From Pisolithus tinctorius (Eukaryota; Basidiomycota; Agaricomycetes; Boletales; Pisolithaceae): DNA of 64,000 bases. A program made the translations under genes and the position numbers. The DNA lies in contig JANFAH010000028.1 in the NCBI GenBank assembly GCA_024663395.1, positions 248,001 to 312,000 on the forward strand, in the 5' to 3' direction. The notes beneath the pieces are model-generated. The model saw nothing but the letters and a program-made list of their open reading frames with translations. It was not told the origin of the DNA and ran no database searches. Shown here in pieces: positions 1 to 64,000 of this stretch (position 1 is its first letter; each line of letters begins with the position of its first letter).

Positions 1-160
1 GGAATTATTTGTCTATTTTGACTATTATGGCTATTTCCGGTCACACTCAATACAGACAAAGTTTAGATTAGTCAAAATAGTTAAAATAGTCAAGATAGTA
101 TTTCTCGAAAAGTTCAAAAGTCAAACTAGTCAAGATAGTAGTAGTAGTAAATAAAGTGTT
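1..160. repeat. TAGTC-rich AT repeat tract (left)
   Basis: A loose array of short units such as TAGTCAAAATAG and TAGTCAAGATAG. The stretch containing 'ctcgaaaagttcaaaagtca' resembles one near 9118-9140, where the same kind of array reappears. It looks like subterminal repeat of a DNA transposon. No clean terminal inverted repeat or target duplication could be fixed because the tract touches the window edge. Confidence 0.55.
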
Positions 161-771
161 ATTCCGCGCCATATACCGTATATACAGGGGTCTCTGTTCA
201 TTTAGTACTCGAGTTATATATGCTACCTAATGCCTAACTGCTTCTCAAGTTCGCATCCCAGACGGTTGGCCACACAGTCGTTCTAACACCTTTTGAGTAC
301 TATCTGCAAGCACTCGCTCACTGAGTCTTTACCTGCGCTCACCACAGTCAAAATACATGCATCCATCAAAAGAGAACCCTTGTCTCGGAAGTGTTCGAGC
401 GACTCTTGTTATGCAGATGAGAATCGGGCAAGTGTGACGTGGGCGGTATGCAGAAGGAGCGAGATGGAACAGGGGTGTGTCGTCCAGAAGACGAACCGCT
501 ACCTCGCTTCACACTCTCGACTCGAGTGCGCTTACTAAATGTGTAGATAGATTCAAACGGCTAGCCGAAGTCTTAAACCTACCTTACCTCAAGGTGGAGC
601 GTCTAAAACAGCCGGCGGGAATGGCGGACTAATGGGGAGCCCTAGGCTCTGCCATTAGGGCATTCGCTTGCTGGTAAGGACTGGTAGGCCACAGGAGGCC
701 CATGCTAGTATGTCGAATTAGTGAGAATAGTGCAACATAGGGTAAACGCTCCCTCACGCACTTTAATTCAG

Positions 772-775
<4 letters not shown>
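161..775. other. Intergenic, no gene seen
   Basis: No supported gene. The 81-codon ORF at 293-538 shows no domain, no splice structure and no resemblance to a known family, so it is not called. Confidence 0.5.

Positions 776-805
<30 letters not shown>
776..805 (+). repeat. Poly(A) tract of 30
   Basis: Thirty uninterrupted A residues on the plus strand. It sits directly beside the GTAAGT splice donor at which the minus-strand Cyc8 fragment ends. It may be the 3' tail of a retroposed insertion on the plus strand, or a slippage expansion in an intron. Confidence 0.9.
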
Positions 806-808
<3 letters not shown>

Positions 809-817
809 TGCACTTAC

Positions 818-2600
818 TGTCTGTTTCCTCCGTTGCAGGACTGAGTGGTCGCTTGAGGGATGACGCTCCGGACGAAGCAGGTGAAGGACCGTTGGAGGAC
901 GATGTGGATCGACGATGGGGGGCGGCATCGCATAGCGAATTGACGGTGTGGTGACTTGCATTAGACAGCGTCGGCGAGTGCCTCATTGCATTGTAGTTGT
1001 CATGCGCAGAAGCCGATTGCTCGGCAGGACGGGTCTGGGACAAGTTAACTAACGCATCAGCAACACCCTCATCATAATCCTCATCTACCACTCGGGATGG
1101 CAGGCGTGGGGTGGCACTAGTCAGAGATGGCTATAGTGAACGATTTCCAGAACTGCTCGAACTTGTTGTGTCCTGTCCATCCTTCGCTGAGAATGAAGGA
1201 ACCTTGAATGACGCAGGTAGATTAGCGGGTAAGCCAGAGTCATCCTTGGCCCGACGTTGACGCTTCTTCCTCTTTGGGGCATCACTAGGGATCGACCCAC
1301 CGATACTTTGTGTGTCCGAATCCTTGTCCTTCGCCAGTTGCGGCTGCTTCCTCCTGTTCTTCGAGTCGGCTGATGAAGGCTCTGGAGACATAGACATGCG
1401 AATATTTGTATGTAGCGGAACGCGAGGTACTGCCTCTGGTGAGTTGACAACCGAACTCGAGTGCCTTCTCGACTCCACGTCTCGCTCCACTGGATGTTTG
1501 CGCGCGTTGAATCTGGTGGGATCGTAGCACCAGTGCCCGCTTTCGGGAGGACCCAAAGGTTGATGGGCCACCGGGGGGCTTCGAGTCCCAATGAGGCCAC
1601 GAGTGATGAGCAGAGTGAGGCAACGTCTCCATGGGACTCAGGGCGCAGCGAGGTCCTGGGGAGCGGGAGGCGTAGTAAGGTTGCTGCGAAGGGTGAGTCA
1701 GATATTCGGAACATCTGCGGTGGTCACGATCCTCCCAGTCACGATGGTACTCCGGGTGAGGACCACGGCGATCCCAGGCCATATCACGATCTGCTGCATG
1801 TAGCTCACGCAGATATGAAGGCAGCGTACGCTGGGAAGCCGGAATGCTCGGCTGAGCCGGCTCGATTGGCTGACGACTTGGAGGAGGGCAGGCCAGGAAG
1901 GTGGAAACAGGAGAGCGAGGGCAAGTGGGATGGGGAGCAGGTGACGCCGATCCCGAAGGGACATGTAGTGGGTGGTTGAAGTACTCCGAGTGCTGTGCTA
2001 GATCCTGGTTGGCGGAAGATCGCAGTTCTTCTGTCGAGAGCTGCTGTTGTGGGACGGGGTGGTGCAGCAAGAGACATGGGTGACCGGCAGGGCCACGACC
2101 AACACTATCCTGGGAAGGGCCAGAGAAGTTGTGGTGATGGGGGCAATCGACATCCATGGGGGCAAGTGGGGTGTGAGAGGTGGTGCCACGATTCATCGAT
2201 GGAAACAGGAGGGGGAGGACCCCTGAATGGAGGAGAGGCACGGCTAACAGGCACAGGAGGCGGGGGCAAATGAAGGCTATTGTTATTTCCCAGACCTCTA
2301 GAGTCGGACCTAAGTAAGGGGTGGGTGGAAGCCGACTGAAGGAGGAGCGGAGGGCCACTCAAGCCGGGTGGAAGTGTAGATGGGTTAGCATAGGCATTCG
2401 GGTGAACGTCTTGCGGACCAGGGGCAGCAGGAAGCTGACCACCAGTCGCTTGGGCATTCTTTAGCAACTGTAGTCACTGTGAGATGACATGACACACCTC
2501 AGAGATGTACGGGTTGATTCGGATGGCGTGCGAGTATGCGTCCAGTGCAGAGTCTGGGATACTAATTAGTAGAGGCTGCCACCAGTCAACTTGATAGACG
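818..2600 (-). pseudogene. Truncated Cyc8/Ssn6 corepressor fragment
   Basis: Cyc8/Ssn6 is the tetratricopeptide subunit of the Tup1-Cyc8 nuclear corepressor. The fragment starts within a TPR ('AIRINPYISEV', near 2515-2554) and jumps, after a stop, to 'LQLLKNAQATGGQLPAAPG'. That joins TPR code to the conserved segment after the last TPR, so the intervening TPRs are missing. The Pro/Ser/His-rich tail follows in three successive frames, with shifts near 2105 and 1570. The basic 'PKRKKRQRR' stretch and 'SRVVDEDYDEGVADAL' follow, separated by one TAG near 1130. It ends at a GTAAGT donor (817) next to a poly(A) tract; the last exon is absent. Identification rests on recalled family sequence. It is a decayed, 5'- and 3'-truncated copy beside a Plavaka transposon. 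Confidence 0.8.
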
Positions 2601-2707
2601 AACCTGCTTCGACTCATGGTCAGGGATTGGATAGCAAATGTTACACGGTAAATATGGCCGATTGATTCGGGTGGTTCTCGAGTACATGTCGAGCGTACCG
2701 CGGCGAG

Positions 2708-5700
2708 CTAGAATGCAATTTCAAATGCATGATGGTCAGCAAATTTGTTCACATAGAAGGAATTGAACGTATCGTAGGAGTCATGAGGCTTGATGTCTCT
2801 GGTGTTGATGTTGTGGGCGGCATAAATGGGGATGAGATGGGCCGCACGATATATCGTGTCGATGTGAATGATGGCGATGTGTGGGATGTTGCATGCATTG
2901 TAACTTGGGCAGACGATCCACATCCCTGTAGCTACGTCTGGGCCATCCCCCATGTGGTCGAACCAACGTACGACAGCGCACAGATACAAAGTGCCTTGAT
3001 ACTTGAACAAAAAAAAGCACAGAATGTGGGCAATGTCCAGTCCACGCATACCCTCTGCCTCTGGATTGGTTACAACAAAGACACAGTTGAAACAGGGTCC
3101 TTCGTTCCTCCACATGGGGCAGGAATGAATGTGCTCGTGGTGCATGCCATAGAGGCCACATAGATCGCTCGGTGCAAAAAAAGTGGAACATGCAGAGTTG
3201 TAGACACGCACGCTACCATCATAGGGTGGGCACTCGTCGAGGGCAATGTCATCCAGATCATCAGTGGGAAAGAGTTGCGAGTAGAGGAAGCAGTGCAGAA
3301 TGTTGGGAAGCTGTGGCAGGCAGAGCTCAGCTGCTAGGGCGCCTACGGTCCTTGCATGCTTACATTCTAAGATATTTAAACCAGTTAGCATCCGAGTATG
3401 TACAGAGTGGAAGGTTGAGACATACGATGGGTACGAGCCAATGATACATGGGCCTCGACCGACCTGGGAGCATCAACAGCATCGCTCAGTTCCTCCTCAT
3501 AACTCCCTGCTTGTTCTTCGATTTCGTCGGCCATGTCACGGCTTTCCCCAACTTGGTCGCACAGATCATCAGTGTCGCTGGAACGTTGACCTGAATGCCC
3601 GTCAGAAAGGGGCGAATCGTAGGATTAATACTCGTACCTAGAGCCCCGAGCGCATGTGATAGCAATGGTTCATTTAACATACCATGTTCTTTGAAGTCAG
3701 CGCACGCGGCGATGAGCTTGTCGAGCCTCTGGTTGATCAAAAGCATCTGTCCGAGAGCTTGAAAGCGGTTAGTGCGCCGATAAGGCTGTTTGACGGCCTT
3801 AATATGTTTGGACTCTGTAATTGAAGAGCAGAGGCCATTAGGTGCACCGAACTGACAGATAAGGTGGTAGTAATGCTTCATAGCGTGTTGCCGGGGCAGT
3901 GAGAAGGTATCAACTACCCCAGCATTCCAGAAGACTTCGCGATAAAGGTGGAAGCACCTGAGTGCATCGTCAATTTCAACAAGCATCTGTTGAGTGATAA
4001 CGTTCCGACGAACGAGGTAACAAAATTCCAGAAAGGCTCGAAAAGTGAAGACGACGTATTGTGGAACATAACCTTCAATTGCTGCGATGTAAACCTGTGA
4101 AGGACTGGTCAATAATCACACGAAGGAAATACGGATGAGCACACCTTCATAAGGCCCTTGGAATCGTCGCTGGTCCACTGTTTGAAGTGTCGACCTTGAG
4201 GGAAGCGCTGCAGCCCAGTATATGGGGCAACAGCTGCGATCCTGAAAGACCATGAAGTAGATACGAATATTAATTGAAGTCACATACCGCTGGTCAATCT
4301 CGTCCAAGACTTTTTCCGCCTGTGTCTTTCCATGAACGTGGATTAGGTAGTGCTCGACCCAATCCACCAGGTGGTCCTTGAACCCACCTTTGATAAGCTG
4401 GTGGAGGATGTCTGGTGAAAGCATGCCGTAGATGTCTGCACGCGGAAAATCATTTGTAAACGGCTGTCTTTGATTAGAAAACGAAAGAAAACATGGGGTT
4501 ATACTTACCACTATGTCGCCAACAATCCCATACGTGTCCCACAGTTTACGAAAGTCAAATTCTTTGATCACGGCGTCGGCATGCTCACGACAATGACGGA
4601 GCATGTCGTCATCCAGACTCTCCCGGTGTGCGAGGCACTTCGGGCACCAATTCCGTACGATACAAGACAACAGAACTTGTTCCTTGTAGTCAGCTATATA
4701 AGCCGCTAGTGAATATATGACGCGCCGATAGTATTTGTCGCCACATAATATTATTTCTGGGACACTCATAGCAGGTCAAAGCGAACAAAGAATGCGTGTT
4801 AGCGAGGAGTGGAAAAGCTGCCTTTTGAAATTTCGGAAAGCAGAGGAACCAGCATGTTCTCTAGTGGCTAAATGGTATGTTAGCAGTGATACAAACTCGT
4901 GGAATGTGGGATCTTACTCTTTGGCATTGCCAGGAACCCAATAGGACTACTGCACTGCAGTGAGCACGACGAACGGTGTTGCGAACATTTCCAATGGAGA
5001 GATACAAGGGGTAATAGTTGGTCTGGCCAGTTGCTACCGATACCGTTGTCTTGTCACTACCGAGAATGATGGGAATTAGTGTCGCCCCAGCCATCGTTGG
5101 ATCCTCACTAATGATTCTGTCCTAGGAGTGTGAAGTTAGTGTCAATTTCAAGCTGCAGTGGGCACGACTTACTGCCTCATTCCATGCCCAGGCTCCTGAC
5201 ATGAAATCCTCCCAGCACCTTTGATTGTTTGTAGAATCATATTCCCGGTATGGTATGTAGTCGATTCAACCTATTAAGTCAGCGCGAGCAAGGACATTGT
5301 GGATGACTTTACATGGATATCGATACCATACATCGTAACTGTCAAGCATCCAAGGAGCCGTATTGCTGCCTTGTCCATCTCGTCCATTGTCGGCGTACCG
5401 CACCACAAAACTCTCCCACTTGACCTCGCCGACGGATGTGCTGTCGATGACACGATAAAGGTCTTTCTGGTTAGCGAATAGCGGTTCCCCACGTAAGGCA
5501 AGTAACGATGTGGCCCAGATCTCAAGCAACGTGTCGATTTTTTTGGCAGGCATTTCTGCCTGCCTAAAGAGAAAATCCGCGAGCTCAAATTCCAGCTGGT
5601 TTCGGAAAGGGGACCAGTCATCAGAAGACCTCTCCGCAGACAGCGGTGGTGGTGCATCGTCTGACAGATATTGACCACTGGCATCGCATCTTCATGCTAT

Positions 5701-6110
5701 GGACGAGGTATTAGTTGAAGTAGTTATCGTAGTGTATACGCAAATTACCGTTTAGACCTGGATGAAAATTGCGATAAGTCCTACCCACAGGACCAACGAA
5801 CTCCAGCCCTAGACTCTCGCGTTCCTGGCCCGATGAGTCGGAGTCATCGCCATTGACATCGCCGAGTTCTTGATGGCCGGGAGTTGGAATGTCGTACTCG
5901 GTTGCTGGAGGAAACATGTCTGCGTCGTGGTCCGTTTCATCGTAGTCTTGTCCCAAATGGTCAGGCGACCCTGTGCTGATGGCAAAACTTGGGGGAACGT
6001 GGCCTAAACTAGGATGATGCGTGCGCGTGTGTTGAGTAAGACCCGAGAGATTTCTAAACCAACGGTTGCACCCCAGTTTGGCACAAGGGTGTCGTAGCGC
6101 GTTAAACGTC
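2708..6110 (-). CDS. Plavaka transposase
   Basis: DNA transposase of the Plavaka family (CMC/CACTA-related), found mainly in Agaricomycetes. A C2H2 finger lies near 6000-6090 ('CAKLGC...GLTQHTRTHH'). Next come 'IPIILGSDKTTVSVATGQ' (near 5060), a cysteine pair 'CPKCLAH' (near 4640) and the hallmark 'MLSPDILHQLIKGGFKDH' (near 4400). Further on are 'SLPRQHAMKHYYHLI' and 'GLCSSITESKHIKAVK' (near 3800-3900), and the C-terminal 'RGLDIAHILCFF' and 'FYVNKFADHHAFEIAF' before TAG at 2708. The protein is spread over several exons; a 50-nt GTGTGC-CACAG intron near 4085-4135 joins two of them in frame. All family blocks are present in order, so it may be near-intact. No ATG was found in frame upstream of the finger, because a TGA precedes it near 6118, so the 5' end is uncertain. 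A DUF6532-like gene diverges from it. Confidence 0.85.
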
Positions 6111-6293
6111 AGTCATGTAGGCATTTTCAATGTAAGGAAACACGTTGGGACGGCGTGGGTGAATTAGCTTGAGGTAAGCGGGACTTTGTACAGAAAACTA
6201 GGTACATTGTTTGTGAGATCTTTTTTGCATAAAGAAGCGAAGTTTAAACTCACCTTGCTCTGTCTCCATCTCCCTCCTTGCATCGCAGGTACT

Positions 6294-8803
6294 ATGTCGG
6301 CCGACGATTCTTCTAGAAGTCATCATCCGCGAAGAGAAAAGGCTAATCTACACCCAGGACAAATAGTTCTTGACACGCAGGTTAAACAACGTACTTCAAG
6401 CCAGAAGAAAGCCGACGACTCGCGTGCGAAGGACTTGAGTGATGCCCACACCGCTGCAGTTCAACAGGGCTGCACCCAGATCTTAGAGATGGAGGTGACC
6501 ATGGAGGTAGAGCAGGCGACACAAGACACTGTCAAAGCGAAGCCTGTGAAGCCGAAACTGAAACCGAAGGGCAGGCAAGGCAGACCTACAAATATATCTG
6601 ACTTGCCTCATGGTGAAGGTGCGGTTGCAAATGTCATAATTCATTGGTTCCGGATGCTGATAATCAATCAATAGTTGCGAATATAGAAGTAGAAGCTCAC
6701 CATGTGACTGCCGACGATTTTTTGGGCTCAAGCGATAAGCCACCAAGACAACATGATACAACTGAGCTGCTGGGTGACGATGTGGCAACTTCAGCATGTG
6801 CACCCAACCTAGGAAAGTCCTGGTACATTGTGCTCTTCCCTTGCACGATGCTCCTTCTGCTCACTGAATCAACTTTATTTTGGCTGAACCTTACCTGGAA
6901 CATTAGCGCCCCGAACAATAGGACTCTTTTGGCTGGTCGCATCAAGAGCTGGGCCAGCGGTGTCGCACCTGTTGGAAACGGTACCCCCCACAATTCTGTA
7001 ACATCGGGCTCCCAGGTTCAAACCGATGGGATGCCTAACCTGCCCCCTTCCACTGTCCCATCCTTAACAACTAAAGCCACCAGCATCAGCTCAGAAATTT
7101 CCGTCGCAGAGGATGATCAGGAGCGCACTACACCACAGGAAGGCACCGAACGCCATATGATCAGCAACGACGTTCCTGCAGTGGCCCACAATGAGGATGA
7201 ACATTACTTCAGGGACCCCCTTACCGTCTCCACCAAGTTTACACGGTACCAGAAACCTGTTGAGGTATTTTTCTTTGGATCACGAAAGCCCATGAGTCTC
7301 ACACACCCACACTGGTACTATTTCTAGGCTATGGCGCGCACTACTAACACAAGTGCTGATGCCGAGAGCGATCTCGAGGTCGAAAATCCTATTTCCCATG
7401 CAGTGCAGGCCGGCTTGAAGCGCAGGCATGCCGATCGTGACAATGTTGAATATGTCTCCTCATCCGAAGTTGAGAATGCAGACGATGGGGGTTCTTTCTG
7501 TGACCTCCGTGATGTAAACGTTCGCATGAAGGTTGTAAAGGAGCCGCATGTTACTACAATGGTATGTCCTCTGGTTCACTTAAGGTCGTTGCTAACCTAT
7601 GTCGAGTCGCAGACTAATATCAGAATTGACAAGCTGGCGAAGAAAGCGAAGGTTAGTGACAGTAGCCAGCGCAGAACTAAAGCTATGACTCAGGAATCGA
7701 GGGAGTTGGCCTTAGCAAGTTCCACATCAGATCGGCCACTTTCGACGGGGACCAACAGCACGACTTGCGGGCGCATACGTTTCATCAATGCAAACTTGCC
7801 TGAAGAGCTGCAAGAGGATAGAAGATGGTCGAAACAAATGCTTCCCGCTCTCCTCATGTGGGCTGGGTCCTTCGCTGATCCGTGGGCAATCCCAGATCTG
7901 GAGCTCACGACTGCCCTTCGCATTATCACGACCTCCCTTGTCTCGGATTTCGATTCTCATGCAGTACACCCAGGGACGCCGACTTTCATGCTGGTAAGAT
8001 TATTCTGTTTACACTTAAACTAGACGCTTGATTCATTTTTTGGGCAGGCAACTCGGCGACTCGGTCTGTGGCGCAGCAACTTCGGCTCTACTGCCATCGC
8101 ACTCATCGCTCATTTTCTTGCGTCGGATCCAGATGATGATGCATGGTCCACCGCCGCTGTCAGGCGAACTTGCAACGAACTCATAGATGGACCGCTTTCC
8201 TTCCTATATCAAGACCTCGACGCGATGAACCCAGCACACGCTTATCGATCACACTTCATTCTGCAACTCTTCGCGCACGCCCATCTTCAGCCTTGTATCG
8301 GATGCCCTGACATTCCAGGACTGGGCACCAACGCGATGAAGAAATATGCTGTCAGAGGGGCACTTTCCCTTTGCACCGCCGCAGTATGTAACTCTTCGTC
8401 GGTCATCGATGCGCAGTTTTAACTGTTACTTTAGCTTGAGCATGCCATTCAGCTATTCCAAAGGGGGGAGGTGCAAGTCGACGATCAAATGAGTACCCAT
8501 GGTATGAGGGCAATGGCAAAAACTCTGCTCAAGCTCAACAAAGTGTCCGGGAAGGAGTCATCGAGTGCGCTGGTGTTCTCTGAGCAGAATTGGGGCACCA
8601 GCACTCGCGACTATCACGCATCCATTTCTAAACGCAATAACGCTGCGATGAGTGAGATCGTTGCTATGGCTCACACCCTCGTTATCCCCTCCACAGAGAC
8701 GTTGGACGATGGCAGTTCTCCAGGTGACCTGATGGATGAGTTTTATTTTGCTGTTAATACTGATTTGCATCAAAGCATCTGTGAGATTTTGTGTACGCTA
8801 TGA
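6294..8803 (+). CDS. DUF6532-like basidiomycete protein
   Basis: Multi-exon gene diverging from the Plavaka gene across about 180 bp. The ATG at 6294 begins 'MSADDSSRSHHPRREKAN'. A Lys/Gln-rich charged N-terminal part follows ('GQIVLDTQVKQRTSSQKKADD'). Introns with usable signals include about 6613-6672, about 7266-7328, 7562-7614, about 7993-8048 and about 8382-8433. The C-terminal half is a helical region ('LLMWAGSFADPWAIPDLEL', 'ATRRLGLWRSNFGSTAIALI', 'LQLFAHAHLQPCIGCPDIPG', 'GALSLCTAALEHAIQLFQ'). I recall this layout as the DUF6532 domain of mushroom fungi; that assignment is from memory. The function is unknown. Such genes often lie among transposons. The frame change near 6640 needs the weak-donor intron proposed here or is a frameshift. 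Confidence 0.6.
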
Positions 8804-9089
8804 GCATCTTGCTGACCAGTTGACAGGACGGACTTGGCTGGATGTCCCCTCATCGCAATCCCCTATATCGCGTGGCGCAGAATATTTCATACATATATCG
8901 CATACTCTCCCATCCCTCCCCCAATCACTTGGACGCCCATTAGCATAAACGTTTAATCATTCTTTCCACTGTCCGATCCCCGCTTGCACTTGAATCAAGA
9001 CACAAGCGCTTACTACGCTCATTTTTTTTTTTTTTCCTACTACGCTCTGTGGTAAATGAATGAGATCTCGTGATGCATTATTTGTGAAC
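8804..9089. other. Intergenic with poly(T) run
   Basis: No coding signal. It contains a run of T residues near 9020-9035. Confidence 0.5.
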
Positions 9090-9365
9090 TACGTAAGCCT
9101 GCTATCAAAAAAGTTGCCCTCGCGAAAAGTCTGGAAAGTCACAAATAGTACAAATAGTCAAAAAAAAAATAGTGTGGATAGTCAATGAATAGTCAAAAAT
9201 AGACTGGATAGTCAGACAGAAATGGTATGAATAGTCAGAAAAATAGACAGATAGTCAGAAAAATAGTACGGATAGTCAGAAAAATAGTACGGATAGTCAA
9301 AATAGAAATCGAATCTACTAGAAATAGTCCCGGTGACTATCTGGACTTTTTTGACTATCCATGCA
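9090..9365. repeat. TAGTC-rich AT repeat tract (right)
   Basis: About 20 loose copies of short units such as ATAGTCAGAAAAATAGT and GGATAGTCAAAAATAG. They end in the reverse motif TTTTTTGACTATCC. The tract resembles the one at the left window edge and may be a subterminal array of a DNA transposon on either side. Confidence 0.65.
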
Positions 9366-9369
9366 TGTG

Positions 9370-12300
9370 AAAGGCACGATAGACATCAATTAATTTCCTG
9401 ATGCTTGCGCTAAGCGCTTGAAATGCTTCCCAATCAGTCCACCTTTGTAGTGACAAATATATTCCAGATTCAAACTTGGTGCATTGAGTGCGTCGTGGTT
9501 GATTGAATCCAGGCGACTTTGAAAGATGTCAAGCAATTTTGCCTTCTTGATAAGATACACGGTCTGTCCCCAGAAGTACTTTATGACACCAAGCAGAATT
9601 GTATGAAGAATCTCTGTTGGCATGTCCAAGTGTATATTCATACCTGAAGGACTATTAGTAATTGCATGAGAAGAGGTAAAATGCTGCCTCACCATTCATG
9701 CCTAAGAGTGGGTTTATCATGTCATCCAGGTTCTTTCCATTGAGAAGATCCTCGAGTTCCTTCTCCAAAGCAGCCTTGACCTCGCTCTCTTTCATTGCAG
9801 GAACACCAGCACCTCACTTGTGAAGCTTCTTGCCCATCTCAACAAGCATAGTTAAAATCCCAAGCGACAGCAAGTCATGAACTCCAGTTGTTGAAAGTGA
9901 TGTTTTGACCTTTTCTGTTGCACCAGACAGCTTCACATTCATGAACTGACTTTTGATTTCGTTCACTGTTCCCTCTGGTGTGCGAAGGTTTCCTGACTGG
10001 CATGAGATATTAGTTTCGAACTCAAATCAAGAGGGAATATTTGCCTGACCTTGAGCAAGCTACAGTATCCCTGCTCAGACTCCTTGTGCTCCTTCGTTCC
10101 TCCAACATCACAAGTTCAACAAAAGCGGTTACAATTCAAACCACCCTGGCTACACTCCTCTGCCTGCATAGGATTGTCCCCTGCATGAAATAATCCATAC
10201 AGAATCAACATCACTTCTTCATTGTCTCGACAGTCCCAAGCGATTATACCCAACTCAGCAGCACTCCTGAAGCAGAGATGTAATGAGACAGCAAGAGTTT
10301 GTAGAGCATGAATGGGACTTACAGTATTGATTGCTTCATTCCATGCATCAATTCCATAGGAGAAGCATGTGGAGATGATGTGACGAACTGTACACAGAAC
10401 TCTTGATCCAACATTTCGTGTGGAAGGTTTGCATTCGACATGTATATCACATAATGCTTGTTCCACTGTTTGGAGATATTTCCAGACACATCATCCATAA
10501 AGATAACCAACGGGATGGTGTAGACCATCCAACCACCTGATTTCTTACACCACAGGTTGGGTTCCAGCGATACATACTTCTTTGACAACTTGGTCAACCC
10601 ACATGCGAGTTCAGAATGATGGAAGGCGATATCCTCATATGATCTTCTGAATGCTGAGGTTGGTATGATCTCCTTTTCATCACTGACAATAAAACCAACC
10701 TATGATTGAACATGCCAGCATTTTTATCAATGACCACAGCACACCTTGATGCATCATAAAACTTACTTCAGTTTGTTCAGCAGTGCATCCAAGAGCGAAG
10801 AGCTCTTTTGTGTCTGCTGGCCTTCCACCAGAACCTGAGGCAACACTTGGCAATGCAAGGAAGAAGCACTTGGGTATAAAATACGCTCCAGACGAATCTT
10901 GTAGTAGCTCATCAACATAATAAACATTCCCATTGACATAGACTGAGGGGGGAGATGGTCATTCATGTAGTATCTTCTCCCCATGGAAAACTTGTGACAT
11001 TCCACTGCCACCATCCTCCAGGAAGTCTTGCATTGCAAATCGTGTGAGGGGGTTTGCATAGTCCTAAGCCCAAACATACATTTGTGTCACTTTTATACAT
11101 GGACCAAGTCAGCCATCGGTCACTCACCTTCGCAATGGCCTTTGCAACATCATTGATATAGAAGACATTACCAAATGGTGAAACAACCTTCTTGGTTGGG
11201 TCACCCACAATTTTCTTGACTTGCTCATGGCACTGTTTCAGTGCATACAAAGATGGCACATCATGGGCACCGAGTTCCTTTGCCCAGTTGAGGATGGCTT
11301 TCTTTTGTGGATCAGAAAAGGGAAGCCTTGGAGAATTGAATAGTATCGTGGTGAGAAAATGCTGTACATAGAAATTATGTTCAGCATTGAGCTATCAACC
11401 ATAATAAAGTTGAACATACAGCTTTCATTGGCCAAGGATAAGTCAGGCTGTCAGTGGATACCTTGGTTTTCACAGAGTTAGAGTGGGTGGGTTTGTCACC
11501 TTCATCATCTAGAATGTGAGATTAAACAGGCATAAGAAAGTTTCAGCTACAAGCAAATAGACTACTTACCCAGAAGCTCGATACCAAAGTTAGACTCCGT
11601 GTCTTCATCAAGAAGAATGTCATCGCATGGGAATTGATTGAGTGCAGCAGCTGGGTCAGAAAACAGTGGTTCACCAGAGGCGAGTGCATCTTGCAGCTCT
11701 TGAAATAAATCACAGGTCCCGTCTATGTTTTGATAGCAGCTGTTGGATATTGCATTCCATAGCTTGTTCAACAGGACAAGCAGAATGTCATCTGGCCCTG
11801 GCTTGGGGGTTGAAGGGGGAAATTTAGACAGTCCGTATGTGGGATCTTCTTCAGCATCAAAGCCTCCCATGTATTGCGATCTGTCAAAACTATCAGCATC
11901 CATGTCACACGGTTCAGGGCTTGTGCGCAAGGTGCTAGGGAAATCAAATTGAGGAGTGTGATGAGGGGCATGGAAACCCAAAAGCGATGTGCAACCACTT
12001 GTTTTGTACTTGACATGGCATTGGTGGAGGAGGGAGCCAGCATGACTGTTGATGTGTTTCAAGTCGATGGTACGATAAAGGCCATTTGCAGCTGGGCAGA
12101 CCAAGCAGTATACACTTGAGGTACCTCTTTCTGGCACGTACCAAAAGACTGCCTGTAAGTTAGTGACAGAAGATAAGGAGTATGGCTCATTTCAATGCAC
12201 TTACTTTTGCTGTCAACAAGGTGTGCTATGTTGGAGTTCCTGGGCATCCTTCACATATATAACAGAGACAAATGTACTTTTGGGTGGGTGACAGCACCAG

Positions 12301-12470
12301 TGTGCACTGTGCAAGATGTGCAGCCCAGTGCAGGACTTTGGCTTGGTGCGGTGACTTGCCAGTGTATTGTTCACATGCGCAATCAGTATCATGTGACTGG
12401 CAAACTTCTGATTCTTGACAAGTCTTCGAAGCTTCACCACTCGCTGCTCATGCCAAAATGACTACACTGC
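9370..12470 (-). pseudogene. Basidiomycete transposase-like gene, probably broken
   Basis: A chain of minus-strand coding pieces belongs to a family frequent in mushroom genomes. In gene order: a Cys/His-containing N-terminal part near 12050-12440; an acidic linker ('DDILLDEDTESNFGIELLG', near 11570); 'WWQWNVTSF'; and 'GWMVYTIPLVIFMDDVSGN' with 'SKQWNKHYVIYMS' (near 10470-10540). A block with 'CRDNEEVMLILYGLFHAGDN' (near 10200) and the diagnostic 'LDMPTEILHTILLGVIKYFW' (near 9570-9640) follow, with 'YKGGLIGKHFKRLAQ' at the end. I recall these motifs from transposase-like proteins, probably CACTA-related, but know no firm family name. Pieces alternate frame with plausible introns; it was not possible to prove an unbroken reading frame. 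Confidence 0.6.
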
Positions 12471-12847
12471 TCACTGTGAACACAGTGGTTTATCCTGATG
12501 TTGAATATGCCAACACTGAAACTGCGTTCTTGCAGCCACTAATTGTTACAGTCTGCTTTTCTGGACCTGTACCTTGATGTCTCATTCATACAGACATTGT
12601 GCATGTTTCTCCCCCATTTTGATTCGTTCTGTGGCACTGATGAACATATATTATTAGCCTATCGAAATCTCTGCATCTATTTCCAAGGAATACAAGGGGA
12701 TTACCTTGCCAGTCATTTGCACAAAGGCATGGAGTGCTCACCAATCTGAGTGATCGACTCATTCTGTCGCTGTGAGTTTCGCCACCATGAGTTTTTCCCC
12801 ATCTTCACTGCTCACTACTGACTAATAAATGGCAGTCTTTACACATT
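12471..12847. other. Intergenic, no gene seen
   Basis: Only short ORFs without recognisable features lie here. Confidence 0.4.
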
Positions 12848-13279
12848 GTGCCAGGCAGCATCGATCAAGAAGATTCTGCTGGGGATTTCCCAATCCCATT
12901 CTTGCCTCTGGCCTCTATGTTTGACCCCATGGATACCTGTCACTGGGCCACACTGTCAAAAGACATTGAACAGTGGCTCATGAATGATGTACGGACAACA
13001 TCTGTTCCCCAGTGGGCTTGGGGTCACGATGCCTTCTGGCTTGCATACATTGCTGCTCATCCGATGTTTCCCAATGGAAGTTGGTCTGCATGGGATCCAA
13101 GGATCCCTATGGAGGGACAGTTCATTGAAGAATGGCTCAATGATGATGGGACAAATGGTAGCGCTGATGGGATGTCTAGCAATGAAACAGCCAAGCACTC
13201 ACTATTGTCCAACATCTGGGAATCCTTCAGTAGACACATTGCACTTTTCTATCCCTTCGTCTTGATTCCTGTCAGTTGA
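12848..13279 (+). CDS. Orphan 143-residue ORF
   Basis: A single-exon ORF starting at ATG 12848. It is acidic and rich in Trp, Met and Pro ('PQWAWGHDAFWLAYIAAHP', 'GQFIEEWLNDDGTNG'). No domain, signal peptide or convincing membrane helix is visible apart from a hydrophobic C-terminal run 'HIALFYPFVLIPVS'. It lies between the transposase-like gene and block A. The composition resembles a real protein more than random sequence, but no homologue is recalled. It could be an exon of a longer gene. Confidence 0.35.
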   Translation: MPGSIDQEDSAGDFPIPFLPLASMFDPMDTCHWATLSKDIEQWLMNDVRTTSVPQWAWGHDAFWLAYIAAHPMFPNGSWSAWDPRIPMEGQFIEEWLNDDGTNGSADGMSSNETAKHSLLSNIWESFSRHIALFYPFVLIPVS

Positions 13280-13937
13280 GCTTCTGCAACATATGCCATC
13301 TTGTTCTGCCATTCCTTTACACTGCATCTGTATATACAGTAGCAACTGTTAACATTCTGCTGTGTTGTATGACTTGTATGCAATACACTATTGAATGACT
13401 TCTCGGAATTTGTCAACCCAGTCCCATCAGCATCTCATGACACAGTTGACATGCCCATAACTATATGTTTGGGCAGGATATGAGAGATGTATATAATTAT
13501 GTATATGCTGAATATATAGTTGACATCTGCCCTATGGTACAGCTGCCAGTATAAGCTCCACATACGAAAATTTGTAAACTGTATGTTCCATGACAAACAT
13601 GATGCTGATACCAGCCTTTTGCCAACATTGTACATGTGGAATGACACTCGGATGCCTCGCGAACAGTCTCCAAGATAGGCCTTGGTTCCAGGTGTCACTC
13701 GATAAAATCTTAATTTATTGCTTGTATATATTATAGGCACTCGGTTGCTGCGGGCACGTTATTCCAAAAATCTTTTCCGTCAATCATCCCCGAGGCAAAA
13801 TCGGCAATTGGACGTGTAGATCGCATTCTCCTTTGTGATCTACGCTCTTCGAATTCACCTTTGTTCTTTTCATCTTCTTGATCACTTAACCTGTATCTTC
13901 ATCTCTCCATCTCTGTTCGTTCACCTAGCTACGAAGG
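13280..13937. other. Intergenic upstream of block A gene
   Basis: AT-rich (ATATAT runs near 13490-13510). A C/T-rich stretch (13848-13925) lies directly before the ATG at 13938, a common feature of fungal promoters. No gene was seen. Confidence 0.4.
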
Positions 13938-16335
13938 ATGGGATTTGTTTTCGGTGTCATTCAGCACTTAATGGACGAGATTCACGACCGCTGCCGTATG
14001 CACAAAGTGCTTTGGCTCAGACTAATTGAGGGGGATGTGGATGACGATGTATGGCTTTGGGCCGACGGCGATTCAGAGTGGCTTCGATCCGAGGAACCAG
14101 ATTGGGCGCCACGTGGGATGCTTACGGAAGATGATTGGGTCAGCGCTGAGTCAGCCCTGCGCCGTCGTGTCAACCAGCGGCGATACCCGCTTCTAACTGA
14201 CAGAAACCAAAGAGTGCGCAGTGCTACACCGGAACAGCGCCTTTCTGTCATTGCTTGGTTAATCGCCAGCTCCAAGGAGGTGGCAGAGCTGTTCACCTCT
14301 CATGGCCATACTCCCCCCACGTTCAGTACTCCACGCATAGCATTTACTCTCAATGGTATCGTTAACAAGTACTGGGATGGGTTTCCTTCTCAAACCAGTG
14401 CCTGGGAGAATGCCATCGCGAAGGCCGAGGAGGATGGGTGCATATGCTCTCCAGAGGATTGTTATGGTATGCAGCAGTGGTTCAATATGATCGTTTGGTT
14501 GGAGCGCAAACTTCCAACCTTGGAGGTGGGTTACGAACCCTGCGAGCACTGTCGGTCCTTGTAAGTCTAGCTCCCCATCACATCTTTGCCTTGGTGTGAC
14601 TGACTACTTGCAAGGGTCAGGTCACGGTACAAGGACATAACTACTCAACACGCGGTGATTTTGGATGTCTCGCTGCTGGAAGCCTTTTTCTCCTACTGTT
14701 CCGATTTCTGTGGACTGGAACACGCCTTGTATCGTCTAAGTCCAACAGCAAAGCAAATGATGGACGAAAAACTAGAACCTCTGATGAAGGAACATACTTT
14801 GGACATGCGATATCTTCCATGTGTCAACAAATACCCGCGTCCCTTGCGGAAGCACGTTGCTCGGCTGTCTTGCGCACCACCCGATGCCTCAGAGTGGGGG
14901 TTGGAGGACATTGAAGTTCCCGATAACATCGTTGATGGCGCACATGACCCTTGGGAGGTACTAGGCCTAACTGCGATGGTCGCTCTCGGTGGCGATGACG
15001 AAACGGACACGGTTCTGCATGACCGGCAATGGCACAGCGATTTTTCGTCCTTCCTGCGCACCTTCCTTACATGCTTTGATATGCCCGTGCTCCCCTGGTT
15101 GTCTTCTACGGGCGTCAGGCTTTGCCATGAACTTGACCAGGGATATTCTGAAGAATGTCTCTTTAGCATGTGCAGCGTAGGCGATGACCTTGACTAGGTC
15201 CCCTCTGACCAAGATGGCCGACATCTGCGCCACAGTACTGTGGTCTTCGTTGCTGTAGGAATATTCCTTCGGAGCAATGAAATCGGTGTCTCTACCTGTC
15301 CCAAGTGCCGAGCGATCTGTATGAAGTTCTTGGCCGATACATCGTCATCCGCGGGCTTCGAAGTAATAGATTCTGGTAATGACACAGAGGGCGGAGCCGT
15401 GCCCCCATCACTCCAGGGGTCCTTGGAAGTCAGCGATCAGGAACCTGCGGGGATGGAGGCATTCACGACCATGCTACGCAGCCCTACCCTTTTGAAAGAC
15501 GAGGTGGAGTTGCGAGTGGTTGCGGAACTCTTCAAATTGGTCTGTCTACTGAGTTCTTGCGTGGCGCTTTCACTTAACAAGTTCATTAGCAGAGGAAGTA
15601 CCTTGACTCTCGTGGTTTGAATGCATCCAACTGTTTCCGCCGTTCGGGTGGTGACGATAGCCCATGTCTTGAGTCCGTCATGCTCACTCGATTCCGAAGT
15701 GCCTCGCGACTAACTAGGAATGCAAGGGATAGCACCTTACTAAGGCGTTTACCGGCAAACAGTAGCTCCTCGGGGCTACCCAAGTCAGACAAGGTGGAGG
15801 AAATAAAGCAAAGACTTCTTGATATGCTCGGTAAGTCAACGGCCATGGACCGCTCTTGTTCATGCGATCTGACATAACTAGGAGAGCTTAGTTTACCTTA
15901 CAAACGCTTGCCATGGTCTACCCTGGAGCAAGAGCTAGAGAAAAATGGGTATGCATTGGTCAATTGGCCTACTGGAGTTCGTAAATGCGGGAACAAAGGA
16001 ATCCATGACTTGAGTGCAGTGGATGTCAACAAACTCTACGATGCTATTACATGTCCAGACGAAACTCGCCGTCTGCATATTCGTCGCCGCCCATCAGCAT
16101 TGACAGGTATTTGTGGCGAATCTCACCGCTACGTTTGCTTATTTCAATCATGCTAGTCGTGCCAGTACAGCCAGTAGAATGCACCCCACCTGTTGCATCG
16201 CGTTCAAAGCGCCTCACAGAAGCACACGGTTTGCACGGTCTGCCATCGAAAAGAACTAGGTTCGAGGACATGACTAGTAAAGTCATGCAACTAAGCCTGA
16301 GCGAAAGCCGGGGGGATGGGGCGACTGGTCCATAA
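13938..16335 (+). pseudogene. Block A five-exon gene of unknown function with one nonsense codon
   Basis: Exons 13938-14560, 14615-15539, 15590-15830, 15882-16106 and 16157-16335 join in frame into 731 codons. All introns are 49-54 nt and GT-AG. One stop interrupts the frame: TAG at 15195-15197, where the block B copy has TGG (Trp). The N-terminal half is helical and acidic ('WLRLIEGDVDDDVWLWADG', 'AIAKAEEDGCICSPEDCYG'). The middle has a CPKC motif near 15300. The C-terminal part has 'LPWSTLEQELEKNGYALVNW' and a Lys/Arg-rich end ('PSKRTRFEDMTSK') that could be a nuclear signal. I recognise no domain; the 'WSTLE...GYALVNWP' block recurs in other uncharacterised mushroom proteins from memory. 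The stop may be a very recent loss or an assembly error. Confidence 0.65.
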
Positions 16336-17857
16336 GCCTTGCATTGTTGTTGCGCCGTTATACTTGGCAACTACGTGTAACCTACGTGTCGTCTTAAAAT
16401 GTGCCAGAGGCCTTGTGTGTACTATAAAGAATCGAATGGATCTATCGTGAACAGCTCGAAAGAGAACTCTAATGTCCGAGATGACTATTAGTATCACGTG
16501 GGCGGACGCAACCTTGTAATCCCCCTATACTACTTATCGTAGCTCGTTTCAATACCCCAATGACAACTTGCAGTTCCCCCTCGCCAAATGAAACATGCCG
16601 ATATTTTATCGATTCCGCGAAGTGCAAGCCGCCAAACTCGGCCTCGGTACGCGGGCAGACCGACGGCCTAAGATGGCGGGCGCGTGCAACAGCTTATTAT
16701 TGTACGAGTGTACGAACGATGGCCACGCGCGGAAGAATTTTGAGAGAGAAATAAGCTGGAAGGTTTTAAAATACAGGCCACCTACCATCTCTGCTGCTAC
16801 GAAGTGTTGTCTACTTGGGAATCAGGGTAGTGAGACCCTGCACAAACGACGGAAGCAATTGCCAGAATATTGCCAGAGTCGACATCGACGACCAAGGATA
16901 CCATAATGGATCTGAAGCCTACACTACCCGTCCAAATCTACGCAATAACCCAGTACCCAACGGCGCTGGGTATCCAAATTTATTGTAGCCCAGCCTAGGG
17001 CTCTGCTTGAGCCTCCCACACGTTGATCTTTGATCGAACTGTCCCGTGACAACTGGTGTCACGCAATCATTCCCTCCAACCCCTGCTTTGACCGGTGTCC
17101 CTCCAAATTCTCATGCCTAAACAGACAGTGTCCTAATGCTATGTGCAGAGACACAGGTCAGTTTTCTTTACGTGTTCATAGTGCGTCACCTCTCGCTGAC
17201 ATTCCAATCCCTCCTACAGACCCTCGCCCACCGCTCTCTCTTCCCGAGCTTGGGAAAGCACAGTCGGGATTGATGTCGGAGGATTGCCCAATGCCAATCG
17301 TGCTTTTGGACGACGCGAATGACGTGAATGACGAAGACATGCGGGTAGACCCTCTCCGTCTGAATATATCCATGTACGTCTGTTTCTTTCTTTTGCTATC
17401 GTTCTTGCATTTCTTTCCTTGTCCCCCAACACGTAACGAAGCCACTGCTTCTCCTGTTTCGGCAACGTTTATACGTATGTGCATGACAGGACATGGAAAT
17501 GCACTCGGGGACCAGATTACAAAGTTCATAAGTGATTAGTGTAGCCTCCCCCAACAATTCGAAGCGCTTACTTTGTACATAAATGCAAGTCATCCACTTC
17601 CTTTGCACAATCGACCTCCCCTCACCCAGTTCTTGCGGCAGGCCAACCCCTTTTCTCGTCATACCCTCCAATCACCTTCGGCCGACTTTAGAATATAGCG
17701 GAATCACCAACTCCCATGACGGTAATCCCCCTACCTCCAGGGTTCCCGATATGTTCAGCAAGTAAGGGCCATGGAGTGCGCTTATATTGCTCATACGATT
17801 TGATGTGCCTGTGTATGGTGAGTCACACCGCCATGTTTACTTATTCCAATCGTGCTA
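16336..17857. other. Block A 3' flank plus extra segment absent from block B
   Basis: 16490-16720 matches 35910-36290 of block B, including 'aatgacaactygcagttccc'-like sequence. About 16730-18340 has no counterpart in B and holds the partial gene copy described next. The ORF at 17030-17539 has a Pro-rich stretch ('PLADIPIPPTDPRPPLSLPE') but no clear start or domain. Confidence 0.5.
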
Positions 17858-18082
17858 GTCATGCCAGTACAACCAATAAACCACACTCAAGCTGTCACAT
17901 CGGGTTCAAAATACCCCATGCTGGAAGGAGATCCTAACAGTCAACCATCAAAGAGAATTAGGTTCGAGGAGGTGACTAGTAAGGTTTCGGTACAGAGCCC
18001 ATTCAGCTGCAGTAGCATGGGCGGATCGAGCGGTTGGTTCAAATCTTTGATTGCACGTTTCTCAGCGTGGACAACATTATAG
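17858..18082 (+). pseudogene. Third partial copy: last exon of the block A gene
   Basis: Diverged match to the final exon of the block A gene. It has 'VMPVQPINHTQ' against 'VVPVQPVECTP', then 'PSKRIRFEEVTSKV' against 'PSKRTRFEDMTSKV'. The sequence before it (17760-17850) fuses parts of two introns of the parent, including GTAAGGGCCATGGA-like bases, with the exon between them missing. It is a deleted, decayed tandem copy lying 1.5 kb downstream of the parent. Confidence 0.65.
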
Positions 18083-19083
18083 TAAAGAACGCCTTGCAAG
18101 CAAGACTCAGTAGACAAAGCTCGACCATTTTGCGCGCTTTTGTGTACCAGTTTATTACCTGGCATGCAGGCAAAAGTCCCTTGGTTCCTATGTTATAGAT
18201 GTATCGCATCATCATGGACCGTGTACACCAGCTGTTTTGCCCTCTCTGTGATCCACTACTCTATGTCACCATGATTAGTTGATGCGTCTGCCCACAATTT
18301 CTAGTTGTGTACGACCACCCTGGTCAACATAGTCTCGAATCACTAGATACTCCCAGCTTTTGAGTATACCTTCATTACCTTGATATAGCCATTTCTGTAT
18401 ATGTGGACATCCTCCTCATCTTTGGCCAGTCAATAGATATGCAATCACTGGTACTGCTAGGAGCACACTTAATTAGCCACATGCTGTTCCAGTCCTATGG
18501 TATGTATGTAGTTTCCTGTAGATTCCCTGTGTCGGTCCGAACTTATTTTTCCCCCCTATGGTAAATCAATACTATCATCGTCATCATCCTCTCATCGGCA
18601 GATCACTTTGGTGGATTTAACCCCAGCACATGGCCGCGGGATGGAGAAGTTTGCACATTTCATAGAGCATGACTGTGGTCAGTCCACTGCCCTTCCATGA
18701 TGTATTCTACAATGACCCAAAATGATGGCACAGGCTGTGTCACTTACAATGATACCATCTGTCAATGATGTTGTTGGCTTGCTTTTTATAGTAATTTTCT
18801 CTACATCCTCCTCCCTGCATGCAGCTCCTGTGGCCATGGGATGTCGAGGACAGCTAAGGGTCTGTGTTGACGAACCAACTCCACCCAGACTTCTGGGAAC
18901 TAGCATTGATGGAAATTCCCATATGCAGACATCCTCCTCGCTGGCATGGGTGAAAATTATGTCCAACTGGTGATCATGCACTTTGCAGGTTTCTGTCAGC
19001 CTCTTCCATCACTAGCCATCATACACCCCTCAAGATTTAAAGGGCAATGGAAATGGTTATCTGGCCCCCACTACTAGTTCGCC
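18083..19083. other. Duplicated noncoding part of block A
   Basis: 18350-18480 matches 36310-36430 and 18770-18840 matches 37340-37410 in block B. Apparent ORFs are not conserved between the two copies. Confidence 0.5.
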
Positions 19084-19693
19084 ATGGATCCTGCTATCCA
19101 ATTCATCTTGAAACTGACTCCCTTTGCCAATATACATGCAATTGATGACCATGCTCATGTCCTAGCTCATTTGGTCAAGTACTGGGAATGGGATATTGAT
19201 GCAGTATGTCATTCCTTCTTCCTGTATCTACGATGTTCTCTCATTTGTGTACAGTATCGAAGCTACCTCAAGTATGCCAGCATCACCACATGCATTGCTT
19301 TTACCCTGACACCATCCATACAGCCCAAACACTCATACCGACAACACTTATATAGTCCTGTGTGCCCTTGTGTTTCTCACCATGGTGGAGTGGATGCACT
19401 TGCTTTATGGTGGGCTGACCCCCAACAAGTTACAGGTAAGGCACCATTCTCTCACTCATGCATTCATGTTGGTCAAGCTATGTAGGAATGTATACATGCC
19501 ATGGGATGCCATACCTTTGCCATCTTTGCTGCCATTCCTTGCTTGTGCATGGTCATCATCCATAACATGGAGATTATCATGATAGCAGACTCCCCTGCTC
19601 TTGCTTGTGGCTTCATAGTGGTGAGCATGTTCCCAACACTTATTTCCACTGATAGTGTCAGGTGCTCAAAAAATACAAGGGTGGATTGCAAAT
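19084..19693 (+). pseudogene. Decayed multi-helix membrane protein gene, block A copy
   Basis: Starts 'MDPAIQFILKLTPFANIHA', then 'LVKYWEWDIDA' before a GTATGT...ACAG intron (about 19207-19255). In another frame come hydrophobic helices: 'VLCALVFLTMVEWMHLLYGG' before a GTAAGG donor near 19435, then 'IPLPSLLPFLACAW' and related sequence to about 19690. The frame must change twice, so it is broken. The block B copy (37626-38209) preserves other parts better. An integral membrane protein is inferred; no family is recognised. Confidence 0.55.
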
Positions 19694-20784
19694 AGGAGAC
19701 AGCGTGCACCCAAGCACAATGGAGCTGAGGACACATCCACATGAGTGACAAGTGACTCTGAGAATCAGCAGGTGCGAGTGAAGCCTATGCACCTTGATCT
19801 TTACTGACATGGCAGCCAGAGCATTCATGTCCCTGATGATGTCAAGTCATCAGTTCATCACAATCAGCATCTCCATTCATTCAAAGGACAAAGTGGATTC
19901 AATCCAACAGCTGAGGAACATGATTAATGTTGTTGCCTTAGCATTGTGTCTTGCCCCATCATCTGCTTCACACCGCGTTGTTTTGGGCAGAGAAGATATG
20001 AATTTGAGGTACACCACTCTTCCGTTATACTGTATGCTGTGTTTGACAGACAGAACTACTTTGTATCTCAGGTTTCCTATTTGTTTCATTTACTGTATAC
20101 CTACATGCACAATACCTATATTCAGCAGTTTCTTCAATGAGCCAACCTTTATTACAAGTAAAATCTGTAGGTTTGCCATGTGTTTGGCCTGGCAAAGTGG
20201 TAACATTGCTTGCTATTTGACTATTTGGATGTAAGCAAAGCCCAGCACTCACAGGTACTGATCCAGTTGTTCTGGTCCATATGCTCAAGCAACCCTTGCA
20301 GTACCAATGCACACCAGAAATAAACTCTATCCATCAATGTTGGCCCTCACTGGATCAAATCAAACTGAAGGCTAGTAGATGTGGATCGACAAAGAACACC
20401 CTGCCCTCCTGCTGCCTTCAGACCCCCAGTTCTGTCCACTGACTCATCGAATGCCCTATGGCCCTGAGAGATATTCTGGGATGGGATGCATGGGAACTCA
20501 ACTGAGTTTCTGCATGTGGATAGGTTGAACCTTGAATGCATTGAGTTGGATACACAAGTGCTGATGAGACCATAGAATTTTGAGTGGTGAGTATGACACA
20601 TTATATGCCAGTTTGTAGAGTTTTAAAAACCAGTATAACTTACCATCAGTAAACCACTTTGTGTGCTGGCAGTCCTAGAGAATCTGTCCAGTGCTGGACA
20701 GCTCTGGACAGCTCTGGCCAGCAAAAGTGATTTACTGATGACACACAAACAGACTAGCAATGGGTCATCACAGAACCCTAACTC
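19694..20784. other. Block A right end, noncoding
   Basis: Matches 38230-38890 of block B in places (near 19670-19770 and 19920-20100). No gene was seen. The Copia target site follows. Confidence 0.5.
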
Positions 20785-20789
20785 CACCC

Positions 20790-21081
20790 TAACGAAGGTA
20801 TGAGTATCTCAGTGTACGAAGTAATCACTCTATTAGTGCCTAATGAAGGTATGAGTATCTACACTACATCAGTACTGAGTAAATGAATGTAAGTATAAGT
20901 ATGCTCACCTCAGTGTATGAAGTAATCACTGAGGTGGAAAAGAATGGTGCAGAAAATTTATAGTACCATAATTCATAAGCATAGCGACATCAGAATTTAA
21001 TTCCGAGGGTTGGGGAGAAATTCCAAGCCCTCTGGGCAAAACTCCGAGACACTACCATAATTCCAGATCGCATTCTCAACA
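20790..21081 (-). repeat. Copia 3' LTR (292 bp)
   Basis: It is about 51 bp longer than the 5' LTR. The 'taaygaaggtatgagtatct' motif is present twice (from 20790 and from 20841), separated by 'cagtgtacgaagtaatcact'-type sequence. The extra copy is a tandem duplication at the LTR end. Confidence 0.9.
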
Positions 21082-21088
21082 CTCCCCC

Positions 21089-24000
21089 TCAATCGGAACG
21101 AAGTCTGAGTGCAGATGCAAAGTGTTTTGCCTTGATGCTTGGTAAGGGTTTGGTAAGGGTATCAGCAACCATATCATCAGTAGGACAGTAAATTAAATGA
21201 AAGGAATGGTCTTCCACAGTGAAACAAATGAAATGGTATCATATATCAATGTGCTTGGTGTGAGCATGGTAACTGCCATCCTTGGTGAGTGCAATGGTGG
21301 ATTGGCTGTCAGAATACAGTGGGATAGGATGATTGAGTGGTTGGAAAACTTCCCCAATGAGTTGTCAAAGCCACAGGCCCTCTTTGGCTGCATGAGTTGC
21401 TGTGACATACTCTGCCTCAGCAGTGGAGAGTGTTATGAGTTCTTGTTTCTGTGAAGCCCAACTGATAGCTCCACCATCTAGTAGGTAGGCATATCTGCTT
21501 ATAGCATGTTGATGCTCCTGAGAAGCTCCATCTGCATCAGTATAGCCCTTGAGACCTTGTTCTGAATTTCTGAATGTCAAAGTGAGTGCTTTTGTGCCTG
21601 AGATATACCTGTAGATTCATTTCACAGCCTCCCAGTGAGTCGTGTTGGGTGTGTTGTTGAACTGTGTGACTGTGGAGACAGCAAATGCAATGTCAGGGTG
21701 TGTTCCAACAGCAAGGTGCATGAGGGAGCCAACAGAAGCATGGTATGGTATGTTCTTCATGTGTGCAGCTTCTTCAGCTGGCTGCAGAATTTCTCCATGG
21801 GAGAGTTTTATGCCAGGGTCCATCAGAATTGCAGCAGGCTTGCAGTCAGTGAGGTTATATTTTGTCAGGATGGCCTCAATGTAGGACTGCTGGGATAGTG
21901 ATATGGTGCAGGCTTCTCTGTTCCATGTCACCTTCATCCCAAGTAGCCAACTGATGGGCCCTAGGTTGGAGATTTTGAAACAAGTGCTGATCTCCTGTTT
22001 AAATGAGTGGATCAAAGATGGGGAACTGCCTGTTACAGTGCAGTTGTTGACATGGCTGGCAAGGATGAGGATTTCTGATCCTATGTGACCATAGAACACT
22101 CCCCAGTCTGCATGTGCTCTGGTGAGCCCAAGATCTGCAAGGGTAGCACACAGCTTCTGGTACCACTGAAGTGCGCCTTGTTTTGAGACATATAATGCTA
22201 TGTTTAGCTTCCCAACTGGACAGGAAAAATTCCACCCTACAGTGTAGCCCTCAGGGAGCTCCATGTAGATGTCTTTGCCATCTCTGAGTTTGCCATTGAG
22301 GAATGCTGAGTGGAAATCAAATACATTGATATCCCAGTCATTGCATGCGGCAATTGCTAGTATGGTGTGGAGAGATGTGAGTCTTGTGATGGGAGCATAT
22401 GTTTCATCATAGTCAATGCCCTGGATCTGAGAATAGCCCTTAGCAACTAGGTGGGCCTTGTACTTCTCAATTTCTCCAGCAGCATTGCATTTGATCTTGA
22501 AGACCCATTTGCATCCTATGACATTTGCACCTTTGGGGCACTCAATGACATCCCAGGTATGCGCTTCCTCTAGGCTCTTTAATTCCGCATTTATGGCATT
22601 TTGCCATTTCAGCCAGTCAGCTCAGGATTTTGCTTCATGGACTGTTGATGGGTCCAGCCCTTCAGCTTCAGCCATCCCTGCTACCATAGCATACATGATG
22701 TTAGTGTCATCTTCATTGGTAGCTAGTTCATCATTGAATACATAGGTAGTGTTCTCTTGGGATTTAGGGCTGTTAGGGTTGCTATTGCTCTCTCGGAGTT
22801 CTTTCACGAAGTTGAGAGGAATGCATCCATCATGAGTACCTTCCCCTGTGTGTAGGTGCCTCATATAGTCTGATTTGAAGTGCTGGTGAGTGGAACGATG
22901 AGGTTGAGGTGGAGGTGTTTCGAAATTTTCTCTGAGTGGGTCTGAACTGAGTCTTGGAATTTCCAAAGTTGCTTTGGTGGGTCACTTGACTATCTGCAGG
23001 GCCTCAGAATTTCCCTGTGAAGCTGCAGAATTCCATTCTGAGGCTTTGGAATTTCTTTCTGAGGTGTTGGAATTCCCCTGCTCCCCCTTGAGTGGCACAC
23101 CATGTGGTACAGACACATCTCGGCACTCGAAAATGACACTTCTTTCAATTCCGATTGCTCATGTGTCAGGCCAGTAGATGTGGTGGCCATCACTCTCAGG
23201 ATCAAATCCTACCCAGTGTCCATCTCAGGCTCACATGTCTAGTTTGGAGCCAGAGGTGTCATGGACCTTGACATGACATCCCCAGACCAGAATTTTTGAG
23301 AGGTCAGGTGGTCTTTGGTAGAGCATTTCATAGGGAGTTTTTGTGCCTAGATGGTGAGTCGATGAGTGGTTTTTGAGCCAAGTAGCATGCATAATGGCCT
23401 CCCCCCAGAGGTTCTTGGGTAAGCTGCTGGCATGAATCATTGCTCGCACATGCTCAACAAGTGTTCTGTTGAGCCATTCTGCAACTCTGTTGTGTTCAGG
23501 GGTATCATGGATGGTTATGTGTTGTTCTGTGCCTTGGGATTTCAGATATTCCAAAAATTCCACACTAAGATACTCTCCCCCTTGATCTGAGCAAAGTCAC
23601 TTGACTTTGGTGTCGAACTGCATGTTCAGCCATGCTTCATAGGCCTTGTATGACTTGAAAGTCTTGGCCTTCATCTTCTGCAAGAATAGGGTAGTATAAT
23701 GAGTGTGATCATCTGTGAATGAGATGTAGTATTGACTGTGGCCTGGGGTTTGGACCAGAGAAGGTCCCCAGAGATCTGTGTGGACCTCATCACCTAGGTG
23801 TTCACAGCAGGGTGGGTCATGCTCCTTCCCAATGGGTTTCTGAGTTGCTTTGGCATATTTGCATGAATTGCATGCACCCATGGTGGAATGTGCTTCATCC
23901 AGTTTAATTCCGCTGATTGTGCCATCCTTCAGCATGCACTGGATGGCTTTGGGAGCGATGTGGCTGAGCCTGATGTGTATCTCCTCCATGGTGAGGGATT

Positions 24001-25486
24001 CTGTGGCCTTGGCTAGGCCTGCAAAGGCATGATGAGCTTGTTTGAGGCAGTAGAGGCCCTTCTGCATCAGAATTTCAGCTACTTTCTTTTTCTGAGCATC
24101 AAAGATTTGACAACACTTGTCACAGAATAATGCCACATACCCAGTAATGTCAAGTTTGCTGACAGAAACAAGTGTGATTCCCATCTTGGGAGCATAGAGC
24201 ATGTCCTTGAGTTGAATGTGGGTCTTGGTAGTGCTGTTTGGGAGTGAGATTGCAAGATTGCCTTTTCTGATGGCATGAAAGGTGTGGTTGTCAGCAGCAG
24301 TGATAGGTTTGGGTATGATTGGCTTGTAATCTAGGAATTTGCTGCAGTAGGAGGACATATGACATGAAGTGCCAGAGTCGAACAGGATGGTCTCTTCTGC
24401 AGAATTTAGGTTTTTGCCTGCAAGAAGAACATGGTCATAGCTGTTTGTGTATGTGTCTTCTTCATCATTAATGATGTCCTGGGGGTTCAGAATTTCTTGC
24501 TCTGCAATTTCTGTAAGCCAGTCATCGTCCTGTGGGTGTGCTAGCCAAACTCTGTTGGGTTCCAAGTCAGCACTGGTCTGCACAGTCAAGCTGGCTGATG
24601 CACTGGCCACAGTGGCCACTTTTCCAGTGCCTTTCTCCTTCTTTTTCCCTTTCCCCTTGTTCTGGAACCACTTGGGTGCTTGTCCAGCTTTTCCACCACC
24701 CTCTTCCCAGCATTGGTCTCTGCTGTGACCTTTCTTTCCACAATTTTTGCAAGTGGACTTCTTTCCATCCTTCACTGCATAAGCTGCATCTTCAGAATTT
24801 CCAGAGATTCTGGAATTGCCTCTCTTAGTCCACATTTGGCACCTGTCATATTCATTGGAAATTACTTTGATGATGAAGTCTGGAGATAGGTCCTTTTGCA
24901 TGACTAGGGCCAAAGACATCATAGCTGCAAGGTTGGAGTTGTATGAAGTGGGAAGTGAGCTGAGAATGATAGCTGTGAAGTTGTCATCTGTGATTGACTG
25001 TCCAAGTGCAGCAAGTTGTTCATGCAGTGCACACATCTTGTTGAAGTGAGTGCAGACATCACCTTTTTCCACACAGCGGGATTCTTGGAGTTTTCTCTGC
25101 AGATCAATCATGATGACGTGAGAGCAGTTTTGGAAAAGATTGGTGAGGACACCCCACACACTCTTCACAGTCTCTTCTTTCAGGACTCAAAGGAACAGAG
25201 ATTCTGGGAGTGACACAGCAATCACTTGCTTGACATATCTGTTGTCCTTAGCCCATTGCTGAAGTTTTTCTGGGTATTTGTTAACAAGTTGTTGCTCTGC
25301 AGCTGTGGGCTTCCAGGAGGAGTCTTTCCCTGCTGAAGGGTCCTCTGGTTTTGCATCCAAGCCAGTCAGGTGTCCGATCAGCCCTTTTGAGCTGATGGCC
25401 CATTCAACCCAAGCCTTGTAATACAGCCAGTTGCTTCCATCTGCATTTAGGGTTGGGACTTGTAAGGAATGATTGTCTTTTGCCAT
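21089..25486 (-). pseudogene. Copia gag-pol polyprotein, inactivated
   Basis: From ATG 25486: gag N-terminus ('GSNWLYYKAWVEWA'), CCHC knuckle 'CKNCGKKGHSRDQC' (near 24760), aspartic protease 'ILFDSGTSCHMS' (near 24380), GAG-pre-integrase region ('IHIRLSHIAPKAI'), and integrase ('HTDLWGP' near 23780; 'TPEHNRVAEWLNRTLVEH' near 23450). The reverse transcriptase lies at 21617-22264 and RNase H near 21400-21580 ('YTDADGAS', 'TLSTAEAEYVTATHAAKEG'). The RT catalytic box, normally YVDD, reads HVNN (near 22045-22056). Frames break at several points, and near 21240 a CGA-type Arg codon is TGA. The stop of pol (21089-21091) overlaps the polypurine tract. It cannot be autonomous. Confidence 0.92.
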
Positions 25487-25550
25487 AGTGGGTAGTGTTG
25501 CTGTGTATTAACTCTTTTGGAATTAGAGCATGAGACTGGGGCTCATAACC

Positions 25551-25791
25551 TAACGAAGGTATGAGTATCTACACTATGTCAGTACTGAGTAAATGAATGT
25601 AAGTATAAGTATGCTCACCTCAGTGTACAAAGTAATCACTGAGGTGGAAAAGAATGGTGTGGAAATTTTATAGTGCCATAATTAGTAAGCATAGTGACAT
25701 TGGAATTTAATTCCGAGGGTTGGGGAGAAATTCTGAGCCCTCTGGGCAAAACTCCAAGACACTACCATAATTCCAGATTGCATTCTTGACA
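25551..25791 (-). repeat. Copia 5' LTR (241 bp)
   Basis: Matches 20841-21081 with scattered, mostly transition, differences. It is bounded by the CACCC target duplication on the outer side. Confidence 0.9.
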
Positions 25792-25796
25792 CACCC

Positions 25797-26149
25797 TTCA
25801 GTGACCTTGCAAAAAAGGTAATTGGGCATGCAGACTGCATCATGACCACATGTGCAAATGGCATGGCAAGGATGATAAACACTTGCCACTAAGAATCCAG
25901 AAATGATGCTGGGAAGCTGATGACACTAGTGGACCACAGTACTGCCATACATCCACCTGCAAGAGGTCTTTAGCCAGGACCACCCCAGGGATTCTGAACA
26001 CCACAGCAATGTTCTGTTCTAGAAAATTTCTATATGCAGACATCTTTATCATACCTTGGATGTGATTGCAGTCAATACCTCCTCACTGATCACAATTCTC
26101 CAATCCCCAAGGCAACAGCCAGGACAATTTCATATGTTTATTAACCCTT
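25797..26149. other. Intergenic beside Copia insertion
   Basis: A minus-strand stretch with 'FRIPGVVLAKDLLQVDVWQY' (near 25920-26000) could be a relic exon. No family is recognised. Confidence 0.35.
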
Positions 26150-26487
26150 GGCAGCAGTTTTTTGGAGGGATGGTGGTCTGTTAGATATATATTTTGTGAC
26201 AGCAACAATGTATCTAACAGACCCTACCTCCAGCAGTGGTTCCCAGATGTATCTAATTATGGTTTGTCCATCAGAAGCACAGGGAATAGGGGTAAATTAC
26301 CCTATTTCACTTATGTTGCAGAAGACATATCCAGATTTGGCAGGGGAGGGGTGGATCACTTCAGGAAGCATAACCATAATTAGATACATCTGGGAACCAC
26401 TGCTGGAGGTAGGGTCTGTTAGATACATTGTTGCTGTCACAAAATATATATCTAACAGACCACCATCCCTCCAAAAAACTGCTGCCT
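26150..26487. mobile_element. MITE with 115-bp inverted arms
   Basis: The left arm 26150-26264 and right arm 26372-26487 are inverted copies that differ by a single base insertion (GG against GGG). The outer ends are GGCAGCAG and CTGCTGCC. The central 107 bp is non-palindromic. Inside each arm is a second small inverted pair, GGTCTGTTAGATA and TATCTAACAGACC. No transposase is present. No target duplication could be settled (flanks cccTT and TGAgg). The near-identity of the arms suggests recent mobility or gene conversion. Confidence 0.9.
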
Positions 26488-27806
26488 GAGGTGTGTTTAT
26501 TGACTTTACTTATGCATGGTCCACAACTGACAGTTTGAGGGTGAGGCAATGGGTCCGGATTTAACTGTTAGTCAGTTATAGTCCTGTTACCCTGTTGCTG
26601 GAAGTCACTCTTGCGACCATCAATGCAACTGGACTTCCATCTCCTCTTTCTCCGTCTCACTAACTATTGGTGCAATGTGTCGATATCATTTTCGATCTCA
26701 ACATACATTCTCAATCATGTGTATGCGTATTACCAATTATACCACTCAAACATTGTACAGAAACCAAATCTCCACAGCGAGAATGCCTCCACTGAATGAC
26801 ACAGACAGTTAGCCAGGTGACAGTCAGTAGCCAGTCAATTAAGGATCAGTGGGTGCGCATTAGACTTATGTACCCGGTGGCGTGCTGGCATGGTCGCCAG
26901 CCATTGACAGTACAAACTATGATTGATGATGTCAAGACCTCCCTCCATGCGAACACTGACGAAAGTTTCATTCCAGCGACCAAAAGCACGATTGAGGTCG
27001 TTACTTCGATGGTATGAATATCTGTCTTATGTTTCGTTGTCAAAGCAGGCATGACAATCCTGAGTTGTGTCGTACTTGTTGTTTGGGTGGGTGAGGGTGC
27101 TACTTGGTAATTCCACCATGCTTGAGATTAAGTGGGTTGGACGGTGTATCCAGGATGTCCTGTTTCGTTGTTTATGAACATACCTCAAACGCATGTGACA
27201 GGCCTGCATACCGCCATTGATCGATCAGATGGCACAGTTTCCTGCATGCCTCATGTGTAGATTCTGAAACCACCTTGAGAATGGCATTCCAATAAGACTA
27301 GACTGGATATGAGGTCCCCACTGATCCTACTATCCCTTAGAGCAGCCGCATGTATGGTGCATACCCACCAACCAGTGTTTACCTTTGGCATAAAAGCCAT
27401 TCTATTGCACAATCGTGCTAATTGCACCTCACCCAGCTATCATAACGAAACAATCCCTTCGCTTATCATGTCCTTCAGTTACCCTCCATCGTGTTCAAAG
27501 AATGCATACCTGAGCATACTCACCAACTCTTCTGATGGTGACTGGCATGTTGCACAGTGTGGGTGGTGTCTGTCATCGGTCATGCCCAACTTCGATACTC
27601 CCTCCATGTCCAAGGATGCCGCATATACAAGTTTCCAACATTTGCATTCTGGTGGCAGTTTGGAAGGACTTGACAGTAGCACCAGCATGGTCATCTGAAT
27701 GTCCCAGGATGTTAACACTGTGTGAGTGGGCTGAATGACATGGACACATGGTTTTCATCGATGATGAGGGTGACCTTTTAGCAGCAGGTCCCAGCAGGGT
27801 AGTGCC
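26488..27806. other. Intergenic, no gene supported
   Basis: Several ORFs of 60-130 codons overlap here on both strands without shared domains or splice structure. Nothing is called. Confidence 0.4.
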
Positions 27807-28967
27807 GTGGCAGATGACGAATGCTTTATCCGATGGTGGTCTGAAGGGAAACCACTAAAAGATTGGGGGATGGTGTTTATCTTCCATGCCATTAGCTGTT
27901 TAGTGGGCTGGATGTGCTACGAATGCTGGTTACGAAAAGCGCTTTGGCTCAAACTGATTGAGGGGGACGTGGACGACGACATGTGGCTTTGGGTCGACAA
28001 CAATGAAGAGTCGCTTGCATCCGAGAGACCAGCTTGGCATTCGTGGTATGATCGGCTGCTTACGGAAGATGATTGGGTCAGTGGTGAGTCAGCGCTGCAT
28101 CGTTGCGTCGATCAGCAGCGAAATCCACCCACAACTGCCAGAAATGACAGGATTTGCAGTGCTACAACCAAACAGCATGTGTCCGCCATTGCCTGGTTAA
28201 TTGCCAGCTCCAAAGAGGTGGCAGAGCTGTTTGCCTCTCATGGCTGTACTCCCCCGACTCCATGCATAGCATCTACTCTCGATTGTATTGTTGGCAAGTA
28301 CTGGGATGGGTTTTCTTCTGAAACAAGTGCCTGGGAGAATGCCATCGCAAAGGCAAAGGAGGATGGGTGCATATGCTCCACAACGAAGTGTCATGTTATG
28401 CAGCAATGGTTCAATATGATCATTTGGTTGGAGGGAAAACCTGCCATCTTGGAGGTGGATTACAAATCCTGTGAGCATTGTTGGTCCTTGTAGGTCTAGT
28501 TTCATATCATGTCATTGCCTTGGTATGATGACCAGTTGTAAGGGTGAGGTCACAATACAAGGACATAGCTACCGAACACATGGTGATTTTGCATGTCTTG
28601 TTGCTGGATGCCTTCTGCAACTGCTGTTCCAGCCTCTATGTATCAGAACCCTTCGCATGGTGTCTAAGTCCAACAGCAAAGCAAATGGCAGATGGAATAC
28701 TGGAATGTTTGATGAAAGAACATGGCTTGGACATGCAATACCTTCCATGTGTCAACAAATACCCGCAACTCTTGCGGGAGCATGTTGCAGGGCTGATTCG
28801 CTCACCAGATAATAACTCGGAGTCGGAGTTGGCCGAACTTCGAGTTCCTGATAATATCTTTGACGGCGCACATGACCCTTGGGTGGTGATAGGTATAATT
28901 GCACTGGTGGCTTGTGGTGACAGCTATTGCAAGAACACAAAACAGCATGACCAGGAATGGCACAAGA

Positions 28968-29869
28968 TGTGAAGTACGGGTTTACCCTCAGGTGACCGGG
29001 CTTCAAGACTGGGTGATAGGGGCCAAGTCCGAGTGGCCAGAATCAAGGCCGGGAGACAGGGGCCAAGTCCGGTTGGACTGGAGTTAAGGCCGGAGGTCAG
29101 GGGCTAAGTCCGGAGGACCGGACTTAAGGCTGGGAGTGCGGGAACAAGACCGGTAGCGTGGGAAACCGACCGGTGTTGGAGTGCGCACAAGGGGAAGCCG
29201 GTCCGGGGTTGGATCTACCTCCCTTGGTCTCAGCTTATGTGCTGTACCCTTATGCAAGCCGGGGAGAGGTCTGGGACAGGGGTTGGAGATAGCTTAAGGC
29301 TCGGCCTTAGCTATAGAGTAGTCTCAGGGTGTAGTACAGGAGTTGAGGGTAATACTTAATTGATATTCTGACTGGGGTGCTACGAAGTATGTACAGGGGT
29401 TAAATACAGGAGGCCGGTCCGGGATAATGAACATAGAGCCGGACTTGTGAATAAGCTATTAGTGAGATGATTAGCAAGACAAGGATAGCCTCAGTGGCTA
29501 TGCAGAGGCTAATAGCCAAAGTCTGGGTGACCGGCATAACCGGGGTCGGACACCGGATTGTATAGTAAGCAAAGTCTGATGAACGGGCTAGACTAAATAT
29601 AGTACAAACAAAGGGAAACAGACCGGAGTTATGTCTGGGTGACCCGGACATAGACCTAGGAGGACCAGGGTGGAGCAGCGCGAGGCCGGGAGGCCAAAAC
29701 GGACCGGAGATAGGGGTAAAACACCGGACTTGAGTTATGCAAGCCGGAGTTGAGTTATCTAGGGCCAGGATTGGGTTTTCTAGGCTGGACTAGGACCGGA
29801 CTTGACCGGAGATAGGGGCTAGGGGTCCGGACTGGACTGGGAACGAGTCCGAGAGTCATGGATATGACA
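28968..29869 (-). mobile_element. Solo LTR of the CCGG-rich family
   Basis: 902 bp from TGTGAAGTACGG to GGATATGACA, flanked by a perfect 5-bp target duplication CAAGA (28963-28967 and 29870-29874). It lies in reverse orientation to the full element that follows. No internal region is attached, so it is a product of LTR-LTR recombination. It sits in exon 2 of the block B gene. Confidence 0.95.
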
Positions 29870-30005
29870 CAAGACTGCTTCATTGATTATTTGCCACTCC
29901 TGTAAATGCTTTGATATGCCCGTGCTCCCCCAGTCGTCTTCTACGAGCATCAGGCTTTGTTGTGAACTTGACTGGGACTATTCTGAGGATCTTTTCTTTA
30001 CTAAC

Positions 30006-30925
30006 TGTCATATCCATGACTCTCGTACTTGTTCCCAGTCCAGTCCGGACCCCTAGCCCCTATCTCCGGTCAAGTCCGGTCCCAGTCCAGCCTAGAAAAC
30101 CTAGTTCCAGCCTAGAGAACTCAACTCCAGCCCTAGGAAACCCAACTCCGGTCTAAATAACTTAAGTCCGGTGTTTTACCCCTATCTCCGGTCCATTTCG
30201 GCCTCTCGGCCTTGCGCTGCTCCACCCCGGTCCTCCTAGGTCTATGTCCGGGTCACCCGGACATAACTCCGGTCTGTTTCCCTTTGTTTGTACTATATTT
30301 AGTCTAGCCCGTTCATCAGACTTTGCTTACTGTACAATCCTGTGTCTGACCCCGGTTATGCCGGCCACCCGGACTTTGGCTATTAGCCCCTGCATAGCCA
30401 CCGTGGCTATCCTCGTCTTGCTAATCATCTCACTAATAGCTTATTCACAAGTCCAGCTCTATGTTCATTATCCCGGACCGGCCTCATGTATTTAACCCCT
30501 GTACATACTTCGTAGCACCCCAGTCAGAATATCAACTTAGTATTACCCTCAACTCCGTATTACCCCTCAAGACTACTCTATAGCTAAGGCCGAGCCTTAA
30601 GCTATCCCTGACCCCTGTCCCGGACCTCTCCCCGGCTTGCTAAGGGTACAGCACATAAGCTGAGACCAAGGGAGGTAGATCCAACCCTGGACTGGCTTCC
30701 CCCTGTGTGCACTCCAACACCGGTCGGTTTCCCACGCTACTGGCCTTGTTCCTGCGCTCCCGGTCTTAAGTCCGGTCCTCCGGACTTAGCCCCTAACCTC
30801 CGGCCTCAACTCCGGTCCAACCGGACTTGGCCCCTGTCTCTCAGCCTTGACTTTGGCCACTCGGACTTAACCCCTGTCACCCGGTCTTGAAGCCTGGTCA
30901 CTCGAGGGTAAACCCATACTTCACA
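30006..30925 (+). repeat. 5' LTR of the CCGG-rich element
   Basis: Runs TGTCATATCC...TACTTCACA. The last 250 bp is built from degenerate units about 28-30 nt long around CCGGACTTRGCCCCT. It contains a candidate promoter region with 'tatttaacccctgtacatac' near 30490. Confidence 0.93.
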
Positions 30926-32255
30926 GTATATTCTGACTCACACTTGTGCAAGCCATTGCATCATGTCTAGGTCCCGCTCTAGAGCCCCTACCCATGACCC
31001 TGCCCATCAGGACTCATTGGGATACCTCTCCTCTGACTCCGGGGCCCAACCCGGAGATCTCTGCTAAAGCAGAGAGGTAACCCGGCACCCCTTGGCACTC
31101 TGCACACCCCCAGGTTGCATTACCCCTGACACTATGTCCTTAGTGGTCAAAACTTAATGCATCCATTCCCTTACTCCTGCCCTGCCTGCCCCTCGTTTTC
31201 TCCTGACTCCGGACCGGCCATGTCAGCCCCTGAGTCGGACTCACCATCCGGACTCACCACCAACCTGGGTTCTTGCCTGAGCCCACTTCCAGGTCGGAAT
31301 TACCATCCGGACTTGCCTCTGAGGAGGCCTCAACAACCGGCCTCACTTCTGTCAGCTCCCCCGAGCTACCCCTGACCCCTGGCTGGTCACCTCGGTCTTC
31401 ATCTCGGTCCTTACCTCAGTCATCCCAGCACTCTAGCCCAGCTGTCTCTGTCCAGTTCTACTGTACTGAACACTGGGATCTCATCACTCATTTGACCTCC
31501 TGACTCCCCGATATTGGTCCTTGGACCTCTGTGCACCTCCGGTGCAACCCCCAGGCCCGGACTTGGCCAGTCCCGGCCCTCAATGCCTTCCCTGTTTCCC
31601 ATCGGCACTCGGCTTCAGTGGTTTTTGGGTCCGGTCTCCACCCTTGGCCTTCACTACACTGGCCTTGGAGCCCTGGACCCCCTTTCCGGTGTCTGGACCG
31701 TCTGTTGCCAGCCTGTCCGGCCTTGGTTGGCTTGTCCACACTCACCTGGACTTGTCTGAAGCCGCTTTGCCACTTCCCTCAGCCTCCTGCCCTTTGTTAC
31801 TGGCCCTCTCAGCCCCGGTTTGATTCAGCCACCTCATCCGGACTTGTCTAGACCTGTTACTAGGTTTGGACCGGTCCTGGCTCTCCTCAGACCTTTTCTG
31901 TTCCTTACAGACCCCTCCTGGGTCTCCCGTCCATTGTCCCAGTGCTGCACTAGTCACCTCGGCCTCGGGATGGTGCTTGTCCTTTGGACTTGTACCAGGC
32001 CTCAGCTCCGGTGGTCTTAGCTAGTGCATGACACCTCCATTTCGGTCTAGGACCGGTCTGCCAGCCCTCTGGCCCTTAGCCCGGTCCTGACCTCTTTTCC
32101 GGCCTCACTTTTCACTTAGAGGCACCCCCTCGGCATGCTAGCCCTTTGGACTTGCTCCTGACCCCCGATTTTCGGTCTAGGACCGGTCTGCTGGTTCTCC
32201 AGCCCCTATCCCGGTCCCAGACCTCATTTCCGGTCCTTTCCCTGTCCTCTGTCCA

Positions 32256-32441
32256 TCCCGGGATCCTAACCGGGTTAACAAGTTGGTAACTTTGTACTCC
32301 GGAAGCCAAAACCGGTGGTCTTGGTTGAGACAAAACAATTAGAGTCTACCCCAGGATCCTAACTGGGTCAACAAGTTGGTACTCTGGTACACCAGAAGCC
32401 AAAACTGGTGGTCTTGGTAGAGACAAATCAATTAGTGCATC
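32256..32441 (+). repeat. Tandem 93-bp duplication inside the LTR element
   Basis: Two copies beginning near GGATCCTAAC (32261 and 32354), with 'aacaagttggta' and 'ccaaaacyggtggtcttggt' in each. The copies differ by several transitions. Confidence 0.8.
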
Positions 32442-33627
32442 ACTCTGTCCCCCTTAGCAGTCCTCCTGGCTTGTCCTGCCAGTCCCCGGACTTCCCTCGG
32501 CCTCAACCCAGCTTCAGCCCTGGACCGGACTTGCTAACTCCGGTCCCCCTATTTGTGTCTGCTTTTCCCACCTCCGGACTCCTTTCTGACCGGTCTCCTG
32601 AGTTCCGGTCTTCCCTCCTGCACTAGGCCTCGTCACCCTTTGTCCGGCCTGTTGTCTCTGGACTTCCTTAGAGCCCCTGACCGGTCTTGCTGACTCTGGC
32701 TTTCTTTCTCTTTTCTGGTGTTCGTCTCCAGGCCTCCTCATGGCCCCTGACCGGTCTTGCTCACTCCGGACTTCCTGCTTTTGGCCAGTCTCCCATCTCC
32801 GGCCTCCCTCGGCCTTTGATACCCCTTGGGTAGCTCTATGCTACTCCTCTGTCACTCATTTGGCCTTCGGGCCTCTCCCTCCTCCTGGAACTACCCCTGT
32901 CCTCTACCCCAGTGCTATGGTCTTGACCTAGCACCTCTTTCCGGTCCTTGGTGGACCCGGCCTTGGTTCTCTCTCGGTCTCCGACCCCTGTTTAACCGGC
33001 CTTGTCAACTCGTTAGGAACTGAAGTATCTAGGTTGTAGGGAACCGACTAGCCCACTCAATAGGCACCTGTTGGTGGCCGAGTGTAGTGCAGTCACCTAT
33101 CCCCGCCTAATACTAAAGTTTGCTAACCCCCCTGACGTCAACCCCGCCTTGGAGCATGAATTTGCTTGCAAGACACCCTGGGCTTCAGCCCATCTGACAA
33201 ACCCCCGACTCTGCCGGTCTGTTTCCCAGCTCACCCACTCGCCCCGGAACTTGTATGTTCGCGAGGCCCCTTCGGGTACCAGCTAACCCCTCACCTTCCC
33301 CTAACCATCGCCACTGTCACCCCACCATCGACTCCGGAACTCTGGTCCTACCCACTCTCCCGACTCCAGTCTTACCGGTTGTCTTTTGGCCTGCCGGTCT
33401 TCACCGGCCTTCTGGTTTCCTCTCGGCCTCTGGTTCTGGCCTTCATACCCTTACCTTTGACTCCGACACTCCCTACTATCCCTGTACCAGTCCGGCCTGC
33501 TCTGCCGGCCTTGTACCTCTGGTTTTAAAGCTTTTCTGGCCTTGAAAAAGCTTCCCGAAACTGGTCTAACCCGCTGGGCATATTTCCCTATGCAACCTCA
33601 AGGGTTCGGTTCCTAAGAGGGGGATAC

Positions 33628-34549
33628 TGTCATATCCATGACTCTCATACTTGTTCCCAGTCCAGTCCGGACCCCTAGCCCCTATCTCCGGTCAAGTCCG
33701 GTCCCAGTCCAGCCTAGAAAACCTAGTTCCAGCCTAGAGAACTCAACTCCAGCCCTAGGAAACCCAACTCCGGTCTAAATAACTTAAGTCCGGTGTTTTA
33801 CCCCTATCTCCGGTCCATTTCGGCCTCTCGGCCTTGCGCTGCTCCACCCCGGTCCTCCTAGGTCTATGTCCGGGTCACCCGGACATAACTCCGGTCTGTT
33901 TCCCTTTGTTTGTACTATATTTAGTCTAGCCCGTTCATCAGACTTTGCTTACTGTACAATCCTGTGTCCGACCCCAGTTATGCCAGTCACCTGGACTTTG
34001 GCTATTAGCCCCTGCATAGCCACCGTGGCTATCCTCGTCTTGCTAATCATCTCACTAATAGCTTATTCACAAGTCCGGCTCTATGTTCATTATCCCGGAC
34101 TGGCCTCATGTATTTAACCCCTGTACATACTTCGTAGCACCCTCAGTCAGAATATCAACTTAGTATTACCCTCAACTCCATATTACCCCTCAAGACTACT
34201 CTATAGCTAAGGCTGAGCCTTAAGATATCCCCGACCCCTGTCCCGGACCTCTCCCCGGCTTGCATAAGGGTACAGCACATAAGCTGAGACCAAGGGAGGT
34301 AGATCCAACCCTGGACCGGCTTCCCCCTGTGCGCACTCCAACACTGGTCGGTTTCCCATGCTACTGGCCTTGTTCCTGCACTCCCGGTCTTAAGTCCAGT
34401 CCTCCGGACTTAGCCCCTAACCTCTGGCCTCAACTCCGGTCCAACCGGACTTGGCCCCTGTCTCTCGGCCTTGACTTTGGCCACTCGGACTTAACCCCTG
34501 TCACCCGGTCTTGAAGCCTGGTCACCCGAGGGTAAACCCGTACTTCACA
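33628..34549 (+). repeat. 3' LTR of the CCGG-rich element
   Basis: Near-identical to the 5' LTR. It starts right after the polypurine tract and ends at the CTAAC target duplication. Confidence 0.95.
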
Positions 34550-35723
34550 CTAACCAGTCAAACAAGGACGATGACTCTGGCTGGGTCCCCTCTGACCATG
34601 ATGACTGACCGCTGTGCCACAGTACTGTCATCTTTGTTGCTGCAGCAATGTACCTTCGGAGCAGCAACATTGGTTTCTCTTCTTGTCAGAAGTGCTGAGC
34701 GATCTGTATGAAGTCCTTGGCTGATACATCATCATCTGCAGGCTTTGAGGTGATAGAATCTGGTAATGACATGCAGGGAGGGGGCATGTCTTTATCAATT
34801 CAGTGGCCCTTGGAGGTCAACATTCCGGAACCTGTGGGGATGGACAAATTCACGACCACACTACGTAATCGATCTCTTTCGAAAGATGAGGTGAAGTTGT
34901 GGGTGGTTGTGGAACTCCTCAAACTGGTCAGTCTACTGAGTTTCCCACATGGCGCTTTCTTCTAACAAGTTCGATACTAGAGGAAGTACCTTGACTCCTA
35001 TGGTTTGGGCACGTCCGACTGTTTCCACCATTTGGGTGGTGAAAATAGCTCATGTCTCGAGTCCGTCATGCTCACTCGATTCTGAAGTGCCTCGCAACTA
35101 ACTAGGAATGCAAGGGAAAGCACCTTACTAAGACATTTACTGGCAAACAGTAGCTCCTCGGGGCTACCCAAGTCGGACAAGGTGGAGGAAATAAAGAAAA
35201 AACTTCTTGATATGCTCGGTAAGTCAACGGCCATGGACTGCTCTTGTTCATGCGATCTGACATAACTAGGAGAGCTTAGTTTACCTTGCAAATGCTTGCC
35301 ATGGTCTACCCTGGAGCAAGAGCTAGAGAAAAATGGGTATGCATTGGTCAATTGGCCTACTGGAGTCCATAAACGCAGGAACAAAGGAATTCATGACCTG
35401 AGTGCAGTGGATGTCAACAAACTCTACGATGCTATTACGTGTACAGATGAAACTCGCTGTCTGCATATTCGTCGCCGCACATCAGCATTGACAGGTACTT
35501 GTGGCGAATCTCACCGCTATGTTTGCTCATTTCGATCATACTAGTCGTGCCAGTACAGCCAATAGAATGCACTCGGCCTGTTGCATCGTGTTCAAAGCGC
35601 CCCACAGAGGCACAAGATTTGCATGGTCACTCATCGAAAAGAATTAAGTTCAAGGACATGACTAGTAAAGTCATGCAACAGAACCTAAGTGAACTTTGGG
35701 GGGATGGGATGACTGGTGCATAA

Positions 35724-37200
35724 GCCTCGCAATTGGATTGTTTTTGTGCCACTATCCTTGATAACTATGTGTAAGTTACATGTCGTCATAAAATGTTCCA
35801 GAGGCCTAGTGTGTATTATAAAGAATCGAGTGGATCTATCGTGAAGAAAGAGAACTTTGATGTCCAAGCCCAGCAAAATGGGCCACCCAAGTTACAACAT
35901 GACTAGTATCACATTGGCGGATGCAACCTTGTAATCCACCTACTTATCGCAGCTTGTTACAATACCCCAATGACAACTCACAGTTCCCACCCTGCCAAGT
36001 GAAGCATGCCTTGTCCTCCGCCCACATAGGGACATCCATTACGATTATTATTACAAGTTGTGGTGCGCGTTTTTTGTTCTTAGAGAACCCATGCGACTTA
36101 AGTGAATTCTGGTTGGCGTGGTGGGAAAGGACATCTCGATCCTAACAAGTGGAGAGGCACGAAATGAGGGGAAAGATTAGATAGTCGGTGTTGTATCAAT
36201 TCTGCAAATTGCAAGCCGCCGAATTCGGCCTTGGTACGTGGGCAGACTGATGGCTTAAGATGGCGAGCACGTGCAACAGCTTATGGGTGTCATATTGAAC
36301 CACCACTCCCAGGCTTCGAGTATACCTTTCTATAGCCATTTCTCTGTTGTGGAGATCCTCCTCATCTTCGGCCAGTTGATGGATGTGCGAGCAGCACTGT
36401 AAGGAACACATTTAAGCAGCCATGTGCTGTGTCTATGTATTTCCCTAGCTTCCTGTACATAACATCGCCCATCAGAGATCTGGTAGTGTGCATCAGCAAA
36501 AGAGAGAGAAGGGAAATAATCACTGCAGCTGGTAGAATGAAGGAATGATGCGATTGGGCTGCACAGATGGCACAAAAAGTGCCCAGTGGAGAGAAAAAAA
36601 TCGTCGATCTCGCAGGGCTTGAAATATAAGTAACATGGGACTGAAGGTTCAGTTAGCATTCTGCAGACGTCTACAGAATAGTTTGAAATCATGATCATGT
36701 AAAGTGACCCTTTTTTATACTTTTCTCAAGTTGTCCCCATCCTAAGGCAAGCTCGGGAAATGGCCCTTACCGTTTACATGTTTGTTACCCTTATATTGCA
36801 GAAGAATCAATTAGAAGAAGGTTGAAGATGATGGGCCAGTAGAATGGATGTCATGTGTGGAAGCTCACCTATATTTGACTGATATGATATGATCGTGATA
36901 ACCCAAGGCCGGTCTGACAGGGGAAGGAGACTGACATGGCAGGCAAGTGTGGATTAGTCTGGGGAATCATAAAAGCTATACTTGAATGATGTTCTAACGA
37001 GCATCTCAGGCTCCACCAGCGGTGCCCGGCTCTTTGGAGGGGGAAGGGACTCACCTTAATTGCTGTGGGCATGTACATAGTGACAACGAGCCTGCTGCGG
37101 TCCTGATGCACTCTCAGCCCACTGAGACCTGGTCAGCTTTCAATTGAGCATGGCTGCATAGTACCTGGCAGGGCCGAAAGTGAAATCGATAAGACTGCTC
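35724..37200. other. Block B flank, noncoding
   Basis: 35910-36290 and 36310-36430 match block A (16500-16720 and 18350-18480). No gene was seen at 36430-37200. Confidence 0.5.
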
Positions 37201-37204
37201 TTCA

Positions 37205-38209
37205 TTGAAACTGGACAACCTTGTGCAAATTCCCTCCTATGGCAAGTCTTTACTATGCATCAGCATCCTCATCCTCGCATTGGCAGGTCGCTGCGGCCAT
37301 GGAATGGAAAGGGTTACTAGCATCATGGCTCGCCCATTTGTGATGGGTGTTGGCTTCCTTTTTTACAGTAATTTCTCGACATCCTCTTCTCCATGCCTAA
37401 CTCCTGTATTGCAATGGACACCCCGACTTACGGCCTTATCAAGGTTCCCATGTGCACTCATTCTCCTCGCTTGTAAGCAAGTGGGACGGGACAACTGCAC
37501 ATCGGAACCATGTGTCGTGCACCCAGTAAGTTTCCACCAACCTCTTCCATCATTAGCGCCTCATACCCCCCTCACAACCTAAAAGGCGATGGAAACCGCC
37601 ATTTCTCCCCCACTGCTAGTCAATTATGGATCTCGCTATCCAATTCGTGTCATAGGTCATCCCCCTTGCCAACATACATGCAACTGATGACTATGCCCAG
37701 GCCCTAGCATGGTTGGTCAAGTACTGGGAATGGGATATTGATGTGGTATGTCGCTCCCCCTTTCCCTACCGATGTCCTCTCATTTGCAGACAGTATCGAA
37801 GCTACCTGAGGTATACTAGCATTACTACATGTATTGTTCATTCCAACGTCGCCCATACAGCCCAAACATTCGCACCAAAAACACTTTTGTAGTGCTATCT
37901 GCACTTGTCTTCCTCACTATGGCAGAGTGGATGCACTTGCTTTACAGTGGGTTGACCTCCGAGGAGTTACAGGTAAAGATCCATTCTTTCCCCCATGTAT
38001 TCATGTTGGTCGATTTGGGCAGGAATGTATCCAAGCCATGGGTCACTGTACTTTTGCTATCCTCACTACTATCCCCTGCCTGGGCCTCATCATCATCTGC
38101 AATGTCGAAATTGTTGTGATAGCAGACTCCCCAGCTCTTGCATGTGGTCTTATAGTGGTGAGCATGTTCCCTGCACTGATATTCCCACTGATACTGTTAG
38201 GTGTTCAAT
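37205..38209 (+). pseudogene. Decayed multi-helix membrane protein gene, block B copy
   Basis: Counterpart of 19084-19693. 37626 reads 'MDLAIQFVS' then TAG, where A reads through. Later hydrophobic segments are well kept: 'VVLSALVFLTMAEWMHLLYS' (near 37890-37950), then after an intron near 37973-38020 'CTFAILTTIPCLGLIIICNV' and 'LACGLIVVSMFPALIFPLIL', ending TAA at 38209. The upstream part (37205-37530) has another hydrophobic ORF ('SLLCISILILALAGRCG') that may be a 5' exon. At least three membrane helices are inferred; the family is unknown. Confidence 0.55.
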
Positions 38210-39200
38210 AAATACGAGAGTGGATTGCCAGTAGAAAGAGACAGCATGCACCCGAGCACAATGGAGCTGATGACATGCCCACGGCGATGACAGGTCACTC
38301 TGAGAGTCAGCAGGTGCAACCGTGGCTATGCACCTCCATGTTTATTGACATGACAGACAGTGTGAGCTTATCACTGATGGTGTCAAGTCATCGGCTTTTC
38401 ACAACTGTTTGTCTGAGGGATGAAGTGGATTTCATCTGGTGATTGAGGAACATGATTGATGTTGTCACATCAGTGTTCTGTCTTGCACACCATCTGCTTC
38501 ACATCACTTGGTTCGAAGCAGATGAATTCAAGGTATATGATGCTTCCATATTATAATATGCTGCATTGTATCCTGCATTCCCTGTTCGTTTCGTTCAGTG
38601 TATACCTGGCTGCACAATACCTATATACACCATACCTCCTGATGAGTCGTGCAGCACAACTGTTTCCATGTGCTAGCCTTTGATCTAGACCGTCATAGGT
38701 GTTGGGCAAGTAAAACCTGTAGATTTGCCACATGTCTAGGTGGGAAGACCACCTGTTTGGGTATAAGGTTGTCTGGGGCAGTCGCGTCCCATGTGTGCAA
38801 TACCCAATGACCTTTGTACATGGTTCCCAATGCTCATCGAATGTATCTATCTGTCAGCTGTCAGAATGGCTGCCCCTCACTGTATCAAACTGAAGGCCTA
38901 GAAGAACTCGTTATGCCCCAGAAACCGGCCGGTCTATCGACTGCTGGGCCAATGTAGATAGAGTCAAAACAGTTGGCAAAAGTACTAAACCACCCTCATC
39001 ACAAAGGCGGAGTGTCTAAAACAGCTGGTGGGAACAGCAGACTGATGCACATAATGTAGTTGCACTTAGTCACAACATATGGGTAGCCCACATGCCAAAT
39101 TAACATTACTCATATAAAGCCTGGCGTGGGCCTGTCAAATTAATTAAGCCGTGACACATAAACAGGCCTGAGGACCTGGAGTGATGGCAACATAAGAGCA
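38210..39200. other. Block B right end, noncoding
   Basis: Matches block A to about 38890 and then becomes unique sequence. No gene was seen. Confidence 0.45.
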
Positions 39201-40850
39201 GGCCCATGACAGAGCTGTCACAACTATGTGCAGGCCCTTCTGACATTTGGAGGATGCAGCGTCACAACAAATTGACAGGCCCATTGCAAACAACATGGGA
39301 ACAAATAGATGGGCCCATCGATGGTTTGATTGGCCAGATCACAACATATATACTGGCCCATTCAGCATATTGCAGATGGTGGTACATCAAATGGACGGGC
39401 CTGTGTATGATATCGCTGATGATGCTGCATCAGATGGATGGCCCATCAGACATATTATGGATTATGATGCATGATATAGGTGGGCCCATCACCATGATGT
39501 AGATAATGTGGAATCAAATGGACAGGATAGTCGAGAGTATGATCGGGCAGACAAAGAGGTAACTACAGGACCATCATCATATCATGGATGGCGTCGAATC
39601 AAATGAAAGGGCCCAGTGATGGTACGATCCGGCAGATCAACGCATAAGGACAGGCCCGTCAATAGTATCATCGGATCATTGGGCAGGCAATGCATAAGGA
39701 TGGAGCCATCACCAGGTGGTAGATAAGGTCGCGTAGAATGAATGGGACCATTGTGGGTATGATCAGGCATAGCAACACATACACATGGGCCCATCTGTCA
39801 TATCCGTGTATTATGACACATTATATGAATGGGCCCATTATTAAGGCAAGGATAATGTCACATCAAATGGACAGGCCTGTCGGGAGTATGATCAGGCATA
39901 GCAACACATACACACAGGCCCATCAGGAGTATGATCAGGCATAGCAACACATACACATGGGCCCATTACTAAGGCAAGGATAATGTCACATCAAATGGAC
40001 AGGCCCGTCAGGAGTATGATCAGGCATAGCAACACATACAAACGGGCCTATCTGTCATATGCATGCATTATGACACATCATATAGATGGGCCCGTCAGGA
40101 AGGCATGGATGATGTCGCATGAAATAGACAGGCCCATAGAGAGTATCATCAAGCATAGCGATATATACACACGGGCCTGTCACTAAGGCGCAGATAATGT
40201 CCCATCAAATTGACGGACCTGTTGAGAGTATCATAAAGATTAGCAACACATACACATGGGGCCGTCTGTCATATCCGTGCATTATGACGCTTGATATAAA
40301 CGGGCCCATTGCTAAGGCACAGATATGTTGCACCAAATGGATGGGCCTGTTGAGAGTATCATCAAGCTCAGCAACACACACACACATGGGGCCTGTCTGT
40401 CATATCTGTGTATTATGATGCATCATATGGACGGGCCCATTACTATGGCACAGATAATGTCACATCAAATGGACAGGCCCATCGAGAGTATGATCAGGCA
40501 TAGCAACACACACAAATGGGCCCATCCTTCATATTCTGGCATTATCATACATCACATAGACGGGCCCATCACTAAGGCACAGATGCTGTCCTATCAAATG
40601 GATGGGCCCATCGAGAGTATCATGAGGCAGAGTGACATATACACACAGGCCCATCCATCATATCCATGCAGTATGATGCATTGTATAGACAGGCCCATCT
40701 ATGGTGTCATCTGTGTGATCACCACATATGGATGGGCCAGTACATATGTTGAAGATCATGTCGGATCAAATAAATGGAGCCATCGATGGTGTGGTTGGGC
40801 TGATTAACGCATAAAGGAGGATCAGGCAGATTGACAAATACAGATGGACC
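39201..40850. repeat. Degenerate GGCCC-rich tandem repeat zone
   Basis: Repeating motifs 'catcaaatggacaggcc', 'agtatgatcaggcatagc', 'acatacacatgggccc' and 'aggcayrgataatgtc' recur every 85-130 nt in the same order. Best ordered at 39840-40620. A GGGCCC-like palindrome core occurs about every 40-60 nt. ORFs inside follow the repeat and are not called. Confidence 0.75.
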
Positions 40851-41299
40851 CATAGCTATGTCAATAATGACATGGGATCAAATGTATCGGGCCATAGAAT
40901 AGGTCGCATTGACACAGAAGATAGTCTTATGGTTCTGAGCGATCATAGGTGGTATTCCATGCATTCCATCAGAGGTCACATCCCATGCACAGGATGGCCA
41001 GCATGATGAATGTATTCTGCAACGTTGAGACCAGTCTGTACGTCCTGATGTTTTCACCAATCTATTGCAATTACTATTAAGTATGTGGTAATAGGATTGT
41101 ACTGCGATCTATCCTTTCCGTGTTGTAGCAAACAGAGTATTACATGTTGATATAGATACTCTGTGGGAAGGTTTCAGGTAACAACAAACACAAAGTAAAT
41201 GTGTGGGAGTTACACGTCACATCTTCCATTGGCATTATTTCCCACAAAGTACCTCACACCAACAACTCCAACCTTACCTGCATACATCTCAACAACGCA
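40851..41299. other. Intergenic, no gene seen
   Basis: Unique, AT-rich sequence ahead of the next gene. Confidence 0.4.
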
Positions 41300-43655
41300 A
41301 TGAAGACCTACACCAAATGTGATGAGCTCACAGCTGCAGTGAACTCCATCATCGAAATCATTGATTGGAAAGTCCTTGGAACGAAGGACTTGGCTGACAA
41401 GCCAAGGTTTGTGGCTTGGAAGGAGGCTGTGAGCAGGGTAGTGGAAGTAGTGGTAAGTCCGAATATCACCCCACACATCGCACCTCTGAAGAATATAGGA
41501 TTCCATGTGTGAAATTGCGAGGATCACACATGAGATCCCACTCACCGTCATTGTGGCCAAAAGGTTCTGCAAATGGCATGAGAGGGTTGGACGGGAGAAT
41601 GAGGGTCACCCATTTCCGAAGTGGGGACTAATCATGAACCCAGACAAGGCTACCTTCGACGACCATCCGTGGCTGCAGACCATAGAAAGACGCTTCGACT
41701 TGCAGTGTACCAGCTTCAAGATGTCTGCCTTCCCACCCGCTGCAGAACCATTGTCAGAAATGCTACTGAAGGCCACAAGTTGTAAAGGCAAAGAAAAGGC
41801 GTTGGATGCTGAAGTGAAGGTGATGATTGGAGATGACGATGGGAAGGATGAAATGGCGGATGAGGATGCAGAGATGGGAGGGGATACCATTCACTACAAG
41901 CCTGCTCAGGGATGGCCATCAATGCGACAAGTAGCCACTTCTGGCTCACGCCAGCCTGCTCGTCGGTCTCAGATGCCAAAACCTAAGTTAGTCAAGCAGG
42001 AGGAGGTTGATGAGTTGGATGAAGAAGACGATGAGGAGGAGGATGTGGACATGGACAGGCCAGGTACGTCTAGCTGTCCAACACCTCAATCGACAGGGCG
42101 AGGCAGGAGTCAACCTGGTGATTGGGTCCATCCAGCAACAGACCCATCTGGGCTGACCACACTTCCCAGTGAAAATCGTTGTGACAAGTGTACCGACACC
42201 AACGTGCCCTGCATTTGGAAGCAAAAAGGTGTGTGTCAGTGGTGCAAAAAACACAAGATCTGGTGCATGTTTGCAACTCCCCATCGGCCTAAAGAGAAAA
42301 CACCCACCACTCCCTCACGACAGAATCCATCCCATACACGAACAAAGAAAAGGTCTCGCAGCAGCCTGCACCCTGATGATGAAGATGCTAATGATGACGA
42401 CGATGCAGACTATGCGACGACCCACCCGGAAAAGAAACCTCGCACCTCCAATGCAAGCAAATGTCCTCCAGAAAGCTGGTCCCACCCAGTTGTAATGATT
42501 CCCCATGGACGGCCTGGTAAGTACATGTACCCATTCCTGCAGAACTGAACTGATAAGCCCATGGCAGTAATCCATCTCCCAGTGAGGCTGGCTCCAAATC
42601 CCACCCACGTTTCTCATGCAGTAAGCAACCAGCATAGCCTCACAATGACTCCAGCACCTGGACCATCTGCCATCGCAACCTCCAGAGGAACAAATTGTAT
42701 GTTCCGCTTCCTCTACTCATGACAAGCTTGAAATATCTGACATGTAATGGACATACAGCAACCAATTCCACTCCCATCCCATCAGTCCCCAACCTGCCAA
42801 CTGCTCCAATGCCTCAGTGACAACTGTCATCGCTATTCGAAGTCGATGTCCATGACGAGCTCAACCAGCCCATTCAATTCTGTGATGCGATATCAGTGCA
42901 AATGCTGGAAGTGAAAACAAGGCTGAATGTCTTTGATGGTCGTCGACAAGCTGCTATGCCTGGCCTGTTAAGAATGGATGTGAACCATGGCTGATGACGT
43001 TGCAGAGGTGATGTCCCATCAGAAGTTGTCTCAGAAGAAGGTACACACTGTGGTGAGGCAGATCACTGATGAATATGCAGCATTGTCATCATGTCAGACA
43101 GCATCGGACCAAAGGTTGGATAGTGCAATTTGGGCCATCGAGGCTTTGTGGTTGGAAGTTGTTGCATTGGCTGCGGGTTGACTACCTCCTCCTGACGATC
43201 CAACTTCTGGACTTGTCGCACCACCTCCCCCCAGTGATGATGGGAACAATGCGATGGCAGGTTCAGGACATCCTGGCGATGCTGAGACGAGTGGAATGGA
43301 AGGTGACCCAGCCATTGAGTCCATGGCGATGCAAGAGGGTCAATTCAATCGAGGGCACCCTGGAGATGGGGAACTGCGACCAGGTGCAATGCGAGTCACA
43401 CCAGCAGCCTCAACAATCCCGAATATTTGCTGTGATCCTCCACCTGAGGAGTACCAATCCAGGTCAAATGTCGCTGGCCGGACCAACAGAGGACTTCAGC
43501 CAGCTGAGGGCACGGTATACTCATATCATGGAAGGGCTGACCTGGCAGATCGCCCAGTGGGGTTGGAGTGGGAATGCCAGAGCAAGGATGTAGGTGCGAT
43601 GGGTAGATATGTCCAAGGTGTATTCAGCAATACAGAGTTCCCCCCCTCACAGTAG
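41300..43655 (+). CDS. Cysteine-rich (C6-type-like) basidiomycete protein
   Basis: Exon 1 from ATG 41300 to GTG 41452, a 46-nt intron (GTAAGT...ATATAG) and exon 2 from about 41499 join in frame. Conserved blocks are 'AVNSIIEIIDWKVLGTKDLA', 'PFPKWGLIMNPDKATFDDHP' and an acidic stretch 'EEVDELDEEDDEEEDVDMD'. Next is a cysteine cluster near 42175-42275 (C-x2-C-x6-C, then C-x2-C-x6-C), flanked by Lys/Arg/Ser/Pro-rich sequence. Similar clusters occur in many uncharacterised mushroom proteins and resemble a Zn2Cys6 finger with altered spacing. A donor lies near 42516. Later pieces ('SDQRLDSAIWAIEALWLEVV', near 43110-43175) fit the usual coiled C-terminal part, but stops and shifts appear after 42900. 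The 3' end is probably degenerate. Confidence 0.55.
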
Positions 43656-43874
43656 AGGGATAGGTTTGCTGTTATGATACCCACCTTCTGTATTGTCATA
43701 TCCTGACAATTCCATACCGCTTTTATGTGAGTACCATTCGGAAGATATGCTCGGATTGCAGAAAATGGGACATTGCTTAAGGCTAATATGGACTTCTGCA
43801 ACTGCAATTTAATTTCTATCGATGAACTCGACCTGAATGGTTATATTGAATGATAGACACTTGTCTGACTATAG

Positions 43875-45810
43875 CTACACATCGCTAGCATCAATATCCA
43901 TCGAAGTTGGGATATACTTCAAGCTCATGCTCTGTTGTTTCAACTTAGCATGCTCCAAAAGCCTCTCATACACTGCTATCTGCCTCACAGCATAACAGCT
44001 GGCACCAAGTGCATCGCATTCCGAGTGGCAGGTGCACCATTGGATGGCTCGATAATTGAAGTAATTGATTGTCCATTGAAATTCAGCCATCAGCAACTGT
44101 TCCTCTTCCGACCAATGGTCTCACACTGCTTTGGCTTGAAGCCAATGAGTCTGGTAAACTTTGTGTACAGTCAACATTGATCTATACATACATGGATGAA
44201 ACACATACATTCCAACATCCAAGTGATAGATTCCATATCCGTCGGAACATCAATGGACCAAAACCATGGCAAATGGCTGACCCGGTGCGCATGTGCATTC
44301 TGAGTTATGGTGGCTGTGGTCACGGTGAGATCCAATGTCCCCAATTGCTGGTAATGGGTAAGGGTCTCGGCACTCACACCCAGAGTGACCATTGCCTTTT
44401 GGCATTGCTTGTATGTTGTGGCTTGCTTCCGAACTGCTCTGTTAATTGTATGGATTGCGTCCCATGCACATGTTTTCATACTATAGCTTTTGGCATGTCG
44501 CACAACATTCCGTAAGACCACAGCCTTGTCCACCAATGCAAGCTGAAGCCCATTTAGTGCATCATTCGCTTGACCGATCTGGAGCCTCAGCTCCATATCA
44601 TGGAGATGGTGTGAAGTACGGGTTTACCCTCAGGTGACTGGGCTTCAAGACCGGGTGACAGGGGCCGAGTCCAAGTGGCCAGAATCAAGGCCGAGAGACA
44701 GGGGCCAAGTCTGGTTGGACTGGAGTTGAGGCCAGAGGTCAGGGGCTAAGTCTGGAGGACTGGACTTAAGGCCGGGAGCGCGGGAACAAGGCCGGGACCG
44801 TGGGAAACCGACCGGTGTTGGAGTGCGCACAGGGGGAAGCCGGTCTGGGGTTGGATCTACCTCCCTTGGTCTCAGCTTATGTGCTGTACCCTTATGCAAG
44901 CCGGGGAGAGGTCTGGGACAGGGGCTGGGGATAGCTTAAGGCTCGGCCTTAGCTATGGAGTAGCCTCAAGGGGTAACACAGAATTTAGGGTAATACTTAG
45001 TTGATATTCTGACTGAGGGTGCTACAAAGTATGTACAGGGGTTAAATACATGAGGCCGGTCCAGGATAACGAACATAGAGCCGGACTTGTTAATAAGCTA
45101 TTAGCAAGAAGATTAGCAAGAGAGTGGATAGCCACAGTGGCTATGCAGAGGCTAATAGCCAAAGTCCGGGTGACTGGCATACTGGGGTCAGACACAGGAT
45201 TTGTACAGTAAGCAAAAGTCAGATGAATGGGCTAGACTAAATATAGTACAAACAAAGGGAAACAGACCGGAGTTATGTCCGGGTGACCCGGACATAGACC
45301 TAGGAGGACCGGGGTGGAGCAGCGCAAGGCCGGGAGGCCGAAGTGGACCGGAGATAGGGGTAAAACACCGGACTTGAGTTATGCAGGCCGGAGTTGAGTT
45401 ATCTAGGGCTGGGATTGGGTTTTCCAGGCTGGACCAGGACCGGAGTTGACCGGAGTTAGGGGCTAGGGGTCCAGACTGGGCTGAGTCCGAGTCCGAGAGT
45501 CACGGATATGACAGACGGTCTGAATTGCAGGAATGGAAAGCAGCCATTCCAACATTTGATGGAAGCAGCAATGTGGCTATCCCTCCAAGGTCAGTGGTAT
45601 TGGCCGTGAGTGTTTTGTCAGAGCCATCGTTCAGGTCTTCAGCATCCGATAGACATCTGTCAGACATGCATCGGCCATCCCACAGTTCATTGCCTTCTGC
45701 ATTGATTGGATTCCAATCACCTCCCACATCTTGCTGTAGACTGATGTCACATGATTCAGTCACTTGTAGTCCTAAAAGTGGGTCATCTGACATGTACATT
45801 TCGTCCTGAA
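43875..45810 (-). pseudogene. KDZ-type transposase C-terminal fragment split by an LTR
   Basis: The 5' part (45514-45799) reads 'GGIATLLLPSNVGMAAFHSC'. After the LTR insertion (44610-45513) it resumes with 'MELRLQIGQANDALNGLQLA', 'KTCAWDAIHTINRAVRK' and 'HLPWFWSIDV' (44171-44609). After a frame break or intron it continues with 'EFQWTINYFNYRAIQW' and 'YAVRQIAVYERLLEHAK' (43878-44096). I recall this order from the C-terminal region of proteins with KDZ domains and CxC clusters. The catalytic core is absent here; the 5' side gives way to the 45-bp minisatellite. Confidence 0.6.
44610..45513 (-). mobile_element. Solo LTR of the CCGG-rich family, third locus
   Basis: 904 bp from TGTGAAGTACGG to GGATATGACA. 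Flanks are GATGG (44605-44609) and GACGG (45514-45518), a 5-bp target duplication with one C/T difference. Several CCGG sites of the younger copies are CTGG or CCAG here, so it is an older insertion. Confidence 0.92.
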
Positions 45811-47108
45811 ACTGGGACTAACCGACATCGGCCGGTGGTCCCTAGGGTTGGGTAGGCCGGATTGTGAAGGTGGGGTCGGCCTATGTCACAGGATGATGGA
45901 TCAACTTCCCTGGAAGTGGGGTCGGCTGACATGACTATAGGATGGATTGATGACCTGGAAGTGAGGTCGGCTGATGCAGCTATGGGATGAATTAGTGTCC
46001 TGGAAGTGGGGTCGGCCGACACAGCTATCGGATGAATTAGTGTCCTAGAAGTGGGGTCGGCTGACACAGCTATGAGATAGATTAGTGTCCTAGAAGTGGG
46101 GTTGGCTGACGCAGCTATGGGATGAATTAGTGTCCTAGAAGTGGGGTCAGCCAATGCAGCTATGAGATAGATTAGTGTCCTAGAAGTGGGGTTGGCTGAC
46201 ACAGCTATGGGATAGGTTAGTGTCCTGGAAGTGGGGTTGGCCAACACAGCTATGGGATAGATTAGTGTCCTAGAAGTGGGGTTGGCCAACACAGCTATGA
46301 GATAGATTAGTGTCCTAGAAGTGGGGTCAGCTGACGCAGCTATGGGATAGGTTAGTGTCCTGGAAGTGGGGTCAGCCGTCACAGCTATGGGATGAATTAG
46401 TGTCCTGGAAGTGGGGTCAGCCGACACAGCTATGTGATGAATTAGTGACCTGGAAGTGGGGTTGGCCGACACAGCTATGGGATAGATTAGTGTCCTAGAA
46501 GTGGGGTCGGCCGACGCAGCTATGGGATAGGTTAGTGTCCTGGAAGTGGGGTCGGCCAACACAGCTATGAGATAGATTAGTGTCCTAGAAGTGGGGTCAG
46601 CTGACACAGCTATGGGATAGATTAGTGACCTAGAAGTGGGGTCAGCCGACCCAGCTATGTGATGAATTAGTGACCTAGAAGTGGGGTCAGCCAACACAGC
46701 TATGGGATAGATTGGTGACCTGGAAGTGGGGTTGGCCAACACAGCTATGGGATGAATTAGTGACCTGGAAGTGGGGTCAGCTGACACAGCTATGGGATAG
46801 GTTAGTGACCTGGAAGTGGGGTTGGCCAAACCAGCTATGGGATAGATTAGTGTCCTAGAGGTGAGGTCAGCCAGTGCAGCTATGTGATAGATTAGTGTCC
46901 TAGAAGTGAGGTCAGCTGACACAGCTATGGGATGAATTAGTGACCTGGAAGTGGGGCCAGCTGACATGGCTGGGGGAAGGGATGATGTCCTGGCAGTGGG
47001 GTCAGCTGATGTGGCTGGGGGGAATGAACCATGACCTGGAGTTATAGTTGGGCAGACACTTTGCAAGAAAGACCAATATCTTGCTAGTGGGTTAGTGGGG
47101 CTGGCCAA
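45783..47108 (-). other. 441-codon ORF over the 45-bp minisatellite
   Basis: An uninterrupted minus-strand ORF translating about 24 units of 15 residues with consensus ADPTSRTLIYPIAVS. Variation is concentrated at a few positions (S/T, Y/H, V/A, D/N). No signal peptide or other domain is visible. The absence of stops over 24 units could reflect selection or simply homogenisation of a stop-free unit, so coding status is open. Confidence 0.4.
45880..47030. repeat. 45-bp minisatellite, about 24 units
   Basis: Unit of the type 'attagtgtcctagaagtggg' + 'gtcrgcygacacagctatgg' + 'gatag'. Units differ mostly by G/A and C/T transitions and keep exact 45-bp spacing. Confidence 0.93.
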
Positions 47109-47407
47109 TCTTATTACTCAGTACACTACTTCCTTGGTAGTTAGCTGGCTGAACCCACATGGCTGTGGAAAAATCCTATATCCTATCCTTATCCTGTGGT
47201 ATTGAAGTTAACTCTACCAATCTGGCCATTGTATTGGAATTAACATTGGGCAAATTTACTCAGTTGTGTATCAGTACTTAAGGAGGAATTGTCCTGCAGG
47301 AAATTACTTTTTTTTCTGAACATTCAATGTCATATGAAATTTGAAAACACAAAGCAGCTATTTTTGATTGTAGTGTGTGCATATCATATGTATCAAGGTA
47401 GGGTATT
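47109..47407. other. Intergenic, AT-rich
   Basis: No gene. It lies 3' of the histone-tail-like gene and may contain its 3' UTR. Confidence 0.4.
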
Positions 47408-48995
47408 TTACAAAGATTCCAACAGCCAGGATGATGTTTGCCCCTTTCCCTGTGTCAGTTTGGTAGCCCCTTTAGACATGCAGATAGTATAGGTTTGGGG
47501 AGGCTGAGATGTGCCTTGTGTGTCCTTCCCACAGCCAGGATTCTTGCACTCATAGGAATAAGTCTGCCCTGAACAACCAGCTTCCCACTTCTGAATGCTA
47601 TAACACTGAGGGCACCAGGCAGGCAATTGTTGTCCCCAAGGCCTGATGAACTTGTCAGTCCAGACAAATTTCTCCACCACTACCTTCTCCTGCCACAACA
47701 TCAGGATGATGTTGGAGTGCCTACCCAACATACCACAGTCATTCAGGGCATACCTGACTGCACTTTGGACATGGAAGCCTTGAACAAGGGTGGAGTCAAG
47801 GACACTCATGAGGAAGGGAATGGTGGTGACTAGTTGAAGTCTCTCAGCATCAAAAAGCAACATGGACCTTGGCTTGAAACTGATATGGTGTCAGCCATAA
47901 CCACCAACATTGAAAGAAAACCTACTGTTGCACAGCTGCCTTCAGTCCTTGGAAGCTCTGCTCCTTCCTTACAGTAGAACCACATACAAAGAAGATGAGG
48001 TCTCCACCCTTGACAATGTTGGAGAAGGGTAACAGAAGGCCTTGCAGAAACTGCAACTGGTCAGATGGGAGTGACAGTCAAACAATGGTGACTTACCTCA
48101 AAGACCTCTGTGGCTATTGGAACCTTATTCTCCATTCCAGAGAACAGATCCCCCCTGTCTTCATCAGTATGGGTAGTAAGGAAAATGACTACCTTAGCAA
48201 AGGTAGTCAGACTTGAAGCTAGCTTTGATGCTGCAGTGTCATAGGCAGCTCTGGACTCCTCAGTGGCAAAGTTGAAGGGCAGTTGTGAGAAGTGGTAGGT
48301 GTCTTGTCTGAAATATCCCTGCAACATGGTGTGAAGGATATGCACAGGGGCATGGCCAAGCTCTAGAGACTCAAGGTGGAGGTGGATAATGGCAGTAGAG
48401 TTACCAGCCACTTCAGAGGTGGTGGCATGCTCAAACCCCCCAATGACCACAAGAGGGTGTTTCAGGACTGGCTTGCCTGACAAGTAGAAGCCCTGTACTT
48501 GGAGTTAGAAGTGATTGGGGAGGCAATATGCACTTACAAAATAGGGCTGAGGACTTTCAAATCTTGTCATTTTCCAATGACAGGCAACACACCTGAAGTT
48601 CATCCAGAGTTTGAGTCAATGGAATTAATTCATAAAAGGGAGGTTAACACACCTGAAGGTCACAGGAAGCTGGGTGACCTCTGCAAGGCAATCCTCAGGT
48701 ACTACAACACACTTGTTACACACTACCCTTCTGCATCCTGCCTGATCACAAGGCCACAATGTCCCTCCATCCCTGCACATCACACAGAACTGCATAGAAT
48801 GTTAGAAAGATGGATGGAATATAAAAAGAGACTTGCCAAGTTCCTCATCCTTCTCTTCTTGGCAACAGGGGCCTTCCTAGCATGGGCCTTGCTTGACTTG
48901 GCAGCATGTTTTTCCCTAGCTTTCAGACCAGCAAGAGATACCCTGGGAGCTCTACCCCCAGTGGTCTTCTTAGCTGTCTGCTTGGTCTTCACCAT
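47408..48995 (-). CDS. Histone H3 tail mimic with PHD-like finger (449 aa)
   Basis: Six exons (48995-48837, 48789-48653, 48592-48538, 48492-48097, 48056-47926, 47879-47408) join exactly in frame to 449 residues and a TAA stop. Introns are 40-60 nt; the first is GC-AG, the others GT-AG. After Met1 the start, VKTKQTAKKTTGGRAPRVSLA, carries 14 of the first 21 residues of histone H3, with Lys at H3 positions 4 and 9 kept and no gap; a Lys/Ala-rich basic part runs to about residue 50. Cysteines at 55, 58, 67, 72, 77, 80, 100 and 103 ('CRDGGTLWPCD' core) fit a cross-brace PHD/ADD-like finger with Cys in place of the usual His. The middle has 'AIIHLHLESLELG' and 'TTHTDEDRGDLFSG'. A C-terminal zinc-ribbon-like set follows (C382, C385, C404, C409). 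I recall related unnamed mushroom proteins but no known function. A chromatin-linked nuclear role is inferred. Confidence 0.85.
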
Positions 48996-49280
48996 CTGAG
49001 TCTATTATGCCAACATTAGTGAGTGGCAGCAACATATGACACAGAAGGGAACAGTAGCATACCTTATTATCTTTACAAGACACAGAAGGTGTAGGGGACA
49101 AGCAGTAAGATAACAATAAATGCATTTAGTTTAGTACATATATCATGCAGCAGGGATAGATATCTACATATTTATGGAAAAGACAAGCCAATGTATGCAA
49201 CTACACAACACTGGGCACTGGATAAGCAGACCAAAGAGGGTGATATGTAAGTATCATCTGGACACCATGAAGTAGAAGTC
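48996..49280. other. Upstream of the H3-mimic gene
   Basis: AT-rich, no gene. It presumably includes the promoter; no TATA box could be assigned. Confidence 0.35.
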
Positions 49281-49605
49281 CAACAACATACCTTATTGGA
49301 TGAGACACAGCAAGGGAGATGCAGTGTGGCAGGAGGGAGATATGAATTGATAGCCTACTAGTGTGTTTTGTGAGTGGTACAGGGATGCCAGGAACTGGGA
49401 CAACATACCTTTTGTAGGACAAGACACAGCAAGGGGGTGTTCTGTGAGTGGTAGAGGGATGCCACGACCTGGGATGACATACCTTTTTTTTTTGATAAAG
49501 CATGGTGAGGGGGTGTTGTGTGAGTTGTAGAGGGACGCCACAAAGCTGGGACGACATACCTTTTTTTTTGGATGAGCATAGCGAGGGGGTGTTCTGTGAG
49601 TGGTC
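49281..49605. repeat. About 75-bp tandem repeat, three to four units
   Basis: Units ending in 'acatacctt' plus T runs (sites near 49286, 49403, 49478 and 49554), with 'gcgagggggtgttctgtgag' and 'gtagagggatgcca' in each. The T run has expanded in the last two units. Confidence 0.8.
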
Positions 49606-50200
49606 ACTTCAGGTAACCACTTTTCATAAGCATTTAGGCTGAATAGTTTCTCCAAACCATCCAGCCTAATAGCCTCCCAGACCAAGGTCTGCCCAGGGAC
49701 ATCTGGTCATGTCCCAGGGCTATGCAGATTTTTAGGCCCTGGGACAGATGGGATTTCCCACATAGCCATCCATTCAAATGCAATTATTTGGGATGTCCCA
49801 AGACTGCCTTGGGTGACTGGGGTCCCTACTCCTGAAAGTGCAGCTTATATTAGCATTGAAATAGCTGCAGAAATCCTAGCCCCCTTGCTCCTCTGACAGA
49901 TTTAATCCACAAAGTATCCTTTGACCTATACATCCCCTCCCATCCCACCATGCATAGTAGTATACAATAGTACTTTTCATGTACATCTTTGCAATGCGAT
50001 TCTGCTGTATTGGGACATCTCACTAGTTGCCATGGAGATGACCCACCTGGGCCTCCACATTTGCCTTGAAAATTGCAATAATAAATTCAATCAATTTGTG
50101 TCTATACCTCATGCAATTTGTACTGTATGAAGGAAGAAGTGAATGGTTTTTGAACACTTGTGAGACAAGCCAATATCTCAAAGTCCCCCACATAGAACAT
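49606..50200. other. Unique sequence before the large array
   Basis: No gene. Degenerate GGGATGTCCC-like motifs near 49700-49800 may be decayed array units. Confidence 0.4.
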
Positions 50201-50229
50201 GGTGTTGGTCACCTTTGCAACACCATCTG

Positions 50230-50860
50230 CAGAGGGCAGAATGTCCCAGATGAGCCTCTGAGGTTGTCATGGGGCATTGTGCTGGTCTGCAAAGGTAGCT
50301 TAGGAGGATGTGCCATCATAGCCCTCTGAGGCTGGGATGGGACATCCCACTGACTTTCATAAGGGGACTTGGGATGTCCCACAGCAGCCTCCAAGGCTAC
50401 CTTGGGACATCCCACCCTCCCCTTTGCCAACCAGTGGGATGTCCCACAACAGCCTCTAAGGCTACATTGGGACATCCCACTGTTCCCTCTGCCAACCAGT
50501 GGGATGTCCCGCAACAGCCTTTAAGGCTACATTGGGACATCCCACTGTTCCCTCTGCCAAGCAGTGGGATGTCCCACAACAGCCTCTAAGGCTATGTTGG
50601 GATGTCCCACCCTCCCCTTTGCCAAGCAGTGGGATGTCCCACAACAGCCTCCAAGCCTACATTGGGACATCCCACCCTCCCCACTGCCAACCAGTGGGAT
50701 GTCCCCCAACAGCCTCTAAGCCTACATTGGGACATCCCACCCTCCCCTTTGCCAACCAGTGGGATGTCCCACAACAGCCTCTAAGGCTATATTGGGACAT
50801 CCCACCCTCCCCTCTGGCAACCAGAGGGATGTCCCAACACAGCCTCTAAGGTGTTGAAGT
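50230..50860. repeat. Hairpin minisatellite array, block 1
   Basis: About nine units of 64-65 bp. Each holds GGGACATCCC and its reverse complement GGGATGTCCC about 25 nt apart, joined by C-rich 'accctcccctttgccaacca' sequence, then 'acaacagcctctaaggctac'. The inverted pair can form a 10-bp stem in every unit. Confidence 0.93.
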
Positions 50861-50904
50861 AGTAATCTGCACTAATCCTACAAGCACCATAGAGAATCCA
50901 ATGC

Positions 50905-50990
50905 AAGGTAGCTCCATGGTCAGAGCAGCTGCTTGACACTGAGAGGGTCCTGGCTCAATGCCAGCTCTGGTCACATTTTCATCAGGTTAT
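50905..50990 (+). mobile_element. tRNA-derived SINE-like head, copy 1
   Basis: A-box-like TAGCTCCATGG at 50909 and B-box-like GGCTCAATGCC at 50952, 43 nt apart as in tRNA genes. It is followed by the shared tail 'ctctggtcacattttcatca'. Confidence 0.65.
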
Positions 50991-51299
50991 GAGCTGCAGC
51001 TGGAACCCATGCATGCTCAGTACAATGGGTCATGCAGCATCCTTAGTAAGTCCAGATCATGTGAGTTACATGGACACAAGGTGGCTGATAGTAAGGCCTC
51101 CTGGAAACACAGCAGTAAATCCTGATCCATCACATGACACAAGGTCAAAAGGCAATCAGACCATTTGCATGACCCTAGGGGGTGTGCACTGTTTTTACAC
51201 TCCAAAAGTGGCCAGATGAAGGGACCACATTGGAGATGGTGCATTCTGTGCATTAACTTCATGGAGATATGTTCCCACAGTGCTAGTCTAAGCCCCCAA

Positions 51300-51405
51300 G
51301 CTACTGACACTAGTACCCAGACCATATGGCTCAGTGGTTGCAGCACCTGGTAAACACCTAGGAGGTCACTGGTTCAATCTTAGGACTGGTCACATTTTCC
51401 TCATG
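51300..51405 (+). mobile_element. tRNA-derived SINE-like head, copy 2
   Basis: Perfect A box TGGCTCAGTGG (51327) and B box GGTTCAATCTT (51371), 44 nt apart. The tail 'actggtcacattttcctcat' runs straight into the first 64-bp array unit at 51404. Confidence 0.75.
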
Positions 51406-51925
51406 AGGCTACTTTGGGACATCCCTCCCCTCCTCTGGCAAGCAGTGGGATGTCCCACAACAGCCACTAAAGCTACATTGGGACATCCCTCCCCCCCTCT
51501 GGCAAGTATTGGGATGTCCCACAATAGCCTCTAAGGCTACATTGGGACATCCCTCCCCCCCTCTGGCAAGCAGTGGGATGTCCCATGACAGCCTCTAAAG
51601 CTACATTGGGACATCCCTCCCCCCCTCTGGCAAGCAGTGGGATGTCCCACAACAGCCTCTAAGGCTACATTGGGACATCCCTCCCCCCCTCTGGCAAGTA
51701 GTGGGATGTCCCTTGACAGCCTCTAAAGCTACATTGGGACATCCCTCCCCCTCTCTGGCAAGCAGTGGGATGTCCCATGACAGCCTCTAAAGCTACATTG
51801 GGACATCCCTCCCCCCCCTCTGGCAAGCAGTGGGATGTCCCACAACAGCCTCTAAGGCTACATTGGGACATCCCCCCCCCCTCTGGCAACCAGTGGGATG
51901 TCCCACAGCAGCCTCTGAGCAAGTG
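51404..51925. repeat. Hairpin minisatellite array, block 2
   Basis: Eight units of the same family with C-tract 'ctcccccctctggcaagca' as the spacer. It starts directly at the tail of SINE-like copy 2. Confidence 0.93.
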
Positions 51926-51984
51926 GGGAATGGTGCATTGCTCTTCACATAGTCTTGTTCCCATGTCACTGGTTTACCCCCATG

Positions 51985-52125
51985 CTACTGATATTAGTAC
52001 CTAGACAATGTATATTTGCTCAACTGTTTAGGGCACTGGTTATCACCTAAGAGGTTGCTTCAATCCCAGCTCTGGTCACATTTCCATCATAAGGCTACAT
52101 TGGGACATCCCACTTCCCCCTCTGG
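51985..52125 (+). mobile_element. tRNA-derived SINE-like head, copy 3
   Basis: A-box-like TTGCTCAACTG (52016) and B box GCTTCAATCCC (52057), 41 nt apart. The tail 'ctctggtcacatttccatca' leads into one unit of the 64-bp repeat. The upstream sequence 'gctactgatattagtacc' matches that before copy 2. Confidence 0.65.
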
Positions 52126-52394
52126 CAGCTGGGGGTAGTGTTGCTGTGGCTCAGGGAGCTGTCCTAAGCCAAGGTCCATACCACATCTATATTATTGAGT
52201 ATTAAAATAATTATTGTGGATTTGGTATGTGGCAACTCAAGGCTACATTTGGTAATAGTTGTCATAGTGACTAAGCTGCTTGTTGTTGAGCAGGTCAGCC
52301 TTTGGAGCGGAGCCACAGCAACACTAGCTGAGGCTATGTCCCAGACCACCCTCTTGGGTTATATTGGGTCATCCCACCCCACTCTCCAGCAGAC
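52126..52394. other. Unique spacer within the array region
   Basis: No gene supported. Confidence 0.4.
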
Positions 52395-52475
52395 AGTCCA
52401 GTGGTTGTAGCACCTGGTGAACATCTAGGAGGTCACTGGTTCAATCTTAGGACTGGTCACATTTTCCTCATAAGG
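52395..52475 (+). mobile_element. tRNA-derived SINE-like head, copy 4 (5' truncated)
   Basis: Retains 'cagtggttgtagcacctggt', the same B box as copy 2 and the tail 'actggtcacattttcctcat', which again opens into the array. The A box is only partly kept. Confidence 0.65.
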
Positions 52476-53935
52476 CTACTTTGGGACATCCCTCCCCCCC
52501 TCTGGCAAGTAGTGGGATGTCCCACAATAGCCTCTAAGGCTACATTGGGACATCCCTCCCCCCCTCTGGCAAGCAGTGGGATGTCCCATGACAGCCTCTA
52601 AAGCTACATTGGGACATCCCTCCCCCCCCTCTGGCAAGCAGTGGGATGTCCCACAACAGCCTCTAAGGCTACATTGGGACATCCCTCCCCCCCCTCTGGC
52701 AAGCAGTGGGATGTCCCACAACAGCCTCTAAGGCTACATTGGGATGTCCCACCCTCCCCTTAGGCAAGCAGTGGGATGTCCCACAACAGCCTCTAAGGCT
52801 AAATTGGGACATCCCACCCTCCCCTTTGCCAACCAGTGGGATGTCCCACAACAGCCTGTAAGGCTACATTGGGACATCCCTCCCCCCTTCTGGCAAGCAG
52901 TGGGATGTCCCACAACAGCCTCTAAGGCTACATTGGGATGTCCCTCCCCCCCCTCTGGCAAGTAGTGGGATGTCCCACAACAGCCTCTAAGGCTACATTG
53001 GGACATCCCTCCCCCCCTCTGGCAAGCAGTGGGATGTCCCATGACAGCCTCTAAAGCTACATTGGGACATCCCTCCCCCTCTCTGGCAAGCAGTGGGATG
53101 TCCCATGACAGCCTCTAAAGCTACATTGGGACATCCCTCCCCCCCCTCTGGCAAGCAGTGGGATGTCCCACAACAGCCTCTAAGGCTACATTGGGACATC
53201 CCTCCCCCCCTCTGGCAAGCAGTGGGATGTCCCTTGACAGCCTCTAAAGCTACATTGGGACATCCCTTCCCCCCCTCTGGCAAGCAGTGGGATGTCCCAC
53301 AACAGCCTCTAAGGCTACATTGGGATGTCCCACCCTCCCCTTAGGCAAGCAGTGGGATGTCCCACAACAGCCTCTAAGGCTAAATTGGGACATCCCACCC
53401 TCCCCTTTGCCAACCAGTGGGATGTCCCACAACAGCCTGTAAGGCTACATTGGGACATCCCTCCCCCCTTCTGGCAAGCAGTGGGATGTCCCACAACAGC
53501 CTCTAAGGCTACATTGGGATGTCCCTCCCCCCCCTCTGGCAAGTAGTGGGATGTCCCACAACAGCCTCTAAGGCTACATTGGGACATCCCTCCCCCCCTC
53601 TGGCAAGCAGTGGGATGTCCCTTGACAGCCTCTAAAGCTACATTGGGACATCCCTCCCCCCCCTCTGGCAAGCAGTGGGATGTCCCACAACAGCCTCTAA
53701 GGCTAAATTGGGACATCCCACCCTCCCCTTTGCCAACCAGTGGGATGTCCCACAACAGCCTCTAAGGCTACATTGGGACATCCCTCCCCCCTTCTGGCAA
53801 GCAGTGGGATGTCCCACAACAGCCTCTAAGGCTACATTGGGATGTCCCACCCTCCCCTTTGGCAAGCAGTGGGATGTCCCACAACAGCCCCTAAGGCTAC
53901 ATTGGGACATCCCACCTACCCCTCTGCCAACCAGC
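52472..53935. repeat. Hairpin minisatellite array, block 3
   Basis: About 23 units of about 64 bp. A higher-order block of 581 bp (nine units) is repeated: 'taggcaagcagtgggatgtc' occurs at 52761 and 53342 and the following units match in order. ORFs on both strands simply translate the repeat and are not genes. Confidence 0.94.
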
Positions 53936-54038
53936 AGGATATTCTACATTTTACCCATGCATATGTCTTGCAAACATGATGCTCAAAAAACATTCTATTT
54001 AAAGACACCAAATAGATTATAATATGTCTCTATCACCC

Positions 54039-57000
54039 TTATCTGTATCGAACTCTTTTACTTGGAGATGATGGTGGATCCATATCCAGTAGGTCATTCT
54101 CCCATTCTTCTCCCCAACAGAATTCTTCCAATGGCATATCACTTTGTTGGTGATATTCATCTGCCAGGGCAAATTCTTCAGCAACACATAGCAACTCATC
54201 ATCCATCACTTCATCCTCATCCTCTTCACCCTCTGACTCCAATCCATCAAACCTCTCCTCATTATCACCATCAATATATATAACATGACCACCCTGCACC
54301 ATGCTGTGCAGTTCTTCATCACTTGCACCCCAGTTCTCATTAGGTGTTCCAGGATAGCCTCTAAGTTGCCTCTTCCACAAGATGCACAGACCTGCTAGTC
54401 TCAAAGCTCTGCAGTCAAGTTCATATGCAAGATCAACATCTGCAATGTGTGTTAGTCATGGTAATGCAATGACACATGTCTCTTACCAGCACTCTGTCTG
54501 GTTTTCTGCACATGACCCCACTCTTCAGAAAACCACTCTGTCAAAGCTCTTCTTTCCTGCAACAGGCGCCTTTCCTCTTCTTCACAACGCCTCAGCTCAA
54601 GGAGTGATCTGATCCCTGAGCGCACTTTTTCATCAGCTAACCATGGGGGTAGTAACCCATCTGAATCATCCCCAAGGCCAATATCCTGCCAAATATCATC
54701 ATCCACATCCAGTTTGAACAAAGAGTCCCTTGGAATCAGGAGTGGGGCTATTGACCCCTGAGGAGCTTTTCCCTTGTGTATGAGGCCTACAATTTGCAGA
54801 CACAAATTATTGTAGCTACTGGCAAGCTTGGCTATTCCTGGTTCTCGTCGCTTCACAGATGCTTCTGTGTGGTTTTGAAGTCTTTGTTCTTCAAGGCAAG
54901 TCAAATACAAGGGTATTCATGAATGATGACCTCTTACCACTGAGAGTCTGCTGATATGAGCGTTCCAGTCTTCCCAACTCAAACTTTCGTTGGCGCAGAC
55001 GATCTCTGATACGTTTCTTGATTGCTAATGCATGCATGCGAAGCTATGGAACATGGTCTCAATTAGATGAAACCATGTAGAAAATACACTGCCACTAACT
55101 TGAAGATAAGCACTCTTTTGGATACTAGCAAGATTTGAATGCCCATTTATGCCTAGGGTTGCCCTCTGGTTCTGCAAAGCTTCTTTAAAACACTTAACCT
55201 TTTGATGACACTCTGCAATTTGGATATTCAAGCTTGTCATGTCAGCAACCCCATGGAGAAGATCTTTCTCCAGCACTTCTAGCTTGGCCTCATAATTTGC
55301 CAATGATTTCTGAGTTGCCATGATTTGCAATATCATATTCTCAGCAGCTTTAGAGCTGTGACCTAATTTGATGGTGAGCAGGAGTCATTATTTATATCAG
55401 CAGCTTACGAGGAGCTGGCTTTGTCTGTGCAGAGACTTGAGCAACCCATTCAGCTTGAAGAGTTGGGATATCAACTCCACATCTCCTTAGGCCTCTGTTT
55501 GCAGCAGCCTTCTTTTCTTGGCAATGATTCCAGCAACGCAAAAGCCACTGGCCCAAACCAGTGAGACTCTTCATGTCCAGGTGGCACACCTGGAAGTCAA
55601 TAACAAAGAGGCGTTGATGATACTGAATAATATGTTAGCTTGAAACAGATGTGGCATACTGCACACATACCCCAGAAACACGAAGAGATGGTATCAGCCC
55701 TTTGATTGAACTCCAAAAACGCTCACATCCCTCTCCATCAGATAGCCCAAATCCTTCACATTTTCGGGGGTGATAGATAAGCTGACATGCCCATTGATGA
55801 CCAAAGGCATGAAATACTGAGATGGCAAAAGAAATACGTGGCAGAAATGACTTGAGAAAACCCCACTTCCTGCAGCTCTGTTCCAGTTGACAACCTATGT
55901 CATATAACAGCCCAATACGAAAATTATCTGGGAGATGGCCAAAAAGAGATTTGATGAGGGCAAGTGCATAATGTTGCCTCTCCCCAGCTGAAGTCATATT
56001 TGCAAGGTAAATGACACGATCATGACGACAGAGTAGGGCCATGACACCAGTATCTGAAAAGAACTGGGTACTTGCCTACACTGCCATCAGACCAATGGAG
56101 TCAGAATAAATGATTAAGACTCACTTTCTGGCGCCTCTCATCAGCTGCAGTAAAGGACTCATTACAACCCTTCAGCACTGACATTGTTATCCTCATTCCC
56201 TCTTCAAACTCATCCTCCCCATCACCAAGATAATTCTTTTTCAAAGCCTGTCCACTCCTCCTTTGGGTTGAAGACTTTGACTTTCGCAACTCATTAACCT
56301 CATGCTCCATAGCACAAATATCTTCTTGTGAAAGAAAGACTGTAGCTGTAGGGTTTACTGGATCATCTGGATGCCCACTTCTGCACTTCTGAGTAAAACA
56401 AGCATCAATGCAAACAATTGCATCAACATCAGAAAAGCTAGAACAAAGGAAATTTTAGCAGTTGACAAAACTATATCCACCAAGTGACATACCCATGTTC
56501 ACTATTATTGTTCTGCCAGCTCTGGCCACCAAAGCATAAAGGACAATGCTGTCGTAGGTATTCTGATGGCCTCATCTTTGAACTGAAGACATCATTGTCT
56601 GAGGAACTTGGCAATGGGATTGCAGAGGGGATGTTTGATGGTGGACTAGCAGATTCTTGCAGTTGTTGTTGGACATATTCATCAAGGGATGTTTCCAGAA
56701 TACAATACCAGTGATATGCATTACTGAACCTCCAGCGTATACCCTCCTGCAAGTATCATCAGCAATGATCCATGACTGAGAAGAACAACCAAAGTATGCA
56801 TTAATAATATAGCAACATCACCACAAACAATACCAACAAACATCCTACCCTATCAATATAACACTACAGCAGTCCCAAGAAACAGAACATGTCACACATG
56901 CATGCACTTATAACCATGAAATAGTCATGCATCAGATTAAGATATACTACCTACATAGCAGAGTCATCTGTACTACAGTCACTATGGCAGTAATGTATGT

Positions 57001-57907
57001 TTTACGAAGTGGAAAAAATGGGGTAATGATACAAAACATGACAATTCCATACCTTTGTGTCCACCTTATAACCCATAGCTGCAAGGTATGCCTCAAGGGA
57101 CTCACACCATGCTGAAGTGTTTGGAGGTATGCACATGAAGAGTTGTCGGACAAAGCTGAGAAGCTGTAGGCTAACAGCAAGTGTTGGCCCCAGTGGGGCA
57201 CAGGGGAAGTAGCCCATCCAAAGGAGTTGGAGGGCTGCAGGTGCACAAGGACAGACAGCCAGATCAACTGATTGCAGAGCTGCCATGAATGCATCTAAGC
57301 AGAGGAAAATGACGAAGAACACAGAAATCTCACCATTGAAATCAATGCAAATGACTCTCAGCTTTCGAGTCTGGTGACAACCACACGTCGGCAGTTCGTA
57401 GTCAACAGGATTCCGGAAGTGGTTGGATAGTCGTCGATATGCAAGGTACGGCTGAAGGAGGGAAGGGATGACAGTGTGCGACCACCGCTGCCACTGCTTC
57501 ATTTTTTTTCGGGCATTCCTAGATGGTGACAGGAGCGGGTCTTCGCTAATATGTAGCCCATCGGTTAAGCGGTCGAAAGCGGCATCATGGGAGAGGTCAC
57601 ATTCACTACCCGCAGAAGGCTCTAACGGGCGAGCAGCACTTGAAGCAGAGCGGCGTCGGATGTGGGGGTCGGAGGAATCACTGGGGTGTTGTGTGAAAGC
57701 GCGACGGCCAGGTAAGGTGAGCAAGCGCTCAACAGGAAGGTAAAGCCCCGCAGTTCCGGGAACACGGCGCGAAGGTTCAGCAGTCTGATGGTCAACAAGG
57801 ACCGCGAGATCATCCGCACGGAGCGAGTCGGGAATCTGGTTTGTCGGGGCGGTAACTCGTACAGAGGGACCACGCCTAGTAAGCTGTTTCGGTCGACGAA
57901 AAGACAT
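54039..57907 (-). CDS. KDZ transposase with CxC1 cysteine cluster
   Basis: Kyakuja-Dileera-Zisupton family DNA transposase, apparently with all parts. The N-terminus from ATG 57907 has a CxC pair at residues 175 and 177 ('ELPTCGCHQTRKLRVICIDF'), then 'PCAPAALQLLWMGYFPCAPL' and 'PPNTSAWCESLEAYLAAMGY' (the CxC1-type cluster). After an intron of about 300 nt come 'RWRFSNAYHWYCILE' and 'CPLCFGGQSW' (56500-56747), then 'AIVCIDACFTQKC' (near 56420). The core follows: 'RIGLLYDIGCQLEQSC', 'AISVFHAFGHQWACQLIYHP' and 'GFGLSDGEGCERFWSSIKG' (55700-55930). A long coiled-coil-prone part comes next ('YEAKLEVLEKDLLHG', 'LRRCEEEERRLLQERRALTE'), and the tail is acidic, ending at 54039. Roughly nine exons with short introns are needed; those checked join in frame. 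The active-site acidic residues were not assigned one by one. Confidence 0.85.
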
Positions 57908-58228
57908 CTATGAAATCGGTCAGACGCATAAACTGTCTAGGCGAGTTAGTGGTAGACGACGATCCTGCAACACCAAGTTACAGGACTGTGACCAGGACAC
58001 CGAATCCTGGTTGCTGGAAGGCAACCCCAAGATGCCACCAGCACGTCTCCAATAGTTAGCCTCCAGCGTAGAAAAGCGAACTGACCTTTGCACACGACTA
58101 GTGAGGGCGATGGGGAAAGAGACGGAGCAAGTGTGCAACGAACAAAATGAGATTGCAATTGCGGCGTGCTATGAATATCGTTCGGGAACGTACAGAGTAA
58201 AAATGGTATTGGGGAATGATGAAGGAGG

Positions 58229-60468
58229 TTACTGACTATTTGAACCGTAACCCCGCGGTGCAGTTGGAATAAGGCGGGGAAGAAGGGGCGGACGACCAAA
58301 AGTATCAAAGAACGACTGTACATAAAATATAGCCAACTTCTTTTCCATTGCCCAGACACGCGACGATGACGCTAATGGCATAATTGGCTCCGCCAAGTCC
58401 GAGGGGCATCCTGGCCATACAGCAAGTAACGCCCGGAGCTTCTCTACGTACTCCCGTTTCGATTGAAAGTCGGACGAGCCGAGGCCTTGATTTTGCTGAG
58501 GGAAAGGCTCAGCACACATGGTGAGTTCCGAATCACCAGGGAAAATCTGCGTAGAGTTCAGAAACAGCGCATTCCTGGTGAGGTAAAATTGTACGTACCT
58601 GCCGGACGTGATCGAGCCGCTCTGAATCCCGATTCGACCACAAGCTAGGCATCATCGCACGGTCAAGAGCGACCAACTCGAACTGGAAGTTGTGTTCATA
58701 TAAATCCCATAAAATCTTGCTTTTCGTCATCTGATCGATGGTAGCGAGGTCTGCGAGGGAAATTGAAATATCCCGGAATTGTACATGGCTAGGTATGTCG
58801 TGTTGGAGGCTGACGAGCTCGGGACCAAAGAGGGCGGCAGATTCACGTAGTCGGTCGCCGGAAAATGTGGATGAAATCTGCTTGGGAATTGTGTTCAGGA
58901 AATCCCGCCAGGACCGAGGGATAACAGGAGACGCATCCGAGGCAGAAAGACGAGTGATCCAACCCGCTCGAGAGACTAGCCAATTCCTCAGGTACCTCTG
59001 CTGGCGATCGGAGGACTCGCCCCTCACAAACAGACTCGGGCTGGGAAAGAAGTAAGCTACCTTTGGCGCGTTGGGACTAACCCTTTTTGCATCCTTATTC
59101 ACGTCCTTCAGGGCAGCGTGCCATGCAGACATAGCAGGGGGAATAGCTGGATCGCCGAGGTCTTCCCACAGTTCGGGATTCAGAACGACCGACGGCTTGG
59201 CTCCTTTCGAGCCCGCAGGGGGATCTGAGCAAAATGTTAAACACACTGAGACAAAATGAATAGGATACGTACATGGCTGATTACGTTGTCGAGCCCTGCC
59301 CGTCCTAACAGCTCCCGTACTTGAACTTGCACCGCTGGAACTTGCAGCATTGGAAGCCGTGGGACCCGTGCTTGTGGGAGTCGAGGCCACACCACTGCTG
59401 GTGCGTGGCGGTTCCGGCCAGGGAGCCGCAAATTGCTCGAGCCCAATCGCCGGGCCTTGTCGAGTGTGCCTGTGGCGCGATTCACCAGGGTGGTACCAGG
59501 CGCTGTGCCATTTCAGCATCTGCCCGACCTCAAAAACCTCAGGATCCGTGACTATGTCATGAGGGCGCGTAATCTCGACGGTCTTCGACACTTGCATGTC
59601 TGGGGGTACACGATCGGGTTTCCAGACCATCCAGACAGGCACGCGTATTTCGAAAAGGTGCTGGCAAATGTCGGGGTCTGTCGTGAATGCCCCGATCCAG
59701 CGGTCAAATGAATCGACGAAAGTGCCCGTAGCAGGGTCAAGGTCTGTGTCCAGATATTCTAGCATGCCAAAGACGTCTAGGAGGAGGCGTTGACAAAAAG
59801 CGACCAATATGACTGTGTCTCGAAACGTAAATGGGAGTTGCTAGAGAAAATTTTAATTAACGAAATCTGAACCAGAAAAAAATCATACCTTCAGACGCAG
59901 GAGACATCGCCGACATGACCCCAGCCACGAGTCGGGTCTCAGAGGACCTTCGTAGTGGGGGTGCTTCTTTAGCCAACCTTGCAAACGTTCGTCTAGTCGA
60001 TTATAAACGGTCTCCATTGACTTCCACTTGTCGGCATGAATCCTGCCAACTTTGAAGGCAGACCCTCTTTCCAGCACAAAATCTTCCGCTGACTGGGTAA
60101 CGTTCCACCACAGCCACTTCCACGTTGGGTCGTCTCCATAGGCCACTTTCCGAGGGACACACGGACTCCATGTGTAGCGTTCTGCGAACAACTGTGGCCA
60201 TTGAAAACAGTCTATATGGCCGAACCGTCCATCGTGTAGGGGCGTGATTGTTTCTCCATCGAAGATGAAGGGTTGGGGAATATAGTCAGCGTTCGGCGAT
60301 GTGATCCAGTGGTCGTCACACTTTGCTAGGACACGCGCATCGAATGCACCCCATCTGCCTGAAAATAATGATAATCAATTTGAGCTGAGTTAGGGACAGC
60401 GAGAACGCACCGTCGCCAGGGCGGTTGCGTAATGATAATTCATAAGGGCGAATGCTAGCTACATTCAT
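58229..60468 (-). CDS. Intact 679-residue basidiomycete protein of unknown function
   Basis: Five exons (60468-60411, 60358-59889, 59840-59273, 59224-58599, 58546-58229) join exactly in frame to 679 residues ending TAA; all four introns are GT-AG and 47-52 nt. It starts MNVASIRPYELSLRNRPGD. Features: 'RWGAFDARVLAKCDDHWITS', 'VERDRVP'-like basic segments, 'SFDRWIGAFTTDPDICQHLF' with 'VPVWMVWKPDRVPPD' (near residue 215-245), a Ser/Thr/Ala-rich linker before an Arg-rich run, then a helical C-terminal part. No catalytic motif, signal peptide or membrane helix is seen. I recall many paralogues in mushroom genomes, often near transposons, without known function. The KDZ gene starts 320 bp downstream on the same strand. 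A three-hairpin motif lies 123 bp upstream of its ATG. Confidence 0.8.
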
Positions 60469-60590
60469 CCTGGAAACAAAAGAAGTCAGTCAGTACTTAC
60501 TTAAATTGACGGAGATGACGACGAGGGGAGAAAAAAATGAATCATGCAGCGTTAAGGCCGGTGTAACTGAAATGAAACGAGAATGTTGCC

Positions 60591-60671
60591 CTCAATAGGC
60601 CCCAAGCCTATTGAGAACTCGCGAGGCACCAAACCCCAGAGCACTTGGCAGACAAACGCTCCGAACGTTTG
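60591..60671 (-). promoter_or_regulatory. Triple-hairpin element, copy 1
   Basis: Reading on the minus strand. H1 (60671-60653): CAAACGT-TCGGA-GCGTTTG. H2 near 60625-60640: GGGGT-TTGGT-GCCTC. H3 (60615-60591): CTCAATAGGC-TTGGG-GCCTATTGAG. It lies 123 bp upstream of the 679-residue gene on the same strand. Whether it acts as RNA leader, DNA element or mobile repeat is not known. Confidence 0.8.
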
Positions 60672-60864
60672 GCTCCGAGTACAGCATAAGTTGACCGGAT
60701 GTTTGAAAGAAAGGTATGAATGAAAGAGAATAAAAACTTACTTTCAAAAAACGTCTGCTTGACAAAGAGGTGACGATGATTAGTGTATTGACTCTCCACG
60801 CGTATAGACTATGTTAACGTCTGAATTTCGATGAAGAAACGCCCCAGAAACCGCGAGGATATCT

Positions 60865-60942
60865 CTTGATAGGCCCCAAGCCTATCAAGAACTTGCGGGC
60901 ACCAAACCCCCGAGACCTGACGGACGAACGCTCCAAACGTTC
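60865..60942 (-). promoter_or_regulatory. Triple-hairpin element, copy 2
   Basis: Reading on the minus strand. H1 (60942-60926): GAACGT-TTGGA-GCGTTC. H2 (60912-60896): CGGG...TTGGT...CCCG type. H3 (60889-60865): CTTGATAGGC-TTGGG-GCCTATCAAG. It is preceded on its own strand by GTAAGTTTCTCTTT...TTTTCCAG, an intron-like stretch; similar GTAAGTTTTTATTC sequence occurs near copy 1, so the two form a tandem pair about 270 bp apart. Confidence 0.8.
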
Positions 60943-61537
60943 ATGGAAAGAGCGACCGGGCCATCTGGAAAATTAAGATGGAAAAGATAAAGAGAAACTT
61001 ACCTTGCACTGAATTGGTTTATACGGAGGGGCGTCGGCGACTCGAAGTAGTAGGTAGCACTTACTAGTAGTAGTGAGAAATATTACGGGTACTGCTGTGC
61101 ACGTGACCTGCACCACAAATGAATGCGACGCCTGACTTACAGCGTGCTCGAGGAAGACCTTGAGTCTAGGCTCTAAATTGTCAAATAATCGGGTGATTAG
61201 ATATAAGTTTTGTGTTCCGTATTTCATTCCTCAATGTTCCGCACTGCCTATTGTAATATTCACGGGAGACGCGTTCGTGCATTACAGTAATGACATATTG
61301 ATAAGCTACTTATAGCAAGTCCTAGTTACAAGTACTAGTGCGCCATTGCTACTTTGTTAATAGATTTGGCCACTTTTACCGATGTGACTAAAGTTTCGAT
61401 GAATGACAGAATCTTAACATGTCATTTCACAATTGCACAATTGTTACATCATCACAGCCGAAACAAACATTCGCACCACCCGCAGCTATTACTTAGCGAC
61501 ACTCTCGTCTTCTGTACGCTGTCCGCATGGTATTGGG
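60943..61537. other. Divergent intergenic region
   Basis: Between the minus-strand and plus-strand hairpin copies. No gene was supported in either direction. Confidence 0.45.
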
Positions 61538-61616
61538 GGAACGCTCGGTGCGTTCCTCTACCATATGTCAGGGGCTTGGTGCCCTTGACAGCCTTGAAGG
61601 CTTGGAGCCTTCAAGG
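61538..61616 (+). promoter_or_regulatory. Triple-hairpin element, copy 3
   Basis: H1 (61538-61556): GGAACGC-TCGGT-GCGTTCC. H2 (61566-61590): TGTCAGGGGC-TTGGT-GCCCTTGACA (one G.T pair). H3 (61592-61616): CCTTGAAGGC-TTGGA-GCCTTCAAGG. All stems are 7-10 bp with 5-nt loops. Similarity to copy 4 continues for about 70 bp downstream ('tcttggtgtc'). Confidence 0.85.
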
Positions 61617-62322
61617 GCGGTCTTGGTGTCCAGTGGATCCGACGATCAATCGCACGACAACAGTCAAGACTGACCCTCATCTTTCAGCGACGTTAACGAA
61701 GGTTTTGTGGGTCAGTGCTTTCGACTTAAGTTATGCATCATTACGCTTCGCAGTCTACTGACCCATTTACCAGCGCATACTACGTGTACTAGGTCCATCG
61801 TTCTCCCCACCTCCAACTGCACTCCGTCGTTCCGCCTGGCCAGTATATGCCTTCAATAGCGACGCCCTTGTCTCCCCACTCATCTACCCTTGGTACAGAT
61901 TCAGTGATCGATCGCGTAGACGATAGTGCAGTTCTCCCCTCGCCTTTTAGTCCTGAAGATTCTAGTTAGCAACACATCCGTTCATATCTATCCCTGCCGA
62001 TCAAATACGTGGCGTGTTCCTCTACTACGAATTTTCTCCAGGTTGCCTCATGATCAACCATGCGAAGTTCTAACGCGGGTACGTGGTTAGCTTTTCAGTG
62101 TATCTTATCCATCGATTTCTGCTACTTCCTCCAGGGTATTACGAAGAGTTACGTCACATCTAAGTGCACGATTCGTCGTGGTCGAACTTCCGGTTTTCCC
62201 GCAATGGCTTCCGACAAATGGGGAAAGGGAACGAGGTAGCCTTCTGCTGGAGATCCGCCATCATACTTACAATTCTCTGCGCATTCACTCTCCAGCCTTT
62301 CCTTCCCATTCCCTGACCCACC
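61617..62322. other. Leader region before the small gene
   Basis: No ORF with support. C/T-rich sequence lies directly before the ATG at 62323 ('cctttccttcccattccctg'). It may be a 5' UTR with introns. Confidence 0.4.
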
Positions 62323-62866
62323 ATGTCCGAAATACCTTCGCCCAGTACTGGATTGGATATAAGCTCTAGCAACCTCAGTACGTGTTTTTCTGACTAACTC
62401 CTGACGACTAACGCATTTTGGCACAGGCGCTCTAATTACTCTGATCGGAAACCTCGAATTGAATGCAGCAGACGCTGAAACGCTAGCAAGCGCTTTGTTA
62501 CTAAGATCTCGCGCTGAAGGTGAGTATGTTCTTAAGTGACATTTCTGGACTGATCATATTGCAGCCTTCATAGGGTCATCCGGCTCGCAACCCACATACC
62601 CCACGGCGGCATTATGCCCGTCGAGTCCTGGGGTTTCAGGATTGTTGTCCCGCGAAGAGTGTACACCTGCCACCTTATCCCCCACGATCCCCATTTACGC
62701 GGAATTTCCCGCACCGCCAGTATCGATACATCTAACGCCACCTAACTCGACTGATCCCTCCACTATTCTTGTCCGCGGCCACCCAGATCGTGAAGCAAGG
62801 GTTCCATATCTAGCGGATGACTGCGTGCATACTCCCACCGGAATTTTTTTTACCATATCCATGTAA
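62323..62866 (+). CDS. Small three-exon protein of unknown function (149 aa)
   Basis: Exons 62323-62377, 62427-62519 and 62565-62866 join in frame to 149 residues and TAA. Introns are GTACGT...GCACAG (49 nt) and GTGAGT...TTGCAG (45 nt). It begins MSEIPSPSTGLDISSSN. A short helical part follows ('LIGNLELNAADAETLASAL'), then a Pro/Ser/Thr-rich low-complexity tail. No domain, signal peptide or membrane helix is visible. It is flanked by directly repeated hairpin copies 3 and 4, so it may be cargo of a repeated unit. Confidence 0.6.
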
Positions 62867-63042
62867 AGACTAACAGCTATTGTATTATCTGTTGGCAAGT
62901 ATTTCTCGCGGCGGTCTCCAATTAATTACTACGAAGTATAAATCCTCAGGCCGTGTATTGCGTATGGCAGCCTGACTGTGAGGCAAGTCGCAACTCGGCA
63001 CTTTCCATCCTTCGTAAATTTCTACCATTCAAGCTCTACCAC
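62867..63042. other. Short intergenic gap
   Basis: AT-rich, no gene seen. Confidence 0.4.
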
Positions 63043-63130
63043 TTAGCAGCGGAACGCTTGGAGCGTCTCTCTGCTAAATGTCATGGGCTTGGTGCCCTTG
63101 ACAGCCCCTGAAGGCTTGGAGCCTTCAAGG
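63043..63130 (+). promoter_or_regulatory. Triple-hairpin element, copy 4
   Basis: H1: inner ACGC-TTGGA-GCGT (63054-63066) inside an outer TTAGCAG/CTGCTAA stem (63043-63049 and 63071-63077). H2 (63079-63103): TGTCATGGGC-TTGGT-GCCCTTGACA with one mismatch. H3 (63106-63130): CCCTGAAGGC-TTGGA-GCCTTCAAGG with one mismatch. It lies about 640 bp upstream of the gene starting at 63766. Confidence 0.8.
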
Positions 63131-63765
63131 GTGGTCTTGGTGTCGATCCGGTGATCAATTGCACGGACGACAATGACCCTCGTCGCTCAGTACCGGAGAT
63201 TCGTTTCAGCAACAACTTCGCCTAAAGGTCGTCGTACCTCCGACGTTCGGTCTACATTATTTGCTCGATTTGGCTATCGATCGCGTGAAAGGGACTGCGT
63301 CTATCGGACTCCGTCGACCCTGCTCTCGTCAGTGACCGCCCTTAGGGGCTTGAACGATTCATTTTCCGTCTAGTAAGCCCATTCCTTTCTCTATTACTGG
63401 ATACTGATGAACTCTTGTGGTTTTTCAGTCCTGAGGAAACCCACTTTCTGGGTCGCGCAGACGGAATACCGCCGTTCTGGATTTCGATTGGGATTCCACC
63501 CGTATGTTTCCATTTTGATAGGTGTGTCATCCTCGCTACGCATTACAACCACTTCTTTCCTGCGTGCTTTTCCTTCGTCCCCCTTACGTCGTGTCCTCTT
63601 TTCGTGGTTTCATATGTCCTTGCTGATGCTATATCCAGAACTTTGCACGCTGAGACAACATGTTCTAGATGGATTTTTTTTCCCATGTGGTTCGTCTTGG
63701 CTTGACGTGCTCTGACCTTAAATATTCACCTTGCCTCCCCCCATTTCTCAACACCCCCATACAAC
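63131..63765. other. Leader region before the last gene
   Basis: No supported ORF. 'cttaaatattcac' about 45 bp and a C-rich run about 30 bp before the ATG at 63766 could be core promoter sequence. Confidence 0.4.
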
Positions 63766-64000
63766 CATGCCCCGCTCTGCTGATATCCCGGAGCCTTCGA
63801 GGGACTCCGTTGCCGACTTGAACACTCGCGTTCTTCGCAACCGAAGGATTCCGTCCTCACAAAATGCCCCGGTTTCCAAACGAGTAAAAAAAGGTGGTGC
63901 TGTTGTCTCTAACGATGGAGTGCAACACTCAGAGGTACGTCTTGTATATTTCTCATCCATTACTCTAACGTCGTTTTCCGCTCACGGCAATCTACTCCGA
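63766..64000 (+). CDS. First exon of a gene cut by the window end
   Basis: ATG 63766 opens MPRSADIPEPSRDSVADLNT, followed by a basic Arg/Lys part ('RVLRNRRIPSSQN', 'SKRVKKGG'). The exon ends at GAG 63934 before a GTACGT donor. The rest lies outside the window, so no family can be named. The upstream sequence is C/T-rich, typical of an expressed fungal gene. Confidence 0.5.

Follow-up and report, generated by a model that had tools for sequence, protein, structure and literature searches.

A transposon-borne protein of Pisolithus tinctorius with a selected histone H3-like tail and a PHD-type finger

The window analysed here is a stretch of 64,000 nucleotides from contig JANFAH010000028.1 (C28) of Pisolithus tinctorius. 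A gene on its minus strand encodes a protein that opens with a likeness of the histone H3 tail and continues into a PHD-type finger. The gene resides in a transposon, and the likeness of the tail to H3 is under selection. We are nearly certain of both points.

By reading of the open frames and splice sites, the gene at 47408–48995 (minus strand) consists of six exons, which join in frame into a protein of 447 amino acids with no internal stop. The introns measure 47, 60, 45, 46, and 46 bp, and the donor of intron 1 is GC. An earlier note on this DNA had described an intact six-exon gene with a product of 449 residues. The joins and the stop-free frame stand. The longer product would arise with the alternative acceptor at 48057 (instead of 48051) in the list of acceptors, which would add two residues. 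The parts of the gene are as follows.

48930–48995, minus strand: H3-like tail, codons 1–22 (MVKTKQTAKKTTGGRAPRVSLA), placed by the counts of identity to H3 and the best PDB match
48837–48995, minus strand: exon 1, the tail plus a basic, unconserved linker (residues 1–53)
48653–48789, minus strand: exon 2, start of the eight-cysteine PHD-type finger
48538–48592, minus strand: exon 3, last cysteine pair of the finger
48097–48492, minus strand: exon 4, a domain whose fold is unknown and whose invariant histidine lies within H-[ST]-[DE]-x-x-RGDLF
47926–48050, minus strand: exon 5, invariant CG-x-x-V motif
47408–47879, minus strand: exon 6, remainder of the unknown domain, then a C terminus rich in cysteine (Zn-ribbon-like by eye)

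Residues 2–22 align to canonical H3 without gaps and share 14 of 21 positions with it, the same count as in the earlier note. Compared with the H3 of the host itself, 15 of 21 positions are identical. A phmmer search of PDB sequences with residues 1–117 gave histone H3 as the top match (E = 2.9e-4), and the best 60 of the 136 matches are all H3, H3 peptides, H3 variants, or Cse4. When the stretch from the tail to the start of the finger was shuffled 200,000 times, the maximum was 12 of 21 identities to host H3 versus the 15 observed. A chance resemblance to H3 is ruled out by the PDB search and the shuffles. The protein copies a histone tail more closely than chance allows, one mark of a histone mimic. 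No histone fold follows this tail; the histone matches in the PDB span only the first 30–48 residues.

The H3 genes of the host on C39 and C41 (L039, L042) read MARTKQTARKTTGG, with T10 and T11 present. The threonine at position 10 of the window protein, previously described as a replacement of S10, differs from canonical H3 but is identical to the host's own H3. It is no true replacement, since the host genes themselves carry T10. The position of H3 R2 is occupied by lysine in the window's family. Exon 1 of the H3 gene on C41 appears by eye to end after Q19, near the end of the likeness, and it is possible that a transposon captured the first exon of a host H3 gene. Another locus (L038, C2:4630070) has an H3-like start (MPRTKQTARKTTGGTAPRKQV), followed by sequence other than the H3 core with two similar stretches (QNIEHLIAYNQIP... 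and QNVELLIAYDQIP...). It is an H3 fragment or a fusion.

The gene had been taken for a single host gene in a repeat desert, which was wrong. It is cargo of a high-copy KDZ/TET transposon. At least 40 places in the host genome (92.5 Mb), the window included, show 95–99% identity over exon 6, and these close copies throughout the genome rule out a single domesticated gene. The same search gave one longer match at 90% (on C22) and more distant relatives. Eighteen copies of the window's family, designated A, were fetched; 11 are intact with identical splice sites and 7 are broken.

The copy on C11 is complete. It is 17,130 bp long, with the 7-bp target duplication TATGATC on both sides and CA..TG ends (CACATG and GGGTCTG). 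It contains a KDZ transposase match (PF18758, E = 1.9e-28) and a Tet_JBP match (PF12851, E = 3.2e-9), the latter scoring 36.7 bits against a cut-off of 34.9. Further open frames are found in this element (L029) at approximately 15.6–16.9 kb of the reversed joined stretch, with no Pfam match over the cut-off. In the window, the following parts of the host element and of a second, nested element were located.

45748–45787, no strand: left end of the Kyakuja-like element (CACATGATTCAGTCACTTG...), sharply bounded in 16 of the 18 family-A copies that were fetched
45909–47003, no strand: 45-bp tandem array in the left end of the element
49363–49604, no strand: tandem repeats of 76 bp that lie upstream of the gene and form the last bases of the element before the nested insertion
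49605–64000 and on to C28:319933, no strand: nested second element of 22,329 bp, which splits the Kyakuja-like element and has the 7-bp duplication GAGTGGT
55671–56072 (C28:303671–304072), minus strand: KDZ transposase match of the nested element

Two of the 16 copies with the sharp boundary have one flank in common, and a seventeenth copy (L025) aligns from the same base. The ends of the nested element are inverted (CACTTCAGGTAACCAC...). Beyond the window, the first element resumes at C28:319934, and more of its sequence lies at C28:321268–322728. A Tet_JBP match is present at C28:323704–323988, past the start of the resumed element. As the 45-bp unit of the array at 45909–47003 is divisible by three, the array contains an open frame of 444 amino acids, probably no gene. 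Within the nested element, 65-bp tandem arrays occupy 50370–53934, and their core resembles the palindrome TGGGATGTCCCA. Elsewhere in the window, open frames at 21617–25186 (minus strand) look by eye like those of a copia-type retrotransposon.

The host genome has at least 150 Tet_JBP matches at E ≤ 0.01, of which at least 149 are over the family cut-off. Among the matches listed, one lies within 8 kb of 20 of the 40 family-A tails (by chance, approximately 0.026 each) and within 15 kb of 23 of the 40. For the listed loci of families B to G2 described below, which are old copies, a listed match is found within 8 kb at 1 of 29.

Iyer et al. are said to have been the first to link KDZ and TET. 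The left end in the window, when inverted, matches the C11 copy's right end at 32 of 40 bases. As far as the published description goes, the TET+ Kyakuja elements of Agaricomycotina likewise combine a KDZ transposase, a TET/JBP gene, a 7-bp target duplication, and CA..TG ends (PMC12730594). The two TET+ Kyakuja families described from Laccaria have these duplications and ends and, unlike the element here, no inverted repeats (Kojima 2025, PMC12730594). We use the provisional label Kyakuja-like because inverted repeats are present. It has been proposed, not proven, that TET in such transposons opposes methylation-based silencing (PMC12730594). The main text of that paper never mentions a PHD, a zinc finger, or a caspase, and its four uses of "histone" are unrelated (PMC12730594).

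A search of the host genome for DNA that could encode TKQTA[RK]K found 58 places; a reversed control found one. Sorting by codons assigned 40 places to the window's family A, 4 to B, 2 to C, 5 to D, 2 to E, and 5 to H3 or H3-like genes; of the H3-like loci, that on C47 and one of the two on C39 were left unfetched. The query's patterns matched none of the viral contigs. The agreement of the D and E tails is partly selected, because these families were found through the tail pattern. To control for this bias, the genome was searched with tail-less D and E proteins, and the starts of the newly found families were read afterwards. These queries yielded three more families with H3-like tails: F (MVRTRSSTKNAKGGSASR), G (MARTRQNAKKTTSGTAPR), and G2 (VRTQQSTKKTTSRIAPR).

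Identities to host H3 (of 21) are 15 in A, 15 in B, 13 in C, 11 in D, 13 in E, 6 in F, 13 in G, and 9 in G2; the tails of F and G2 are worn. The earlier note had named homologues without an H3-like start as a refuting case; in all eight families with a readable start, this start resembles H3, with some reservations. Family C has no ATG at the tail, none was seen before the tail of G2, and no tail was seen in a ninth, broken relative (H, on C6). One copy of G on C7 diverges after residue 13. The tail is broken in several A copies, a single D copy carries Q2, and a family-A copy at C20:657391 (L024), broken elsewhere, has K8 changed to R as in H3.

Neutral evolution of the tail, which had been named as the refuting case, is contradicted by three observations. 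The tails of the eight diverged families are identical at 7–14 of 21 positions in pairwise comparison, against 0–9 of 25 in the adjoining 25-residue linker. Among A, B, and C, codons 2–10 show 0–2 replacement changes per approximately 21 sites against 5–6 synonymous changes per approximately 6 sites, the latter saturated. T3, K8, A15, and R17 are invariant over the eight families despite changing codons. H3 R8 is replaced by K in all eight. Q5, G12, G13, and P16 are mostly kept, and residue 14 varies freely. Five families have K at position 4, F and G have R there, and G2 has Q. Met1 is directly followed by A, V, or P in each of the eight. Such a residue after Met usually permits removal of Met1.

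This pattern bears on two other readings of the tail. The lysine/arginine-rich composition of exon 1 would suit a basic peptide that binds DNA or directs nuclear import and whose likeness to H3 is fortuitous. We consider this very unlikely: the non-basic T3 and A15 (and mostly Q5, G12, G13, and P16) are kept, in contrast to the more basic linker, and shuffles that preserve composition never reach the observed match in A–E and G and rarely do so in F (0.002) and G2 (3e-5). The tail may instead be a substrate or recruiter, on which H3-modifying enzymes of the host (such as H3K4 methyltransferases, LSD1-type demethylases, or acetyltransferases) would act or which they would join; the finger would bring them, and the element would stay open. 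The SNAG domain is an H3-like peptide that recruits LSD1. The retention of T3, A15, and R17 in every family, and of K4 and Q5 in most, agrees with such a role. On the other side, three families have R or Q instead of K4, and residue 14 is variable, which makes a conserved modification of those lysines unlikely there. We regard the substrate/recruiter reading as improbable.

The finger is of the PHD type. Its eight cysteines and a DGG motif are invariant in all five families A–E; in G, the motif is changed to NGA. The spacing is that of a cross-brace with eight metal ligands, the fifth of which is Cys rather than the His of PHD fingers. When a profile of the finger was compared with the PDB, the best matches were SP140 (7.9e-5), ATRX (0.0015), AIRE (0.0021), and PHF21A (0.057), followed by CHD4, NSD-type, and TRIM24 fingers at 0.2–0.4. 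As a single sequence, the window finger found SP140 at E = 0.16 only. Pfam matches on five members were weak, with PHD in two (best 0.0061) and CK_II_beta, another zinc family, in all five (best 0.0027). The description of the finger as PHD/ADD-like therefore holds for the eight-cysteine PHD-type part, whose profile is nearest to H3 readers, and fails for ADD: the GATA-like finger that precedes the PHD-type finger in ADD is absent, residues 1–54 of the window protein being free of cysteine.

The profile relatives of the finger other than AIRE and BHC80 (PHF21A) are also known as H3 readers. In the account that we took as reference, the fingers of AIRE and BHC80 read unmodified H3, with D297 of AIRE and D489 and E488 of BHC80 as the acids that contact K4 (PMC3214078). 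With the K4-contact position taken from that source (PMC3214078), the three residues that precede the first Cys include no D or E in A, B, D, and E. The PHD fingers of AIRE, SP140, and BHC80/PHF21A and the ADD of ATRX are the best profile matches of the window finger, which differs from them in having eight cysteines instead of C4HC3 and in lacking the K4-contact acids and the GATA-like half of ADD.

The presence of the tail and an H3-reader-like finger in one chain, separated by an unconserved linker of approximately 30 residues, would permit a regulation in cis. The finger would bind its own tail as a pseudo-ligand, and H3 tails of chromatin would displace it and free the C-terminal domain. 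As we read the alignment, families A–E have nothing ahead of the first Cys that would correspond to the K4-contact acids of the AIRE/BHC80 type, and the finger of family G has NGA in place of DGG. On these grounds we think that such a switch is unlikely.

Behind the finger, the motifs H-[ST]-[DE]-x-x-RGDLF and CG-x-x-V are kept in all seven aligned families. Nothing convincing matched this domain in Pfam, NCBIfam, or the PDB, and exons 4 and 6 of the window folded singly gave mean pLDDT values of 34.8 and 42.1, too low for use. The layout of the invariant His and Cys is reminiscent of caspase motifs, and the protein could be imagined as a caspase- or CHAT-like protease with the H3-like tail as its pseudo-substrate. 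The Pfam and NCBIfam scans gave no peptidase match, genome searches with CHAT (PF12770) and Peptidase_C14 (PF00656) matched other loci only, and a profile comparison with two CHAT sequences of the host gave a probability of 0.2%, with no match in the PDB. As no profile test supports a protease, we rejected this extremely improbable candidate.

We prefer, tentatively and at somewhat less than even confidence, to see the H3-like protein as an anti-silencing decoy or adaptor, which would occupy H3-reader pockets beside TET. As cargo of a TET-carrying Kyakuja-like KDZ transposon, the gene would serve the element against silencing. We infer that removal of Met1 would expose an H3-like N terminus, [VAP]-[RK]-T-K-Q-T-A-K-K..GG.APR. 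The exposed tail would fill host pockets that read the N terminus of H3, in the fashion of PAF15 and DPPA3 on UHRF1, and its competition with H3 would weaken silencing guided by histones, with TET acting on DNA methylation at the same time. The finger and the C-terminal domains would tether or regulate the protein.

The models for this step, PAF15 and DPPA3, are described as proteins whose V-R-T takes the place of H3 A-R-T on the PHD finger of UHRF1 (PMC7060239, PMC11187062). Mouse DPPA3 competes with H3 and so keeps UHRF1 off chromatin (PMC7060239, PMC11187062). Both resemble the window protein in a short H3-like V-R-T(-K) sequence, which in PAF15 is at a free N terminus (PMC7060239, PMC11187062). 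The likeness in the window protein differs in being longer (GG.APR) and borne by a transposon. PAF15 and DPPA3 are vertebrate host proteins without a reader finger of their own. Influenza NS1, SARS-CoV-2 ORF8, and the SNAG domain are further short copies of histone H3 that engage chromatin proteins. We know of no histone mimic that a transposon encodes together with a PHD-type finger in the same protein, and no transposon-encoded H3-tail mimic was found in the literature on related topics, a scope outside which H3 mimicry combined with fungi or Basidiomycota falls.

In favor of the decoy we count the residence in the transposon, the complete C11 copy with TET and transposase matches, the closeness of family-A tails to Tet_JBP matches, the intact copies, the selected tail, and the kinship of the finger to H3 readers. 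Several observations count against it: the K at R2 in A, K4 as R or Q in F, G, and G2, the worn tails of F and G2, the E value of 0.16 for the finger as a single sequence, the single listed B–G2 locus near a Tet_JBP match, and the A copy with R8. H3 R2 is reported to be important to the PHD fingers of AIRE and UHRF1 (PMC3214078). Three SRA matches and three DNA-methylase matches in the host genome speak for the decoy; the SRA matches are partial, however, and no UHRF1-like gene could be assembled, which speaks against it. A fuller version of the decoy, which we find doubtful, would have the transposon capture exon 1 of a host H3 gene and carry a two-part kit, in which TET oxidises methylcytosine and the free tail draws H3-reading silencers off chromatin, as DPPA3 does with UHRF1. 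The change of R8 to K would then spare the decoy from H3K9 methylation.

Viruses and a few host proteins are already known to mimic histones, and fungal transposons are known to have captured TET. If the decoy reading is true, transposons too would use histone mimicry as a strategy, with an H3-tail mimic carried as cargo beside TET and selected in several families within a single genome. The mimic would also offer a natural decoy for finding the H3 readers that silence repeats in mushrooms.
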